Assembly: GCF_001579945.1 (NCBI RefSeq)
Contig: NZ_CP011971.1
Span: 832,001 to 896,000, forward strand
Direction of reading: 5' to 3'
DNA: 64,000 nucleotides
DNA from: Steroidobacter denitrificans
Lineage (GTDB): Bacteria > Pseudomonadota > Gammaproteobacteria > Steroidobacterales > Steroidobacteraceae
Part shown: positions 1 to 64,000 of the stretch, piece after piece
How positions within the stretch are numbered: position 1 is the first letter of the stretch
Layout of the letters: every line of letters starts with the position of its first letter
The notes under the pieces: model-generated
What the model was told of the DNA's origin: nothing
The model's database searches: none
The model's input: only the letters and a program-made list of their open reading frames with translations
Made by a program: the position numbers and the translations under genes

Positions 1-1
1 C

Positions 2-1069
2 CGATATTTGACCAATCTGATCAATGCCGCGTTGATCATGCATGTCGAGTTCGCCGACAAGGACTATCCCGAGTTCGGCCGCTTCATGGATACATCGATC
101 AAGTGGGGACAGGACAACACCGATTGTCTGTACTCGAAGTGCTCCATACGCGGCGATGCGACCTATCGGATTCGCGGCAGTGGCGGCAGTGCTCACTATC
201 TCAGTCTGGTGGCAACCCACGGTAGTTTCGGCGACGAGACGGCCGAGGACAAGCATCCGGGCGGCTCCTGCGGCAAGATCACCAATCTGAATCTCGCCTA
301 CGAACCGGACGGCTCTTTCGAAGTCATCGTCAGTCCCGAGCCGCACGAGGGTAACTGGTTGCGCATCGACGCCAGGGCGGACGGTCTCGGTGTGCGCCAA
401 TTCTTCTACGATTGGGACCACGAACGGCCGTGGTATCTGGAAATCGAGCGCGTCGGCGCCGAGTATCCGCCGCCGCGGATGACGGCAGAACAGTTCGACA
501 AACGCCTGCGCGGCGCCATGAAATTCATCAGCCCCGGCGCCCAGTATTGGGATCGGACATCGCGCGGGCTATACGCGCAGCCGGTCAATCAGGTGCCGAT
601 GATCGAGCGTGGACGCTCAGTGACCGATCCGGAGCAGCATTATGGTTTCGGCTGGTATCGAGTTGCCGAGGACGAGGCTTTGATCGTCGAGCTTACACCG
701 CCGGCCGATGCGCATTACTGGGGTTTCCAGGTGTACAACTGGTGGCAGGCAAGTTGGGACTACACCTACCGACAATCCAGCCTCAACGGTCATCAGGCAC
801 GCCCGGATGCCGACGCCAAGTATCGCCTCGTACTGGCCCATAGCGATCCTCGCGTGCACAACTGGATCGATCTGATGGGACACATCGAGGGTCTGCAGAC
901 CATCCGCTACCTTCTGAGCGAAACCGGGCCGGAACCGGTCACCCGGCTGGTCAAGCTCACCGAGATATTCCAGCATCTTCCCGCCGGCACACCGAGGATC
1001 GATGCGCAGGCGCGCGCCGAAACGCTGCGCAGACGCCGCCAGGCGGTGTGGCGGCGTTTCAGGGGTTGA
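2..1069 (+). CDS. DUF1214 domain protein (5' partial)
   Basis: The reading frame is open to the left edge, so the true start lies outside the window; the first possible internal start is a TTG at 8. About 355 residues are visible. The C-terminal part carries the pattern I associate with DUF1214 proteins: a YWGFQVYNWW stretch near residues 237-246, then RQSSLNGHQA and a VLAHSDPRVHNW segment. DUF1214 proteins often sit in steroid, terpene or xenobiotic catabolic clusters, but no reaction is established that I can cite. The stop lies 4 bases before the sulfotransferase start, so the two are probably cotranscribed. No signal peptide can be judged because the N-terminus is missing. Confidence 0.75.
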   Translation, partial: RYLTNLINAALIMHVEFADKDYPEFGRFMDTSIKWGQDNTDCLYSKCSIRGDATYRIRGSGGSAHYLSLVATHGSFGDETAEDKHPGGSCGKITNLNLAYEPDGSFEVIVSPEPHEGNWLRIDARADGLGVRQFFYDWDHERPWYLEIERVGAEYPPPRMTAEQFDKRLRGAMKFISPGAQYWDRTSRGLYAQPVNQVPMIERGRSVTDPEQHYGFGWYRVAEDEALIVELTPPADAHYWGFQVYNWWQASWDYTYRQSSLNGHQARPDADAKYRLVLAHSDPRVHNWIDLMGHIEGLQTIRYLLSETGPEPVTRLVKLTEIFQHLPAGTPRIDAQARAETLRRRRQAVWRRFRG

Positions 1070-1073
1070 AGAC

Positions 1074-2249
1074 ATGTTTTTCTACTTCGATTTTGCCAAC
1101 TATTTCACCTTGCTGCGGCTGGCGCTGCGCGAGCAGGGCCGAACGCGGCGGCGCCTGCTGCGCCGCTTGCTTATCCGCGTGCCGCTGGTGGCGCTGTTCC
1201 ATGCCGTGTGCTTCTTCCTCGACGGCATTTTCTTTCCGCGCCTGCACCGGCTGGAGGTGCGCGCGCCGGTGTTCATCGTCGGCCATCCCCGCAGCGGCAC
1301 CACGCTGCTGCATCGCCTGATGTGCGGGGACCACGAGCGCTTCAGCTACTTCATGCTCTACGAGCTGTGGTTTCCCTCGTTGATTCAGAAAAAAACTATC
1401 CGGTTCATTGCGCGTCTGGACGAGCGCCTGGGAGATCCGCTTGCCCGACGCATCCGTGCTTGGGAGGCGCGCAAGTTCAAGGCTACTCAGGGCATGCACA
1501 CGATGGGCCTGACACTGCCGGAGGAGGATGATTTCGTGCTCACACCCTCCTGCGCCTCAGGGTGGTGGATGGTGATGTTGCCCTACCTCGATGAAATGGA
1601 TTTTTATTACATCGACGAGCCGCCGCCGGCCCGCCGGCGGCGGCTGATGGCTCATTACCGCGAATGCGTCAAGCGCCAGCTTTATTTGAACGGTGCGGGC
1701 CGCACGCACCTGAGCAAGAACCCGGTGTTTTGCGGGCGTATCGAGAGCCTGCTGGAAGCTTTTCCCGATGCCCGCATCGTCGTCGCCATGCGTCATCCCT
1801 ACGAAACCCTGCCGAGCAGTCTGAAGTTGATGAAGAACGCCTGGAAGTACCGCGGCTGGGACGAGGCACGCATCCAGCGCAATCTCGATAACCTCGCTGC
1901 GAAATCGTTTCACATGATTCGTTACCCGCTCGAGGTGCTCGCCCGCCATCCCGAGACGCGGCAGGTAGTGGTCGATTATCACGATCTTGTCGCCGAACCC
2001 AAACGTACCGTCGAGCAACTCTATGCGCAACTCGATCTGCCCGTGACGCCGGCTTTTGCAGCGACTCTCATCGAGGAACAGAGCCAGGCGAAGAAGCATA
2101 AAACCAGCCATACCTACAGCCTGAGCGAATTCGGCCTGGACGATGCCCGTATTCGCTCTGAGCTGGCAGATCAGTTTGCCCGCTTCGCCTGGGAGGTGCC
2201 GGCCGTGGCGCCGGCCGCTGGTGTAAATGCCGGCGTGCACACCGACTGA
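1074..2249 (+). CDS. Sulfotransferase family protein
   Basis: 391 residues from the ATG at 1074, 4 bases after the previous stop; upstream in-frame codons overlap the previous gene and are less likely starts. A hydrophobic stretch near residues 35-55 precedes the classical 5'-phosphosulfate loop GHPRSGTT (residues 70-76), which binds the PAPS donor. A second conserved block, VVAMRHPYETLPSS, fits the 3'-phosphate binding motif. The family (Sulfotransfer_3 type) moves a sulfuryl group from PAPS to a hydroxyl or amine. The acceptor cannot be read from sequence. The arginine-rich N-terminus plus hydrophobic stretch suggests membrane association. The LLM oxidoreductase gene follows after 14 bases. 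Confidence 0.85.
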   Translation: MFFYFDFANYFTLLRLALREQGRTRRRLLRRLLIRVPLVALFHAVCFFLDGIFFPRLHRLEVRAPVFIVGHPRSGTTLLHRLMCGDHERFSYFMLYELWFPSLIQKKTIRFIARLDERLGDPLARRIRAWEARKFKATQGMHTMGLTLPEEDDFVLTPSCASGWWMVMLPYLDEMDFYYIDEPPPARRRRLMAHYRECVKRQLYLNGAGRTHLSKNPVFCGRIESLLEAFPDARIVVAMRHPYETLPSSLKLMKNAWKYRGWDEARIQRNLDNLAAKSFHMIRYPLEVLARHPETRQVVVDYHDLVAEPKRTVEQLYAQLDLPVTPAFAATLIEEQSQAKKHKTSHTYSLSEFGLDDARIRSELADQFARFAWEVPAVAPAAGVNAGVHTD

Positions 2250-2263
2250 GAGACATCATCGCC

Positions 2264-3301
2264 ATGGAAATTTTTGCTTCCACCCCGGAGCACTGCGGCA
2301 TCGAGGCCATCGGTGACTTCGCGCGGCGCGCAGAGAGGCTTGGCTACAACGGCATCTTTGTTGCCGATGCAATTCATGACGGTCTGCTGCTCGCCTGCCA
2401 GGCGCTGGCGGCCACGACGCGCTTGAAGGTTGCCATCTCGGTGCTGGTGGCTTTTCCACGCAGCCCGATGAACGTTGCGCTTGCCGCCTGGGATTTGCAG
2501 AAGATGTCGGGTGGGCGATTCGAACTCGGGCTGGGTAGCCAGATCCGGCAGAATATCGAGGAGCGCTATTCTGCGCGCTGGCGGCCGCCGGCCGCCGGCA
2601 TGAAGGATTACATCGGCGCACTGCGGGCTATCTTTCGCAGCTTCCGCAATCCGCGTGAACCGCTGAACTTCATTGGAGAGTACTACCGCTTCACACGTCT
2701 ACAGCCCTTTTTCAATCCCGGTCCCATCGAGGCGCCCGACATACCGATTGCCCTGGGCGCCGTGGGGCCGAAGATGCTGCGCTTGGCAGGAAACGTGGCC
2801 GATGGTCTATACACCCATCCGACCAACACCTCGCCGCGCTATTTGCGCGAAGTCATCCTGCCTGGGGTGGCGGCGGGTGCGTTCGATCGAGACGCGGCGC
2901 TCGCGCCGCCCAAGATCAGCGTTTTGCAGTTGACGGCCATGGGGCCGGACGCAGGAGCGGTGGCTGCCGAGCGCCAACGTCTGCGCGGGCTGCTCGCCTT
3001 TCTTTTTTCCACGCCGGCCTACTGGCCCAGTCTTGCACTGTTCGGCTGGCAGGATGTGGGACCTGACCTGCAGCAGCTGACGCGCGAGGGGCGCTGGCAG
3101 GACATGGCCGCTGCGCTGCCGGAAGCCCTGCTCGATGAGTTTCTGGTGTGCGCGACATACGAAGACTTACCCGAGGCGCTGGCCGGGCGCTTCGCCGATC
3201 TGGCCTGTCGTATCACGCTGCCGCTACCCGACGATGTCGACCAGGATGCGGTATTGACGCGAGTCGTCGCGGCGATCCGCGCGCGCTGGGTTGCAAGGTA
3301 A
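2264..3301 (+). CDS. LLM-class flavin-dependent oxidoreductase
   Basis: 345 residues with the luciferase-like monooxygenase (LLM) TIM-barrel layout: an early beta strand, GYNGIFVADAIHD near residues 30-42, VAFPRSPMNVA near 65-75, and GGRFELGLGSQI near 83-94, the usual flavin/phosphate region of this family. It is clearly paralogous to the product of 26371-27435, sharing the same LGLGSQ block and the FNPGP/FNPYV segment. Family members use reduced FMN or F420; the sequence does not settle which, and no F420 biosynthesis gene is present here. It is probably the last gene of a unit with DUF1214 and the sulfotransferase, and it converges on the TonB receptor gene across a hairpin. Confidence 0.85.
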   Translation: MEIFASTPEHCGIEAIGDFARRAERLGYNGIFVADAIHDGLLLACQALAATTRLKVAISVLVAFPRSPMNVALAAWDLQKMSGGRFELGLGSQIRQNIEERYSARWRPPAAGMKDYIGALRAIFRSFRNPREPLNFIGEYYRFTRLQPFFNPGPIEAPDIPIALGAVGPKMLRLAGNVADGLYTHPTNTSPRYLREVILPGVAAGAFDRDAALAPPKISVLQLTAMGPDAGAVAAERQRLRGLLAFLFSTPAYWPSLALFGWQDVGPDLQQLTREGRWQDMAAALPEALLDEFLVCATYEDLPEALAGRFADLACRITLPLPDDVDQDAVLTRVVAAIRARWVAR

Positions 3302-3460
3302 GCGTTATTGCCAGGCCCATGCGATGCCTGGGCCCTCCGAGGCCGCCAGAATCGGGCCGTCGGATCATCATGAAACTTGGACGGTTGGGGCTCGGAGCGG
3401 ATCGTACCGCACCGGGCCTGTAACAGTATTTGGCACCAGGGGGCTGCCGGAGGTTTTAAT

Positions 3461-3494
3461 GACATCCGGCGCCGGAAATCCAGCGCCGGATGTC
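3461..3494. terminator. Hairpin between convergent genes
   Basis: A perfect 12-bp inverted repeat, GACATCCGGCGC / GCGCCGGATGTC, with a 10-base loop lies between the convergent LLM and TonB-receptor genes. Position and stem strength fit a bidirectional transcription terminator or mRNA end. Neither strand has a clear run of U after the stem, so classical Rho-independent termination is not assured. Confidence 0.5.
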
Positions 3495-3510
3495 GTCCAG
3501 TCGGTCGCGA

Positions 3511-5664
3511 TCAGAAATCCAACGATACGTCCAGGCCGTAGCTGCGCGGCGCACCGAACATGGCAGTGGGCACGATGTAGCTGAAGTGGAAGGTATAGTA
3601 GTTTTCGTCGGTCAGGTTCTTACCCCAGAGCGAGAAACGCAGATTGCCGCCGTTGACGGGGATATCCGTCAGACTGAGACGCGCATCCAGCAGTCCGTAG
3701 GTATCGATATAGAGACCGCGTTGATACGAGGCCACCATCTTGTGTAGATAGTTGTAGGTCACCGAGGCCGTGGGCGTACCGAAGCTGGTATGCGGCCATT
3801 CGTATCCGGCGGTGGCCGACGCCTTGTGCCTGGGCGCCTGATCGTAAACGAATTGACTCTTTACATCATCGCCCACGCTGTTTCGAATGCTGTCGAAATG
3901 TGCATCCAGCCAGGCATAGGACAGGGACAGATTGAGTGCCGGGATGGGTCGGGCCGTGATATCGACCTCGGCGCCATTCACCGTCGCTTTGCCGGCATTG
4001 AGCATATCCGTGAGGCTGGGGGTCACCGGATCCATCACCGACACCTGCATGTCCTTGCGGTCGGTGGTGAACAGCGCGGCGTTCACCCGCAGCCGGTTGT
4101 CCAGCCAGGTGGACTTGAGGCCGAGTTCATAGCTTTCAGCGAATTCCGGCTTGAAGCCCGCGGAAAAGCGTTGCGGAGTGGTCGCAGTCAGGTTGAAACC
4201 GCCGGTCTGATAGCCCTTGGTCGCCTTGAGATAGACATTCATGTCATCGGTGAGATCGTAGGCGATGACACCGTTCGGGCTGAATTCGCTGAAGTCGCGA
4301 TCGCCGAACTCACGTGGAGCCGGTGTCGCTGCGCCCGAGACTGTGGTCGTCACTTGCCGGGTAGCCTTGCGCTCGTCCCAGGAGTAGCGCGCCCCGACCG
4401 TCAGGTGCAGACGCTGGGAGAACGCTGCCGGCGTATAGGTGGCCTGGCCGTAGACGGCATAGGCGGTGTTGTCCGCCGAGGTGTCGCGATCGATGTACAT
4501 ATTCGACATCGGTATCTGATTGATATCGTAGCTGGTGGCGCTTTCGTCAAAATAAAACAGGCCGCCGACATACTGCAGGCGCGAGTCCAGGGCTGTACCG
4601 ATCAGTTGCAGCTCCTGTGAAAACTGCCGCTGATGGGTGTCGATGATGTTGACGAGCACCGGGTCTGGTCCAAGCACCCCAGGGTGGTAGGGCATATAAG
4701 TGAAATTGTCGAGTTCGCGATAGCCGGTGATCGATTTCAGCTGCAGCGAATCGTTGATGTCGAAAGTTGCCGTGAGGTTGTGGCCCTGACCGGTGATGTC
4801 ATTGGGAATCAGATCCTTTACGGACGCCGAGCCTGTCTTGGGCCGGTGCGCTGTCACCGGATAAAGCGGCACCTGTCCCATCCAGACCGGGGTGTCTTCT
4901 ATCTCGGAGCGATCGAAGCTGTAGCGCAGATCCAGGCGATCGTTCGGCTGCCACAGCAATGCGGCCCGCCAGCCGCGCCGATCCTTGTCGCCGAAACGAT
5001 CGGCGCCGCTGCCGATATTGTTGATGTAGCCGTCCTCGGTCAGCCGCAGGTACGACAGTTCTGCCGCTGCCGTATCCCCCAGCGGAATATTGAGACGGGT
5101 CCGTGAATACTTGCGATCGCGGTTGCCGACCGTGAGATCCTGGCGAAAGTTGAAGCTGCCCAGCTGCGGGGCCTTGGTGATGAAATTGATCGCACCACCG
5201 GTCGAGTTACGGCCGTAGAGCGCACCCTGAGGACCACGCAATACTTCGATGCGCTCCAGATCCGCCGTTTCGGCGGATAATCCCTGGAAGCGGGCCATGT
5301 AGACACCGTCGACATAGATCGACACCTTCGGATCGTAGGTGATCTGGTCGTTGGCCTGGCCGATGCCGCGCATGATCAGGCGTCCGGTCGAGGCGCTGTT
5401 CGGGTGTTCGTTGATGATCAGTCCGGGTACATCGGTTTGCAGATCCGTGACCGCCTTGATACCGCGGTTCTCCAGGGCTTTGGTGGAAAACGCGAGGATG
5501 GAGATCGGCGTATCCTGGAGCGATTCTTCGCGCTTCTGGGCCGTGACGATGACTTCTTCAACGCCGGCGCTGGTATGCTGGTTCTGTGCTACGGCAGGTA
5601 GTGCGACAACAGTTGTCAGGGCCGCAGCGAGCGTCAGATTCATCAAGGAAGGAGAGGAGTGCAT
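3511..5664 (-). CDS. TonB-dependent outer-membrane receptor
   Basis: 717 residues from the ATG at 5664, preceded by AAGGAA at good spacing; an in-frame start 18 codons further upstream is less likely. The N-terminus is a signal peptide ending ...LPAVAQ. It is followed by the TonB-box-like EEVIVTAQKREE, the plug-domain motifs (LRGPQGALYGRNSTGGAINF), a long beta barrel, and a C-terminal strand ending in Phe (GLDVSLDF). There is no STN signalling domain, so it acts in uptake rather than FecIR-type signalling. It imports a scarce or large substrate across the outer membrane using TonB energy. The neighbouring CoA ligase cluster suggests an organic carbon source rather than a siderophore, but that is inference. 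Confidence 0.9.
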   Translation of the reverse strand: MHSSPSLMNLTLAAALTTVVALPAVAQNQHTSAGVEEVIVTAQKREESLQDTPISILAFSTKALENRGIKAVTDLQTDVPGLIINEHPNSASTGRLIMRGIGQANDQITYDPKVSIYVDGVYMARFQGLSAETADLERIEVLRGPQGALYGRNSTGGAINFITKAPQLGSFNFRQDLTVGNRDRKYSRTRLNIPLGDTAAAELSYLRLTEDGYINNIGSGADRFGDKDRRGWRAALLWQPNDRLDLRYSFDRSEIEDTPVWMGQVPLYPVTAHRPKTGSASVKDLIPNDITGQGHNLTATFDINDSLQLKSITGYRELDNFTYMPYHPGVLGPDPVLVNIIDTHQRQFSQELQLIGTALDSRLQYVGGLFYFDESATSYDINQIPMSNMYIDRDTSADNTAYAVYGQATYTPAAFSQRLHLTVGARYSWDERKATRQVTTTVSGAATPAPREFGDRDFSEFSPNGVIAYDLTDDMNVYLKATKGYQTGGFNLTATTPQRFSAGFKPEFAESYELGLKSTWLDNRLRVNAALFTTDRKDMQVSVMDPVTPSLTDMLNAGKATVNGAEVDITARPIPALNLSLSYAWLDAHFDSIRNSVGDDVKSQFVYDQAPRHKASATAGYEWPHTSFGTPTASVTYNYLHKMVASYQRGLYIDTYGLLDARLSLTDIPVNGGNLRFSLWGKNLTDENYYTFHFSYIVPTAMFGAPRSYGLDVSLDF

Positions 5665-5743
5665 GAATTTATTTCCTTCAGCCTTGCAGGCAGGTTGTGA
5701 CGTGTTGTGTATTAGCAACGATTAATGTAGCGATCTGTTATTT

Positions 5744-5779
5744 AATGTCGCAATTAAGCCAAGTCTAGGAAGCGACATT
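5744..5779. promoter_or_regulatory. Inverted-repeat operator in divergent promoter
   Basis: In the AT-rich gap between the divergent TonB receptor and CoA ligase genes, AATGTCGC at 5744-5751 and GCGACATT at 5772-5779 form a perfect 8-bp inverted repeat with a 20-base spacer. The same core half-site, ATGTCG/CGACAT, recurs in promoter regions at 46930 and, in part, at 40493. A dimeric regulator is the simplest reading; which one is unknown. Confidence 0.45.
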
Positions 5780-5866
5780 GTTTATTGCATCGTCCGAGCG
5801 GACTACGACCGTGAGACCTCGGCGGCGCTACTGTTGCGCCCGCCGCAAGCCGCGGTCGGTCATCCT

Positions 5867-7387
5867 ATGAGCATGAGTCCCACACAGTCTGGAGTCGAGT
5901 CTTTTTTTCGCCACATCGAGACGATCTGGACGCTGGATCCCGAGGCGAGAGCCATCGAATTCGGCGGACAGACGTTTACTTGGGGCGAGCTGCGTTCGGC
6001 CGTGACGACCATCGACGAGATGCTTGCCGAGGCTGGTATCGGGCCGGCAGCCGCCGTCGGTGTGCTGTTGCGCAACCGCCCCGGCATGCTTGCGGCGCTT
6101 CTGGCACTGCTGCTCTCGGATCGTTGCATCGTCAGTCTGAGTCCCTTCCAGCCCGAGGGCGATTTGCAGAAGGAGCTGCGTGAGCTTCGTCCCGATGCCG
6201 TGATCGCCGACGCCCAGGATTGGAAGGACGGCACGGTGCGAGCTGCCCGGGAGGCCGGTATCGTCGGCCTGTGCCTGCCCGATGGGAGACTTGGACCGCT
6301 GCAGCGGGTGGGGCATCTCGGCCGATCCGAGAGCCGGCGGGGTAGGGAACTTGCCGGTACTGCGCTCGAGATTCTTACCAGCGGTACCACGGGAAAACCC
6401 AAGCGTATCCGCATCGGCCGGGCGACGATGGCCGATGCGATCCTGGATGGGACCAGGAGCGGCGGCCAGTCCGCGGCGCCTTCGCTCAAGACGACTCCCA
6501 GCGTGATGTTTGCGCCGTTGATGCACGTCAGCGGCATGTTCGGTGCGCTGCTCTCGATCTATGAGGGCCGTCCGATCGTGCTGCTGGAGAAATTCTCGGT
6601 CGAACAATGGGTGGCGGCCATCAAGCAGCATCGTGTGCGTTTTTCCAGTCTTCCGCCGACGCCGATGAGCATGGTGCTGGAAGCGGATGTGCCACGCGAG
6701 GATCTCGCCAGCCTCATTGCCGTGCGGGCAGGCACTGCGCCGCTGCCGCCGGAGACGCAGCGCCGCTTCGAAGCCACCTATGGCATCCCGGTGCTCGTGC
6801 AGTACGGGGCGACCGAGTGGATGGGCGGTCTTGCCGGCTGGACGCTCGAGGATCATCGCAAGCATATTGCCACCAAGCTAGGCAGCGTCGGCCGGGCGCG
6901 TGGCGATGTGCGGCTGCGGGTGGTGGACGCCGACAGCGGCCGTGAGCTGCCGGTTGGCGAGATCGGCGTTCTCGAGGTGCTGCCGCGCCAGCGTCTGGGC
7001 GCCGATGCGTCATGGACCCGTACCAGCGATCTCGCCTCGCTCGATGCCGATGGATTCCTTTATATCCACGGCCGCGTGGACGACACCATCATTCGCGGCG
7101 GCTTCAAGGTCGATACCACCGCCGTTGCCGCCGTGCTGATGCAGCATCCGGGGGTGAAGGATGCTGCCGTGGTCGGTCTTTCCGATGAGCGGCTCGGTCA
7201 AATACCCGTGGCGGCCGTCGAGCTGCGTCAGGGAGTGGCGGCGCCAACCGAGGAAGAACTGCGCGCACATGCGCACCAACATCTCAGTCCTTATCAGATT
7301 CCCGTTCGTTTCAAACTCGTCGCGGCCTTGCCGCGCACGGTATCGATGAAAATCAGCCGCCCGGATGTGCTGGCGCTATTTGCTTGA
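5867..7387 (+). CDS. AMP-dependent acyl-CoA ligase
   Basis: 506 residues if started at the ATG at 5867; another ATG lies two codons later, and an upstream TTG is possible but unsupported. The adenylate-forming signature LTSGTTGKPKR lies near residues 170-180, the YGATEW motif near 308, and the C-terminal hinge and catalytic lysine region reads LPRTVSMKISR. The enzyme should form an acyl-AMP and then an acyl-CoA from a carboxylic acid. It overlaps no gene but its TGA is only 8 bases before the crotonase start, so the two are coupled. Context (crotonase, DUF2889 protein, 6-oxocamphor-hydrolase-like enzyme) suggests activation of a ring-cleavage acid. Confidence 0.9.
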   Translation: MSMSPTQSGVESFFRHIETIWTLDPEARAIEFGGQTFTWGELRSAVTTIDEMLAEAGIGPAAAVGVLLRNRPGMLAALLALLLSDRCIVSLSPFQPEGDLQKELRELRPDAVIADAQDWKDGTVRAAREAGIVGLCLPDGRLGPLQRVGHLGRSESRRGRELAGTALEILTSGTTGKPKRIRIGRATMADAILDGTRSGGQSAAPSLKTTPSVMFAPLMHVSGMFGALLSIYEGRPIVLLEKFSVEQWVAAIKQHRVRFSSLPPTPMSMVLEADVPREDLASLIAVRAGTAPLPPETQRRFEATYGIPVLVQYGATEWMGGLAGWTLEDHRKHIATKLGSVGRARGDVRLRVVDADSGRELPVGEIGVLEVLPRQRLGADASWTRTSDLASLDADGFLYIHGRVDDTIIRGGFKVDTTAVAAVLMQHPGVKDAAVVGLSDERLGQIPVAAVELRQGVAAPTEEELRAHAHQHLSPYQIPVRFKLVAALPRTVSMKISRPDVLALFA

Positions 7388-7395
7388 GGAATTCC

Positions 7396-8190
7396 ATGGA
7401 TATTACCTCCTACCCGGGGCTCAGCCTGACGCGCTCCGGACGCATCCTTACGGTGACCCTCGATCGGCCGGAGCAGCTCAACGCCGCCGATGAGGGGATG
7501 CACAGCTCGATCGCGCGAGTCTTCAGCGACTGCGCCGACGATCGCGACACCGACGTGGTGATTTTGACCGGAGCAGGCAAGGCGTTCTCCGCGGGCGGGG
7601 ATTACAACGCGATGCAGCTGTCCATCGACAACCCGGCACGCTTCGATCGGCTGGCGGTGGAGGCCAAGCGCATCGTTTTCTCGATGCTCGACTGTCCCAA
7701 GCCCATCATTGCCAAGGTGAATGGACATGCCGTCGGTTTCGGCGCCACGCTGGCACTCTTCAGCGATATCGTGTTTGCCGCGAATCACGCCAAAATCGGC
7801 GATCCGCACGTGCTCGTCGGCTACGTGGCCGGAGACGGCGGCGCGGCCATCTGGCCGCAGCTGATCGGCTACGCCAAGGCCAAGGAATTCCTGTTCACCG
7901 GTAAACTCCTGACGGCGGTGGAGGCGGAAAAGATCGGCCTGATCAACTATGCGCTTCCGGCCGAGGAACTCGATGGCGCTGTCCAGTCCTTCGCGGAGCG
8001 CCTGGCGGCCGGCGCCGCGAAGGCCATCCAATGGACCAAGCTCTCGGTCAATGTCGGTCTGAAGGCGATCGTTCATCCGGTGATGGAGGCCTCGATGGCC
8101 TACGAATCGCTGTCGGTACGCACCGAGGATCATCGCGAGGCGGTCGCGGCCCTGCGCGAGAAGCGCTCGCCCGTGTTTCGCGGGTGCTGA
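7396..8190 (+). CDS. Crotonase-family protein with atypical active site
   Basis: 264 residues, starting at the ATG at 7396. The crotonase fold is clear: CoA and oxyanion-hole segment AFSAGGDYNAM (residues 64-73), then NGHAVGFGATLALFSD (109-124) and IGDPHVLVGYVAGDGG (134-149). In classical enoyl-CoA hydratase the two catalytic glutamates (Glu144 and Glu164 of the rat enzyme) lie in these last two segments; here the aligned residues are T118 and H138. A GDGG motif with D147 follows. So it may be an isomerase, hydrolase or lyase of the crotonase family rather than a simple hydratase, although this DPHV/GDGG subfamily is usually annotated as enoyl-CoA hydratase. It lies in the same operon as the preceding CoA ligase. 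Confidence 0.85.
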   Translation: MDITSYPGLSLTRSGRILTVTLDRPEQLNAADEGMHSSIARVFSDCADDRDTDVVILTGAGKAFSAGGDYNAMQLSIDNPARFDRLAVEAKRIVFSMLDCPKPIIAKVNGHAVGFGATLALFSDIVFAANHAKIGDPHVLVGYVAGDGGAAIWPQLIGYAKAKEFLFTGKLLTAVEAEKIGLINYALPAEELDGAVQSFAERLAAGAAKAIQWTKLSVNVGLKAIVHPVMEASMAYESLSVRTEDHREAVAALREKRSPVFRGC

Positions 8191-8215
8191 AGCCGGGTGG
8201 CTCGCTGAGACCGCG

Positions 8216-9313
8216 GTGAGCACGACGTCCGTAACGCCCATTTGTCTCGATCCGTTCGAGACGGGCGGTTATCCCATCCATTGCCGCACACTCATCGTCG
8301 AGGTGTTTCAGGACGAGTCTGTTCAGGGTGAATCCGGCCGCGTGCGTGCATTGGCAACGATTCTCGATCTGCGCAAGCAGGGCTGGCTACCGACGGGAGG
8401 CGAACTGCAGACGGCGGGCATCATTCATCACATGTTGCTGGACGTGCTCGTGGATACGGTCAGCGGGCGCATCGAACGCTTCGAGCCGGGCCAGCAGGTG
8501 GTTGCCTTCGAGGCAAGCGAACGAACCGCGGGCGACAGTTGCCGCGATCCGATCCATCTGCTGCGCGGCATGGTCGGCGAGACGCTTGCAACCGGCAATA
8601 CGCGGCGGTTGCGCGAGATTTTCGGCGGACCTCTCGGGTGCAGCCATCTGCTCACGCTTGCGCAACTGGTGGTGTCCTTCCTGCCCGAGGTGATCGAACG
8701 CGAAAGGCGGGAGGCAACCGCGCGGCAGCATTGCCGCGAACGGGGCGAGCGTATTGCCAAGCGCATCATCGTCATCGATGGATTCGAATACGGCGACGGA
8801 AATCAGGAGGCGGCGATCCAGCTGACGGATGTGCATACACTGCCGTTTGCAGCCATGACCGGGCCGCTGGATCGATTCGGCGCCCAACATGAGGTGCGCG
8901 CGATCATCCGGGTCGATGCCGCCGCGATGACGATCAGCGCCTTCGATGCGGCGGAGCGCATGCGGACGCGCACCGATCTCGGCACCGCGGGCTGGCAGAA
9001 TCGGCACGAGGAACTCAGCTGGCTCGATGGGCACCCGGTGATGCAGGGACTTGCGCCGGCACTGCTGCACCGCTACGCCGCCGATACCTCTCGCGAGCCG
9101 TTGCTCGCCGCCCTGATCAACGTCGCTCCAAGTCTGGTACAGAGTCTGTCTGCGCGTGTTACGCGCATGATCGAGCTGGAGGCGCGCAGAGGCGGCCGTC
9201 TGAGCCTCGAGAAGGGGGCGGGTATCGGCGGCTTTCCGGATTCCTGCTATATCTGGCGTAGTGGTGGATGTATGACCAAGATGCGCCAGGCGCTTGAGCA
9301 GGCGAGCGATTGA
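8216..9313 (+). CDS. DUF2889 family protein
   Basis: 365 residues with a GTG start at 8216. The protein matches the DUF2889 pattern as I know it: an early VRALATILDLRKQ stretch, a GGPLGCSHLLTLAQL motif near residues 138-152, and DSCYIWRSGGCM near the C-terminus (341-352). The conserved Cys and His in the GCSH motif could bind a metal or act in catalysis, but no function has been assigned to the family that I can cite. It sits between two crotonase-family genes, and DUF2889 genes are often seen beside acyl-CoA metabolism genes. No signal peptide or membrane segment is visible, so it is probably cytoplasmic. Confidence 0.7.
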   Translation: MSTTSVTPICLDPFETGGYPIHCRTLIVEVFQDESVQGESGRVRALATILDLRKQGWLPTGGELQTAGIIHHMLLDVLVDTVSGRIERFEPGQQVVAFEASERTAGDSCRDPIHLLRGMVGETLATGNTRRLREIFGGPLGCSHLLTLAQLVVSFLPEVIERERREATARQHCRERGERIAKRIIVIDGFEYGDGNQEAAIQLTDVHTLPFAAMTGPLDRFGAQHEVRAIIRVDAAAMTISAFDAAERMRTRTDLGTAGWQNRHEELSWLDGHPVMQGLAPALLHRYAADTSREPLLAALINVAPSLVQSLSARVTRMIELEARRGGRLSLEKGAGIGGFPDSCYIWRSGGCMTKMRQALEQASD

Positions 9314-9402
9314 CGATGAGCACACCGCGCCGTTCACTGCGTGACGCGCTGCGATCCTCGCTACCGGTCTAGATTCACAAGACAGCCGTTCGCGAGGTCA
9401 AG

Positions 9403-10173
9403 ATGTCCAGGCCGACCTACTTCGACAAATATGCCACCATCGCCTTCGAGCGGGACGCACAGGGCATCCTGGTGATGCGGCTGCACTCGGACAACGGTCC
9501 GGTGGTCTACACGCCGCAGCATCATGCCGATTGGACCGGCGCCTTCTACGACGTCGGTGTCGATCGCGATAATGCCGTCGTCATCATCACCGGCACCGGC
9601 GATACTTTTATCGATGACATCGCCTGGGACAAGGACGCCGCCCGTCCGCTCCAATGGGAGGACGTCCATGCCGAGGGCAAGCGTCTGATGCGCAACCTGC
9701 TCGATATCGAGGTGCCGGTGATCGGCGCGGTGAATGGCCCGGCCACCATCCACGCCGAGCTGGCGTGTCTGTCCGATATCACGCTGGCGGCCGAGGAGGC
9801 CACCTTCCAGGACAAACCGCATATTCCCTTCCACACCGTGCCGGGCGATGGCGTGCACATCGTTTGGCAGGAGCTGCTGGGAACGAATCGCGGCCGCTAT
9901 TTCCTGCTCACCGGGCAGGTGCTCGATGCGCGCCAGGCGCTTGACTGGGGTGTGGTGAACGAGGTGCTGCCGAGGCAGCGCCTGATGCCGCGTGCCCTGG
10001 AACTGGCGCGCCAGCTCGCCGCCTTGCCGCCGCTCACACGGCGCTACGCGCGTACGGCCTTGATCCAGCGTTTAAAGCGTCTGATGGACGAAAATATCGG
10101 CTACGGCCTCGCCCTGGAGGGGTTGGCCGCCGTCGAGATGATCGCTGCCCGCAAGGAGATGGCTGCCAAATAA
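9403..10173 (+). CDS. 6-oxocamphor hydrolase-like beta-diketone hydrolase
   Basis: 256 residues, ATG at 9403 with GAGG upstream. It is a crotonase-fold protein that aligns closely, from memory, with 6-oxocamphor hydrolase of Rhodococcus, a retro-Claisen enzyme that cleaves a carbon-carbon bond of a cyclic 1,3-diketone to give a keto acid. The published catalytic residues His45, His122, His145, Asp154 and Glu244 correspond to H41, H117, H140, D149 and E239 here, and flanking text such as EVPVI.AVNGP, FQD.PH, VPGDG, NRGRYFLLTGQ.LDAR and RRYAR also matches. Ring cleavage would yield an acid for the CoA ligase upstream. The substrate could be a camphor-like bicycle or another cyclic diketone. Confidence 0.8.
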   Translation: MSRPTYFDKYATIAFERDAQGILVMRLHSDNGPVVYTPQHHADWTGAFYDVGVDRDNAVVIITGTGDTFIDDIAWDKDAARPLQWEDVHAEGKRLMRNLLDIEVPVIGAVNGPATIHAELACLSDITLAAEEATFQDKPHIPFHTVPGDGVHIVWQELLGTNRGRYFLLTGQVLDARQALDWGVVNEVLPRQRLMPRALELARQLAALPPLTRRYARTALIQRLKRLMDENIGYGLALEGLAAVEMIAARKEMAAK

Positions 10174-10279
10174 GCCGTTTCTTGTCGACTGCCAGAAGTA
10201 TCCGGTATGTCGTCCTGTGCGTTCGTGCAAGTCGTGACGTAGGGCTACAGGCGGCGGCCAAGCCCATCATGCCTGACCG

Positions 10280-12028
10280 TCATGCCTCGATCGAATCGCG
10301 TGCCGCCGCGCGGTGTTCTGCGAGGATCTCCCGGGTCACACCGACTCGATCGATTTTGTCGCTAGGCGTGCGCGGCAGCGCTTCAGGACGAAAATAGAAC
10401 GCTTGCGGCACCTTGTAAGCAGCCAGAAGTTTTTCGGTATGGGCGCGTAGTTCGTCGGCGTCTAGGACGTGGCCGGGCTGGGGAACCACTACGGCTATCG
10501 GCACTTCGCCCAAGCGGCTATCAGGAAGACCGATCGCCAGAACTTCCCGCACGCCCGGGTGTTCCACCAGCGCGCGTTCCACCTCGGCACAATAGATGTT
10601 TTCACCGCCGCTGATGATCATCAACTTCTTGCGGTCGGTGATGTAAAGATATCCCTGATCGTCGAACCTGCCGATATCCCCGGTGTGCATCCAACCGTGC
10701 TTGAACGTCGCCGCCGAGTCGGCCGGCAGTCCGAAATAGCCGCTCATCAACAGAGCGCCGCGGACCACGATCTCGCCTTGGGCGCCGGCGGGTAGATCCC
10801 GGCCATCCTCGTCGATCACCTTGACGTCGGCGATCGGCAGTATTTTTCCCACCGACTCGGGTCGCGCGAAAAAATCCTCACCGCTGACGCTGCAGACGGA
10901 ACCATTGGTTTCCGTCATGCCATAACCGGTAGCGAAAACCACATGCGGCAACACCTTATGAACATCGCGCAGGAGATTGGGCGGAAAGAAGGCACCGCCG
11001 GTTCCCACCACGGCCAGGGAGGACAGGTCGTGTTTGTGAAAGTCGGGTGAGCGCAGTAGATCCCAAAGCATCGAGGGCACCGCGGATATGGATTGGACAC
11101 CCTCGGCGCCGATCAGCCGCAAGGCATCTTCGGGATTCCAGCGATTCAGGATGACCAGCTTGCCGCCGGACGACAAGGCGGCGAGCACGCCATTGTGGCA
11201 ACCGGAGACATGAAACATGGGCGCAACTATCAGGGATACCGCTTGGCGAGTCGCGAATGCGGTTGCGGCTTCCGGACCTGCCAGCGCCTGAAACTTGGCG
11301 AACGACAGCGCGGCGCCGAACGTGGTGCCGCTCAGGCCTGCCAATACGCTGCGCTGGGTGAGCATGACGCCCTTGGCGAAACCCGTCGTTCCGCTGGTGA
11401 ACATCATCAGTGCGATGTCCGCGCCATCCACGGGTGCGCAACTGAGGCGTCCCGCCGACTCCCATCCGCGGATCAGCTCATCGAAGGAACTGTCCTTTGA
11501 GGAACGCAGCTGCTGCGCATCGTCGGTCAGCACGATCCTTGCCAATCGCTGACTGGCGCCATCGGCTGCCTGCAGGCGCTGGGCCCGCTTGGCATCGGCG
11601 ATGATCAGGCTGCAATCGGTGTCGCCGATCGCACGATCCAGTTCCGTGGGTGCGCCGCGGCTGTTGACCAGGACGGCGACGGCACCCGCTGCGGTGACGG
11701 CGAGGAAGGCGATGATCCACTCGGTGGAGTTTTGCATCACGATCGCGACCCGCTGACCCTTGTGTACCCCGAACCGCCGCGTCAAGGCTTGGGCGAGCTG
11801 CTGTGCCTTCTTGAAGACTTCCTCGAAGGTGTGATGTTGGTCGTTCTCGACCGTGAATACGCGTTGCGCGAAGCGCTCGGCCTGCCGATAGAGTTCGGGC
11901 AGCGTTTGCGGACAGTTCCCAAAGATTCTGCAGGGCGTCCCGTCGATCTCGATGGTCGTCATTTCGAAGGGAGCGCCGGGAGCGGTCAATGCCGCCCTGA
12001 TCGCGTCGTTGTCGACCTGTTTAGTCAT
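10280..12028 (-). CDS. AMP-dependent acyl-CoA ligase
   Basis: 582 residues from the ATG at 12028, which has GAGAGG upstream; a longer start 17 codons earlier is unsupported. The adenylation signature MFTSGTTGFAKGVMLT, the YGMTETNG motif, the TGD/DRKKLMIISGGENIY hinge block, and a C-terminal ALPRTPSDKIDR segment with the expected catalytic lysine are all present. It should activate a carboxylic acid as its CoA thioester. It follows the LysR-type regulator on the same strand with a 47-base gap, so the two may share a transcript. It converges on the 6-oxocamphor-hydrolase-like gene, about 100 bases away. The acid substrate cannot be read from sequence. Confidence 0.9.
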   Translation of the reverse strand: MTKQVDNDAIRAALTAPGAPFEMTTIEIDGTPCRIFGNCPQTLPELYRQAERFAQRVFTVENDQHHTFEEVFKKAQQLAQALTRRFGVHKGQRVAIVMQNSTEWIIAFLAVTAAGAVAVLVNSRGAPTELDRAIGDTDCSLIIADAKRAQRLQAADGASQRLARIVLTDDAQQLRSSKDSSFDELIRGWESAGRLSCAPVDGADIALMMFTSGTTGFAKGVMLTQRSVLAGLSGTTFGAALSFAKFQALAGPEAATAFATRQAVSLIVAPMFHVSGCHNGVLAALSSGGKLVILNRWNPEDALRLIGAEGVQSISAVPSMLWDLLRSPDFHKHDLSSLAVVGTGGAFFPPNLLRDVHKVLPHVVFATGYGMTETNGSVCSVSGEDFFARPESVGKILPIADVKVIDEDGRDLPAGAQGEIVVRGALLMSGYFGLPADSAATFKHGWMHTGDIGRFDDQGYLYITDRKKLMIISGGENIYCAEVERALVEHPGVREVLAIGLPDSRLGEVPIAVVVPQPGHVLDADELRAHTEKLLAAYKVPQAFYFRPEALPRTPSDKIDRVGVTREILAEHRAAARDSIEA

Positions 12029-12075
12029 TCGGAAAAGCCTCTCATGGGTCGATGGGATCCGGAACTCGACGATTC

Positions 12076-13008
12076 TCAAACGACGGACGTCGAAAGAGGG
12101 TGGGTCTCGAGATATTCAAGAAGAAAGTCGTTGAATGCCCGCACGCGGCGAGGCAGCTCGCGCGTGCCTGGCCGGATGATGTACACATAGGATGCGAGCG
12201 TGTGATACTGGGGCAGGACAATGACCAGGCGGCCTCTCGCCAGGTCCTTGTCGACCAGGAAGGTAGGGATGACACCGATTCCAGCCCCGGCACGGACAGC
12301 TTCCCGCACAAAAAAAATATCGTCGCAACATATAGGGCCCTGCGGCCGAAAAGTCGCTGAGCCTCTCTTGCTTTCCAGCCGGATGGAGGGCAGGCCGCGT
12401 TGCATGACCCATTTGTGGCCGGCCAGGTCGGCCGCCTGCCGCGGTACGCCGCTGGCCTGGAGATACTCCGGGGAAGCCATAAGTCTGGCGTGGATGGGGC
12501 AGGCCGGCCGTGCAATGAGCGATGAATCCTTCATTCGTTCGGGCCCCGCACGCAGGGCGACATCGAAGCCCTCTATTGCGAAGTCCATGGGCTGACTGTT
12601 TAGATAGAGATCGCAGTGCACGCGCGGATAGCGCTGGGTGAACTGCGTGACCGCATCGGCGAGGAAGGCGGTACCGAAGTAGTTCGGCGCCGAGATACGC
12701 AGTTCGCCGGTCGGCTCGCCGAACTGGTCCGGAGACTCAACGGCTGCTTCCTCCAGAGAAGCGATCAAGGTGGCGACACGCTTGTGAAGCGCAGCGCCTG
12801 CCGGGCTGAGCACGACCCGTCGCGTGGTACGGTGCAGAAGCGGCACACCCATGGCCGCTTCGAGTTCCGAGACGCGTCGGCTCACGGACCATTTCGGCAG
12901 ATTCAGCTTTCTGGCCGCCGCCGAGAAGCTTGCCGCATCCGCCACGGCAACGAACATGCGTAAAGCATTGAAGTCGATTCCTGCTCCTTGAGTTTTCTTG
13001 GTATCCAT
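12076..13008 (-). CDS. LysR-type transcriptional regulator
   Basis: 310 residues, with the start placed at the ATG at 13008 because the helix-turn-helix domain begins right after it (FNALRMFVAVADAASFSAAARKLNL, residues about 11-36). An extended upstream frame has no ribosome site. The rest is the usual LysR periplasmic-binding-like effector domain. The linker ESPDQFGEPTGELRISAP and the RAGPERMKDSSLIAR region are typical of the subgroup that includes DsdC/PecT-like regulators. It is divergent from the double hot-dog dehydratase gene at 13221, the standard arrangement for a LysR regulator and its target, and it also precedes a CoA ligase. The inducer is unknown. Confidence 0.9.
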   Translation of the reverse strand: MDTKKTQGAGIDFNALRMFVAVADAASFSAAARKLNLPKWSVSRRVSELEAAMGVPLLHRTTRRVVLSPAGAALHKRVATLIASLEEAAVESPDQFGEPTGELRISAPNYFGTAFLADAVTQFTQRYPRVHCDLYLNSQPMDFAIEGFDVALRAGPERMKDSSLIARPACPIHARLMASPEYLQASGVPRQAADLAGHKWVMQRGLPSIRLESKRGSATFRPQGPICCDDIFFVREAVRAGAGIGVIPTFLVDKDLARGRLVIVLPQYHTLASYVYIIRPGTRELPRRVRAFNDFLLEYLETHPLSTSVV

Positions 13009-13220
13009 CGCGGCGTTGATTTGAGATATCGCTTGCAGCGCAGAACCCACGAGGAGGGCGCCTGAGGGCATTCTGGAGCACAGGAGCAGCCCAGGCAAGG
13101 CGTTCGGATGCGTGGTCGGACTCCGGCTGCCGCGATAAATAGTCTGTTTGGCCGATGAGTCGTCAGCCCGCAGCAACGACAGTGGTATATTTCGACGCCC
13201 TGATGCTGGAGGAGTTGCAG

Positions 13221-14498
13221 ATGAGTGGCGAGGAGACGGTTTCCGCAGAAGGCAGGATCACCGCGGAGGATATCGAGCGGGCGCAGGCGCAGATCGGGAT
13301 ACCGCAGTATGAGCGCAACCCGGTATTCAATCGGGTAGCGGGCAGCGACACCATCAGTCACTTTGCCTTCGGGATCGGCGACGACAATCCTCTCTGGCAC
13401 GATCCGGACTATGGCCGCACGACGCGCTGGCGCGGTCAAATAGCATCGCCGTTGTACGCTACCACCGTCGGCCTGGACGATACGCCTCGCCCGACTCCCG
13501 AACTCAAGAAGCTTTTTCGCGGCTTGTTTCGCGGTGTCGGCAAATACTACTCCGGCGCAACCTGGGAATGGTACCGGCCGATCCGCCCTGGCGAGGTGAT
13601 CTATCGGGAGTACACCACCTCCGATGTACAGGTAAAGGAGAACTCGAGTTTCAGCGGCGGATTGACCGTTATCGACAGTTACCGGTACTTCTATGTGAAC
13701 GCCAACGGCGAACCGGTGGCGACGCATGAGTTGAGCTTCGTCAACGCCGAACGCCAGGCATCGAAGAAGCAGGGACGCAACAAGGACATCCAGCGGGCAC
13801 GTTACACGCCCGAAGACATCGAGCGGATCGATGCGCTCTACGCGGCCGAGGAAGTTCGCGGTAGCAACAAGCGCTATTGGGAAGATGTGCAGGTCGGCGA
13901 TGAACTTGCTCCGGTGGTGAAGGGACCGCTGCGCGTGACCGATGTCGTGGGTTTCCATATCGGCTGGGGATTCGGCCAGATGTATGGAGCCGGGCCGTTG
14001 CGCTATGGCTGGAAACAACGGCGGCGAACACCGGCGTTCTACACCACGGATGAGTTCGGCGTGCCGGATATCGTGCAGCGGCTGCACTGGGATCCGGCGC
14101 GAGCCCGGGAACTCGGGCTGCCGGCACCCTATGACTATGGCACGATGCGCACCAACTGGCTGGGGCATCTGCTGACGAACTGGATGGGGGATGACGGCTG
14201 GCTGGTGCGTCTCAAGACCGAGATGCGCTCCTTCAATTTTGTCGGCGACACCACGATCTGCTCGGGCGTGGTACGGGCCAAGTCCATCGAGGGTCCGCGC
14301 CGCCTCGTGGAAATCGAGGTTCGGACGACCAATCAGCGCGGCGAGGTCACAAGTCCGGGTACGGCTACCGTGCTGCTGCCCTCACGCGAAGCGGGGGCCG
14401 TCGCTTTGCCCGCACCGCCCGAGGCGCTGATCGCGCGTGGCGCGAACATGATGGCCGAAGCTGCGGATCGCGGCAGGGGTGGCGAGAGCAGCCGTTAG
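13221..14498 (+). CDS. FAS1-like/MaoC double hot-dog dehydratase
   Basis: 425 residues from the ATG at 13221, chosen because GGAGGAG lies 6 bases upstream; in-frame starts at 13155 and 13203 lack this. The N-terminal half matches the MaoC-like N-terminal (FAS1-type dehydratase) domain: VFNRVAGSDTISHFAFGIGDDNPLWHDP with the DDNPLW segment. The second half has a hot-dog-like core with GDDGWLVRLKTEMRSFNFVGDT. Such proteins hydrate enoyl-CoA or act as acyl dehydratases in bulky-substrate beta-oxidation. Note that the canonical MaoC D...H catalytic pair cannot be placed with certainty. It is probably controlled by the divergent LysR regulator. Confidence 0.75.
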   Translation: MSGEETVSAEGRITAEDIERAQAQIGIPQYERNPVFNRVAGSDTISHFAFGIGDDNPLWHDPDYGRTTRWRGQIASPLYATTVGLDDTPRPTPELKKLFRGLFRGVGKYYSGATWEWYRPIRPGEVIYREYTTSDVQVKENSSFSGGLTVIDSYRYFYVNANGEPVATHELSFVNAERQASKKQGRNKDIQRARYTPEDIERIDALYAAEEVRGSNKRYWEDVQVGDELAPVVKGPLRVTDVVGFHIGWGFGQMYGAGPLRYGWKQRRRTPAFYTTDEFGVPDIVQRLHWDPARARELGLPAPYDYGTMRTNWLGHLLTNWMGDDGWLVRLKTEMRSFNFVGDTTICSGVVRAKSIEGPRRLVEIEVRTTNQRGEVTSPGTATVLLPSREAGAVALPAPPEALIARGANMMAEAADRGRGGESSR

Positions 14499-15052
14499 GG
14501 CGCAGTGACCGGCCAAGGCGCTCTGCGAGGTTTCCATAAGGCAACATGAAGGCAACATGCTTCCATCTCATAAGGAGCGTACGGCGTGCCGGCAGTGCCG
14601 ATGCGGCCGAAGGTATCAAGGCGTTCCTGGAAAAGCGCAAGCCTGTTTCCGTGGGGGTCAATCAGGCGCTGGTGCATGTGAAATTTCACATATTCCATTC
14701 ATGCCTCGCTCAGCCGTCCTGATCGGCTGGAAGCATTGCCGCCGTCAGCTGGACATCAGGGATTGAGACGGCTATTTTAAAGCGTTTACCCATGACGACG
14801 CTCAATGCCGGTACGGGGTAAACACGTTGGGCGGGGATCCGCGTGCCGGTACCGGGAAGCGTTCGAACAAACAGCGATCCGCTCCGGTGTCGGCGCATGC
14901 CGTACGGTCCTACTACAGTTCATCACTGTCGTGCATCCTGGATGCGGCAGCCACGCGAGCTCGTTCATGAAACGCAGCCGTATGGCTGTGCCTGTGTGTG
15001 CTGTTCGGCCTGGTGACTTGAACCCGCAATCCATTGCAAGAGAAATCCCTCC
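14499..15052. other. Intergenic region without a supported gene
   Basis: About 550 bases upstream of pccB. Short open frames on both strands have no recognisable content. The only clear structure is the palindrome at 14676-14691. The region presumably holds the pccBA promoter, but I cannot assign a convincing -35/-10 pair. Confidence 0.5.
14676..14691. promoter_or_regulatory. Perfect 16-bp palindrome upstream of pccB
   Basis: ATGTGAAATTTCACAT is a perfect palindrome about 360 bases before pccB. It resembles a CRP/FNR-type site in half-site sequence (TGTGA/TCACA), but the spacer is 4 bases, where the CRP consensus has 6. It is a plausible operator for a dimeric regulator; the regulator is not identified. 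Confidence 0.35.
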
Positions 15053-16585
15053 ATGTACGACATCATCGAACAGCTCGAGGAGAAACGCGCTGCGGCACGT
15101 TTGGGCGGCGGCACCAAGCGTATCGATGCCCAGCATGCCAAGGGCAAACTCACCGCACGCGAGCGTCTGGAGCTGCTGCTGGACCCCGGCACGTTCGAGG
15201 AATGGGACATGTTCGTCGAGCATCGCTGTGCGGAGTTCGGCATGGCCGACAACAAGATTCCGGGCGACGGGGTGGTGACCGGCTACGGGATGATCAATGG
15301 CCGACTTGCATTCGTCTTCAGCCAGGATTTCACCGTTTTCGGCGGTGCGCTCTCGGAAGCGCACGCGGAGAAGATTTGCAAGGTCATGGATCAGGCCATG
15401 AAGGTCGGGGCGCCGGTGATCGGCCTCAACGATTCAGGCGGCGCGCGCATCCAGGAGGGGGTGGCCTCGCTGGGCGGCTATGCGGAGGTCTTCCAGCGCA
15501 ATGCGCTGGCCTCGGGCGTCATTCCGCAAATCAGCCTGATCATGGGCCCTTGTGCCGGCGGCGCGGTGTATTCCCCGGCGATGACCGACTTCATTTTCAT
15601 GGTGAAGGACTCGAGCTACATGTTCGTGACCGGGCCGGAAGTGGTGAAGACGGTGACGCACGAGGAGGTCACCTCCGAGGAGTTGGGCGGCGCCGGTACT
15701 CACAGCACCCGAAGCGGCGTTGCGGATCTGGCATTCGAGAACGACGTCGAAGCGATCCTCATGCTGAGGCGTTTTTTCAACTACCTGCCGCTCAACAACC
15801 GGGATAAACCTTCGGTGCGTCCGGGCAGCGATCAGCGCGACCGGGTGGACATGAGTCTGGATACGCTCATGCCCGATAATCCGAACAAGCCCTACGATAT
15901 GAAGGAGCTGATCCTGAAAGTCGTCGATGACGGCGACTTCTTCGAGTTGCAGCCCACCTTTGCTGCGAACATCGTCATCGGCTTCGCGCGCATGGAGGGT
16001 GCGACGGTGGGCGTGGTGGCGAACAATCCGATGGTGCTGGCCGGCTGCCTGGACATCAAGAGCAGCATCAAGGCGGCACGCTTCGTGCGTTTCTGCGATG
16101 CCTTCAATATTCCGGTGATCACCTTCGTCGATGTGCCCGGCTTCCTGCCGGGTACCGCTCAGGAATACGGCGGCATCATCAAGCACGGCGCCAAACTGCT
16201 CTACGCCTATGCCGAGTGCACGGTGCCGAAGGTCACGGTCATTACGCGCAAAGCCTATGGCGGGGCGTATGATGTGATGAGCTCCAAGCATCTGCGCGGT
16301 GACGTCAACTTCGCCTGGCCGAGCGCCGAGATCGCAGTGATGGGCGCCAAGGGAGCGGTCGAGATCATTTTCCGCGATTATAAGGGCGATCCGGCCAAAC
16401 TGGCCGCCCGCGAAGCCGAGTACAAGGCACGCTTTGCCAATCCCTTTGTCGCCGGCGCGCGCGGCTACATCGACGATGTGATCCAGCCGCATGAGACGCG
16501 CAAGCGCATCTGCCGCAGCCTTGCGATGCTCAAGGACAAGAAACTCGAGAACCCCTGGCGCAAGCACGGAAACATTCCACTCTGA
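15053..16585 (+). CDS. pccB: Propionyl-CoA carboxylase beta subunit
   Basis: 510 residues, the usual length of PccB-type carboxyltransferase subunits. It begins with the family pattern [21 protein letters not shown] near residues 18-38, followed by [20 protein letters not shown] and [16 protein letters not shown], the acyl-CoA and oxyanion segments of the N-terminal crotonase-like domain. The C-terminal domain has [21 protein letters not shown] and [14 protein letters not shown], which bind carboxybiotin. The enzyme transfers carboxyl from biotin to propionyl-CoA to make methylmalonyl-CoA, and it pairs with the alpha subunit gene 21 bases downstream. Odd-chain or methyl-branched products of sterol or terpenoid breakdown would feed it. 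A broader acyl-CoA range (acetyl, butyryl) is possible. Confidence 0.92.
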
Positions 16586-16606
16586 CAGGGGTACGGAGAA
16601 GACTCG

Positions 16607-18634
16607 ATGTTCAAGAAGATTCTTATCGCCAATCGGGGCGAGATCGCCTGCCGCGTCATCAAAACGGCGCGCCGCATGGGCATACGGACCGTGGCTGTTT
16701 ATTCCGAGGCCGACGCCGACGCGCTGCATGTGTCGCTCGCCGACGAAGCCGTTCTGCTCGGCCCGCCGCCGAGCCGCGAGAGCTATCTCGCGGCCGACAA
16801 GATCATTGCAGCATGCAGGGCGACCGGCGCTGAGGCGGTACACCCGGGCTACGGCTTTTTGTCCGAGAACGAGGGCTTTGCCAGGCAGGTCGAGGCCGAG
16901 GGTATCGTCTTCATCGGACCCAAGCACGCGAGCATCGCGGCGATGGGCGATAAGATCGCCTCCAAGAAGCTGGCTCAACAGGCCGGCGTCAACACCATTC
17001 CCGGTTGGAACGACGCGATCGAGTCCGCCGAGGCGGCAGTGAGCATCGCTGGCAAGATCGGCTATCCGGTGATGATCAAAGCCAGCGCCGGCGGCGGCGG
17101 CAAGGGCCTGCGCGTCGCCTGGAACGATGCGGAAGCCTTCGACGGTTTTACCTCCTGCCGTAACGAGGCCAGGGTGAGCTTCGGTGATGAGCGGGTCTTC
17201 ATCGAGAAGTTCGTCGAGCAGCCGCGCCACATCGAGATCCAGGTGCTGGGCGATGCGCACGGCAATGTGGTCTACCTCAACGAGCGCGAGTGTTCGATCC
17301 AGCGCCGGCACCAGAAAGTCATCGAGGAGGCGCCGTCGCCTTTCATCAGCGAGCAGACCCGCAAGGCAATGGGCGAGCAGGCGGTGGCGCTGGCCAGGGC
17401 AGTCGCATATCAGAGCGCCGGGACGGTCGAGTTCGTGGTCGGCAAGGACCAGGGTTTTTATTTCCTGGAGATGAACACACGGCTGCAGGTCGAGCATCCG
17501 GTCACCGAGTGCATTACCGGCATCGATCTTGTGGAGCAGATGATCCGCATCGCCGCGGGCGAGAAGCTGGCATTCACGCAAGCCGGCATTCCGCGCCGCG
17601 GCTGGGCGATAGAGTGTCGCATCAACGCCGAGGATCCTTTTCGTAATTTTCTGCCCAGCACCGGACGGCTCGCCCGGTATCTGCCGCCGGCGACCACGAT
17701 GGAAGCCGCGGCGCCGGTGCCCGAAGGCGGCGGTGTGCGCGTCGATACCGGTGTCTATGAAGGCGGCGAGATCCCGATGTATTACGACTCGATGATCGCC
17801 AAGCTCATCGTCCATGGGTCCGACCGCGATGAGGCGATACAGCGCATGCGCGAGGCCTTGAACGGCTTCGTGATTCGCGGCGTCGCCAGCAATATCGCCT
17901 TTCAGGCCGCGCTGCTGGCGCATCCGCGGTTCATTGCCGGTGACTTCGATACCGGATTTGTAGCGCAGCACTACGGCGGCGGTTTCAAGGCCGAGGATGT
18001 GGCGCACGATGACCCTGACTTCCTGGTCGCACTGGCTGCGGCCACCTATCGCCGCTACCGCGAGCGCGCGACGCGTATCAACGGTCAGTTGCCCGGCTAC
18101 GAGATGCGTATCGGCGAGGATTTCGTGGTCGCCATCAAGCACGAGGGCGGCGCGCATGAGGATGTGCCGGTGCGCGTGCGCGTCGAGGGCGCGACCCTGG
18201 TCGAGGTGCGCGGCAAGACTTATGCGATCACGCAGGAGTGGAATTTCGGCAGCATTCGCACCAGCGGCAGCTGCAACGGCCGGCCATTCACCGCACAGAT
18301 CGAGCGCAACGGCCTGTGGTCCCATGTCACGCACAACGGCTGCCGCATCGAAGTGCTGGTGATGTCGGCGCGCGCCAGCGAACTGTTGCGCGTCATGCCC
18401 TTCAAGACACCGCCGGATATGAGCGGTTTTCTGCTCAGCCCGATGCCGGGTCTGCTGGTGGAAGTCGCGGTTGAGCCGGGCCAGACGGTACGGGCCGGAG
18501 AGCGCCTGGCGGTGGTCGAGGCGATGAAGATGGAGAATGTTCTCGTTGCCGGCCGTGACGGCAGGATCAAGGAGATCCTGGCCAGCGAGGGCGCCAGTCT
18601 GACCGTGGATCAACCCATCCTGAGTTTCGAGTGA
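16607..18634 (+). CDS. pccA: Propionyl-CoA carboxylase alpha (biotin) subunit
   Basis: 675 residues. The biotin carboxylase domain begins at the first residue (FKKILIANRGEIACRVIK), has the glycine-rich ATP loop KASAGGGGKGLRV near 153-165 and the EMNTRLQVEHPVTE motif near 287-300. A middle linker domain follows, and the C-terminal biotinyl domain carries EAMKMEN with the biotinylated lysine at residue 641. It carboxylates biotin using ATP and bicarbonate. Length and architecture match alphaproteobacterial and mitochondrial PccA, not the shorter AccC. The stop overlaps the GTG start of the following MFS gene, so pccB, pccA and the transporter form one operon. Confidence 0.93.
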   Translation: MFKKILIANRGEIACRVIKTARRMGIRTVAVYSEADADALHVSLADEAVLLGPPPSRESYLAADKIIAACRATGAEAVHPGYGFLSENEGFARQVEAEGIVFIGPKHASIAAMGDKIASKKLAQQAGVNTIPGWNDAIESAEAAVSIAGKIGYPVMIKASAGGGGKGLRVAWNDAEAFDGFTSCRNEARVSFGDERVFIEKFVEQPRHIEIQVLGDAHGNVVYLNERECSIQRRHQKVIEEAPSPFISEQTRKAMGEQAVALARAVAYQSAGTVEFVVGKDQGFYFLEMNTRLQVEHPVTECITGIDLVEQMIRIAAGEKLAFTQAGIPRRGWAIECRINAEDPFRNFLPSTGRLARYLPPATTMEAAAPVPEGGGVRVDTGVYEGGEIPMYYDSMIAKLIVHGSDRDEAIQRMREALNGFVIRGVASNIAFQAALLAHPRFIAGDFDTGFVAQHYGGGFKAEDVAHDDPDFLVALAAATYRRYRERATRINGQLPGYEMRIGEDFVVAIKHEGGAHEDVPVRVRVEGATLVEVRGKTYAITQEWNFGSIRTSGSCNGRPFTAQIERNGLWSHVTHNGCRIEVLVMSARASELLRVMPFKTPPDMSGFLLSPMPGLLVEVAVEPGQTVRAGERLAVVEAMKMENVLVAGRDGRIKEILASEGASLTVDQPILSFE

Positions 18635-20007
18635 CGGCTGGCTCGCGACTTCCGACATCCCCACGACCGGTCACACGGCGCTATGCCAACTACGTGCTGG
18701 CGCTGCTGTCGCTGGTATACGTGTTCAGCTTCATCGATCGCCAGATCCTGGCGATGCTCATCGAGCCGATCAAACAAGAGTTCGGTGTCTCGGACACCGA
18801 GATGGGGTTCCTCACCGGCATTGCCTTCGTGCTTTTCTACACGCTGGCCGGTATTCCCATTGCGCGCTGGGCCGATCGGGCGTCCCGCAAGTTCATCATT
18901 GCTGCATCGCTCACGATCTGGAGTGCAATGACGGCCGCTTCAGGCCTGGCACGCAGCTTCGCCGAGCTGGCGATCACCCGCGTAATGGTCGGCATCGGCG
19001 AGGCAGGCTGCAATCCTTCCGCGCATTCCCTGATCTCCGACTATTTCCCGCCGCAGAAGCGTGCCACGGCGCTGTCGGTGTACGCCTGCGGGGTGTATCT
19101 GGGCTCGGCGCTGGCCTTCCTGGCCGGCGGCTGGCTGGTGACTCGTTATGACTGGCGCACAGCCTTTTATCTCGTGGGGCTACCGGGCGTCGCACTCGCC
19201 GCCATCGTGGCGCTCACCGTGCGGGAACTCCCGCGCGGCGCTTCCGAGCAGCGCACCGTCGAGGAGGCCGCACACGTGCCGCTGCGCGAGGTGCTGCGGT
19301 TCTTGCTGCGCCAACGCGCTTTCGTGCTCATCGCGGCCGGTTCATCGATCCAGTCGCTGTCGGGCTATGGAGTGATCACCTGGGGACCGACCTTCCTGGT
19401 ACGCGTGCATGACCTGTCCCTGACCGAGATCGGCATGAGCATGGGCTGGATCGTCGGCGTGGCAGGATGCGGTGGTGCGCTCACCGGCGGGTGGCTCGCC
19501 GATCGCATGGGCCGGCGCGATGTGCGCTGGTACATGCGGCTGCCGGCGCTGCAGTCGGTGATCGCGATTCCCTTTCTGGTCGGATTCGCGCTGCTGTCGC
19601 AGCCGGCCGCTTCACTTGTGTGCTTCATCCCTTTCTATGCACTCGGTGCGATGTATGTGGGGCCCATGTTCAGCATGGTCCAGGGACTGGTCGAACTGCG
19701 CATGCGCGCGACCGCCGCGGCGATCCTGATGTTTCTTGTCAATATGATCGGCCTTGGATTGGGGCCCTTGCTGGTTGGATTTTTGAACGATCATGTCTTC
19801 GGCCCGCTGCATGGAAGTGGAGCCATCCGCTATTCCATGCTGGTGGTTGGCGTACTCGGCGGATTTGCCAGCGTGCTCTTCTGGCTGGCATCGCTGCGGC
19901 TGGGCAATGAACTCACGGACGGCCCTGCTTCGCTTCTGCCGGCAGGCACGGCGGTACCTGATGATCATTGCAACGAGCCGCGTGAAGTTCGTGGCACGTT
20001 GCACTAG
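18631..20007 (+). CDS. MFS transporter
   Basis: 458 residues with a GTG start that overlaps the pccA stop (GTGA), implying translational coupling. About twelve hydrophobic segments can be traced. Signature features of the major facilitator superfamily are present: FIDRQILAMLIEPIKQEF in helix 1, a GxxxDRxxRR-like loop (ARWADRASRKFII) after helix 2, and GIGEAGCNPSAHSLISDYFP in helix 4. The pattern resembles the spinster-like/anion-cation symporter type often found with aromatic or steroid catabolic genes. Link to pccBA suggests uptake of a carbon source whose breakdown gives propionyl-CoA, but the substrate is not readable. Confidence 0.9.
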   Translation: MTAGSRLPTSPRPVTRRYANYVLALLSLVYVFSFIDRQILAMLIEPIKQEFGVSDTEMGFLTGIAFVLFYTLAGIPIARWADRASRKFIIAASLTIWSAMTAASGLARSFAELAITRVMVGIGEAGCNPSAHSLISDYFPPQKRATALSVYACGVYLGSALAFLAGGWLVTRYDWRTAFYLVGLPGVALAAIVALTVRELPRGASEQRTVEEAAHVPLREVLRFLLRQRAFVLIAAGSSIQSLSGYGVITWGPTFLVRVHDLSLTEIGMSMGWIVGVAGCGGALTGGWLADRMGRRDVRWYMRLPALQSVIAIPFLVGFALLSQPAASLVCFIPFYALGAMYVGPMFSMVQGLVELRMRATAAAILMFLVNMIGLGLGPLLVGFLNDHVFGPLHGSGAIRYSMLVVGVLGGFASVLFWLASLRLGNELTDGPASLLPAGTAVPDDHCNEPREVRGTLH

Positions 20008-20236
20008 CCAATCGGCAGGATGACATTCGAATTCCGTACAGGAACGGGTGCTACATCGTATCGCTTATATCGCTGTGCGATCAGGCGTCGTACTTTATCA
20101 ATGCCGCCTCAAGTGAGGTTATTACATATTCAAACGTCTTTTATTCTAGGTGAAGAAAAATACTATCGGGGCGAATCACTGGTTAGTGTGTATAACCTGC
20201 CAGTGACTAAGGCTCGGGTACGAGGAGAGGCGAGTT

Positions 20237-20734
20237 TTGTCCAAGGGGAGGCTGCCTGAGGATCGGCTGGGATGGCGCGCTCTAGTGCGCCGTGTGGGGT
20301 GGGCAACCCGTAGGCCAGGACAAGCCGAAGATCTACTGCACTCGGCATTTTTACGCCTCGAGGAGTACCGCTCGCGTCATACAGTTGAGAATCCAGCGGC
20401 CTTTCTGGTGCGGGTGGCGGTCAATATGGCCATTGATGAGCGTCGGCACGAGCGGATACGCGCCGAGACTCCTGAATCGATTCACGATTTGGTCGATCTT
20501 TCAGACGACCAACCGCTCCAAGATGAGGTTTTGGCCGCTCGAGAACGTCTGGAAAGAGTGAAGGACGGACTTGCAGAGCTGAGTCCGCGCACCCGTGAGA
20601 TTTTTCTGATGCATCGGATCGAAGGGCTGAAATACCGAGAGATTGCCGCACAGCTTGGTATTACTGTCAGCGCAGTTGAGAAGCACGTTGCCCGAGCCGC
20701 ACTATTCCTGATCGAATGGATCGAGGGTTGGTGA
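20237..20734 (+). CDS. ECF (FecI-like) RNA polymerase sigma factor
   Basis: 165 residues. The start is a TTG at 20237, supported by a strong GAGGAGAGG site 7 bases upstream; no ATG is available before the region 2 homology. Region 2 (AEDLLHSAFLRLEEYR...ENPAAFLVRVAVNMAIDERR) and the region 4 helix-turn-helix (LSPRTREIFLMHRIEGLKYREIAAQLGITVSAVEKHVARA) are intact. FecI-type sigma factors direct transcription of a receptor operon when released by a FecR anti-sigma protein. The FecR gene starts after a single base and the cognate STN-type TonB receptor follows. Base composition is lower in GC than in the flanking genes, as for the whole 20.2-26.2 kb block. Confidence 0.92.
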   Translation: MSKGRLPEDRLGWRALVRRVGWATRRPGQAEDLLHSAFLRLEEYRSRHTVENPAAFLVRVAVNMAIDERRHERIRAETPESIHDLVDLSDDQPLQDEVLAARERLERVKDGLAELSPRTREIFLMHRIEGLKYREIAAQLGITVSAVEKHVARAALFLIEWIEGW

Positions 20735-20735
20735 G

Positions 20736-21701
20736 GTGAGCAACATACAATCGAGAAGAATTTCTCCGGCTGTTAAAGCCGAGGCAGCTGTATGGTTCGC
20801 ACGTCTACGCTCTGAAGAGCGCAGGCGCGAGGACGAGGTAAGCTTTCGTGCATGGCTATCGGAAGATGTTCGTCACCGGGAAGCCTTCGAACTCGTCACG
20901 ATGGCGTGGGATACAGCCGGTGAACTGGTTGTTCCTATACGGCTCTATCGGCACTCACAACGACTACAACTGATGAGTCGGCGTGCGTTGACGTTGGGTG
21001 GCGCGGTGGCCTTAGCATCGTTCGCTGGCGTCGGACTATGGCGAATAGTAGCTGCTGATGCGTATGCTACGGGGGTCGGTGAACAACGCCGTATAGCTCT
21101 CGACGACGGCTCTTATGTAATTCTCGATACGAACACCCGCATCCGCGTGGCATTCACCAAGACACGCCGGGATATCGAACTGATAGAAGGTCGGGCCTAC
21201 TTTGAAGTTGCAACTGATCCGCTGCGACCGTTCCTTGTGCGCGCAGGAGATAGACAAGTTATCGCCATCGGCACGGCCTTTGACGTTGCTTTTGAGGAAA
21301 GTCGATTGGCCGTAGTGCTCGTGGAAGGCCGTGTGGCGGTGCAACCTATTACGCTGTCACCGCAGCCGGTGACCCGAGTGTTGTCACCTGGTGAACGAAT
21401 CGTTTTTGATCGCGCTCGTGAGATCATTAAGGATCAACCCGATCTTGCGCAGGTGACTGCGTGGCAGAGCGGCCGTGTAGTCTTCGACGATCAGACGCTT
21501 GCTGAAGCAGTGACTGAGATGAATCGCTACAGTCGGCGGCCTATTGTGATTGCCGATGAACAGCTGGCGGCCTTCCGTATCAGTGGCGTCTACAGCACTG
21601 GGGATCCCGAGTCCTTCGCCCGCTCCGTGTCCATCCTGCTGCCGGCGCAAGTGGAACTCACGCCAATGCAGATCGTGCTTCGTGCTGCTGAGGAAAGTTA
21701 G
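20736..21701 (+). CDS. FecR-type anti-sigma factor
   Basis: 321 residues, GTG start one base after the sigma factor stop. The cytoplasmic N-terminus has the DUF4880/sigma-binding pattern (AEAAVWFARLRSEERRREDEVSFRAWL, residues 10-36). A single membrane segment follows (RRALTLGGAVALASFAGVGL, about residues 79-98). The periplasmic part is the FecR domain (GEQRRIALDDGSYVILDTNTRI; FEVATDPLRPFLVRAGDRQV) and a C-terminal DUF4974-like STN-interacting domain. It relays the state of the TonB receptor in the outer membrane to the sigma factor. Together with its neighbours it is a complete cell-surface signalling cassette. Confidence 0.92.
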   Translation: MSNIQSRRISPAVKAEAAVWFARLRSEERRREDEVSFRAWLSEDVRHREAFELVTMAWDTAGELVVPIRLYRHSQRLQLMSRRALTLGGAVALASFAGVGLWRIVAADAYATGVGEQRRIALDDGSYVILDTNTRIRVAFTKTRRDIELIEGRAYFEVATDPLRPFLVRAGDRQVIAIGTAFDVAFEESRLAVVLVEGRVAVQPITLSPQPVTRVLSPGERIVFDRAREIIKDQPDLAQVTAWQSGRVVFDDQTLAEAVTEMNRYSRRPIVIADEQLAAFRISGVYSTGDPESFARSVSILLPAQVELTPMQIVLRAAEES

Positions 21702-21765
21702 TCTTGACTCGTCATCTTTATTATGAAGGGTCATTCGGGTGCGATAATTAAAAAGAGGGTGGTTC

Positions 21766-24390
21766 ATGAAAATCGACCGTATGATGTCGCGCTACATGTC
21801 GGTTACAGTGGGGATCGCTCTTGTGGTGCTTTTGGCTGGGAGTCCAGCTAGGGCGCAACAGCCGCTGACAGCTGTCAATATTCCAGCCAAACCGGTCGCT
21901 CTGGCGCTGACCGAACTCGCACAGGAAACGGGCGTCAACGTGCTGTTCTCGCCGGAAGCAGTACGCGGTTTGCAATCCGTCTCCGTCAACGCAAAAGTGC
22001 CACCCGATACGGCCGCACGACTGTTATTGGCCGGCACTCGGCTTGATGTTTTACAGGATCAGACTGGTACGCTCATTGTCCGTGGTCGTGCGGCAGTTCG
22101 TAGCGAACCGGCTTTGATGATGGCTACGGTAGTATCGGAAGGGGCGAATGCAGATTCGGTTGTCCTGCCCGCTCCGCGGTCCTGGCAGCTCGCTAATAAT
22201 GATGAGCAGCAAGTGGTCGAGCACATCCATAACACAGGTGATCGTACGCAAGAAGATAACTCGACCACATCGGTACGAGCTGGTCTGGAAGAAGTAATCG
22301 TGACTGCGCAGAGGCGAGAAGAACGCTTACAAGATGTACCGATTGCTGTCACCGCGCTCTCCAGAGCAGAGATCGAAACACGCGGTATTAGTAATGTAAT
22401 TGATCTGAAGTCGATCGCGCCGAATCTTCTCGTGAGTTTGATGCCGAATAGTAACGTTGTTTCTCAGGTCTCGCTACGCGGTGGGGTAACTATCAACGGT
22501 GGATTGTACTGGGAGCCGAGCACTGGAATGTATCTCGATGGAGTGTATCTCGGCAAGGCGGTGGGATCCGTCTTTGACGTGGTAGATCTGGAACGTATTG
22601 AGGTGCTTCGAGGTCCCCAGGGTACTCTCTACGGGCGTAATACTATGGCAGGAGCCGTAAATTTCGTCACACGTAAACCATCGGGTATATTCGGTGGCTC
22701 CGCAAGCGTAGAGTTTGGTAACTACGGCGGGCATGTCGAGAAGCTATCGCTTGATTTGCCGCGTTGGGGTATCGCACGCCTGTCGCTTGCTGCACGCAAG
22801 GAGGATCGTGATGGATTGGTAAAGCTCACCGATGGAGGGGAGCTCGACAGTCGCAATAAACTCGGCGCGCGCGCGGCTCTTGGCCTTGATTTTAGTGATA
22901 ACTTTATAGTCGACTATCGCTTCGACTACACGAAAATCGATCAGGCACCGCCACATAATCAGCTCTACTATGTCACTCCCCAAGGGCCATTATTCACTGC
23001 TGCCGCTGCCTATGCCTCTCGGGATCGTCTCAGCACGGTGAGTACCAATTGGCCAAGTTATGAACAACTGGACCTCCACGGACACGCCCTCACCCTCACC
23101 TGGGACGTAAACGAGCGCAACCAACTAAAGTCTATTTCTGCTCGGCGCACTCTTCGAAATGATGACTCGGTAGATCTCGATGGCGTTCCGATCACCATTT
23201 CTACAGCCAAACGGATTTCGAACTTGGAGCAAAAATCTCAGGAACTTCAGTGGGTGGGACGCACGGAGAGACTCGATTACGTAATGGGCCTTTATTACTA
23301 TGAAGACGACGGTCAAACGATCAATCCACATGAATTCTTTTTTGGCAGTGACAACTCGCAATATGGCTTTGGTGTTGAAGCAAAGTCGGCCTATGGTCAG
23401 ATCGATTGGCGTGTAACGGACGCCTTAACGCTTACTGCTGGCCTCCGCCGCACAAAAGAGGACAAGACGACGTGGCGATTCAAGTCGGCAACACCAGTGT
23501 CACTCGGCCCCATCCCTTGGGTTAGCGCTGAAGCGTCATTTGCAGCAACGACACCACTAGCAACTATTGCCTATAAAGTTAATGATCGCTTGAATATTTA
23601 TGCGAAATATTCAGAAGGCTTCAAGAGCGGTGGGTTCCAGGGTGAGGCAGGCAGTGCAGACGAAGCAGTGATTCCCTATGATCCTGAGGATCAGAAAACC
23701 TTCGAAGTTGGCGCCAAGTTTACCTCCGAGAATGGACGGTTGCAGTTGAATATGGCGGTGTTCCACAACAATATCGAGAATATGCACGTTAATCGCTTTA
23801 CCGGAATTCCCGGCGTATCGGTGATCCGGAATGCAGGTCAGGCTACCACCAAGGGCTTCGAACTCGAAGGTATGTGGGTACCGAGCGAGGCACTACGTTT
23901 GCAAGTAAGCTATGGCTATCTTAAAGGCGAGTATGACGAGTTTATGGAGGCGGCAGCTCCAGGGCAACCGATCACTAACGTTGCGTATAACCGCTCCTTT
24001 CCACATGCGCCTGAGCACACTTTTAACGTAAACGTGAACGCGCGTTTGGCACAGACTGTCTGGGGAGAGTTGCGCGGTTCTGCAGATTATGGCTACACAG
24101 CTTCCTTTTACGCTTATCCGTATCAGATCGTGACCGTCGATCCATCGAGAGCAACAGCCGGTAATACGAAGGTGGATAGCTGTGGACTACTCAATCTACG
24201 TCTCGTACTTGCCGATATTCCTTTAGGTGGATCCGGGCAGGCGGAAGTAGCGCTATGGATACGTAATGCAGCGGATGAGGACCAGCCCGTAAACTTCATT
24301 GACTTTGGGCCTGGTTTCTTCGCTGACTATACGCTGGCGTACTATCCAGAGCCGCGTACTTACGGCGCAACCTTCACTTATCGTTGGTAA
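21766..24390 (+). CDS. TonB-dependent receptor with STN signalling domain
   Basis: 874 residues. A signal peptide ends near residue 28 (SPARAQQ). The STN domain occupies about residues 32-106 (VNIPAKPVALALTELAQETGVNVLFS...), the domain that talks to FecR. After a linker comes the TonB-box-like EEVIVTAQRREER near 175-187, the plug, and the barrel ending ...ATFTYRW. It both imports a ligand and signals its presence to the adjoining FecR/FecI pair. Although such units are classically iron-related, the next gene encodes a CoA ligase with the same low-GC codon use, so the ligand may be an organic carbon compound (inference). It contains LRGPQGTLYGRNTMAGAVNF, the conserved plug motif. Confidence 0.92.
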   Translation: MKIDRMMSRYMSVTVGIALVVLLAGSPARAQQPLTAVNIPAKPVALALTELAQETGVNVLFSPEAVRGLQSVSVNAKVPPDTAARLLLAGTRLDVLQDQTGTLIVRGRAAVRSEPALMMATVVSEGANADSVVLPAPRSWQLANNDEQQVVEHIHNTGDRTQEDNSTTSVRAGLEEVIVTAQRREERLQDVPIAVTALSRAEIETRGISNVIDLKSIAPNLLVSLMPNSNVVSQVSLRGGVTINGGLYWEPSTGMYLDGVYLGKAVGSVFDVVDLERIEVLRGPQGTLYGRNTMAGAVNFVTRKPSGIFGGSASVEFGNYGGHVEKLSLDLPRWGIARLSLAARKEDRDGLVKLTDGGELDSRNKLGARAALGLDFSDNFIVDYRFDYTKIDQAPPHNQLYYVTPQGPLFTAAAAYASRDRLSTVSTNWPSYEQLDLHGHALTLTWDVNERNQLKSISARRTLRNDDSVDLDGVPITISTAKRISNLEQKSQELQWVGRTERLDYVMGLYYYEDDGQTINPHEFFFGSDNSQYGFGVEAKSAYGQIDWRVTDALTLTAGLRRTKEDKTTWRFKSATPVSLGPIPWVSAEASFAATTPLATIAYKVNDRLNIYAKYSEGFKSGGFQGEAGSADEAVIPYDPEDQKTFEVGAKFTSENGRLQLNMAVFHNNIENMHVNRFTGIPGVSVIRNAGQATTKGFELEGMWVPSEALRLQVSYGYLKGEYDEFMEAAAPGQPITNVAYNRSFPHAPEHTFNVNVNARLAQTVWGELRGSADYGYTASFYAYPYQIVTVDPSRATAGNTKVDSCGLLNLRLVLADIPLGGSGQAEVALWIRNAADEDQPVNFIDFGPGFFADYTLAYYPEPRTYGATFTYRW

Positions 24391-24526
24391 GGAACGCTGG
24401 CTGATAGCGCATCTAGCCAACTGCGCCGTAATGCTTTTGAGGTGATTTAATAGTCATGTTCTCGGTATCCGTAGTCATATCGCATCCTGAATTCTCGGTG
24501 CTCGAAGCTAGCGTAGTTGGTGAAGT

Positions 24527-26167
24527 ATGAGCCGAGTTCTACGAGATAAAAAGGCCACATTGGTCGCCTATGGACCGATGGATACGTTCCCTGCCGTGGT
24601 GGCCGACCGTGCACAACGCACGCCGGAGAAGACCTTACTGTATGAGATTTCGGGGCGCTCGCTGAGTTGTATTGCTTTCCAGGATACTATTCTCACCTGG
24701 GCGGCAGCGCTGAGACGCTTGGGAGTTAAAGAAGGATGTAAGGTAGCCGTCATGCTGCCCGATCCGATCGATTCACTCGCCTGCTGGCTTGGTCTCGCGT
24801 GGCTGAGGGCAGTGGAGACACCTATTAATTTGCAGTTCCATGGCAGGATGCTTACTTATGTCATCAATGACGCTGCCGCTTCCTTTGTCGTGACTGCCGA
24901 ACGATTCCTACCAGTAATTGCTGCGGTAGCGGCAGACTTAAAGGAGGTGTGCGCGATTGTCGTACCAGATTTAACTGAACCGGTCAGGGTACCGTCCGTC
25001 CCACTTGTGGGCGGCGTAGACTTCTTTCGCGACGTCGAGCCAGCCTCCGACCTGACACCGCCATTGCGACACGATATTTCTACTATGATTTATACATCCG
25101 GAACGACCGGACCGTCGAAAGGTGTGCTTATCCCTTGGGGATTGTGGGCGGACTTACAGGAGACAACGGGGTCTCATCTGAATGAGCAAGATATAACTTA
25201 TGATCCGTTTCCGATGTTTCACGGTGGAGGCAAGTCACTAGCACAGATAGCAATCAGATCCGGCGGTTCCGTAGTACTACGCGAGCATTTTCGTACAGAT
25301 GCGTTTTGGGAAGATATTAAGCGCTGGGAGTGCACCTTCACGGCACTTCTTCCGGCGATGGCTGAATGGCTACTTGCGCGTCCGCCACACTCCGAAGACG
25401 ATAAGAGTTCATTGCGGCGTGTCGGGATGGTACCGATCATTCCAAAGATTGAGGAGTTCAAAACACGCTTTCGAGTGCAGGTACAGACAAACTTTGGTAT
25501 GACTGAGGCTGGCGTGCCGATCGGTACTGCTCCATTTACGTCTGATGTCACTGGAAATTATCGTAGTTGCGGCCGTATTGGACCTAGCTATGAAGCACGC
25601 ATCGTCGATGCCTACGATTACGATGTGGCGGATGGGGATGCGGGTGAACTTGTGCTGCGCTCCAAACTTCCTTGGGGCCTCATGTGCGGATATTTCGGCC
25701 GACCTGAGGTTACAGCAAAGGCATGGCGCAATGGCTGGTTTCATACTGGAGATGTATTTTGCCGTGATGCTGACGGGAATTTCTACTTTGTAGACCGGAT
25801 GAAGGACGCGTTACGGCGACGTGGTGAGAATATTTCTTCTTTCGAAGTTGAGGCGCTGGTTAACGAACACTCAGATGTACTCCAGTCCGCAGTCATTGGT
25901 GTACCGTCTGAGTTTGGTGAAGACGAGATCAAAGTCTATATCGTTCCGCGTCCTGGTGTATTGCCGAATCCCAAGGCGCTACTCGATGAACTTGCCGAAC
26001 ATATGCCGCGATTTATGGTGCCACGCTACCTTGAGTTTATCGAACAACTGCCCCGTACTGAAGCCACGTTGCGCGTGCAAAAAACAAAGCTCAGGGAGGA
26101 GTGGCGGAATGTCCGTACGTGGGATCGGCAGATAGGTCAGTTCCTAGGTACCGATACTTCAGCGTAA
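24527..26167 (+). CDS. AMP-dependent acyl-CoA ligase (CaiC-like)
   Basis: 546 residues, ATG at 24527. The adenylation signature MIYTSGTTGPSKGVLIPWG lies near residues 185-203, NFGMTEAGVPIG near 320-331, and the hinge block DRMKDALRRRGENISSFEVEALV near 422-444. The C-terminal motif reads LPRTEATLRVQK, so the residue that is normally the catalytic lysine (TGK) is an arginine here; such variation occurs in some CaiC-like and actinobacterial ligases. It should form a CoA ester of a carboxylic acid. It lies 136 bases after the STN-type receptor and shares its lower-GC codon use, so import and activation of one substrate may be linked. Confidence 0.85.
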   Translation: MSRVLRDKKATLVAYGPMDTFPAVVADRAQRTPEKTLLYEISGRSLSCIAFQDTILTWAAALRRLGVKEGCKVAVMLPDPIDSLACWLGLAWLRAVETPINLQFHGRMLTYVINDAAASFVVTAERFLPVIAAVAADLKEVCAIVVPDLTEPVRVPSVPLVGGVDFFRDVEPASDLTPPLRHDISTMIYTSGTTGPSKGVLIPWGLWADLQETTGSHLNEQDITYDPFPMFHGGGKSLAQIAIRSGGSVVLREHFRTDAFWEDIKRWECTFTALLPAMAEWLLARPPHSEDDKSSLRRVGMVPIIPKIEEFKTRFRVQVQTNFGMTEAGVPIGTAPFTSDVTGNYRSCGRIGPSYEARIVDAYDYDVADGDAGELVLRSKLPWGLMCGYFGRPEVTAKAWRNGWFHTGDVFCRDADGNFYFVDRMKDALRRRGENISSFEVEALVNEHSDVLQSAVIGVPSEFGEDEIKVYIVPRPGVLPNPKALLDELAEHMPRFMVPRYLEFIEQLPRTEATLRVQKTKLREEWRNVRTWDRQIGQFLGTDTSA

Positions 26168-26370
26168 GCTCTTCTATCGAGGCAGCGGTCTAGTCAGCTA
26201 CCTAAGATAATCTCTACTTTATTGGAGAACCCTTCGCGAAGGATCTATCTTGCGTACTGTGTTATCCGGGTGCGTTTCTACTTCGGGTAGTGGTCTATAC
26301 AGCAGCCAGGAGATTGATGCGGTACGCATGAGTCGCCATGGCTGCAGTGCGGATATGAGGAAGAAAGCGA

Positions 26371-27435
26371 ATGCGGGTAGAAACCGCGCTGCAAGGCGCG
26401 TTTGATGCGGGTGGACCGATCCATCGAAAACTTGACGATCTGGCGAGGACCGCCCGGTTCATCGAAGAGGCGGGATTCGACGGGTGCACGGCGGCGGAAG
26501 TCGGCCACGATCCTTTCCTGCCGCTGCTGGTCGGCATCGAGCATACGACGCGCCTGACGTTCTGTCCCAACGTGGCTGTCGCCTTTCCGCGCAGCCCCTT
26601 CGTCACAGCCCAGATTGCCTGGGATCTACAGCAATTCTCGGCGGGCCGATTTCATCTGGGCCTCGGCAGCCAGGTCAAGGCGAACAACGTGCGTCGCTAT
26701 TCGACCGCCTGGCCAGGACCGCCGGGTCCGCGCATGCGCGAATACATACTATGCCTGCGCGCCATCTTGCAGAGTTTCAATGCGGACAAGCCTACGTTTT
26801 TCGAAGGCGAACATTATCAGTTCACGATGCTCCAGCCGATGTTCAATCCCTATGTCCATCATGGGCCGTCCGAGCATCCGCATATTCCGATATATATCGC
26901 TGCAGTCAACCCTTACATGGCTCGCCTTGCCGGCGAGCTCGCCGACGGTATTCGTCCGCCCGGCTGGGTCACTGCGAAGTACTTCAAGCAGGTGCTGTTG
27001 CCGGCGATCGAATCGGGTTGCAAGAGCGCCGGGCGAACGTTGGCCGATATCGATCTCGTGGGCGGCGGCGTCACCTTGACAGGAAAAGATGCAGCGGAGA
27101 TCGAAGCGAAAAAAAAGACCATGAGGGAATTCATCGCCTTCTTCGGCTCGACCCGCAGCTATCATGGCGTGTTCGCAGTCCACGGATGGGAGGATCTCGG
27201 TCTGCGCCTGCACCAGATGTCGCTCGAAGGCAATCACTGGGAAAAGATGGGCGAGTTGATCACCGATGACATGATCGAGGAGTTCGCCATCGTTGCCACC
27301 TACGATGAATTGGTTCCCAAGCTCAAGGCACAATGGGACGGCCTGTGTACAACCCTGAGCCTGCCCTATCATCTGCCCGTGCCGCAAGAGCAGTTGCAGT
27401 CGATGGTCGCCGAACTGCAAGGTCGGACGGTTTGA
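26371..27435 (+). CDS. LLM-class flavin-dependent oxidoreductase
   Basis: 354 residues, ATG at 26371. LLM features: FIEEAGFDGCTAAEVGHDPFLP near residues 30-51, VAFPRSPFVTAQIAWDLQQ near 69-87, and AGRFHLGLGSQVKAN near 90-104. Paralogous to the product of 2264-3301 over the full length. It probably uses reduced FMN (or F420) to oxidise or cleave a ketone or related substrate. It starts a GC-rich three-gene unit with an NTF2-like protein and another LLM enzyme. The upstream 200 bases separate it from the low-GC block, and the sharp change in codon use falls there. Confidence 0.88.
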   Translation: MRVETALQGAFDAGGPIHRKLDDLARTARFIEEAGFDGCTAAEVGHDPFLPLLVGIEHTTRLTFCPNVAVAFPRSPFVTAQIAWDLQQFSAGRFHLGLGSQVKANNVRRYSTAWPGPPGPRMREYILCLRAILQSFNADKPTFFEGEHYQFTMLQPMFNPYVHHGPSEHPHIPIYIAAVNPYMARLAGELADGIRPPGWVTAKYFKQVLLPAIESGCKSAGRTLADIDLVGGGVTLTGKDAAEIEAKKKTMREFIAFFGSTRSYHGVFAVHGWEDLGLRLHQMSLEGNHWEKMGELITDDMIEEFAIVATYDELVPKLKAQWDGLCTTLSLPYHLPVPQEQLQSMVAELQGRTV

Positions 27436-27622
27436 CAAGCCGTCTAGATGACTCTGCGGATTCGTGAACGCCCGCCAGGCAACTTAGTCTGGTCAGACGA
27501 TGTGGCCGCCGGACTGCGGCTCCTACTCTTTTCGACAAAGCCTTTACTTGCGGTTCTTGATGTCCAGCAAGCGAAAACGAGCGTGGCCCCAGCGACTCAT
27601 GGTAGTCCGTTCTGGAGATCCA

Positions 27623-28156
27623 ATGGAGAAGAACCATCGGCCGATCGCTGCCGCGCCGGATGCGCTTTCCTTGACCTGGGACGAGCCGGGCAACGGCGAG
27701 ATCGAGTTGACGGAACTCAAACAACAGATTGCCGAAATGCTCGACCGTGAGGCCATCCGTCAATTGCCGATTTCCTATGCTCGTTTTGCCAGAACCAAGG
27801 ACGTCGATGCGCTCGTCGGACTGTATGCGAAGGATGCGACGCTCGATGTGGCGGAGAACATGAGCATGCAGGCAGGTCCGTGTTCCGGCCTGGAGGCTAT
27901 CCGCAAGACCTTGCGCGCCGACCTGCCGAGAATGGACTCCTACCCCTTCATCCACAGTCACCACTTCGAGATGCTGGGGAATGGCAGTGCCCAGGGCTTC
28001 GTATATATTGAGCTCCAGATATGCGTGGAGGGGCTTGGTGTATCGTATATCGGCTGCTACCAGGACCAGTATGTGAAGGAAGACGGCGTCTGGAAGTTTC
28101 GCTCGCGCAAGCTTTGCGCCATCCCCCTGCCGGCGCCGGCAGCGGGGCACGATTGA
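27623..28156 (+). CDS. NTF2-like (SnoaL-type) protein
   Basis: 177 residues from the ATG at 27623, preceded by GGAG; earlier in-frame ATGs at 27500, 27560 and 27599 give a non-homologous arginine-rich leader. The core matches the SnoaL-like/NTF2 cone fold: EMLDREAIRQLPISYARFARTKDVDALVGLYAKDATLDV near residues 37-75, then a GLEAIRKTLR helix and the closing strand DGVWKFRSRKL. Members act as isomerases, dehydratases or hydrolases on polyketide, steroid or terpene rings, or as scaffolds; no catalytic residue is clear here. It sits between two LLM oxidoreductase genes, 15 bases before the second, which suggests action on the same intermediate. Confidence 0.8.
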   Translation: MEKNHRPIAAAPDALSLTWDEPGNGEIELTELKQQIAEMLDREAIRQLPISYARFARTKDVDALVGLYAKDATLDVAENMSMQAGPCSGLEAIRKTLRADLPRMDSYPFIHSHHFEMLGNGSAQGFVYIELQICVEGLGVSYIGCYQDQYVKEDGVWKFRSRKLCAIPLPAPAAGHD

Positions 28157-28171
28157 TTATGAGGAGGATTC

Positions 28172-29146
28172 GTGTCGCTTTTTGGAATTCGCTTTGATCT
28201 GCGCAACCCGTCGTTCAGCGGGACCTCCATGGCCGAGCGTGTCGCGGCCGCACTCGAAATGGCGGAATGGGCCGATCGGCTGGGCGCACGCCAGATCGTG
28301 CTTGCCGAGCATCATGGTTCCGAGGACGGCTATCTGCCCAGCCCGCTGACCATGGGTGCCGCGATTGCGGCCAAAACGCGCCAAGCGGTCATTCGGCTGT
28401 TTCTGGCCGCCCCCTTCTATGACCCTTTGCGTCTGGCCGAGGATCTTGCGCTGCTCGACCTGATCAGCAAGGGACGCATCGATGTGAATCTCGTGGCCGG
28501 ATACGTTCCCAGCGAGTTCGCCATGTTCGATGTGCCGATGTCCGAGAGGCCGGCGCGTATGACCGAGGTCGTCAAGACCCTCAAGCAGGCATGGAGCGGG
28601 GAGCCATTCGAGTATCGAGGCCGAACGGTGCTGATTCGCCCGGCGCCGTTTCGCCGCGGCGGCCCGCCGATTACGCTCGGCGGCAGCAGTGAAGCCGCCG
28701 CTCGCCGGGCGGCGCGCATCGGTGATGGTTTTGCTCCCGGCCTGCCGACGCTATGGGATTTTTACCGAGATGAATGTCTGAAGATCGGCAAGCCCGATCC
28801 GGGTCCGCCGCGGCGGGCCACGCCGGCCGTCACCATTTTGTCCCTGAATCCTCAGGAGGCCTGGGAGACACTGGCGCCGTACTTTCTCCATGAGACCAAC
28901 GCCTATGGCGCCTGGGAGGCCACACGAGGCGGTGAAATCCTGCATCAGCAGGCGGCGGATGCCGCGGCGCTACGCAAGATGGGTACCTACCGCATCCTGA
29001 CTCCTCAGGACTACCAGGAGGAGTTGCGCGCCGCTGGGGCAGCTGCCTTCACCATGCTGCATCCGATGGTGGGAGGGATTCCGCCGGAGCTTGCATGGGA
29101 GCATCTCCGCTTGTTTGAGCAGCATGTGCTCTCGGGAGGCGGTTGA
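28172..29146 (+). CDS. LLM-class flavin-dependent oxidoreductase
   Basis: 324 residues with a GTG start at 28172 and an AGGAGG site 6 bases upstream. LLM signatures are clear: ALEMAEWADRLGARQIVLAEHHGSEDGY (residues 25-52), LAAPFYDPLRLAEDLALLDLISKGRIDVNLVAGYVPSEFAMF and a phosphate-loop segment PITLGGSSEAAARRAARIGDGF near 167-188. It resembles the alkanal- or F420-dependent branch typically annotated as LLM-class oxidoreductase, and differs from the two paralogues at 2264 and 26371. The role is likely an oxidation in the same pathway as the NTF2-like protein encoded directly upstream. Confidence 0.88.
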   Translation: MSLFGIRFDLRNPSFSGTSMAERVAAALEMAEWADRLGARQIVLAEHHGSEDGYLPSPLTMGAAIAAKTRQAVIRLFLAAPFYDPLRLAEDLALLDLISKGRIDVNLVAGYVPSEFAMFDVPMSERPARMTEVVKTLKQAWSGEPFEYRGRTVLIRPAPFRRGGPPITLGGSSEAAARRAARIGDGFAPGLPTLWDFYRDECLKIGKPDPGPPRRATPAVTILSLNPQEAWETLAPYFLHETNAYGAWEATRGGEILHQQAADAAALRKMGTYRILTPQDYQEELRAAGAAAFTMLHPMVGGIPPELAWEHLRLFEQHVLSGGG

Positions 29147-29280
29147 GAGAGAGAAACTCTTTAAACGATGCGGATTGCTGTTTTCAACTCGGTCCGCTCG
29201 ATATTTGCATACCCGCCAACCCGAAAAAAGTGGACAATCGGACCGTTGCGGGTCGTGCCGCGCCAACCGGCGGTGACGAA

Positions 29281-30492
29281 ATGACGATACCAGGAGGTTT
29301 GGAGCGTATTGCGCACTATGCCGGGCAGGTAGAGAGTCAGGATCTGGCGCAGCTGCTTGCCGGGCGCCAAATGTCCATCGAGCGATTCTGCGAGCTGCTG
29401 GAGCTTATCTATCAGGGTCCGACCGAGATCATCCCCTGCAGTAGCGCCATGATGCAGCTGCGCAGTTGGCTGCAGGCCAACGAGAGCGTTCTGGTCCTGC
29501 GCCCGCCCGGAGCCGATGCGATGGGCCTGGTCATGCGCGATGGGAATGATGGCTCGCAACTTTACAACTATATTTATACCCAGTTTCCGATTTTCTCGCT
29601 GGATCCGTTCCTTGGTCTGCCGGCGGATCAGGTGGTGACGCTCGACGAGGTCATCAATCACGAGACCTATGTCAAGGGCGAATTTTTCAAGCAATACGTC
29701 GAACCTCGTCAGGTGCGCTACATTCTCGCTGCCGATATTCATGGAGGGCAGGGCCGAGAGTTCCGGCTGCGCTTCACACGTCCGCCGGAAGCGCAGGATT
29801 TCTCGGCAAGCGACAAGGCGTTCGTGCAGGTGCTCGTCCCGCACTTCAAGCGAGCATTGGATCTCCACACCCGGCTTGGACAGGTGGAAGCCGAGATGCG
29901 TCTTTATGCCGATGTCATGAGCAGCATGCTGGTGGGTTCGGTCATTCTTGACGAGACGGGAACGGTGCTACGCACCAATAGCGTTGCACAGGCGATTCTC
30001 GCCGATCGCGACGGCCTCACTCTGGTGCAGAACACCCTCATCGCCGGATATCGCACCGAAAATCGGGAGTTGCGGCGCCTGATCCGCCAGGCTCTGGAGA
30101 TGCCGCCCGGGCAGCCGGCCGTCGCCGAGGCGCTCTCTATTCCCCGCCCCTCGGGACGCGCGGCGCTGAGTCTGCTGGTTCGTCCCATACCGCTTTCGGA
30201 GCGTCTGGATGGGGTGAAACGCCCGAGTGCCGCTGTTTTTATCCGCGATCCGGAAAGAAACCTTCATCCCTCCTTTGAGCTTGTGCAGCGGCTTTTCCAC
30301 TTCACTCCCGCGGAAGCGAAACTCGCTCTGCTGCTCACCGATGGGCTTTCGCTCGACGAGGCGGCCGAGGAGATGGCGATCCGCAAGAATACTGCGCGAG
30401 CGCATCTTCGTTCGATTTTCTCCAAGGCGGGCGTGAAGCGCCAGATCACTCTGGTGCGGCTGCTGTTGAACAGCGTTGCCTCGATCAGTTGA
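29281..30492 (+). CDS. LuxR-family transcriptional regulator
   Basis: 403 residues from the ATG at 29281. A longer frame starting at 29143 overlaps the LLM gene and adds a non-conserved leader, so it is not preferred. The C-terminal helix-turn-helix is clear near residues 338-398: FHFTPAEAKLALLLTDGLSLDEAAEEMAIRKNTARAHLRSIFSKAGV. A PAS-like segment (MSSMLVGSVILDETGTVLRTNSVAQAIL) lies near residues 215-245 and may sense a small ligand. There is no receiver domain or acyl-homoserine-lactone-binding domain. It stands between the LLM operon and the amidohydrolase/acyl-CoA dehydrogenase operon and could control either. Confidence 0.88.
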   Translation: MTIPGGLERIAHYAGQVESQDLAQLLAGRQMSIERFCELLELIYQGPTEIIPCSSAMMQLRSWLQANESVLVLRPPGADAMGLVMRDGNDGSQLYNYIYTQFPIFSLDPFLGLPADQVVTLDEVINHETYVKGEFFKQYVEPRQVRYILAADIHGGQGREFRLRFTRPPEAQDFSASDKAFVQVLVPHFKRALDLHTRLGQVEAEMRLYADVMSSMLVGSVILDETGTVLRTNSVAQAILADRDGLTLVQNTLIAGYRTENRELRRLIRQALEMPPGQPAVAEALSIPRPSGRAALSLLVRPIPLSERLDGVKRPSAAVFIRDPERNLHPSFELVQRLFHFTPAEAKLALLLTDGLSLDEAAEEMAIRKNTARAHLRSIFSKAGVKRQITLVRLLLNSVASIS

Positions 30493-30645
30493 GGATTTCT
30501 TCCACATCGTGCGCAAGGATTGCGTCGCCGCGTCGGGATTGTTGCAATAACACGATTAGACTGTCGCAGTTTTGATTATTGTCATTGCTTGGAGTTGCTT
30601 CTTAGACTTCATCTAAATTGATTGCACCCACCGGAGAGACATGAA

Positions 30646-31962
30646 ATGGAAATGAACGACATGGTGATCGTCAGCGTCGATGACCACATCATCGAACCGC
30701 CGACGATGTGGGATCAGCATCTGCCTGCCAAGTACCGCAGTATCAAGCCGCAATGGAAGGAGCGTGCCGACGGTTCGCAGTACTGGGTGATGGAAGGGCG
30801 GATCCTGCAGAATTTCGGGCTGTGCGCTGCGGCCGGGCGGGTGCGCGAGGAATTGGGCTCCGAGTCGGAGCGCCTGGACCAGATGCGCCCCGGTTGCTGG
30901 GATATCAAGGCCCGCATCGAGGACATGAATGCCAACGGCATCATGGCGGCAGTGAATTTTCCCACCTACGTGGATCTCGACGGCTCATTCTTCCAGACGT
31001 TGCCCAACCAGGAAAATGCCCTGGTTCTGCTGCGTGCCTACAACGACTGGCATATCGATGAGTGGTGCGGAAGCTACCCGGGCCGCAATATTCCGATGGC
31101 GATCATCCCTTTCTGGAATATGGATGCCGCCGTGGCTGAGATCAAGCGAGTGGCGGCCAAGGGCTGCCGCGCCATCAGCATGTGCGATAACCCATCATTG
31201 AAGGGCTGTCCCAGCATTCACAATGCCTACTGGGAGCCTTTGTGGCGCGCCTGTGCCGAACACGACATCGTCATCAATCTTCATATCGCATCCGGTGCGC
31301 GGGCACCGCATGCCTCCATGGAATCGCCGATCGACTGCTGGATCATCAGCATGCCCATGGCAATCGCGAATTCTGCGGCCGACTGGCTGTTTCTGAGCGC
31401 ACTCGATCGCTATCCCAACCTCAAGATCTCGCTCGCCGAGGCGGGCATCGGTTGGATACCCGCGCTGATCGAGCGCGCGGACTTCGTCTACAATCACCAT
31501 CGCGCCTGGACGCATGCCGATTTCGGACCCGGCCGCCTGCCGAGCGATCGTTTTCGCGAGCATTTCCTCACCTGCTTCATCGAGGATAACTTCGGCCTGC
31601 GCAATATCGATGCCATCGGCGAGAAGAACATCGCCTATGAATGCGACTATCCGCATTCGGATTCGGTATGGCCGCATACACCCGAACGGCTGTACGACAG
31701 CGTCAAGCATCTGCCGGATGCCACCATCGACCGGATCACTTACGCGAATGCGCTCGAGGTGTTCAAGTTCGATGCCGTCGGCATGCTCGGCGGCCGGCAG
31801 AACTGCACGGTGGGTGCGCTGCGTGCCCAGGCGAAGCATGTGAATACGGAGCCGGTATCCTTCGGCGGCATACACCCGCTGGCGCCCGGTGAGAAGCCGC
31901 GCCCGGTGACTTCCGGGGATGTGGCCCGGGTTGTCGAGGCGCTCAACAAGTCGGCTGCCTGA
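30646..31962 (+). CDS. Amidohydrolase family 2 protein
   Basis: 438 residues from the ATG at 30646, with CCGGAGAGA upstream. The N-terminal VSVDDHIIEPPTMW (residues 9-22) holds the DxH-like metal-binding start of the amidohydrolase-2 TIM barrel. Later come NLHIASG near residue 215 and IAYECDYPHSDSVWP near 328-342, with the His and Asp expected for the metal site. Members are metal-dependent decarboxylases, hydrolases or hydratases. Those found beside acyl-CoA dehydrogenases in steroid- and terpene-degrading bacteria are common but mostly uncharacterised. It begins a run of six genes leading to a CoA ligase. Confidence 0.85.
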   Translation: MEMNDMVIVSVDDHIIEPPTMWDQHLPAKYRSIKPQWKERADGSQYWVMEGRILQNFGLCAAAGRVREELGSESERLDQMRPGCWDIKARIEDMNANGIMAAVNFPTYVDLDGSFFQTLPNQENALVLLRAYNDWHIDEWCGSYPGRNIPMAIIPFWNMDAAVAEIKRVAAKGCRAISMCDNPSLKGCPSIHNAYWEPLWRACAEHDIVINLHIASGARAPHASMESPIDCWIISMPMAIANSAADWLFLSALDRYPNLKISLAEAGIGWIPALIERADFVYNHHRAWTHADFGPGRLPSDRFREHFLTCFIEDNFGLRNIDAIGEKNIAYECDYPHSDSVWPHTPERLYDSVKHLPDATIDRITYANALEVFKFDAVGMLGGRQNCTVGALRAQAKHVNTEPVSFGGIHPLAPGEKPRPVTSGDVARVVEALNKSAA

Positions 31963-32180
31963 GCCGACGGGCACGCCGGACGGTCCGCCCATCTGCTGGG
32001 CCGATCCGGCGCTGCTCTCAGCCGGCATTGTTTTTCGGCGTCGCTCGGGTTCGCCTCTGCCGCGTTCTTCGCGGATAGTCCGATCAGACGATTTCGCAGC
32101 CGGCCGTTCAAATACAGTGGCATACCTTTGTAACCGGTACGCCCGCGATTTCAACGCGGCCGACGGTAAGAGGGAGCTGC

Positions 32181-33386
32181 ATGCATTTCGAGCCCAACTC
32201 CGGCGACGGTGCCTTTCGTGCCGAAGTGCGCGAATTCATTCGGCAGCATCTACCCCCCGACATGGCTCGCCGCAGCTATATCTGTTCCCAGCCCCCGGAT
32301 ATCGAGGACTTTCGGCGCTGGCAGGGCATCCTGCACGATCGTGGCTGGGGTGCGCCGCATTGGCCGCTCGAGTACGGCGGCACCGACTGGACGGCGATGC
32401 AGCGGCATATTTTCATGGAGGAAATCTATCGCGCCGATGCCATCGACTATGGCTGGCAGGGTACGCACATGATCGGCCCCGTGCTGATCGCTTTCGGCTC
32501 GCAGGCGCAGAAAAAGCGCTTTCTACCGCCCATGCTGCGGGGCGAGGAAATCTGGTGTCAGGGATTCTCGGAGCCGAATGCCGGTTCGGACCTCGCCAGC
32601 CTGCGCACCCGCGCCGAACTCGTGGGCGATGAATGGGTGATCCACGGACAAAAGATCTGGACCAGTGATGCATCGGAGGCGGACTGGGGATTCTTTCTGG
32701 TGCGCACCGATCCGGAGGCCAAACCGCAGCGCGGCATCTCGATGCTGCTCGTGCCCATGAACGCAGCAGGAATCCGCATTCGTCCGATCGAGGCGCTGAA
32801 CGGCGGACGCGATCTGAATGAAGTGTTTCTGGACGGGGTGCGCGTGCCATGCGAGAACCTGGTCGGTGAACCGGGGAAAGGCTGGACCTATGCCAAATAT
32901 TTGCTGGAAAAGGAGCGCACTGCCAGCGCCTATCTGTATCGCAACAAGCGCGAGCTGGAGAAGGCGAAACAGATCGCCCGCGCCGAGCACACCGCGGGGA
33001 TGCGGCTCATCGACACGCCGGAATTCGCCCGCAAGATTGCCCGCGTGGAAGCCGATTTATTGGCGCTGGAATGGTCGGTGCTGCGCATCCTGGCCGGAGA
33101 GAAGAACTTGCATGATGCGGACGCCGTGGTCTCGGCGCTCAAGATCCGCGGCTCGGAAATGCAGCAGCGTGTCGCCGAACTGCAGCTCGATGCGCTCGGT
33201 CCGCGTGCACTGCGGGTGTTCGATCAGCAGGATCGCAGTGCCGAGGTGATCGAAGGCACACCGCTATGGCCATCGTATGTGCCGGGCCGCCTGGGCCAGT
33301 TCCTGTACGCACGCGCAGCGACCCTTTATGGAGGTACGCGCGAAGTGCAGAAAAACATCATTGCCCGCCGCGCGTTCGGACTGTGA
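32181..33386 (+). CDS. Acyl-CoA dehydrogenase (probable alpha subunit, pair 1)
   Basis: 401 residues, ATG at 32181 after AGGGAG. The acyl-CoA dehydrogenase fold is clear: IWCQGFSEPNAGSDLASLRTRA near residues 122-143 (FAD/substrate loop), IHGQKIWTSDASEADWGFFLVRTD, and a C-terminal FAD-binding segment LYGGTREVQKNIIARRAFGL. The protein is of the size and type that pairs with a smaller partner in heteromeric enzymes such as ChsE1-ChsE2 of mycobacteria. The next gene begins 8 bases later and encodes just such a smaller protein. Substrate is an acyl-CoA, probably bulky. The gap before it (31963-32180) contains no evident gene. Confidence 0.88.
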   Translation: MHFEPNSGDGAFRAEVREFIRQHLPPDMARRSYICSQPPDIEDFRRWQGILHDRGWGAPHWPLEYGGTDWTAMQRHIFMEEIYRADAIDYGWQGTHMIGPVLIAFGSQAQKKRFLPPMLRGEEIWCQGFSEPNAGSDLASLRTRAELVGDEWVIHGQKIWTSDASEADWGFFLVRTDPEAKPQRGISMLLVPMNAAGIRIRPIEALNGGRDLNEVFLDGVRVPCENLVGEPGKGWTYAKYLLEKERTASAYLYRNKRELEKAKQIARAEHTAGMRLIDTPEFARKIARVEADLLALEWSVLRILAGEKNLHDADAVVSALKIRGSEMQQRVAELQLDALGPRALRVFDQQDRSAEVIEGTPLWPSYVPGRLGQFLYARAATLYGGTREVQKNIIARRAFGL

Positions 33387-33394
33387 GTTGCACG

Positions 33395-34519
33395 ATGGAT
33401 TTCAATCTCACCGATGAACAGGAGATGCTGCGCGAGGGTGCGAGACGATTCCTGCGTGAGCATTACGGCTTCGAGCAGCGCCGCGCAATATCGGCGCATC
33501 TACCGGGTTTTTCCGTCGAATGCTGGAACAGCTATGCCGAACTCGGCTGGCTTGCGCTCGGCCAGCCCGAAGATGCCGGCGGCTGGACATGCTCATTCGT
33601 GGAAACGGCGATTCTCATGGAGGAATTCGGCCGTGCGCTGGCGCTCGAACCCTATGTTTCCACCGCCGTGCTGTGCGCGCGTATCCTTGAGCGCTGCGGC
33701 AATGTCGAGGCACGACGCTCGATGCTCACCGCGGTGGTGGAGGGGAAGGTCCGTTTGGCGCTGGCACATCAAGAGCCGGGCGGTCGTTACGATGCTCGGC
33801 CGATTTCCGTCGTCGCCACGCGCAGCGGCGATGACTTTGTGCTGCAAGGCTGGAAGAGCGGTGTGCTCGATGCTCCGGCGGCGGATCACTTGATCGTCTC
33901 GGCGCGGCTCGAAGGCGAGGAGAACCCGGCACTGTTCCTGATCGATGCCGCCGCTCCTGGCCTGCGCATGAATGCCTACCCTCTCATCGACGGCACCCGG
34001 GCCGCGGATGTCGGGTTCGAGGCGGTGCAGGTATCCGCCTCGTGCAAGCTGGCCGAGGGCAGCGTCGTGGACGAGCTTTTGCAGGAAGCGCTGGATCGTG
34101 CGACGCTGGCACGCGTTGCCATGGCTCTGGGCGCCATGGAGAGCGTAGTGCAGCTGACGGCGGAATATCTGCAATCGCGAGTGCAGTTCGGGCAACCGAT
34201 AGGGCGTTTCCAGGCGCTGCAGCACCGTCTGGCGGAAATGTTCGTCGAGGTGCAGGAGACCCGCTCCATACTGTATTGCGGACTGGCACATGTGGACGCG
34301 GAAGCCGCACAGCGCAGCGCCATGGTTTCCGCCGCCAAATACGTCACGGCGAATGCGGCGCGAATCGTCGGCAGTCAGGCGATCCAGCTGCATGGCAGCA
34401 TCGCCATGACGGCGGAGTACGCGGCCGGCCACTACTACAAACATTTATTCGCCTTCGAGAAGATCCACGGCGATGCGGATTGGCATCTCGATCGCTTCGC
34501 CCGTCATGCCGCCGTCTAA
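33395..34519 (+). CDS. Acyl-CoA dehydrogenase (probable beta subunit, pair 1)
   Basis: 374 residues from the ATG at 33395, 8 bases after the previous gene; the longer frame overlaps it. It keeps the N-terminal helical domain (MDFNLTDEQEMLREGARRFL) and the C-terminal IQLHGSIAMTAEY.AGHYYKHLFAFEKIHGD segment. It lacks the WCQGFSEPNAGSD loop and the GGTxEIxxN FAD motif of its neighbours. That pattern is that of the second subunit in alpha2beta2 acyl-CoA dehydrogenases (FadE27/FadE29 type) of steroid side-chain degradation, where only one subunit carries a full active site. Pairing with the product of 32181 is inferred from order and spacing. Confidence 0.85.
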   Translation: MDFNLTDEQEMLREGARRFLREHYGFEQRRAISAHLPGFSVECWNSYAELGWLALGQPEDAGGWTCSFVETAILMEEFGRALALEPYVSTAVLCARILERCGNVEARRSMLTAVVEGKVRLALAHQEPGGRYDARPISVVATRSGDDFVLQGWKSGVLDAPAADHLIVSARLEGEENPALFLIDAAAPGLRMNAYPLIDGTRAADVGFEAVQVSASCKLAEGSVVDELLQEALDRATLARVAMALGAMESVVQLTAEYLQSRVQFGQPIGRFQALQHRLAEMFVEVQETRSILYCGLAHVDAEAAQRSAMVSAAKYVTANAARIVGSQAIQLHGSIAMTAEYAAGHYYKHLFAFEKIHGDADWHLDRFARHAAV

Positions 34520-34542
34520 GATCGTCTGGTTGCGAGAGACCC

Positions 34543-35718
34543 ATGCAGCTGTCGTATACGCCTGAGGAAGAACAATTTCGTCATGAAGTGCGTGCCTGGC
34601 TGCGGGCGAACGTGCCGCGCGGCAAGCGTCCGCGCACAGGGCTTGCTCTGCGTGAATACGATCTCGCCTGGCAGCGCCGCCAATACGAGGGCGGCTGGGC
34701 GGGTATCTCCTGGCCCACCGAATACGGCGGACGAGGACTGTCGCTCACACAGCAGGTGATCTGGTATGAGGAGTGTGCGGCTGCTCATGCGCCCGTGGGC
34801 GGCTCGACCTTCGTGGCGCTTTCGCACGCCGGCCCGACGCTGATCGTGCGCGGTACCGAGGAACAAAAGCGTTTTCATTTGCCGCGCATCCTGAAGGGCG
34901 AGGCGATCTGGTGCCAGGGTTTTTCAGAACCGAATGCCGGTTCGGATCTCGCCGGTCTCAAGACCCAGGGGAGAGTCGAGGGTGATCACCTGGTCGTGAA
35001 CGGCTCCAAGATCTGGACTTCGTATGCGGCGATGGCCGATTGGCAGGAACTGCTGGTGCGCACCGATCCGGGCGCGCAGCGTCACAAGGGCCTTACCTGG
35101 GTGATCTGCGATATGCACGCTCCGGGCATCACCATCCGAAAGATTCCCACCATGTCCGGCACCGGTAATTTGTGCCAGGTGTTCTATGATGAGGTACACA
35201 TTCCCCTCGCCAACGTGGTCGGGGAAGTGAATGACGGCTGGAACGTGTCCATGACCACGCTGGGCTTCGAGCGCGGCACAGCCTTCATCGCCCATCAGAT
35301 TCATCTCGCGGCGACCCTGGAGAAACTGTATGCGCTGGCTCACAAGATCGGTGGGCCGGATGGCCGCGGCCGCGCCATCGAGGATGGCGCCGTGGCCGAG
35401 CAGTTGCTGAAGCTGCGGGCCGAGGTGGCTGCGTTGCGCGCCATGACCTACCTCAGCGTCTCGCGCGGTGCGCGCCAGGCGGTGCCCGGTCCGGAGGGTA
35501 GTATCATTGCACTCTGCTACGCGGAACTGTCCAAGCGGGTCTACGCCTTTGCCGTGGAGTTGTTGGGTAACGAGGGATTGGAGATGCACGCCGAGAATCC
35601 GGATTGGCTCACCGACTACCTGGATGCGTTCAAGAACACCATCGCCGGGGGCACCTCCGAGATTCGTCGCAATGTGATCGGCGAGCGCTTCCTGGGACTG
35701 CCGCGCGGCGGGCGCTGA
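34543..35718 (+). CDS. Acyl-CoA dehydrogenase (probable alpha subunit, pair 2)
   Basis: 391 residues from the ATG at 34543. Features: MQLSYTPEEEQFRHEVRAWL at the N-terminus, IWCQGFSEPNAGSDLAGLKTQG near residues 121-142, VNGSKIWTSYAAMADWQ, and C-terminal NTIAGGTSEIRRNVIGERFLGL. These are the marks of the full-length subunit of the FadE28/FadE26 class. It is close in pattern to the product of 32181, so the cluster holds two alpha-type genes. Likely oxidises a cyclic or side-chain acyl-CoA to the enoyl-CoA, passing electrons to ETF. It follows pair 1 by 23 bases and precedes its presumed partner by 14 bases. Confidence 0.88.
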   Translation: MQLSYTPEEEQFRHEVRAWLRANVPRGKRPRTGLALREYDLAWQRRQYEGGWAGISWPTEYGGRGLSLTQQVIWYEECAAAHAPVGGSTFVALSHAGPTLIVRGTEEQKRFHLPRILKGEAIWCQGFSEPNAGSDLAGLKTQGRVEGDHLVVNGSKIWTSYAAMADWQELLVRTDPGAQRHKGLTWVICDMHAPGITIRKIPTMSGTGNLCQVFYDEVHIPLANVVGEVNDGWNVSMTTLGFERGTAFIAHQIHLAATLEKLYALAHKIGGPDGRGRAIEDGAVAEQLLKLRAEVAALRAMTYLSVSRGARQAVPGPEGSIIALCYAELSKRVYAFAVELLGNEGLEMHAENPDWLTDYLDAFKNTIAGGTSEIRRNVIGERFLGLPRGGR

Positions 35719-35732
35719 GCACGAGAATTGCC

Positions 35733-36752
35733 ATGATCGATCTCCTTCCTTCCGAAGAGCAGCAACAGATCGTCGACAGCGTCGTCGCCTTCCTGACAGA
35801 GGAGTTGCCTCTGGCTCGGCTGCGTCCGGGTCCCGACGGTGAGCGGCCGGCCGATATCGGCATTTCCACCGAGCGATGGCGCCATATCGCCGGCTTGGGA
35901 TGGTTCGCGCTGGGTGTGCCGGAAATTCAGGGCGGCGCCGGATACAGCGTGGTCGCGGAAATGCTCCTGGCCCGCGAGCTAGGCCGTTATGCGGTGTCGC
36001 CGTCGATCGCCGCGACGATCGCGGCGGTACATCTGGCCGCGGCCACCGGCAGTGAACTCCTGACGGGTTTCATGGCCGGCGATCTACGCGTCGCCTTCGC
36101 CAACCGTTTATGCGCCGACAGCGACGAGTATCACTTGATCGATGCCTGCGGCGCCGATCATTTCCTGGTGCTGGACGGCATGCAGACGCGGCTCTACGAG
36201 GCAGCCGTTTTCAACGATGCCAGATCCGTGATCTCCCTGGACGATGCCGTCACCCTCGAGCGTGCGCATCTGGCCCCGGGGGAGCGAGCGTTGTTGCAGG
36301 AGACCGATGGTGGTATTGCGCAGCGGGTTTCATTGCTCAACTCCGCGCAGCTGCTTGGCGTGGCCGAGGCTGCATTGCAGCTGACCGTGGACTATGCCAA
36401 GGTGCGTGAGCAGTTCGGGCAGGTCATCGGTTCGTTCCAGGCGATCAAGCATGCCTGCGCCGACATGGCGGTACGGGTCGAGGCCGCCTATGCGCAGGTT
36501 TTTTTCGCTGGCCTGTCGCAGGCGAGCCTCCAGCCCGATACGGCTTATCAGATTGCCGCGGCGAAGCTGATCAGCGCCGAGGCGGCATTGACGAATGCGC
36601 GTTCCGGTATCCAGATCCATGGCGGCATCGGCTTCACCGCCGAGTGTGACGCACACGTCTTCCTGAAGCGTGCCCATTTGCTGGGCCGGTTGGGCGGCGA
36701 GCGGCGTTGGATTCGTGAAACGCTCCTGGCGAACACCGCGGAGGCCGAGTGA
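35733..36752 (+). CDS. Acyl-CoA dehydrogenase (probable beta subunit, pair 2)
   Basis: 339 residues from the ATG at 35733. It is the shortest of the four dehydrogenases and ends with IQIHGGIGFTAECDAHVFLKRAHLL, the C-terminal pattern of FadE27/FadE29-type partners. It lacks the SEPNAGSD loop and the GGTSEIRRN motif of the subunit encoded just upstream. I infer that it completes an alpha2beta2 enzyme with it. The stop overlaps a possible GTG start of the CoA ligase (GTGA), so expression is coupled. If it were a free-standing dehydrogenase it would be unusually short. Confidence 0.85.
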   Translation: MIDLLPSEEQQQIVDSVVAFLTEELPLARLRPGPDGERPADIGISTERWRHIAGLGWFALGVPEIQGGAGYSVVAEMLLARELGRYAVSPSIAATIAAVHLAAATGSELLTGFMAGDLRVAFANRLCADSDEYHLIDACGADHFLVLDGMQTRLYEAAVFNDARSVISLDDAVTLERAHLAPGERALLQETDGGIAQRVSLLNSAQLLGVAEAALQLTVDYAKVREQFGQVIGSFQAIKHACADMAVRVEAAYAQVFFAGLSQASLQPDTAYQIAAAKLISAEAALTNARSGIQIHGGIGFTAECDAHVFLKRAHLLGRLGGERRWIRETLLANTAEAE

Positions 36753-36754
36753 CC

Positions 36755-38347
36755 ATGAGTGAGATGGAGTTGCCGCGCAGCATCCCGCACGTCGTACTGC
36801 GAGCGGCGCAGCTCCATGGCGATAAACCGGCGATCGTCGATGGCGCACGGCGTATCAGCTATCGGCAGCTGCGGCAGCTGATGCTGCAAGCCGCCGCTGC
36901 CTTTCGTGCGCTGGGGCTGCAAAAAGGCGATCGGGTCGCAGTCTGGGCGCCGAACCAGGCGGAGACGATCGTCGCGGCTCTCGGCGCGCAGGCGGCCGGC
37001 GGCTGTATCGTGCCGCTCAATACGCGCTTCAAGGGCGGCGAAGTCCAGTACATCCTGAATCAGAGCCGGGCACGCATCCTGGTGATGACCGAGGTCTTCC
37101 TCGGTCATTCCTATCCGCAGATGCTCGAAGGTGTCGATCTGCCTCATCTCGAACATCGTGTGCTGCTGCCCTCGGAAGCAGGCGACGGTGACTGGGATCG
37201 CCTGCTCGAGGATGCCCAAGCCGGTAGCGCCGCAGCTGCAGCCGCCCTCGAGGGACTGACGGGCGAGGAACTCTCCGACATCATGTTCACTTCGGGCACC
37301 ACCGGCAATCCCAAGGGAGTGATGACCACGCATCGCCAGAACGTGGCGGTGTATCGCGCCTGGTCGGACAGCGTCGGACTGCGCGAGGACGATCGCTTCG
37401 CCATCATCTATCCCTTCTTTCACTGCGCCGGCTACAAGGCCGGCTGGCTGGCGACCTTCATCTGCGGCGCCACCATCTACCCGGTCGCGCAGCTGGAGGT
37501 GAAGCCGCTTTGCGAGCTGGTGGCCGCGGAAAAGATCAGTTTTCTTCCCGGACCGCCGACACTGTTCCAGACCTTGCTCAGCACACCGCCGGCAGACCGC
37601 GCCGGCCTGCGCTCCCTGCGCGCCTCGGTCACGGGCGCGAGCATGGTGCCGCCCTCCATGATCGAGCGTATGCGCAGCGAACTCGACATTGCCACGGTGA
37701 TCACCGGCTATGGCCTGACGGAAGCCTGCGGCACGGTGACCATGACCAGTGCCGGCGATCCCGCGGAGCTGATCGTGCGTTCCTGCGGCAAGGCGATTCC
37801 CGGCGTCGAACTGCGCTGCGTGGATGAGCGGAATCGCGAGGTTCCCGTGGGCGAGGCGGGAGAGGTGGTGGTACGCGGCTACAATGTGATGCTCGGCTAT
37901 TTCGAGGATCCGGACAACACCGCCAAGGCCATCGATGCACAGGGCTGGCTGCATACCAACGACATCGGCGTTCTGGACGAGAACGGCTACCTGCGCATCA
38001 CCGATCGCAAGAACGACATGTTCATCGTCGGCGGCTTCAACTGCTATCCGGCGGAAATCGAGCGCATCATGTGCGGCAATCCGGACTACATGCATGTAGC
38101 CGTGGTCGGGGTACCCGACGATCGCCTGGGCGAAGTCGGCAAGGCCTATGTCGTGCCCCGATCCGGGGCTGTCGTGACGCCGCAAAGCGTGATCGCCTGG
38201 TGCCGCGACGCCATGGCGAATTACAAGGTGCCGCGCTATGTCGAAGTCGTGGACACGTTGCCCACCAATGCCATGGGCAAGGTGCAGAAGTTCAGGCTGC
38301 GGGATGATGCCGGCTCACAGAGCTCCGGGGGGGAGCCGGAAAAATAA
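36755..38347 (+). CDS. AMP-dependent acyl-CoA ligase (FadD3-like)
   Basis: 530 residues from the ATG at 36755; a GTG two codons upstream overlaps the previous stop and is an alternative. The adenylation signature IMFTSGTTGNPKGVMTTHRQN lies near residues 176-196, ITGYGLTEACGTVT near 316-329, hinge block DRKNDMFIVGGFNCYPAEIE near 415-434, and the C-terminal LPTNAMGKVQKF segment holds the expected lysine. It resembles FadD3-type ligases that activate ring-derived propanoates in steroid breakdown, a resemblance from general pattern only. It closes the run of acyl-CoA dehydrogenase genes, so its product is probably the substrate of at least one pair. Confidence 0.9.
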   Translation: MSEMELPRSIPHVVLRAAQLHGDKPAIVDGARRISYRQLRQLMLQAAAAFRALGLQKGDRVAVWAPNQAETIVAALGAQAAGGCIVPLNTRFKGGEVQYILNQSRARILVMTEVFLGHSYPQMLEGVDLPHLEHRVLLPSEAGDGDWDRLLEDAQAGSAAAAAALEGLTGEELSDIMFTSGTTGNPKGVMTTHRQNVAVYRAWSDSVGLREDDRFAIIYPFFHCAGYKAGWLATFICGATIYPVAQLEVKPLCELVAAEKISFLPGPPTLFQTLLSTPPADRAGLRSLRASVTGASMVPPSMIERMRSELDIATVITGYGLTEACGTVTMTSAGDPAELIVRSCGKAIPGVELRCVDERNREVPVGEAGEVVVRGYNVMLGYFEDPDNTAKAIDAQGWLHTNDIGVLDENGYLRITDRKNDMFIVGGFNCYPAEIERIMCGNPDYMHVAVVGVPDDRLGEVGKAYVVPRSGAVVTPQSVIAWCRDAMANYKVPRYVEVVDTLPTNAMGKVQKFRLRDDAGSQSSGGEPEK

Positions 38348-38459
38348 TACGGATGTCGTTGGAGCGTGTAAGGTTTCACGCAGTGAAGCTTTGACACGAA
38401 TGCTCGTGGTAATGAACAAGCAGGTTTGACGGTTCGACGTCAGACCAGGAGGTGGCGAC

Positions 38460-39362
38460 ATGGCATTATTGCAGCATACGGTTGCCTGCTTTAAAGAGCT
38501 GATCCCTCCGCTTGATAGTGATGAGATCTGGACGGACAGGCGCGGCGTCCTACTGGAGATGAAAAGTGTTCCCTGGCCCAGTCCCTGGGAATGTCGAACA
38601 TGTTATCCGGATGAGCATGTCATCGTATATTCGGTGACACCGATGCCCGAGAGGACAGAAGTCAACTATGAGGGCGTCTGGCCGAAGAATCAGTTTGTAG
38701 CTCACGGCACTGTGGCGTTCTTTCCGGCGGGCTTGCCCTTCGTAGGCCGCTCCGTCGGCGGTTCGAACTGTCTATTACGCTGCGGAATTCCCACCAATTA
38801 CTTCGAGGAATTAATACAGCTTGATGGGCGCTGGACGGCAAGACAACTGATGGCGACAGCCGATATCACGGCTTTGAGTGTGCAGTCGACATTACGGCGT
38901 ATCGCAGAAGAGATAGTGAATCCCGGGCTGGCGAGTGCATTACTAATCGAGGGGTTGATCAATACCTTGCTGGTCGATATCACCCGTCATCTCGACGGCT
39001 GGGCGCATACAACGCCAGAGCGCGTCGGTAAACTTGCGCACTGGCAGATGCAGCGTATCGAGGAACGATTAGAGAACCTTGCTGGAGGGCTACCGAACCT
39101 GGAAGATCTGGGGGACTTGTGTGGTATCGGATCGCGGCAGCTCATGCGTGCCTTTCAGGCAACTACCGGTACGACTGTCTACGAGCATATCAGAGCACTG
39201 CAATTGGTGCGGGCACGTCGGCTTCTTGTGCGCAGTGATCTGCCGCTCAAGCAAATTGCATATGAACTTGGCTATGCACATGCCGCGAGTTTTTCGGCTG
39301 CATTCCGCCGAGAAAGTGGCGAAACCCCAGGGAATTTTCGCCGTCGGCAGCGCGGTGTTTGA
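38460..39362 (+). CDS. AraC-family transcriptional regulator
   Basis: 300 residues, ATG at 38460 with AGGAGG 7 bases upstream. The C-terminal 100 residues are an AraC DNA-binding domain with two helix-turn-helix motifs: LEDLGDLCGIGSRQLMRAFQATTGTTVYEHIRALQLVRARRLLVRSDLPLKQIAYELGYAHAASFSAAFRRESGETP. The N-terminal 190 residues are not recognisable beyond a probable ligand-binding barrel. Base composition falls here, at the start of the second low-GC block. The nearest targets would be the CoA ligase operon behind it or the TonB receptor module downstream, beyond the transposase remnant. Confidence 0.9.
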   Translation: MALLQHTVACFKELIPPLDSDEIWTDRRGVLLEMKSVPWPSPWECRTCYPDEHVIVYSVTPMPERTEVNYEGVWPKNQFVAHGTVAFFPAGLPFVGRSVGGSNCLLRCGIPTNYFEELIQLDGRWTARQLMATADITALSVQSTLRRIAEEIVNPGLASALLIEGLINTLLVDITRHLDGWAHTTPERVGKLAHWQMQRIEERLENLAGGLPNLEDLGDLCGIGSRQLMRAFQATTGTTVYEHIRALQLVRARRLLVRSDLPLKQIAYELGYAHAASFSAAFRRESGETPGNFRRRQRGV

Positions 39363-39421
39363 AGTGGAATCTCATCGGCACCGGCACGGATGACCCGGTA
39401 TGAAGTGGCAGTAGATGAAAA

Positions 39422-39449
39422 TTTGATACAACAACTAGTTGGTATCAAA
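39422..39449. repeat. Nested inverted repeat
   Basis: TTTGATAC at 39422-39429 pairs with GTATCAAA at 39442-39449, and between them sits the perfect 10-bp palindrome CAACTAGTTG (39432-39441). It lies 60 bases after the AraC stop and before the transposase remnant. It could be a terminator stem, an operator or part of a mobile-element boundary; it has no T-run. Confidence 0.4.
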
Positions 39450-39577
39450 CTTGATTATGACTACATGGATCAGTAATAAAATATCGGTTGTGGACTGTAG
39501 CAGGATCATTAGTGGGGCAGACCTGGTGATCGGTATCTCATAATATTTTTGTAATGACCTAGTACTTCTTGCACCGG

Positions 39578-40311
39578 TCAGGGCGCCAAAGTATACGCTT
39601 GTGCGGGTGTTTTCATCGCCAGCGTCTGATGGAGACACTGAACGTTGTAGAATTGAATCCAGTCGGCAATCATGCGGCTTGCATGCTGCAGACTCTCGAA
39701 CCGGTGCCAGTGAATGCACTGCTCCTTCAGGGTGAGTATTATGCGCTCTACCATGCCGTTCTGCGGCGGGCTGGGGGCGTGATGAGCTCCTGCTTCAAGC
39801 CATGGCTACGAACCAATCGGGTGTAGTTCCGCTCTGGTAAATACCAGAGCGTTGTCAGAACGTAGCAAAAACGGTACTGGCACACGTCCCGGCGTACCAT
39901 AGCGTCTGTTCGAGCGCTGCCATCGCCGTCGTTGCTTGCCCGCTGCGTGATAGTTACCAATCCAGAAGCTCACGCGTATAACAATCGATCACCAAGGCCA
40001 GGGCTAACCAACCATCGCGACCATCCCATACCCGACACAGATCGCTCGCCCAGCCCAGATCCGTAGCGTGTGCAACTGGGGGCAACGATCCGACCCTGGA
40101 GTGCCGTCCTACGACACGCTTGCGTACCTGCCCTCTTGATCTGAAAGATGCGTTGTACCGTGTACTTGTTCATCTCGAGCAATCCAGCCACAGTACGATA
40201 GCCGAATGAGGGATTCTCCTCGATCAGCTCATTGATGGACCTGTACAGCTCCTGCCTGACTTTCAGTGGTGCCTTGATCGGCGGCATCACACCTATGCAG
40301 CGGCTAGCCAT
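39578..40311 (-). pseudogene. Decayed IS3-family transposase (OrfB remnant)
   Basis: The minus strand encodes pieces of an IS3-family OrfB (rve integrase) in more than one frame. A 5' piece, from about 40311, reads LIEENPSFGYRTVAGLLEMNKYTVQRIFQIK. The next frame carries an integrase-core fragment, and NYTRLVRSHGLKQELITP follows near 39790. A base is lost just after that, and the frame is recovered as QNGMVERIILTLKEQCIHWH, ending H-Q-T-L-A-M-K-T-P-A-Q-A-Y-T-L-A-P and a stop at 39578-39580. At least two frameshifts make it non-functional as it stands. The N-terminal part and OrfA are missing and no terminal inverted repeats were found. It marks past insertion activity within the low-GC region. 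Confidence 0.85.
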
Positions 40312-40967
40312 GGCCGCATAGTCCTACTTCTCAGACCTACGGAAAGGGGGAGGAATTACCAAACCACCGACTATTAATGTGTTTAAATTCTAAAGAAATA
40401 ACTGGCCGTTTATCGTTATCTTCGTGTTATACCGCTCGTTCATATAGTCGTTTTCTCTCGGTGAGGACCCATACATGTAGGTGCGATTATTCATGTCGCT
40501 GCTTCGATATTATGACGCCGGGAGCTAATTAGCTTAGATTGAATTTCTGTCGAAGACTGAGCTATCTTCTTTAGCAGATCTCCGTTGAGAGGCTCAATTG
40601 ATTTGTGTAGTGATAGTCAATCCGTCCTGGCAGAGGCTCGGCTTAACGGTCATCCGATCGGTAGAGTGTGGGGTTGATGTGGTTTGGTAAACCACACTCA
40701 TACGTGCAACCATCAATTATTCGTAATTTGAGCCATAGGTTGCTTCGTTCGCGCAGGTCCCAGACAGATCCTGAGGTAGAAACGTTAGTCAGTATCGAAC
40801 TTATCAGTATTAAGGCTGCTGGCTGAATCTAAAGAGACCATTGCTACTTATCCTATGTTCTAACCCATTGGGCCATACGACAAGGTCGAAGGTTCTACCC
40901 ATTATGCATCTAAAGAAACATAAATCTTACTGGACTGCAGATGACGATTTTATAGGGGAAGATATCA
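40312..40967. other. Intergenic leader of TonB receptor gene
   Basis: About 650 AT-rich bases between the transposase remnant and the receptor start. I see no gene. The only clear structure is the conserved operator/promoter block at 40493-40568. If that promoter serves the receptor, its leader is about 390 bases long. Confidence 0.5.
40493..40568 (+). promoter_or_regulatory. Conserved operator plus promoter block (copy P)
   Basis: A 24-base element, ATGTCG-N7-GATATTATGAC (40493-40516), is followed at fixed distance by a sigma-70-like pair: TTGAAT at 40539-40544, an 18-base spacer, and TATCTT at 40563-40568 within GAGCTATCTTC. The same layout with the same distances occurs at 46930-47005; 19 of 24 element bases are identical, as is the GAGCTA that overlaps the -10 box. 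It is the likely control region of the TonB receptor at 40968, though 400 bases away. Confidence 0.5.
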
Positions 40968-43400
40968 ATGAATAATCGAGTATATGACGCATCAAATCTT
41001 GATTTGCGTACGTCGCTTCTTGCGGGAGTATCAGTACTTACGCTCATGCCGCTGGCACAGGCGCAGCCGCAGGCTGTCGATCAGCGTCCGGTACTCGAAG
41101 AAATTATAGTCACCGCTCAGAAGCGAGAGCAAAGTCTACAGGATGTGCCTGTTGCAGTAACTGCAATCGATTCTGAAGCAATTGTCGTCAATCGTGTCGA
41201 GAATGTTAGCGATCTCAGTGCGCTTGTTCCAAGTCTTACCGTACGACAAGGCGCTGGCGGCAGCCAGATTCCTCAGTATTCGATGCGTGGCATATATACA
41301 TTTGGATCTGCAGTTGGTACCGATAAGGGTATATCACTTTATATCGATGGGGTGTACGTGCAGAACGCAGCAGGATCACTCGTAGATCTTGCGGATATCG
41401 AGCGGATCGAAGTGCTTCGTGGCCCCCAAGGCACGCTTTTCGGTCGCAACTCCACGGGTGGAGCCGTCAGCATCATCACGCGCAATCCAACGGGTGAATT
41501 TGGTATCCGCCAGGAGCTCACTGGTGGCAACTATAATCAGTTTCGTTCCAAAACGCGTATCGACTTCTCGCAAATGGGGCCGCTCAGTCTGTCACTATCC
41601 TATCTATACTCTGAACGTGATGGCGATACGCGCAATCTTGGTGCGGGTACCGTTTGGGATCATGGTCCAGCAAGTGGCAACGCGTACGGACTACTAAGAT
41701 CGCCAGACCGCCTCGGTGATAAAAAGGTCAAAGGTGTATTCGTTGCTGCCAATCTAGATCTGCATCCGGATTTTGACCTGTCGTACAAGTTCGATCACTC
41801 TGATACAGATCACACACCAACCGCGGTAGGAACGGCATATTTAGCGACACCGGCAACAGCAGGCTATGGTGGTGTGCCGCCTTCGAGCGTTCCTTATACT
41901 TTTTACAATGCCAGCCCAAACCCACTCACACCGATCACGAACAAGCGACCAAAGGCAGTAAATAATTGGTATACAACAGAGTCTTTCGCTAAGACGTACG
42001 GTCATAATCTGACCGCTCATTGGCAGCTTAGCGATGATCTGGCACTGAAAAATATTCTCGCTTACCGAAAGACAAATCTCTACGCGAATAATCAGCTCGA
42101 TGGGCTGGGTGGGTTGGTGGTCCCCGGTGCCGGAATACCGTTTGTCTTCGTTGCCTCTAATGCCGGAGCTACCGAGAAGCAATGGAGCAACGAGCTGCAG
42201 CTCAATCTAACAGCAAATCATTTCAATCTCACCTCAGGTATTATTTATTTTCAGAACGATCAGGAAACCGCTGGTATTCCTGGCGAATTTAATACCTTGG
42301 CAGGCGCTGCCATTACCGGCCAAGGTACTGCCACGCCTGGTCCGTTCGTAGTACCTGCAAACACGGGATATTTCCTGCCGAATGTAAAAGCGAAATCCCA
42401 GGCCTTATATGTTCAGCCTGAAATTCATCTGCATGATAAGGTCGATCTCGTTCTTGGCTATCGCATTACGAAAGACAAGAAAAATGGTACAGAAGTGGTG
42501 CCTGGCTCGGTGCAGCCATATGAACCTTCCCTCGGGCGTTCATCACCTATTCGTTATAAGGATGATCGCAGTACCTATCTTGTAGGACTGAACTATAAGC
42601 CCACGCAGGATATGCTGGCCTACATCAAATATGCAACTGGCTATATATCTGGTGGACAGCTCGCTACGATCACCTTTGCACCGGAGACCGCTAAGTCTAT
42701 TGAAGGCGGCCTGAAGACAGAGCTTTTCGATCGTCGCTTACGCAGTAACGTTGCTGTATATCGCGTCAAATATGGTGCTATCCAACAAGCAACACTTGGG
42801 TCTCTTACCGGTATTCCTTCAGCTACTGATTTTGGCCAAGCTATCGTACCGAGCGCTGATGCCACTGCATACGGTATCGAATGGGAAAACACATTGGTAC
42901 CGGTAGATCGTATGCTCTTGGGGGCTAATGTCAGCTACATGCGTTTCAAGTTCGATCAAAACACTATATTTAGTGGCTTTAAGTATAACGGTGGCGTACC
43001 CGGTCACAATGAGTTCAATCGCCCCAAGTGGAGCGGTAATCTCTTTGCACAGTATGACAGTCCAGAAGTCATAGGTGGGGGTTATCTGTCTGCGCGTATC
43101 GATGGGCGATTCATTAGTAGTCATCTAATGGCATTTGATACCTCGCCTGGCAATGGTCCTGATGCTATGGAAGATCCCTTGCTTCGACGTGCTGACACCG
43201 CACCATCACGGTGGTTGGTAAACTCACGTTTAGCTTTGCGTGATCTCGACTTTAAAGGCTCCAAGATCGAGTTAGGACTCTGGAGTAAAAATCTTTTTGA
43301 TGACAAGAGTGTAATACAAGCAACGAATTTAGGTTTTGCCACTGCAGTGATTTATCAAGATGCACGAACTTATGGGTTAGATATAAATGTGGAGTTTTAG
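40968..43400 (+). CDS. TonB-dependent outer-membrane receptor
   Basis: 810 residues with a signal peptide ending ...PLAQAQ near residue 33, a TonB-box-like LEEIIVTAQKREQ, the plug motif LRGPQGTLFGRNSTGGAVSI near 149-168, and a barrel ending TYGLDINVEF. No STN domain. The protein is homologous along its length to the receptors at 59869 and 63501, sharing blocks such as YSMRGIYTFGSA, FVVPANTGY, YATG.ISGGQLATI.FAPE and GQA.VPSADATAYG. Its DNA, however, is lower in GC than theirs. It probably imports a related organic substrate, with the MFS transporter and esterase genes downstream acting on it. Confidence 0.92.
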   Translation: MNNRVYDASNLDLRTSLLAGVSVLTLMPLAQAQPQAVDQRPVLEEIIVTAQKREQSLQDVPVAVTAIDSEAIVVNRVENVSDLSALVPSLTVRQGAGGSQIPQYSMRGIYTFGSAVGTDKGISLYIDGVYVQNAAGSLVDLADIERIEVLRGPQGTLFGRNSTGGAVSIITRNPTGEFGIRQELTGGNYNQFRSKTRIDFSQMGPLSLSLSYLYSERDGDTRNLGAGTVWDHGPASGNAYGLLRSPDRLGDKKVKGVFVAANLDLHPDFDLSYKFDHSDTDHTPTAVGTAYLATPATAGYGGVPPSSVPYTFYNASPNPLTPITNKRPKAVNNWYTTESFAKTYGHNLTAHWQLSDDLALKNILAYRKTNLYANNQLDGLGGLVVPGAGIPFVFVASNAGATEKQWSNELQLNLTANHFNLTSGIIYFQNDQETAGIPGEFNTLAGAAITGQGTATPGPFVVPANTGYFLPNVKAKSQALYVQPEIHLHDKVDLVLGYRITKDKKNGTEVVPGSVQPYEPSLGRSSPIRYKDDRSTYLVGLNYKPTQDMLAYIKYATGYISGGQLATITFAPETAKSIEGGLKTELFDRRLRSNVAVYRVKYGAIQQATLGSLTGIPSATDFGQAIVPSADATAYGIEWENTLVPVDRMLLGANVSYMRFKFDQNTIFSGFKYNGGVPGHNEFNRPKWSGNLFAQYDSPEVIGGGYLSARIDGRFISSHLMAFDTSPGNGPDAMEDPLLRRADTAPSRWLVNSRLALRDLDFKGSKIELGLWSKNLFDDKSVIQATNLGFATAVIYQDARTYGLDINVEF

Positions 43401-43922
43401 GAACTACTGGGCGATCTACAAGGTATAGATAATGGCTGTGGGGAGGGATCCCCAGTAAGGTGAGTCACACAAGTGACCCAACAACGTGGGTGCTCGTTTG
43501 CGGTGAGATTCTTGAAGTGTGGGCCAGTAGATGAGCTTTGCCAGCTGCAAAGCCCAGCCGATATGATTCTATTGTTGTAGATAACGCTCTAACTCTAACC
43601 TAAGGTCTTCGGTGATATACGGCTTGTGTCCTGGTGTAATCAGTCGTTGTGTGAATTCTATTTCTATATAGATGCACCAGTCATATGCTCGTGACACCGA
43701 TCAGGCTGCACGGCAGAGTGGATATCCATGTGCTAGAGCTCTATGGATTGAGCCGGTAGACAGACTTCTACATTGCACAAGCATTTCAGAGTGTATTCAT
43801 TACATAAACGCCGAGATAGCCGGGTATTCAGCAGTCGGTGGAGGAGCTACATAATGAAATTATCGGTGCGATATTGAGTGGTCTGATACATCGTTTTTTG
43901 ACTCGTTGATAACTCGCATCCG
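43401..43922. other. Intergenic region without a supported gene
   Basis: About 520 bases between the TonB receptor and the MFS gene. It has a short hairpin at its start and a 60-codon frame at 43672 with no recognisable content. I see nothing else; the MFS promoter presumably lies here. Confidence 0.45.
43439..43454. terminator. Short hairpin after TonB receptor
   Basis: TGGGGA-GGGA-TCCCCA forms a 6-bp stem with a 4-base loop, 39 bases after the receptor stop codon. No U-run follows, so its role as a terminator is tentative. Confidence 0.3.
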
Positions 43923-45161
43923 ATGCAAAATTCTTCTAGTTTGCGAAGACAGACAGGCATATTCCATGGATGGTGGATCGTCGGTGTCGCTTTGCTGGCA
44001 CAGGCAATTACAACCGGGCTGGTTATCTACTCCTATGGCTTGTTGGTAATGCCGATCGGCACTGAATTCGGTGCGAATCGTTTCGAGATGATGTGGGGAA
44101 AGACTGGCCTGTCACTGATGACAATATTGGTGTCACCGTTCTTCGGTACATTACTTGATCGTTACTCTGCTCGTCTACTGATGACTCTCGGTGTTCTCGC
44201 CTTGAGTTCTACTTTTATTTGGATCTCAATTTCGAGTACGCTGTGGGAGTTTGTGTTTGCCTTTGCCGCGCTGTCTGCCGTCGCCATGGCGCTGCTCGGG
44301 ACGCTTGGAACCAGCGTGTTGGTGACGCGCTGGTTCCGTAACAAGCGTGGCCGTGCGTTGAGCTTGACCGCGCTAGGAAGCTCTATCGGTGGACTATTTA
44401 TTCCTTATCTGTTTCAAGTTCTTATCGATACTTTCGGTTGGCGTACAGCCTGTGCATGGTTTGGGGCTGGTACCGCGGTCCTTCTGTTACCCTTGGTTTT
44501 CATCTTGGTCCGTAATCGACCTGCAGACCTCGGACTATATCCTGATGGTACAGTAACAACGACAGAAGTTGCCGCTCAGGCGCTATCTGAACCTACGTCG
44601 GTAGACGGCCTACTGCTGAGTAAGCGATTCTGGCAACTCGCCATTGCTATAGGTGCAGTGTTTGCCGTAAGTGCGGCTTTACTTGTGAATATTGTTCCAT
44701 ATGCTCAAGGACAGGGCATTGTTTCCCAACACGCTGCTCTCTTGATATCTGCTTACGCCATCAGCGGTATCGGCGGTAAATTATTGTTCAGTCTTATCGC
44801 TGACCGTGTTGATCTGAAGATGTCACTGCAGATCGCCATGGCTTTGCTGGTGCCACCTATCGTCACGCTGACACAAACAGATACATATAAAACAATGCTT
44901 ATTTGTTCTGTACTCCTAGGTATGGTCTCTGGGGCCCTCATGCCCGGTTGGACTGCACTGCTAGCTCACCTGTACGGGCCGATACACTACGGCAGGGTGA
45001 TGGGACGTATGCTACCAGTCACAGGCGTCATGGCTACCGTAATCGTTCCTCTCGTGGGATATCTATTCGATCGTAGCGGTAACTACAATACTGCTTTCTT
45101 TTGTCTCGCGACGTTCGTGATTATAGCGATCGTATTGTTGGTATCGATGCGAGAAAAGTAA
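43923..45161 (+). CDS. MFS transporter (monocarboxylate-like)
   Basis: 412 residues with about twelve hydrophobic segments and no cleaved signal. Typical MFS features: FHGWWIVGVALLAQAITTGLVIYSYGLLVMP in helix 1, the cytoplasmic loop FFGTLLDRYSARLLM, and a middle loop about residues 200-225. The FHGWWIV start is characteristic of the oxalate/formate and monocarboxylate branch of the superfamily. It is followed, in the same low-GC block, by an HSL-type esterase and a CMD-like gene. It probably carries a carboxylic acid across the inner membrane after the TonB receptor has brought the parent compound into the periplasm. Confidence 0.88.
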   Translation: MQNSSSLRRQTGIFHGWWIVGVALLAQAITTGLVIYSYGLLVMPIGTEFGANRFEMMWGKTGLSLMTILVSPFFGTLLDRYSARLLMTLGVLALSSTFIWISISSTLWEFVFAFAALSAVAMALLGTLGTSVLVTRWFRNKRGRALSLTALGSSIGGLFIPYLFQVLIDTFGWRTACAWFGAGTAVLLLPLVFILVRNRPADLGLYPDGTVTTTEVAAQALSEPTSVDGLLLSKRFWQLAIAIGAVFAVSAALLVNIVPYAQGQGIVSQHAALLISAYAISGIGGKLLFSLIADRVDLKMSLQIAMALLVPPIVTLTQTDTYKTMLICSVLLGMVSGALMPGWTALLAHLYGPIHYGRVMGRMLPVTGVMATVIVPLVGYLFDRSGNYNTAFFCLATFVIIAIVLLVSMREK

Positions 45162-45286
45162 ATATATCGACGTTTTTGTTTACTCGGTTGCCATCCTAGC
45201 AGGGTAAAGACCAGTGATTTCTGCTTGTCGATCTTAGTCGCCTTCCGTTAAACCTAGCGCTGGTATTTGATGGAAAGGAATATGAT

Positions 45287-46264
45287 ATGAATTCCATTGG
45301 TGTCAAGGTAGAAAATCGCCTACTCCCTTTCTCTCGTTCTATCAGTCAATCTGCTCGTATAGCCTTAGAGCAATGTGTTTCTCCAGACGGTACACCACTT
45401 AATAAAAAAAACTATCCTGATCATAATGATTTTGTCGGCTGGCAATGCTTTATTAAAGCGCTCGACGTAAATCTAGATCACATGGTACAGAGGTACTCTG
45501 CTAACCTTACAGCCGAAATAAAAACAACTGAAATAGCTGGTTGTACAGTACATATAGCGACCCCTAAAAATTTGATTTCAGGGACAAAAATCTATCTTGA
45601 TATTCATGGTGGAGCACTAATTAGCGGATCAGGAAATTTCTGTAAGTGGGGTGCACGTCGTATAGCGGAAACTCATGGAGTGCGATGCTATGCGGTAGAT
45701 TATCGTATGCCTCCGACTTATCCTTATCCAGCACCACTTGATGATTGCCTTGCTGTATATCGTAATTTGATTGGGCAATTTGGCGCTGAAAATCTAATAG
45801 TCGGAGGTGCCTCCGCTGGAGGCAATCTTGCTGCAGCACTGATGCTTCGTGCTCGAGATGAAGGATTGCCTCTGCCCGCATCTCTGGTTCTACTGACGCC
45901 TGAATTAGATTTGACAGAGTCCGGTGATAGCTTCGAGGTCAACGTTTTTGCAGATGTCATCCTTTGTGGAAGCTTGATGCCGGCTAATCAGCTTTACGCT
46001 AATGGATATGATTTAGGGCATCCACACGTCTCTCCCTTATTCGGAAGTTTTACCAAGGGATTTCCCCCAACGTTTCTTCAAACGGGTACGCGTGATCTAT
46101 TTCTATCCAACGCTGTACGTATGCACCGGGCGCTTCGAAGAGCTGCTGTTACCGTAGAGTTGCATGTATTCGAGGGGATGCCACATGGAGTTATTTTTGG
46201 GTCTCCAGAAGCTGAAGATTTAGAAGAAGAGTTAAAGCGATTTGTCACGGATGCTTGGATGTGA
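45287..46264 (+). CDS. Alpha/beta hydrolase, HSL (NlhH-like) family
   Basis: 325 residues, ATG at 45287 after GGAAAGGA. Hormone-sensitive-lipase-type features: the oxyanion motif YLDIHGGALISGSGNF near residues 104-119, nucleophile elbow VGGASAGGNLAAALM near 171-185 with the catalytic serine, and a C-terminal VFEGMPHGVIFG with the catalytic histidine. It should hydrolyse an ester of a small or terpenoid/steroid alcohol. The codon use is the most AT-rich in the window. There is a 126-base gap after the MFS gene and the CMD-like gene follows by 48 bases. Confidence 0.88.
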   Translation: MNSIGVKVENRLLPFSRSISQSARIALEQCVSPDGTPLNKKNYPDHNDFVGWQCFIKALDVNLDHMVQRYSANLTAEIKTTEIAGCTVHIATPKNLISGTKIYLDIHGGALISGSGNFCKWGARRIAETHGVRCYAVDYRMPPTYPYPAPLDDCLAVYRNLIGQFGAENLIVGGASAGGNLAAALMLRARDEGLPLPASLVLLTPELDLTESGDSFEVNVFADVILCGSLMPANQLYANGYDLGHPHVSPLFGSFTKGFPPTFLQTGTRDLFLSNAVRMHRALRRAAVTVELHVFEGMPHGVIFGSPEAEDLEEELKRFVTDAWM

Positions 46265-46312
46265 TGCGTGCCAGATAATATTTGCTGACTAATAATTGTT
46301 GGATTAAAGAAA

Positions 46313-46687
46313 ATGATGAATGAGCAGGAAATCATCGAACATGGTCGAAAGATGTTCAAGAAATGCTATAACGGAGTCATTCCACTACCCGAGTCGGTTG
46401 CACCCGACAGCTTTGGCGAATTGAATCTGAAGTTGTTTCACGAGGTCTGGGGAGATGATCGTCTGAGCTTCAGAGACAAGCGCCTCCTCGTCATCGGTGT
46501 GATGGGTGGCCGTGCCGGTTCGCCTGATATGTTCGCCATTCATGCACGTTCGGCGTTGAAGAACGGAGAACTCACGATCGATGAGCTTCGAGCCTCGATG
46601 AAGGTACTCCTGAATTATGCGGGTGCACCAGCGACGTCACCGTTGTATCTAGCTCTTGAAAATATTATCAAGGAAAATGGAGGATAA
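46313..46687 (+). CDS. Carboxymuconolactone decarboxylase-like protein
   Basis: 124 residues; ATG at 46313 with a second ATG in the next codon. The all-helical CMD fold is recognisable: LFHEVWGDDRLSFRDKRLLVIGVMGGRAGSPDMFAIHARSALKNGELTIDELRASMKVLLNYAGAP, with the conserved His (FAIHARSAL). There is no CxxC, so it is not an AhpD-type peroxidase. The 59009-59386 gene encodes a similar protein. Function in this context is unknown; decarboxylation or lactone chemistry is possible. It lies directly after the esterase gene and probably belongs to the same transcript. Confidence 0.8.
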   Translation: MMNEQEIIEHGRKMFKKCYNGVIPLPESVAPDSFGELNLKLFHEVWGDDRLSFRDKRLLVIGVMGGRAGSPDMFAIHARSALKNGELTIDELRASMKVLLNYAGAPATSPLYLALENIIKENGG

Positions 46688-47085
46688 AGTCGTCAAAGAA
46701 TGGCGCTTTGGACAAGGATCAGTCGAGCGAGATGGGCATAGAGTGATAAGAAAATTACAAGAAATAACCTGATCGCGTTACCGTTCAGGTCATTCTTGAA
46801 TCCTGATGTTCATTAGGATTATTGGCCACTGCGCGAAAAGTCTGAGAGAGCCCAGCTCCTGCTGTTCCAGTGGGAACTGGGTCTAGGTATCACCAGAAAC
46901 TCTATACAGAACTCTCTATCGAGTTTGTGATGTCGTTAGCTCGATATTACGACATCTATAATTAAGTAATCGGAATTGAGTCGTATTCATAGGTTGAGCT
47001 AACCTCATCCTCAAAGATGTCTTGATCGCTCAGAATGACCTTTATGATAGTGCGCTAGACTTACCTCGCTTTTTGGAGATTTGTC
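46688..47085. other. Intergenic promoter region
   Basis: About 400 bases before the duplicated-domain gene, without any supported gene. It contains the promoter/operator block at 46930-47005, so that gene and the two after it probably start here. Confidence 0.5.
46930..47005 (+). promoter_or_regulatory. Conserved operator plus promoter block (copy Q)
   Basis: ATGTCG-N7-GATATTACGAC at 46930-46953 repeats the element at 40493. Here it is also the core of an inverted repeat: GATGTCGT (46929-46936) and ACGACATC (46949-46956). The sigma-70-like boxes TTGAGT (46976-46981) and TAACCT (47000-47005) with an 18-base spacer follow at the same distances as in the other copy. The expected transcript would start near 47012, about 75 bases before the ATG at 47086. 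Confidence 0.55.
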
Positions 47086-48378
47086 ATGACCGTCCTCCAA
47101 GATTATTCCGGTCCCTTCAATCCCGACCTTACCCTGGATGATTTTTCGCGAAACTTCTTGTGTCATCTTGGACGCGAGTACATGTTGCTCGGTATCCTGG
47201 TGGGGCGTACTGCTCATCCACCAGGTGCGGTTAAGGACAGTTATGCTCGCCTTGGAATCGAATCCTATATGGCAGCAAGTCCTATCTATTCGAAGCGTAT
47301 GCAGCGATTAATGAATTTTGAAGGGGATGACGTCGGTACAGCTTTCAAGAATATGCAACTGGATATCGGCGCAGCACATCAATATATGGATTTCAATTTT
47401 CGTCTCGATTCACCCAACTATGGAGAATTCTGGGTGCATTGCGGATCGTTGTTGGAGGCTGAATTGGGCGGACCTCAGCGAGTCAAGACGATGTGCCATG
47501 ACATTGAGGATCCAACTTTCGATGCAACGGCCGCGGCAATTAATCCGAGCATGATGATGCGAGCGATTCATCGTCCACCACGCAATTCAGATGGCAATGG
47601 TGAAGGGCGCTATCCGCACTGCCGCTGGAAGGTATTGATTGCAGATGGTACTAATGCCTTCGAGCAACATCCTAATCTTGCGGTAGTGCAGAAGGCGAAA
47701 ATTGCATCGATTCCACTCGTCATGCCCAAGAAAGATCGGGAACCAGGTGGTTGGCAAGATTACTCCGGACCGTTCGAGCCACACGCCCAGCTGGAGGATT
47801 ATTCTCACAGTGCTCTGGTCAAACTGTGCCAAGAATTCGGTGCTCAGATTCAGCTATTGGTGCGTGGCTACCTTCTGAGCGAAATGAATCACAAGGGAGC
47901 TGAAAGCGCCGCCGCGATGAGTCGGAGCATGTGGATCGGCCACGCCTGTATGGGCGCGTATCGGTTGCATAACTTTCTTGGTATCGAAGGTGATGATATC
48001 CAAACGATTGCTAAGATCGTCCAGCTACACCCTGATTTTCAACCACGTACCTACCTGGATCTACGGGTAGAAGTGATCGGTGATCAGCGTGCCAGGATCT
48101 CGGTCAATGACTGTCCAGCTCTACAGGAGGGTGACTCACTCAACTGGTTTGCTCAGATGTCATACGAGCCACATCCGGCGCTGAATGCTCTGGTGCGTAT
48201 GATCAATCCGCGAGCGAGCTGCCGTGCGGTAGACGATCCTGGAGGCGCCCGTTACGCTTGGGACGTAATGATCGATCCAGCAGCTGAACCGCTTGCGCCA
48301 CCAGCGGAGTTCGAAGCCGTAAAGGCTGGACGTTCACTCGCTTTTCAGTTTGAGCAGAGACGGCTATTGCGAACTTGA
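47086..48378 (+). CDS. Unknown protein with two homologous halves
   Basis: 430 residues with no family that I recognise. It is an internal tandem duplication. QDYSGPF occurs at residues 5-11 and 224-230. FEGDD at 78-82 matches IEGDD at 300-304. A conserved cysteine (C119 in WVHCGSL, C343 in VNDCPAL) and INPSMMMRA/INPRASCRA follow in both halves at near-constant offset (about 219-224 residues). Each half is about 210 residues and ends in a WKVLI/WDVMI strand. No signal peptide or membrane segment. It leads a three-gene unit with a DapB-like dehydrogenase and an SDR (gaps of 28 and 3 bases), so an enzymatic or binding role in the same pathway is likely. Confidence 0.7.
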   Translation: MTVLQDYSGPFNPDLTLDDFSRNFLCHLGREYMLLGILVGRTAHPPGAVKDSYARLGIESYMAASPIYSKRMQRLMNFEGDDVGTAFKNMQLDIGAAHQYMDFNFRLDSPNYGEFWVHCGSLLEAELGGPQRVKTMCHDIEDPTFDATAAAINPSMMMRAIHRPPRNSDGNGEGRYPHCRWKVLIADGTNAFEQHPNLAVVQKAKIASIPLVMPKKDREPGGWQDYSGPFEPHAQLEDYSHSALVKLCQEFGAQIQLLVRGYLLSEMNHKGAESAAAMSRSMWIGHACMGAYRLHNFLGIEGDDIQTIAKIVQLHPDFQPRTYLDLRVEVIGDQRARISVNDCPALQEGDSLNWFAQMSYEPHPALNALVRMINPRASCRAVDDPGGARYAWDVMIDPAAEPLAPPAEFEAVKAGRSLAFQFEQRRLLRT

Positions 48379-48406
48379 CGCGATTACTAATGGAAGGATT
48401 CAGAAT

Positions 48407-49444
48407 ATGACTTACAAGGTGGTGCAATGGGCGACCGGTGGCGTCGGTATCGAGGCTCTGCGTGGAATCCTGCAGCATCCAGGACTGGAACTCGCCGGAC
48501 TGCTAGTCCATAGCGAGGCCAAGGATGGAAAAGATGCCGGAATGCTCTGCGATATGCCGCGGGTTGATGTGATCGCTACCCGAGATAAGGAAGCCATCTT
48601 TGCGTTGGAAGCGGACTGCGTATGCTACACGCCGCAGCAACCCAATCTAGATGATGTTTGCCGCTTACTAGAGTCTGGAAAGAATGTTGTTACGACTTCT
48701 TTTCTCTTTCATCCAGCGTCGATGGAGACCGATAGCCTGCAGCGGCTCGAAGCTGCCTGCCGGCAGGGTAATTCATCGGTGCATGGAACAGGTATCAATC
48801 CAGGCTTTATCGCAGATGAACTGGTACTGGCTATGAGCGGACTGTGTCGCCGTATCGATCGTGTGAAAGTCATCGAATACGCAGACTGGTCTCAATACGG
48901 GTTGTCAGCACCGGAAATTACCTTCGATCTGTGTCGTTTTGGTCATGCGCCACAAGATGCAAGGGATCATCCATACACCCGGTTCATGGGTGATCTATTC
49001 CTGCAGTCGGTTCGTATGGTAGCCGAAGGCATTGGTTTGCGCCTTGATGACACACTGACCTCGCTCGATTTTGAGCTAGCCGAGCGAGATTTCAAGGTTG
49101 GAGATAGGACGGTCGAGACCGGAACCGTAGCAGGCCAACGCTACCGCTGGCAAGGTGTGCATGACGATAAGCCAGTGGTGGAGATCGAGACTCTGTGGAC
49201 TATCGGACATATCAAACCGAAAGGCTGGCCGACGGCCCCCGAGGGCTGGAGCGTCATCATAGAGGGAGATCCTCCGATGCGCGTGACGTTCAATTTCGAT
49301 CGTTCAAATGCCCGGTGCTCGGTCATCGCTACCGCCATGCATGCAGTCAATTCGATCGTACCCTTATGCCAGGCTGAGCCAGGCATAAGAACTTTCCTCG
49401 ATCTACCCTTGATCCGCGGCGCCCACGTTGGAACTCAGATATAA
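48407..49444 (+). CDS. DapB-like NAD(P)-dependent dehydrogenase
   Basis: 345 residues from the ATG at 48407. The N-terminal Rossmann start reads MTYKVVQWATGGVGIEALRG, with the ...GGVG loop expected for NAD(P) binding, then HPGLELAGLLVHSEAKDGKDAG. These proteins are usually annotated as dihydrodipicolinate reductase-like or 2,4-diaminopentanoate dehydrogenase-like and are frequent in mycobacteria and sphingomonads, but they are not lysine-pathway enzymes in this context. The C-terminal domain is homologous to the protein encoded at 56875-57297. The gene is followed by the SDR gene after 3 bases. Its substrate is unknown. Confidence 0.78.
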   Translation: MTYKVVQWATGGVGIEALRGILQHPGLELAGLLVHSEAKDGKDAGMLCDMPRVDVIATRDKEAIFALEADCVCYTPQQPNLDDVCRLLESGKNVVTTSFLFHPASMETDSLQRLEAACRQGNSSVHGTGINPGFIADELVLAMSGLCRRIDRVKVIEYADWSQYGLSAPEITFDLCRFGHAPQDARDHPYTRFMGDLFLQSVRMVAEGIGLRLDDTLTSLDFELAERDFKVGDRTVETGTVAGQRYRWQGVHDDKPVVEIETLWTIGHIKPKGWPTAPEGWSVIIEGDPPMRVTFNFDRSNARCSVIATAMHAVNSIVPLCQAEPGIRTFLDLPLIRGAHVGTQI

Positions 49445-49447
49445 CCG

Positions 49448-50263
49448 ATGCCAGAGGTGAATGATTACCGTCTTCGGAAAGTTTTCGGTTTGGCGGGTAA
49501 GACTGCAGTCATCACCGGAGCCTCATCCGGCATCGGTACTGCAGTTGCAAGTCTTTTTTTAGCTGCTGGAGCACGGCTTGCGCTTACCGCCACTACCCCG
49601 AAGAAGTTGGAAGCAACGGTGGCTCGACTGCACACCGAAGGTAAACAAACCGAAGATGTCTTTGGAGTCCCAACCGACATCTCCCAGGAATCCCAGGTCA
49701 TAGCGTTTTTTGATCAGGTCGCTACACGCTATGGTCGAGTGGATATTCTTGTCAACTGCGCAGGCATCTTTCCTGTCGTGCCCTTCTTTCAGAGTAGCGT
49801 CGAATTGTGGGATCGAGTGCATGAGATTAATACGCGAGGTACCTATCTCTGTATCCGAGAGGCACTCAGAAAAATGCTGATTGATGACCAAGGCGGCGCC
49901 ATCGTTGCAGTTTCTTCTCTTGCCGCCAAGAGAAGCATGATCTTTGGGCACGCCCACTATGGCTCCAGCAAGGCGGGAGTTAATATGCTGGTCCGGACAG
50001 TGGCGTTAGAATATGCCGATAAAAATATTCGTGCCAATGCGGTGATGCCGGGTACGATAAGGACCGCAGGTCTGACTGCAGCGATCGAGGAACATAAGAT
50101 TTCTAGCAATATCGGACCAACAAAGGACTTGAGCCGTTTTCCGATGGGCCGTATCGGTCATGCAGATGAAGTCGCTTCGGCCTGTCTGTTTCTTGCCAGC
50201 CCTGCGGCGAGCTTCATTACTGGTGAGTGCCTGGTGGTTGATGGCGGACTTTCGTTAAGCTGA
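49448..50263 (+). CDS. Short-chain dehydrogenase/reductase (SDR)
   Basis: 271 residues, ATG at 49448, 3 bases after the preceding gene. Classical SDR features: TGASSGIG (cofactor loop, residues 24-31), VNCAGIF near 97-103, the catalytic serine in VAVSSLAAKRS and the catalytic YGSSK pair (Tyr-x-x-x-Lys) near 177-181, and the C-terminal GECLVVDGGLSLS. It should interconvert an alcohol and a ketone using NAD(P). Steroid, terpene and hydroxyacyl-CoA substrates are all compatible. It closes the unit begun at 47086 and the lower-GC block ends shortly after it. Confidence 0.92.
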   Translation: MPEVNDYRLRKVFGLAGKTAVITGASSGIGTAVASLFLAAGARLALTATTPKKLEATVARLHTEGKQTEDVFGVPTDISQESQVIAFFDQVATRYGRVDILVNCAGIFPVVPFFQSSVELWDRVHEINTRGTYLCIREALRKMLIDDQGGAIVAVSSLAAKRSMIFGHAHYGSSKAGVNMLVRTVALEYADKNIRANAVMPGTIRTAGLTAAIEEHKISSNIGPTKDLSRFPMGRIGHADEVASACLFLASPAASFITGECLVVDGGLSLS

Positions 50264-50298
50264 GAGTTTCTGCGTCGCAAGGGATGCACCACAATCTA

Positions 50299-50350
50299 GT
50301 GTATCGCTTGGATGAAATTGGAACCTCCGAGTGGACGAGCATCGATACAC
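50299..50350. promoter_or_regulatory. Spaced inverted repeat upstream of NTF2-like gene
   Basis: GTGTATCG at 50299-50306 and CGATACAC at 50343-50350 are perfect 8-bp inverted copies separated by 36 bases, about 140 bases before the start at 50491. This may be a pair of half-sites for a dimeric regulator or chance in a short AT-rich gap. Confidence 0.25.
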
Positions 50351-50490
50351 AGCACAGTCTATGATGGGAAGATGAGTGCCTTAGCCTCGTGCTGAAAGTT
50401 ATGACGGTTGGGGAGTAAACTCTGTACTGTCACGATCCAGAACCTTGAAGCTGCAGCTGCCATTACCTTGATTGATAACGAAGGAGAGTT

Positions 50491-50925
50491 ATGGATTTGC
50501 AGGCGCTCAGCGACAAGCTGGAGATCCAGGAGGCCCTGGCCCGTTACGCACGGGCGGTGGACGACAAAGATTGGGCGTTGTGGAAGACGGTCTTCACGCC
50601 CGATGCACATATCGATTACCGCAGTGCCGGAGGTTCGGTGGGCGGCCGTGACGAGATCGCCAATTGGCTGCGCGACTCGCTCGAACACTTCTCGATGACG
50701 CAGCACTACATCACCAATATCGAGATCGAGCTCGATGGCGATGAGGCTCGGGTCATCGCGCTCTTCTACAATCCGATGATCTATCCGGGAGCCACCGGAC
50801 TCAGCTATTGCGGCGGCCGCTACCACCATCGGTTCGTCCGTACCCCGGAAGGCTGGAAGAGCCGAAATCTTCGCGAAGAGAACCAGTGGTTCGTCAAAGC
50901 GCCGGGCGATGCGAAGGAGCAATGA
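50491..50925 (+). CDS. NTF2-like (SnoaL-type) protein
   Basis: 144 residues, ATG at 50491 with AAGGAGAG 6 bases upstream. The SnoaL_4-like core reads LSDKLEIQEALARYARAVDDKDWALWKTVFTPDAHIDY, with the conserved early Asp and Asp/His region, followed by GGRDEIANWLRDSL and a C-terminal GGRYHHRFVRTPEGWKSRNLREENQW. This is the arrangement of ring-modifying or scaffold NTF2 proteins near steroid/aromatic catabolic genes. It is the first GC-rich gene after the low-GC block and is 47 bases before the OYE-type reductase gene, so the two may act on the same compound. The active-site residues are not certain. Confidence 0.82.
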   Translation: MDLQALSDKLEIQEALARYARAVDDKDWALWKTVFTPDAHIDYRSAGGSVGGRDEIANWLRDSLEHFSMTQHYITNIEIELDGDEARVIALFYNPMIYPGATGLSYCGGRYHHRFVRTPEGWKSRNLREENQWFVKAPGDAKEQ

Positions 50926-50972
50926 TCGCAGCGGACGCAGGCCACCGCTGTGAAAGTAGGAGGGGCAGGGCC

Positions 50973-53120
50973 ATGAGTGCATCCGTATCGAGTCATCTAC
51001 TCGCTCCGGGAACGATCGGGCGCCTGTCGTTGCGCAATCGCATCGTCGTCACCGCCATGGGGGTCAATCTCGCGGAACAAGACGGTAGCTGCGGCGAGCG
51101 AATGATCGCCTACCACGCGCAGCAGGCGCGTGGCGGCGCAGCGCTGATCATCACCGGCGCCACCGGTGTCGCGTTGCCGACCGGAACCTGCCTGCCCAGG
51201 CAAACGTCGATTTCCGATGATAGCTGCCTGGCCGGTCTGTCCGCCCTGGTGCAAGCCGTACATGCCCATGGCGCCAGGCTTGCGCTGCAATTGCAGCATG
51301 CCGGTTTGAATTCGGTGGTGGATATGGCCGAGGGGCGGCCTCTTTGGACACCGTCGCTGCCGGCCGCGAGCGCCTCGGATGCACAGAGCATGTTTTTGCC
51401 GCAAGAACTGGCCGAGCTGGCGCCAGCGACGGGCAAGATGCCTGCAGTCACTTTCAAGATTCCGACGATCGACGATATCCGTCAGGTCGTCGCTCTCTTT
51501 GCGGCTGCGGCGGTGCGGGCCCGGAAAGCCGGTGCCGACGCCGTTGAAATTCACGGCGCGCACGGCTACCTGCTGGGCTCTTTTTTATCGGCCTACAGAA
51601 ATAAGCGAACCGACGAATACGGCGGTTCACTGGAAAATCGGGCGCGCTTCCTGCTTGAAACGATTCGGGCCGTCAAGGCGGCCGTGGGTGACGATCTGGC
51701 CATCCTGTGCAAGCTGGATTCGCGCGAGGTGGGATCGCCGGGAGGCATTACCCTGGAGGACGCGCTTGTCACCGCCCGCATGGCGCAGGAGGCGGGTGCC
51801 GATGCCATCACCGTGACCGCCTATCACAATACCGACCGTGGCATTCTTCATTCGGCTTCACATACCCCCCACGAGCTGGCGGTGAACCTGCCGTTCGCGG
51901 CCGCCATCAAGGCGGCAGTGCGCATACCCGTCATTGCCTCCGGCCGTGTCGAGCCTGAAGTCGGCGACGCGGCGATCGCCGCCGGCAAGCTGGATTTTTT
52001 GGCCATGGGGCGCAAGCTGCTGGCCGATCCCGAGTTGCCGAACAAGCTGGCGGCGGGACGCGCCGAGGACATCCGGCCCTGTATCTATTGTTACACCTGC
52101 ATCTCGGCCATCTATCTTCGTCAGTCGGTGCGCTGTGCCGTCAATCCACGCACCGGACTGGAGTATCGTGATCCCGATCCCTCGATTTCGGAACCTAATA
52201 CCGGTCCCAGGCACATGGTCGTAATCGGAGGGGGACCCGGCGGCATGGAGGCGGCTCGGCGCCTGGATCTGGCCGGACATCGCGTCACGTTGCTGGAGCA
52301 GGGCAATCGACTGGGTGGAACGCTGTTTCTTGCCTCGCTGGCCTATGCAGCCAATGAGCGGCTGCTGAATTGGCTGACCCGTCAGCTGGCGGCTTCGCGG
52401 GTGCAGATCCGTCTCGATACTCCAGCCACACCTGACTTGATTGCCCGCTTGCGGCCGGACGCCGTCATCGTCGCCACCGGCGCGGTGCGTTCGATGCCCC
52501 CGATCCCGGGAAGCGATCTGCCGCATGTATTCAGCGGTGATGACATGCGCAGGTTGCTGCTGGGATCGGCTGGAGCGATGACGAAGCGGCGGTTGGGTGC
52601 CGGCAAGGCAGCCGCCGTCAGACTTGCAGCGGCGCTGGGGCTGACAAGCAATCTCGGGTTGATCCGTCGTACCACCCGTACCTGGATGCCTTTCGGTAAA
52701 AATATTGTGATCATCGGCGGCGAGTTGGTGGGGCTGGAACTGGCGGAGTTTCTCGGCGAGCGCAAGCGCCGGGTATCGATCGTGGACGAACCGCCGGTCA
52801 TGGGAGCGGGGCTCGCGTATGTCAGGCGGATACGTCTGTTGACGGAGCTGCGCGAGCATGGTGTACAGATGTTCCCGGCGGCTGCCAATCTCCGCATCGA
52901 CCGGCATGCCGTTCTTTTCACCGATAGTGACGGCGGAGCGCGGGAAATTTCCGCGGATCAGGTCATCGTCGCCAAAGGCGCCACTGGCGATACACAACTC
53001 GCCGACACCCTGCGCCGTGCCGGTTTCAACGTCAGGGCGATCGGCGATTGCACGGGCGTAGGCTATATCGAGGGTGCCATGCGCACTGCGGCAGAGGCGG
53101 TCAGGGAGCTTCTGGCTTAA
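50973..53120 (+). CDS. OYE-type NADH:flavin oxidoreductase (FMN, Fe-S, FAD)
   Basis: 715 residues from the ATG at 50973, chosen for AGGAGGGG upstream; a start at 50922 overlaps the previous stop (ATGA) and is an alternative. N-terminal TIM barrel of the old yellow enzyme type: VEIHGAHGYLLGSFLSAYRNKR with TDEYGGSLENRARFLLE. A cysteine cluster CIYCYTC...RCAVNP near 369-393 should bind a 4Fe-4S centre. Then come two nucleotide-binding motifs, VVIGGGPGGMEAA and IVIIGGELVGLEL. This is the FadH/2-enoate-reductase architecture and also that of BaiH-like bile-acid enzymes. It probably reduces an activated double bond, for example an enone. It converges on and overlaps the flavoprotein gene by 4 bases. 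Confidence 0.88.
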   Translation: MSASVSSHLLAPGTIGRLSLRNRIVVTAMGVNLAEQDGSCGERMIAYHAQQARGGAALIITGATGVALPTGTCLPRQTSISDDSCLAGLSALVQAVHAHGARLALQLQHAGLNSVVDMAEGRPLWTPSLPAASASDAQSMFLPQELAELAPATGKMPAVTFKIPTIDDIRQVVALFAAAAVRARKAGADAVEIHGAHGYLLGSFLSAYRNKRTDEYGGSLENRARFLLETIRAVKAAVGDDLAILCKLDSREVGSPGGITLEDALVTARMAQEAGADAITVTAYHNTDRGILHSASHTPHELAVNLPFAAAIKAAVRIPVIASGRVEPEVGDAAIAAGKLDFLAMGRKLLADPELPNKLAAGRAEDIRPCIYCYTCISAIYLRQSVRCAVNPRTGLEYRDPDPSISEPNTGPRHMVVIGGGPGGMEAARRLDLAGHRVTLLEQGNRLGGTLFLASLAYAANERLLNWLTRQLAASRVQIRLDTPATPDLIARLRPDAVIVATGAVRSMPPIPGSDLPHVFSGDDMRRLLLGSAGAMTKRRLGAGKAAAVRLAAALGLTSNLGLIRRTTRTWMPFGKNIVIIGGELVGLELAEFLGERKRRVSIVDEPPVMGAGLAYVRRIRLLTELREHGVQMFPAAANLRIDRHAVLFTDSDGGAREISADQVIVAKGATGDTQLADTLRRAGFNVRAIGDCTGVGYIEGAMRTAAEAVRELLA

Positions 53121-54673
53121 ACGATCCTACAACCCTTCGAAGCTTCCGTAGGTATCCGGCCCGCCGCCGCCATCCCCGCCATCCGACCTGAAAAGGTGGC
53201 ATCGCCGACCGAAAGTCCGCTGGCGTAATGCTCGGTCGAACAGGGAACGCCACTCGCTGTGCGCCCCGCTGTATAGAGCCCTGGAATCACCTCACCCCGA
53301 ACGTTGAGAACTTCCCCGGACGGTGCGGTTTCAAGACCGCCAAGCGTGAAGTAGGTGACGTACCCGCCGCCGCTGGGGCTGCAATCCAGCGCAACGTAGG
53401 GCGGTTCGATCGGCTCGAGCCATTCGGATGCCTTATGAAAGAAAGGATCTTCACCTTTGGCGGCGTGCCGGTTGTAATACTCCATCGTCTGCGCAAGCGC
53501 TCCGGCAGGTATTTTTAACTCTGCCTCCAATTCTTCGAGGGTGAAACCCGTTCCTGCAATGGGCGGATTGAAGAATTTAGGTGGCTTGAAATCGTCGCTT
53601 GCATGCAGGATCAGGTAGCAGCGGCTGTCCGGTTGTAGCATGGAATAATAGGCAACCCGGGTATGGTAGCTGTCTTCGTTCACGTAGCGTTGGCCGTTGG
53701 CGTTGACGAAGATGCCCGAACTGTTCCTGCCCGGAGGGTAGAATGCCATCGATATGAAGCCTTCCGTCATGTTGATGACCGAGGCGCCGAGCGCCATCCC
53801 CATACGGATGCCGCTACCGTTGTCGTTGGGGTTACCCAGCGGTGCATTGCCCTTGGCCAGCGTCGGCGCAAATTTCTTCAGCATTTTCTGGTTCATGGCG
53901 AAGCCGCCGGTGCAAAGCACCACGCCGCGCGTGGCTCTGACGTTGTATTCCTTCATGTCGTGCCTGATCGCGACTCCGGACACTTCATTGTGTTCGTCGG
54001 CAATCAACGCCAGGACGCGCGAATCGTATTGAACCTTGATCCCGCGCTGCTCGACGGCACCCGAGAGTGCCTGCCACAACAGCGGGCCCCCGTTATCCCC
54101 CTCGATCCGGCCTTTGTGCCCGCGCGGGCAGGGAAGCGCCTTGTCCCGATAAGGCCAGGCTTTTTCGTTGCCGGAGTAAATCAGGCAATCATCGGTCAAT
54201 TGGATGATTTCCCGTGTGGCTACAAAAGACGGCTTGTAGCGTAGACCCTTGTCGACGATCCAATGATAATGATCGAGGCTGCCGTCTACGTACGCCCTGA
54301 TCTTTCGTTCATCGGCATTGGGCCCACCCGACGCCATCAGGTAGTTGTACATATTCTCCGAGGAGTCCTCGAAGCCAGTGGCCTTTTGGATGGGCGTTCC
54401 GCCATTGCCGCCGTAGTAGATTTCGCCGCAGGACAGTGCAGTGGAACCGCCACCGCCGCTGGCGGTCTCGAAGATGATGACTTCGGCGCCGGCATCCTTC
54501 GCTTCGATGGCGGCGCAGGCTCCCGCGCCGCCATAACCGACGATGGCCACGTCGGTGACGATATCCCAATGCGTGATTTCCGATAAGCGGCGCGGCAGGA
54601 TCGAAGTATCGCTCCGTCCAGTCTCCTCTGCCTGCTTGTCACCTAATCCGCGAGGCTCGCTCATATGCGTCAC
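53117..54673 (-). CDS. FAD-dependent oxidoreductase (KstD/FrdA-like)
   Basis: 518 residues. The GTG start overlaps the stop of the preceding gene (GTGA); the ATG three codons later (54664) is an alternative. FAD-binding motif VAIVGYGGAGACAAIEAKDAG near residues 43-63, then TASGGGGSTALSCGEIYYGGNGG, GVVLCTGGFAMNQ and the C-terminal GLYTAGRTASGVPCSTEHYASGLSVGDATFSGRMAG. This is the FAD_binding_2 family that contains fumarate reductase flavoproteins and 3-ketosteroid delta-1 and delta-4 dehydrogenases. A ketosteroid-like or cyclic-ketone dehydrogenase is the best reading, but the catalytic tyrosines of KstD were not placed. It is the last gene of an eight-gene minus-strand operon and overlaps the convergent OYE-type gene by 4 bases. 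Confidence 0.85.
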   Translation of the reverse strand: MTHMSEPRGLGDKQAEETGRSDTSILPRRLSEITHWDIVTDVAIVGYGGAGACAAIEAKDAGAEVIIFETASGGGGSTALSCGEIYYGGNGGTPIQKATGFEDSSENMYNYLMASGGPNADERKIRAYVDGSLDHYHWIVDKGLRYKPSFVATREIIQLTDDCLIYSGNEKAWPYRDKALPCPRGHKGRIEGDNGGPLLWQALSGAVEQRGIKVQYDSRVLALIADEHNEVSGVAIRHDMKEYNVRATRGVVLCTGGFAMNQKMLKKFAPTLAKGNAPLGNPNDNGSGIRMGMALGASVINMTEGFISMAFYPPGRNSSGIFVNANGQRYVNEDSYHTRVAYYSMLQPDSRCYLILHASDDFKPPKFFNPPIAGTGFTLEELEAELKIPAGALAQTMEYYNRHAAKGEDPFFHKASEWLEPIEPPYVALDCSPSGGGYVTYFTLGGLETAPSGEVLNVRGEVIPGLYTAGRTASGVPCSTEHYASGLSVGDATFSGRMAGMAAAGRIPTEASKGCRIV

Positions 54674-55089
54674 GCTGCGCCTGCCTGGGCGAGTTGCCGC
54701 CTCAGGGCATTAATATCCCAGTAGACCTTCAGGCTGATGATCTTGCCGCTCGCATTCACTTCATAGATGCCCACCATGTCGATGTAGGTCTTCAATTCAT
54801 CGAGGATATTGGTCGCCGTCATGGCGACTGCAGCGATATTCTCTCCGCAAGGGAGGCGCTTGACGGGAGCGATGACGAGGTTGCCCTTACCGATCATCAG
54901 ATCCCAGAATCTGGCGATTTCCTCTTTGCCGCGGAAGCCTACCCCGTTGGGGTCATGCGGTGAGGTGCCTACGGGGTCGTGCACGACGGCGTTTTCATCG
55001 AACAGTTCCAGCCACTGTGCTTTTTTTCCCGCCATGGCATTGGCGATGGAGTTCTTGTGGGCCGTGATGGCCAAGGTATCGGTGCTCAC
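54670..55089 (-). CDS. NTF2-like (SnoaL-type) protein
   Basis: 139 residues from a GTG at 55089, chosen because GGAGAG lies 7 bases upstream; an ATG at 55107 has no ribosome site. SnoaL-like core: IANAMAGKKAQWLELFDENAVVHDPVG near the start, GKEEIARFWDLMI helix, and closing strands ISLKVYWDIN. Same fold class as the proteins encoded at 27623 and 50491, but low in sequence likeness to them. Position between an LLM oxidoreductase and a KstD-like flavoprotein in one operon fits a role in ring chemistry (isomerisation or dehydration), though binding or scaffolding is possible. Confidence 0.8.
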   Translation of the reverse strand: MSTDTLAITAHKNSIANAMAGKKAQWLELFDENAVVHDPVGTSPHDPNGVGFRGKEEIARFWDLMIGKGNLVIAPVKRLPCGENIAAVAMTATNILDELKTYIDMVGIYEVNASGKIISLKVYWDINALRRQLAQAGAA

Positions 55090-55110
55090 CTGTCGTCTCT
55101 CCTGCATAGA

Positions 55111-55980
55111 TCAGACTTTTAGAATGACGCGTTCGGCATATTTCTCGAGCGCAATCAGCTTTTGTGCCAATGGCTGACCAGCCGATCGCGGATCATAGAT
55201 ATTACGAAAACCAACGATGACATCGGTCACTCCCATGTCTTCCAGTCGCCTGATCCCGTCGGGGGTGAAGGCGTCGACGGAAATCACGTGGATTTCGAAG
55301 GACTTGTCGGCGACCCCGAGTTCCCGCCGGATTTGTTGCAGCCGATCGAGCAGCGATTTCAGGTCATCCCTATCGCCTCCGGCATGCATCCAGCCGTCGC
55401 CCATCGACACGGCGCGGCGCAGCGCCGCCTCGGCATGCCCGCCAAGCAAAATAGGCATCGGTCTAGTGGGTGTCGGGTTGAGCTTGATCGGCCCGAAGTC
55501 ATAGAATTTTCCATGATATTCGAAGAAGTCGCCGGCACACAGGCCGCGCACGATCTCGATCATTTCGCTCATGCGATCGCCACGTTTTTCCCAAGGCTGA
55601 CCACACACGGCGAAATCCTCCGGCCAGGGGCTGAGACCGACACCGAACCTGAAACGGTTGTTGCTGAGCGCTGCGAGGGAGGATACGGTCTTGGCGACCA
55701 GGACCGGATTGCGAACCGCTAGTTTGGCGACGAAGGTAGTGAACTGCAGCGTCTGGGTGTATGCCGCCATGTGGGTGGCGAGAATGAACGGATCCAGCAT
55801 CGGGGCATTGATGAAGGACCGGTCACCCGAAGACAAATAGGGATACTTGGAATCGGTTTCCTTGGGATACATGATGCTGTCGGGTAGCGCAAAAGAAGAA
55901 AAACCAGCCTTCTCGACAGCCACCGCGAGGGGACGAAAGTGGCTGATGTCGCAAAGACTTTCAAGATAAGTGAAACGCAC
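55111..55980 (-). CDS. LLM-class flavin-dependent oxidoreductase
   Basis: 289 residues from a GTG at 55980 with GGAGG upstream. LLM fold: AVEKAGFSSFALPDSIMYPKETDSKYPYLS near residues 23-52, NNRFRFGVGLSPWPEDFAVCGQPWEKRGDRMSEMIEI near 106-142, and PILLGGHAEAALRRAVSMGDGWMH. It is the short type, annotated elsewhere as TIGR03619-like F420- or FMN-dependent oxidoreductase. This is the fourth LLM gene in the window, indicating repeated use of this enzyme class in the pathway. It lies 21 bases upstream of the NTF2-like gene and 24 bases downstream of the dehydrogenase gene on the same strand. Confidence 0.88.
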   Translation of the reverse strand: MRFTYLESLCDISHFRPLAVAVEKAGFSSFALPDSIMYPKETDSKYPYLSSGDRSFINAPMLDPFILATHMAAYTQTLQFTTFVAKLAVRNPVLVAKTVSSLAALSNNRFRFGVGLSPWPEDFAVCGQPWEKRGDRMSEMIEIVRGLCAGDFFEYHGKFYDFGPIKLNPTPTRPMPILLGGHAEAALRRAVSMGDGWMHAGGDRDDLKSLLDRLQQIRRELGVADKSFEIHVISVDAFTPDGIRRLEDMGVTDVIVGFRNIYDPRSAGQPLAQKLIALEKYAERVILKV

Positions 55981-56004
55981 GGTGCCTCCATTCGTTGAGA
56001 TCGA

Positions 56005-56859
56005 TCATCGCGCAGGTTGCACCAAAGCCCCCGTCATCATGCCGCGTACAAGTTCGCGGGTCGCGGACATCATGGCGACGCTCAGGCCAGCTGCTTTGCC
56101 GCAGTCGATAGCCAATCCGAGGTCTTTCTCGCCAATCCCGGCTTGGCTAGCCAGAAATTGATCGCGGACCGGGTTGGTGCCGGGAGGAGACTGCTGTTTG
56201 CCATCGAGCATGGCGGTGACGGTCGGAGTCAGATTGCCGTTCGCTGTCATGACGCGACGAAGCTTTTCATAGGTGACGCCATGGTAGGCAGCGAGGTTGG
56301 CGGCCTGCGAGCCGACGACCAGGTGTGTCCAGGTGACGAGATTGTTGGCTATCTTGGCCGCCATGCCCGCGCCCAAGGGGCCGAGATGCTCGACATCCGT
56401 TGAAAAAGCTGTGACCAGCGTGCGGGCTCGCTCCACATCGCGGGTATCGCCTCCTAGCAGGGTGAAGACGAAGGCTTCCTCATCGGTGCTGCGGGTACGT
56501 GAGACCGGCGCATCGACGAGTGCAATCCCGCGTGGCGCCAACTTTGCCTGCAGCGCATGCAGGGTGGCGATCTCCACGGTGCTGTGGATGAGTATCAGCG
56601 AGCCGGAGGCAAGCGTTTGGACGAGCCCGGCATCCCCCAGCACGACTTCATTGACTTGTCGATCATCCCGGACACATACGCAGGCGATCTCAGCGTCCTG
56701 TGCGGCATCGGCGGCGGAGTCGGCGATCCTGGCGAGGCTGCGAAACGCCGCGCGTGCAGCCGGGAAGGCATCGTGGACGGCGAGTTGGTGCCCGGCGCGA
56801 GCGATCAGGCGTGCCTGGGGGGCGCCCATGCTTCCCAACCCGATATAGGCGACTTTCAT
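56005..56859 (-). CDS. 3-Hydroxyisobutyrate dehydrogenase-like NAD(P) enzyme
   Basis: 284 residues, ATG at 56859. N-terminal Rossmann motif VAYIGLGSMGAPQARLIARAGH (GxGxxG), DAPVSRTRSTDEEAF at the substrate-binding position, and catalytic region GAGMAAKIANNLVTWTHLV with the conserved lysine near residue 168. The C-terminal helix bundle FLASQAGIGEKDLGLAIDCGKAAGL matches the family DKDLGLA pattern. It belongs to the beta-hydroxyacid dehydrogenase family (NAD_binding_2/NAD_binding_11) and should oxidise a hydroxy acid or hydroxy-acyl intermediate. It is tightly packed in the minus-strand operon, 15 bases after the chimeric gene. Confidence 0.9.
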   Translation of the reverse strand: MKVAYIGLGSMGAPQARLIARAGHQLAVHDAFPAARAAFRSLARIADSAADAAQDAEIACVCVRDDRQVNEVVLGDAGLVQTLASGSLILIHSTVEIATLHALQAKLAPRGIALVDAPVSRTRSTDEEAFVFTLLGGDTRDVERARTLVTAFSTDVEHLGPLGAGMAAKIANNLVTWTHLVVGSQAANLAAYHGVTYEKLRRVMTANGNLTPTVTAMLDGKQQSPPGTNPVRDQFLASQAGIGEKDLGLAIDCGKAAGLSVAMMSATRELVRGMMTGALVQPAR

Positions 56860-56874
56860 GATGCTCTCCTGGGG

Positions 56875-57297
56875 CTAATTCATCTCGATGCAGTAGGCGG
56901 CGGTGATCGGCGGCGGTTTCGCAGCGGTTATGATGCCTGGATGGGCGGCACAGACCGTGGGAATGGCGTGAACCGCATTCATCGCCGTGGTGGTGCCGCT
57001 GCCGGTCTTGCTCTTCTCGGTATAAAAACTTACCCGGACGCTGGGCTCGCCTTGGATCTCGATCACATAGCCCTCCACCTGCCAGTCGGGCGTCATCGCA
57101 TAGCCGAGCCGCCAGATGAGTTGTAGCTCGACAATTGATTTGTCTCCGATGAGGCCGCAATAGGACATGCGCGGTGCTCTGACGCCGCCCTGCCGGGAAT
57201 CGACGACGGTACGTACGGGTGAGGCGGGATCGACGATCGCGCGTACGGGTATCTCGGCGACGTGGATGGCGCCGTTTTGCAGAATGGCCGCCTTCAT
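56875..57297 (-). CDS. Truncated chimeric protein: MDR-like start joined to DapB-like C-terminus
   Basis: 140 residues, with the ATG overlapping the stop of the NmrA-like gene (ATGA). The first 18 residues (MKAAILQNGAIHVAEIPV) look like the beginning of a zinc-type medium-chain alcohol dehydrogenase. The rest, from about residue 50, matches the C-terminal domain of the DapB-like enzyme at 48407: DKSIVELQLIWRLGYAMTPDWQVEGYVIEIQGEPSVRVSF corresponds to its DDKPVVEIETLWTIGH...WSVIIEGDPPMRVTF. The NAD-binding domain is missing. It may be a deletion scar kept as a small binding domain, or be non-functional. Good spacing to neighbours keeps the reading frame in the operon. Confidence 0.6.
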   Translation of the reverse strand: MKAAILQNGAIHVAEIPVRAIVDPASPVRTVVDSRQGGVRAPRMSYCGLIGDKSIVELQLIWRLGYAMTPDWQVEGYVIEIQGEPSVRVSFYTEKSKTGSGTTTAMNAVHAIPTVCAAHPGIITAAKPPPITAAYCIEMN

Positions 57298-58229
57298 GTG
57301 CGGCTCCAGTCCTGCCTTCCCGCCCAGGTCCGCATATCGGTCATTTGGATCGGGATCAGCGCCAGCACCTTCTTCATGTCGGCTTGGAACGGCTTGAGCG
57401 GCGAGTGGTCGACAAAGTCATAGAAAGCTTCGAGGTCGGCCGCGTATTCATCGCGTGTCACACCTGCGAGCACGCCCCCGGTCCCTTGTCCGGCCACGGT
57501 CAGATCGTAAAGATCTTCGCCGAGTTTGCGGGAAGTGATGTACTCGTAGCGTATCGGCCGTCCAATAGCCTCGGAAAGAATGGCGATTACTTGTGCGGTG
57601 GTCAGCCGCTCCCGCCCGCCGAGATGGATTTTACGACCCGCCAGGTCCGGTCGCTGCAACGCCGCGATCATGAATTTCGCGAGATCCTCGTGACAAATCC
57701 AGTCGTAGGCGGCATCGAGCGTGTGCGGATAGCGATAAACGCCTTCGTTGACGAACATCGGTTTCATGAAGGGCGTTGCCAGGTTATCCATGAAGATTCC
57801 CGGCCGGAATATGACCAGCGGTACGCCTGTGGCGCGGAAGGTCTCCTCGAACTTCAGAACATAGTCGTAAATCGGCACGCCGCAGGGCGTATCCGGTCCC
57901 CAGTTGCTGGTGTTGTAGACGATGAGCCGGACGGTCGATTTTTTGATCGCGCTCGACAGGTTCGCACACTGTCCGAGCGTATGTTCGAGATTTCCCCCGG
58001 ACGGCAGCTGGACGAGTACCGCGTCCATTCCTTCCAGCGCCGCCTCGAGCGAGGCAGGAACATCGTAATCGGCACTGAGCGTTTGGACATCCTTGTATTC
58101 AGGATCGTTGAAGGCGTCCAGACGACGGCTGACTGCCCTGATTCGATAGCCCTGGCGCAAGGCTTCCCGCACCTGTGGCCGCCCCTGTTGTCCGGCGGCA
58201 CCGAAGATAATTACATTCTTGATGTTCAC
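57294..58229 (-). CDS. NmrA-like atypical SDR (NAD(P)-binding)
   Basis: 311 residues from a GTG at 58229 with GGAAG upstream; an ATG at 58250 and longer forms are alternatives. N-terminal KNVIIFGAAGQQGRPQVREALRQGYRIRAVSR carries the GxxGxxG-type loop of NmrA-like/atypical SDR proteins. FRPGIFMDNLATPF and the HEDLAKFMIAALQRPDLAGRKIHLGG segment also fit that family. It lacks a clear YxxxK pair, so it may be a reductase of the isoflavone-reductase type or a redox-sensing regulator. It overlaps the start of the chimeric gene by 4 bases and is 37 bases after the hydrolase gene. Confidence 0.82.
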   Translation of the reverse strand: MNIKNVIIFGAAGQQGRPQVREALRQGYRIRAVSRRLDAFNDPEYKDVQTLSADYDVPASLEAALEGMDAVLVQLPSGGNLEHTLGQCANLSSAIKKSTVRLIVYNTSNWGPDTPCGVPIYDYVLKFEETFRATGVPLVIFRPGIFMDNLATPFMKPMFVNEGVYRYPHTLDAAYDWICHEDLAKFMIAALQRPDLAGRKIHLGGRERLTTAQVIAILSEAIGRPIRYEYITSRKLGEDLYDLTVAGQGTGGVLAGVTRDEYAADLEAFYDFVDHSPLKPFQADMKKVLALIPIQMTDMRTWAGRQDWSRT

Positions 58230-58266
58230 GGAGGCTTCCAATGGCGGCATCACCCAGCTGATGAGT

Positions 58267-58950
58267 CTACGTGTAGCGCAACAAGATATCCGCCAGCTCG
58301 CGCGGCCGAGATATGAAGGCATCATGTCCCGCCTCGAATGCCACCACTTCATCGACACCGGCGTTTCGCGCCTGCTCGCGCTGGTATGCAGGCGGTAATG
58401 CAGCGTCGCGTTCCAGAAGAATGTAGGTCGATTTCAAGCCGACGGCTGCGGCAACGGTGGGAACAGGCTCGCGCATGGGACCCGGCGGCTCGGGTTCGAG
58501 CTTCGAGAGCAGCCACGCCGCAGCATCGTCATCCAGGTCGTTGCAGAACATGCCCCGAGCGTCGAGGCGTCGCGAAACCGGTGACAGGGGGTGCCTCATG
58601 AGATCGGCGATCGACTGGCCGGCCGGGGGATTCGAAGTCGAGAGATAGATGAGCCGCCGGATCCGCCCGGTGATCCGCTCCGCGGCTCGAGGGAGGGTGA
58701 TACCGGCAAGCGAGTGGCCGACGAGCACGACTTCATGAAGATTTCGGGTTTCGATCTCGCCGACAACATCGTCGATATAGTCGGCGAGAGTGATCGCATC
58801 GGAAGACTTCGCGCCGCGGCGCGTGCCATGACCGGTCAGATCGACGGCCACCACCGATTCGACACGGGAATCGGCCTGGAGATGAGGTATCAGACGTTCC
58901 CAGCACCATGCGCCGTGCGAGCCTCCGTGGACCAGTACAAAGCTCGTCAT
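58267..58950 (-). CDS. Alpha/beta hydrolase (MenH/esterase-like)
   Basis: 227 residues, start ATG at 58950 with GAGG 9 bases upstream; upstream in-frame codons give a proline-rich leader with no homology. Classical features: VLVHGGSHGAWCWERLIPHL near residues 5-24 (oxyanion loop), nucleophile elbow VLVGHSLAGITLPRAAE near 82-98, and a C-terminal EAGHDAFISRPRELADILL with the catalytic histidine. It resembles salicylate-esterase-like plant methylesterases and bacterial EstC-like enzymes. The substrate may be an ester or a diketone intermediate of the operon. Gaps to the neighbours are 58 and 37 bases. Confidence 0.85.
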   Translation of the reverse strand: MTSFVLVHGGSHGAWCWERLIPHLQADSRVESVVAVDLTGHGTRRGAKSSDAITLADYIDDVVGEIETRNLHEVVLVGHSLAGITLPRAAERITGRIRRLIYLSTSNPPAGQSIADLMRHPLSPVSRRLDARGMFCNDLDDDAAAWLLSKLEPEPPGPMREPVPTVAAAVGLKSTYILLERDAALPPAYQREQARNAGVDEVVAFEAGHDAFISRPRELADILLRYT

Positions 58951-59008
58951 CGTGGGTGAGCCTCGAAAGGATTGGCGGAGCTGGCCGTTGCCTGGTTCCG
59001 AATCTGGT

Positions 59009-59386
59009 TCAGGACTTGGCGTCGTTCGCCGCGGCGATCGCTTCCTCGGTGACGGGTAGCAGCCCGCTGGCGCGCGGATAGCCCGCGTACTGGGCAAGAT
59101 GGATCAGTGCCTCGCGCGCCTGTTCCGCTGTCAGTTCGCCATTGGCGAGCGCCGCACGCACCTGGATGCCCCAGGTGTTCGTCTCGCCCAGCGCGGCGAT
59201 CACACCCATGGTGAGCAGGCGCCGGTCGCGGACCGAGAGTGCCTCGCGCGTCCATACTTCGGCGAACAGCTGCTCGAGCATCAGATCGGCGAAGGCACTT
59301 TTTCCCTCGGGCGGTACGGGTACGATGCCGGCGTACACCTTTTGCAGCATCGCCGCCCCCCGGGCCCGTCGATTCGAGTCGCTCAT
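59009..59386 (-). CDS. Carboxymuconolactone decarboxylase-like protein
   Basis: 125 residues from the ATG at 59386 with AAGGTGAG upstream; longer starts at 59404 and 59422 are possible. CMD-type helical pattern: LFAEVWTREALSVRDRRLLTMGVIAALGETNTWGIQVRAALANGELTAEQAREALIHLAQYAGYP. It is similar in length and pattern to the product of 46313-46687, but the central histidine of that protein is a glutamine here (GIQVRAAL versus AIHARSAL). There is no CxxC. It is the first gene of the minus-strand operon. The change at the active-site histidine could alter or abolish catalysis. Confidence 0.78.
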   Translation of the reverse strand: MSDSNRRARGAAMLQKVYAGIVPVPPEGKSAFADLMLEQLFAEVWTREALSVRDRRLLTMGVIAALGETNTWGIQVRAALANGELTAEQAREALIHLAQYAGYPRASGLLPVTEEAIAAANDAKS

Positions 59387-59868
59387 CGCCTCACCTTCTG
59401 TCATGACATCGTTGCGAATCATCCCGGCCGGGAGCGCGGCTATGAAGCCGGTCGTGAAAGCTGGCTACGAAGCCGGGAATTCATGTCGCGGCAACTCATT
59501 TAATATGAGTGCGTAATCGCCCGAAGCTATTCAGCTTCTGGTATGAAGGCATCGTCCACTTGGATTACTAGTCTTTGCCGGATTAAGGGTCTATGCTAGA
59601 TGGCGTCCATCAAAGATTAATAAAGATTAAACTTGATCAGTGAACTGAACTCGGCTGGCGATGTAATTTCCGACTCATCCTCGAGTCGCCCCCGAGTTAC
59701 CCCCCCCCAGAGCCACTGGGGAAGCCGGCCGGCATGGTGCTGGCCGGCGTAGTCTTGTCGGACGATGCTGCGGTCGAGGCGGGTTTGCAAGCTTGTCCTT
59801 TATTGCCGGCATCGGCGCACTTCGAACGTCTTTCGCGACGGATACCTAAGTTAATGGGGAGGATAGTA
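59387..59868. other. Divergent promoter region with poly-C tract
   Basis: About 480 bases between the minus-strand operon and the TonB receptor, holding the promoters of both. It contains an AT-rich stretch near 59610-59640 and a run of nine cytosines at 59700-59708, 160 bases upstream of the receptor start. No gene is supported here. Confidence 0.5.
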
Positions 59869-62328
59869 ATGAAGAATCCTGGACATGCCATTCATGAGCT
59901 GTGCTTTGCGATGCTCGCCGCGCCCGCTCTGGCGCTGGCATCGACGAGCGTGCAGGCACAGTCGACCGGTCAATCTTTTGTGCTCGAAGAGATCGTGGTG
60001 ACGGCGCAAAAGCGCGAACAGAACATCCAGGACGTGCCGGTGGCGGTGACCGCGCTGAGTGCCGATTCCATCATCGGTAATCGTATCCACGGTATCAGCG
60101 ATCTCAATGCCGTCACGCCCAACCTGACGATCCGTCCCGGCGCCGGCGGAGCTCGTTTCCCGCAGTATTCGATGCGTGGTCTGTATACCTATGGTTCCGC
60201 CCTGGGAACGGACAAGGGCGTATCGCTGTACATCGATGATGTATACGTGCAGGCTGCCGGCGGTTCGCTGTTCGAGTTTGCCGATGTCGAACAGATCGAA
60301 GTGTTGCGCGGCCCGCAGGGAACACTTTTCGGCCGAAACTCTACCGGCGGCGCGATCAGCGTTCGCACGCGCAAGCCCACCGGCGAGTTCGGGATCCACC
60401 AGGAGCTCACCACCGGTAATTACAACCAGTTTCGTTCCAAGACGCGCATCGACTTCCCGCGTGTCGGACCGCTCAGCCTGACGGCCTCCTATCTGCGTTC
60501 CGAACGTGATGGCGACACCCGTAACCTCGGCGCCGGTACGGCCTGGGACCATAGCGTGAGCGGCAAGGGCATTCTGACCTCGCCCAAGCGGCTGGGCGAT
60601 GAAAGTGTCGATGGTGTTTTCGTGGCGGCCGACCTGGATTTCCACGAGGATTTGGATCTGTCCTACAAGTTCGATCTGTCCGATACCGATTACACGCCGA
60701 ATGCCTCGGGTATTGCCTATCTGGTGACCCCGGCTACCGGTATATATGGCGGTGTCCCGACTAATTTTTATAATGCCAATGCGTTCTATGGTGCCAGTAA
60801 TCCGGCTCTGATGACGCCCATTACGACCAAGCGTCCGAAGGCCGTCAACAACTGGTACTCCACCGAAGGCACCAACAAGGTTTATGGCCACAATCTGACG
60901 GCCACCTGGCGAGTGAACGATTGGGCGACCTTGAAGAATGTTCTTGCCTATCGCAAGATGAATCTTTACACCAACTATCACTTTGACGGCCTGGGCGGCC
61001 TGTACATACCAGGTACCAGCCTGCCTTTCCTGTTCACGGCAACCAATGCCAAGGAAATAAACAAGCAGTGGAGTGACGAGCTGCAGCTGAACATTACCCA
61101 CGACCGGTTCGATCTTACCGCCGGCGTCATTCATTTCCAGAATGACCAGGAAGTGTCCGGTATCGCCGGGGAATACAATATGATTGCGGGTGCGGCCATC
61201 ATGGGCCAGGGTACGCCGCAGGTGGGAACTCCCTTCGTGGTGCCGGCCAATACCGGCTATGTTCCCCCGACCGTGAAGGCAAAGTCGGATGCCTTCTATA
61301 TTCAGCCGGAAATCCATTTGACCGATCAAGTCGATTTCGTGGTCGGCTATCGTATCACTCGCGATAATAAGAAAGGCAAGGACGTCATTCCTGGGGTGAT
61401 CCAAGGCACACTGCCGCCTAATGGTATATATGAGACCTCAAACGGTCGCTTTGAACCTATTCGTTATAAGGATACCCGCGATACCTATCTGGTCGGCTTC
61501 AACTACAAGCCGGTGGACAATATCCTCACCTATGTCAAGTATGCGACGGGCTTCATCTCCGGTGGCCAGCTGGCCACGATCGAATTTGCCCCGGAGAAGG
61601 CCAAGTCCTACGAGCTGGGTGTGAAAAGCGAGCTGTTCGACCGTCGTCTACGCAGCAATCTGGCGCTGTATCATGTCGATTACAGCCTGATTCAGCAGAT
61701 TACGCTGGGTTCACAGACGGGTCAGGCGTCGGCGGCGAACTTCGGGCAGGCCGTCGTCCCCAGTGCCGATGCCACGGCCTACGGCTTCGAGTGGGAGAAC
61801 ACCCTGGTGGCCATGGACGGACTCACGCTGGGCGCCAATGTCGGCTTCACCCACTTCAAGTATGATCAGGACACCGTATTCAGGGGGTTTGACGGTAGTG
61901 GAGGTTTTGTCTATGTCTCCGGAGCGCCTGGGTTCCAGAGTTTCAATCGTCCGAAGTGGACGGGTAATCTTTTTGCCCAGTACGATGGTCCGCAGAACAT
62001 CGCCGGCGGATACCTGTCGCTGCGCGTCGACGGGCAGTTCAAGGGCAAGTACTTGATGACTTCCGACCTGACTCCCGGTGCCGGTCCGACGGCGCAGGAG
62101 GATCCGGCGCTGCGCAAGGCGGCGACCTCGCCCGATCAGTGGCTCGTCAATGCACGTCTCGCCTTGAGCGATATCGAACTGCGCAATGCCAGACTCGGGG
62201 TCTCGCTCTGGGGTAAGAATGTCTTCAATAATCGTCATATAGCCCAGTATGTCCCGGCCGGCTTCATCGGCTTGGCCATCTATGAGCAGGCGCGGACTTA
62301 CGGTTTGGATCTGACCGTCGATTTCTAG
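59869..62328 (+). CDS. TonB-dependent outer-membrane receptor
   Basis: 819 residues from the ATG at 59869, chosen for GGGGAGGATAGTA upstream; an in-frame start at 59734 would run through the promoter region. Signal peptide to about residue 30 (...STSVQAQS), TonB-box-like LEEIVVTAQKREQ, plug motif LRGPQGTLFGRNSTGGAISV near 148-167, and barrel ending TYGLDLTVDF. Homologous to the receptor at 40968 along the whole length and to that at 63501. No STN domain. The absence of any siderophore gene nearby and the catabolic neighbours suggest import of a carbon compound. A strong hairpin lies downstream. Confidence 0.92.
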   Translation: MKNPGHAIHELCFAMLAAPALALASTSVQAQSTGQSFVLEEIVVTAQKREQNIQDVPVAVTALSADSIIGNRIHGISDLNAVTPNLTIRPGAGGARFPQYSMRGLYTYGSALGTDKGVSLYIDDVYVQAAGGSLFEFADVEQIEVLRGPQGTLFGRNSTGGAISVRTRKPTGEFGIHQELTTGNYNQFRSKTRIDFPRVGPLSLTASYLRSERDGDTRNLGAGTAWDHSVSGKGILTSPKRLGDESVDGVFVAADLDFHEDLDLSYKFDLSDTDYTPNASGIAYLVTPATGIYGGVPTNFYNANAFYGASNPALMTPITTKRPKAVNNWYSTEGTNKVYGHNLTATWRVNDWATLKNVLAYRKMNLYTNYHFDGLGGLYIPGTSLPFLFTATNAKEINKQWSDELQLNITHDRFDLTAGVIHFQNDQEVSGIAGEYNMIAGAAIMGQGTPQVGTPFVVPANTGYVPPTVKAKSDAFYIQPEIHLTDQVDFVVGYRITRDNKKGKDVIPGVIQGTLPPNGIYETSNGRFEPIRYKDTRDTYLVGFNYKPVDNILTYVKYATGFISGGQLATIEFAPEKAKSYELGVKSELFDRRLRSNLALYHVDYSLIQQITLGSQTGQASAANFGQAVVPSADATAYGFEWENTLVAMDGLTLGANVGFTHFKYDQDTVFRGFDGSGGFVYVSGAPGFQSFNRPKWTGNLFAQYDGPQNIAGGYLSLRVDGQFKGKYLMTSDLTPGAGPTAQEDPALRKAATSPDQWLVNARLALSDIELRNARLGVSLWGKNVFNNRHIAQYVPAGFIGLAIYEQARTYGLDLTVDF

Positions 62329-62359
62329 TCGGATCAGCAGGAAAGATCAGGCTTCGAAA

Positions 62360-62398
62360 GGTGAGCTGGAAGGGGTGCATACACCCCTTCCGCTCACC
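62360..62398. terminator. Strong hairpin between convergent genes
   Basis: GGTGAGC-T-GGAAGGGGTG / CACCCCTTCC-GCTCACC forms a 17-bp stem with a one-base bulge and a CATA tetraloop, 31 bases after the receptor stop. It lies between the convergent receptor and AraC genes, so it may terminate both. No U-run is present; it may instead stabilise mRNA ends. Confidence 0.6.
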
Positions 62399-62465
62399 GC
62401 GGAAATCCAGCCTTCGATGGGCGCAACTTTGCGCCTCCAATCAAGAACCTCTACTTAGATATTAA

Positions 62466-63419
62466 TTAGGAGGCTGCCGTTGACCGTGAGGCTCGGCTCC
62501 GATAGGCGTGGGGCGTCATGCCAAAGGATTGGTGGAAGCTCCGAGAGAAATACTGGGGATCAGCATAGCCTACGGTAAACGATATCTGCTTGATCGGCAT
62601 CTGGGTCGTCTCGAGCAGGCTACAGGCGTGCTGCAGGCGCATACGAATGAAGTAACGCATCGGCGCAAGGCCGGTCAGCTTCTTGAAAGTCCTTAGAAAA
62701 TGATAGGGTGAGAGATTGGCGATTCTCGCCATTTCTTCCAATCGCGGAGGATCATCGAGTCGCTCCACCATGAAACCACGAATCCGGTCTAGATCGATGC
62801 GATTCTTCTTCTCGTTAGCCTCGTGCGAAGCGAGCATGGGAATGCTGGTCAGAAGCGCCTTCAGAAGATTGGCACAGTTGACGAATCTATTGATCGTGAA
62901 ATTTGCCAGTTGCAGATCATGTAGTTGGCACAGCTTCTCGAATTGAACGATCAACTCAGGATTCAGGCCGACGCGAGTCACCTGTTCGGAAGGATCGATG
63001 AACTGGATGTAGTCTGTGCTCAGAGTACCGGAGAATGCCAGCCAATAGAACGTCAGCCGCTTCCCCTTCGTCGTCGCCGTCAACTGAACTCTGCCCGGTG
63101 GGCTGACTGCGATTTCGCCGGGACCGAGCCGCCAGTCATAGTCGTCCGACCTCAACCTTACCTCGCCGCCGACACAATAATAGATGACGTGACACGCCTG
63201 TAGGAAGGCGTTGTGTCCAGGATCCCGGCGGTAATGACCGGCTGCTCGAGTGTAAAGATCGCTGCTCAGTGCGTGTCCGTGCAATGCCCGACGCAGATCG
63301 GTCGGCAGGATGAAGCGCGAGCATCCGTTCGGGATTGGGTACTCCCGGATCGGGTAATCGCGGATCCCGAGGTTGCGCACCTCGTGCAGGTTTGCAGGCA
63401 TGTGGGCAAGAATCTCCAT
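62466..63419 (-). CDS. AraC-family transcriptional regulator
   Basis: 317 residues, ATG at 63419. The N-terminal cupin-like sensing domain includes AFLQACHVIYYCVGGEVRLRSDDYDWRLGPGEIAVSPPG near residues 70-108. The C-terminal two-HTH domain is typical: DDPPRLEEMARIANLSPYHFLRTFKKLTGLAPMRYFIRMRLQHACSLLETTQMPIKQISFTVGYADPQYFSRSFHQSFGMTP. It is divergent from the next TonB receptor gene across 81 bases, so the receptor is a likely target. The inverted repeat at 63435-63458 lies in this gap. Confidence 0.92.
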   Translation of the reverse strand: MEILAHMPANLHEVRNLGIRDYPIREYPIPNGCSRFILPTDLRRALHGHALSSDLYTRAAGHYRRDPGHNAFLQACHVIYYCVGGEVRLRSDDYDWRLGPGEIAVSPPGRVQLTATTKGKRLTFYWLAFSGTLSTDYIQFIDPSEQVTRVGLNPELIVQFEKLCQLHDLQLANFTINRFVNCANLLKALLTSIPMLASHEANEKKNRIDLDRIRGFMVERLDDPPRLEEMARIANLSPYHFLRTFKKLTGLAPMRYFIRMRLQHACSLLETTQMPIKQISFTVGYADPQYFSRSFHQSFGMTPHAYRSRASRSTAAS

Positions 63420-63434
63420 GCGTTGAGCAACCCC

Positions 63435-63458
63435 GTGTAGCGCAAAAAAATGCTACAC
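63435..63458. promoter_or_regulatory. Inverted-repeat operator between AraC gene and TonB receptor
   Basis: GTGTAGC at 63435-63441 and GCTACAC at 63452-63458 are perfect 7-bp inverted copies with a 10-base A-rich spacer, centred in the 81-base divergent gap. This is a plausible binding site for a dimeric regulator such as the AraC protein encoded next to it; no -35/-10 pair is clear enough to call. Confidence 0.5.
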
Positions 63459-63500
63459 CAGCTAGCCTTGACAGGCAATTCCAGCCAGGGGGTTCAGAGC

Positions 63501-64000
63501 ATGATGATGAGCATAGCCCGGTCGGACGACATGGCGGTGAGAAAGGCCCACAGCCTGCGCTCTGTGATACTTGCAGGAGCGGCGCTGGCGACGGTTCTGC
63601 CTATCGTGCAGACGCTGGCAGCCGATCAGGCCTTTGTACTCGAAGAAATTGTGGTGACCGCGCAAAAGCGCAAGCAGAACATTCAGGACGTGCCGATCTC
63701 GGTCACTGCGTTGAGCTCCGATTCGATCGTCGCCAATCGCATCGAGAGCGTGAACGATCTCAGCGCGATCACACCGAATCTCACGGTTCGCCCTGCTGCA
63801 GGTGCCAACAGGAGTCCTCAGTATTCGATGCGCGGCATCTATACATTCGGTAGCGCTCTAGGAACGGACAAAGGCGTATCGCTCTATATCGACGGCGTGT
63901 ATGTGCAGAATGCAGTGGGTTCGCTCTTTCAGTTCGCCGACATCGAGCAGATCGAAGTGTTGCGTGGGCCTCAGGGTACACTGTTCGGCCGCAACTCGAC
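63501..64000 (+). CDS. TonB-dependent receptor (3' partial)
   Basis: The first 166 codons of a receptor that runs off the window edge. ATG at 63501 is the first of three in a row; a signal peptide ends near residue 41 (VQTLAADQ), followed by VLEEIVVTAQKRKQ, YSMRGIYTFGSALGTDKGVSLYIDGVYVQNAVG and the plug motif LRGPQGTLFGRNS at the end. It is close to the receptors at 40968 and 59869. The AraC regulator is divergent to it. A CAGGG-rich leader gives a weak ribosome site. The rest of the barrel lies outside the window. Confidence 0.9.
   Translation, partial: MMMSIARSDDMAVRKAHSLRSVILAGAALATVLPIVQTLAADQAFVLEEIVVTAQKRKQNIQDVPISVTALSSDSIVANRIESVNDLSAITPNLTVRPAAGANRSPQYSMRGIYTFGSALGTDKGVSLYIDGVYVQNAVGSLFQFADIEQIEVLRGPQGTLFGRNS

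Follow-up and report, generated by a model that had tools for sequence, protein, structure and literature searches.

A probable CoA-independent cyclic beta-diketone hydrolase of the OCH/ABDH branch near the steroid-degradation genes of Steroidobacter denitrificans

Within the 64,000-nucleotide stretch of Steroidobacter denitrificans DNA analysed here (the window), the forward-strand gene at 9403..10173 encodes a crotonase-fold protein, hereafter the hydrolase, which raises the questions of what reaction it catalyses and which catabolic route it serves. A focus on steroids is warranted because the ring-cutting enzymes of this bacterium have yet to be found and the gene lies near its steroid-degradation genes. 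For the anaerobic 2,3-seco pathway, the A-ring hydrolase has been described as unidentified (PMC6678751), "no candidates" have been named for the hydrolase of ring B, and the acyl-CoA synthetase required after the opening of ring A is likewise reported as unknown (PMC6678751, PMC6208644).

The open reading frame begins with ATG, is preceded by an in-frame stop 33 bases 5' of that codon and shows a coding-type GC content by codon position (0.68/0.42/0.82). The original prediction had described a 256-residue crotonase-fold protein with H41, H117, H140, D149 and E239, and had held that these residues match the catalytic set of 6-oxocamphor hydrolase (OCH) from Rhodococcus with a near-constant offset. 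All of these features were found as described, and the alignment pairs the five residues one-to-one with those of OCH, at an offset of +4 or +5, and with those of the Anabaena beta-diketone hydrolase ABDH (alr4455). We take the OCH residues to be H45, H122, H145, D154 and E244, and H122 could be read directly from the alignment by means of the H122A mutant 1szo. The numbering was checked against the printed OCH sequences and against the residues reported for ABDH, namely H43, H144, D153 and E243 (PMC3584854). In an alignment of 15 sequences, H41, H117, H140 and D149 never vary and E239 hardly does; across 45 family rows from several phyla, the first four positions are invariant or show one miss, and the fifth is occupied by E or Q. 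The complete five-residue set occurs in no other crotonase of the genome among those compared (about 12 of its 18 ECH_1 proteins).

Sequence comparison with solved structures gave the best matches to 2j5g (ABDH; 51% identity) and 1o8u (OCH; 52% identity), both scoring 268 bits, whereas the next crotonase reaches 80 bits; this similarity is far beyond chance. The structural comparison with OCH that had also been proposed points in the same direction: the AlphaFold2 model of the hydrolase (pLDDT of 92.6) retrieved OCH and ABDH chains (1o8u, 1szo, 2j5g and 2j5s) at Foldseek ranks 1 to 12, with TM-scores of 0.92 to 0.97 and rmsd values mostly of 0.9 to 1.2 A, and the E-values of the remaining crotonases were worse by about 14 orders of magnitude. 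In the maximum-likelihood tree, a node with 100/100 support splits the OCH-type rows from the other crotonases of the genome, and the hydrolase falls in a 99/99 clade with the proteins of genomes G091 and G155 and two Sphingobium plasmid proteins, nested in a 97/99 clade that contains ABDH. The hydrolase occupies another position inside this clade than ABDH, whereas OCH belongs to a separate supported clade together with proteins of Rhodococcus sp. 008 and Aeromicrobium. The pocket position of OCH Trp40 also differs, being Y36 in the hydrolase and Phe in ABDH.

On this sequence and model evidence, we consider it about 85% probable that the 9403..10173 product belongs to the OCH/ABDH branch of the crotonase superfamily and hydrolyses cyclic beta-diketones without CoA. 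The product is best called an OCH/ABDH-type beta-diketone hydrolase, a member of a family that is already known and in which membership is ordinary. The earlier name, "6-oxocamphor-hydrolase-like", placed the protein in the right branch, as sequence, residues, fold and tree agree, but proved too narrow, since the tree groups the protein with ABDH; moreover, no camphor gene set was found among the neighbouring genes. Camphor is an unlikely growth substrate, and the steroid context is better supported.

Other crotonases also cut carbon rings. BadI cleaves a ring ketone hydrolytically. BadI and EchA20/ScdY share with the hydrolase the fold and the hydrolytic C-C cleavage of ring ketones predicted for it, but they act on CoA thioesters, whereas the hydrolase belongs to the CoA-independent branch. 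For EchA20, the C-C hydrolysis of a ring ketone has been described (PMC6678751).

The mechanism that we propose is transferred by analogy from OCH and ABDH, the fold and the residues being computed here. The H140/D149 pair would activate a water molecule for attack on a cyclic 1,3-diketone at one of its carbonyls, H117 together with H41 and E239 would bind and polarise the carbonyls, and the ensuing retro-Claisen C-C cleavage would release a keto acid. As an intermediate in terpenoid- or steroid-type catabolism, this acid would then be converted to its CoA thioester for beta-oxidation, whether by either of the nearby ligases, by a different ligase or by a CoA-transferase. As candidate substrates, the 1,3-diketones of the anaerobic 2,3-seco steroid pathway are the most attractive, above all the non-enolisable C1/C5 diketone for the opening of ring B.

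The genes upstream of the hydrolase are an LLM-class oxidoreductase (2264..3301, plus strand; TIGR03617), a TonB-dependent receptor (3511..5718, minus strand), an AMP-forming acyl-CoA ligase (5834..7387, plus strand), a second crotonase (7384..8190, plus strand) and a 365-residue DUF2889 protein (8216..9313, plus strand). The receptor is divergent to the ligase, an arrangement kept in G091, and the ligase, crotonase and DUF2889 genes are closely spaced, the first two overlapping and the third ending directly upstream of the hydrolase with a gap of 90 bp. The ligase is a candidate for the activation of the ring-cleavage acid. Downstream, a second AMP-forming ligase (10280..12079, minus strand) is convergent with the hydrolase gene and adjoins a LysR-type regulator (12076..13176, minus strand); its second-best curated match is CasG, a steroid-24-oyl-CoA synthetase, at 395 of 750 bits, far under the cut-off. 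Beside the regulator and the second ligase, a MaoC-like dehydratase and a two-gene biotin-dependent acyl-CoA carboxylase occupy 13155-18634. Further on, genes for an ECF sigma factor, FecR and an STN-type TonB receptor follow one another at 20237-24390 and likely form a self-regulated uptake system.

The neighbouring crotonase at 7384..8190 is of the EchA15 type, its nearest solved relative being 3q1t/EchA15. Crotonases of this type (3q1t, 7m3w) share the H, H, D and E positions with the hydrolase, and in the neighbour the positions of H41, H140, D149 and E239 are kept; however, a glycine replaces H117, and the match to the hydrolase is much weaker. For 3q1t, an active-site comparison led to the proposal of a beta-diketone hydrolase instead of a hydratase (PMC3584854). 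Two AtcA-bearing relatives have this neighbour at 91-92% identity. The genome carries two DUF2889 genes (8216-9313 and G000:C1:110035-110784), and each stands directly 3' of a crotonase gene.

Within the bacterial family, the 365-residue form of DUF2889 is confined to three AtcA-bearing genomes, and the ligase/crotonase/DUF2889 group is kept in G091 and G149 with identities of 79-82%, 91-92% and 73-74%, respectively, with an S15-type hydrolase gene placed between crotonase and DUF2889. In G091, the group is present without the diketone hydrolase, whose 62% homologue adjoins a CoA-transferase III gene on a separate contig; the contig of G149 ends just past DUF2889, before the site at which a hydrolase gene could follow, and AtcB- and AtcC-type genes are found about 2 kb past its ligase. 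In G155, the diketone hydrolase has thiolase and CoA-transferase III genes as neighbours. The absence of the hydrolase gene from the conserved group in G091 speaks against the explanation favoured here; the ligase at 5834 (5867 in the original prediction) may act on the product of the hydrolase, as had been proposed. Elsewhere in the genome, a Peptidase_S15/CocE-type hydrolase (G000:C1:807590-809335; L054:2590-4335) is 87-92% identical in G086, G087, G091 and G149, its counterparts in G091 and G149 being those placed within the ligase/crotonase/DUF2889 group, and it may hydrolyse rings or esters at another step of the pathway.

In named genomes, a first pass recovered 25 loci with relatives of the hydrolase, of which about 17 were of the hydrolase type, and plasmids added 35 records; the relatives are distributed over Actinomycetota, Pseudomonadota, Chloroflexota and Deinococcota, and the viral contigs searched held no relative. 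Genes for CoA activation recur beside them. In particular, homologue, ECH and AMP-ligase are consecutive on plasmid pMI1 of Sphingobium sp. MI1205, which contradicts the original expectation that such genes rarely accompany a CoA ligase in Gram-negative bacteria; homologue and AMP-ligase are adjacent in Rhodococcus sp. 008, CoA-transferase III and thiolase genes lie near the relatives at L059 and L060, and SDRs and P450 genes near others. Hence the gene link from hydrolase to CoA activation and beta-oxidation recurs among the relatives, and we place the hydrolase, with moderate confidence, in a terpenoid- or steroid-type catabolism with later CoA activation.

In L025 (a Dehalococcoidales MAG) and L097 (the Pseudonocardia plasmid pBCI1-2), the diketone-hydrolase homologue directly adjoins three-subunit xanthine-oxidase-family genes, hinting at a module of enone hydratase/dehydrogenase and diketone hydrolase. 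L009 and L010 (Porticoccaceae/Pseudomonadales MAGs) carry two tandem diketone-hydrolase paralogues, which are possibly specialised for different substrates. A molybdoenzyme at L095, beside the homologue of N. pentaromativorans, had been considered as Atc-like support and was dropped, being of the formate-dehydrogenase/nitrate-reductase type.

As regards the steroid context, the genome consists of a single contig of 3,467,246 bases, on which the degenerate atcA primers designed for anaerobic androgen degraders (PMC5554518) match with 23/23 and 26/27 bases and delimit an amplicon of about 1.17 kb, close to the 1.2 kb reported for Steroidobacter denitrificans. The atcA gene, at C1:780924, precedes the hydrolase gene by 60 kb and has AtcB- and AtcC-type genes alongside. 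AtcA or a 57% relative is present in 6 of the 217 genomes of the bacterial family; in plasmids, the search for AtcA returned only xanthine-oxidase-family relatives below 60% identity (best, 38.5%). Close homologues of the hydrolase (>300 bits) occur in three of the six AtcA-bearing genomes of the family versus none of the 211 others, and the hydrolase gene is absent from G086 (100% complete) and G087, both of which have AtcA. This co-occurrence is incomplete and confounded by genome relatedness, and we regard it as suggestive.

Several readings of the role of the hydrolase can be weighed against these data, and the doubts expressed about them concern substrate and role within the OCH/ABDH assignment, which only the last of them, an enoyl-CoA hydratase, contradicts. 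The one that survives best, to which we would give a little less than even odds, is that the hydrolase works in an unrelated pathway for terpenoid or alicyclic compounds or has a broad detoxifying function. Many plant-associated relatives, among them those in Pantoea, Rhizobium and Methylobacterium, stand in glutathione S-transferase, alkene reductase and LysR surroundings, and those in Paraburkholderia and Sphingobium in P450/GMC-oxidoreductase settings that look terpenoid-catabolic. Such a role agrees less well with the restriction of close homologues, within the family, to AtcA-bearing genomes, and with the 100 kb around the hydrolase, which are rich in CoA-dependent catabolic genes.

A rather doubtful but specific proposal assigns to the hydrolase one of the C-C hydrolysis steps that lack an enzyme in the anaerobic 2,3-seco pathway. 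Ring B (the C1/C5 diketone around quaternary C10) would be its likeliest target, and an Amidohydro_2 protein encoded beside atcA would cut ring A. The ring-B substrate, 2,5-seco-3,4-dinorandrost-1,5,17-trione, has carbonyls that flank a quaternary, methyl-bearing carbon, as in 6-oxocamphor, so that by chemical reasoning it contains the substructure of the OCH substrate. Taken by itself, the action of the hydrolase on this trione seems unlikely, although it would fill a step for which the literature names no enzyme and would suit the steroid-degrader setting of the genome; the two AtcA-carrying genomes G086 and G087 lack the gene, and a steroid would have to fit a pocket known for small bicyclic compounds.

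It is also possible to hypothesize that the hydrolase acts on ring A, converting (17-hydroxy-)androstan-1,3-dione, the product of AtcABC, to 2,3-SAOA, and the distance of 60 kb to atcABC, the nature of this substrate (a cyclic 1,3-diketone), the vacancy of the step in the published pathway and the xanthine-oxidase-family neighbours of the L025 and L097 relatives all speak for it. We nevertheless consider it improbable. OCH and ABDH prefer non-enolisable diketones, and half of the AtcA-bearing genomes lack a close homologue. A second gene, moreover, fits the step better: outside the window, directly 3' of atcA, the Amidohydro_2 gene at C1:783351-784331 (L052:18351-19331) is found directly behind atcA in all five genomes with an AtcA orthologue, four relatives being 84-87% identical to the copy here, and its phyletic pattern is exactly that of AtcA (6/217), with 39% identity in G155. 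The hydrolase had at one stage been favoured for ring A on account of its link to atcABC, and this role was downgraded because there are AtcA genomes without the gene and because Amidohydro_2 tracks AtcA exactly. The Amidohydro_2 protein is thus a strong candidate for the A-ring 1,3-dione hydrolase and a better one than the hydrolase, for which, with low confidence, we rank a ring-B or accessory role before ring A.

Finally, that the hydrolase is an ordinary enoyl-CoA hydratase, as its Pfam ECH_1 match (81 bits) and the automatic annotation of most plasmid relatives ("enoyl-CoA hydratase/isomerase family") would have it, is very hard to reconcile with the much stronger OCH/ABDH match, with the histidine at position 140 where crotonase L002 of the same genome has a glutamate, and with the NCBIfam hydratase models, none of which scores over its cut-off (best, 108 of 354 bits).

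Thus, the analysis supplies candidates for two steps of steroid C-C hydrolysis that a 2019 review described as unidentified, the hydrolase for ring B and the atcA-linked amidohydrolase for ring A. If either assignment is true, oxygen-independent opening of the steroid rings could be reconstituted with defined enzymes. For the family at large, genes that carry the name "enoyl-CoA hydratase" in many genomes probably encode CoA-independent diketone hydrolases.
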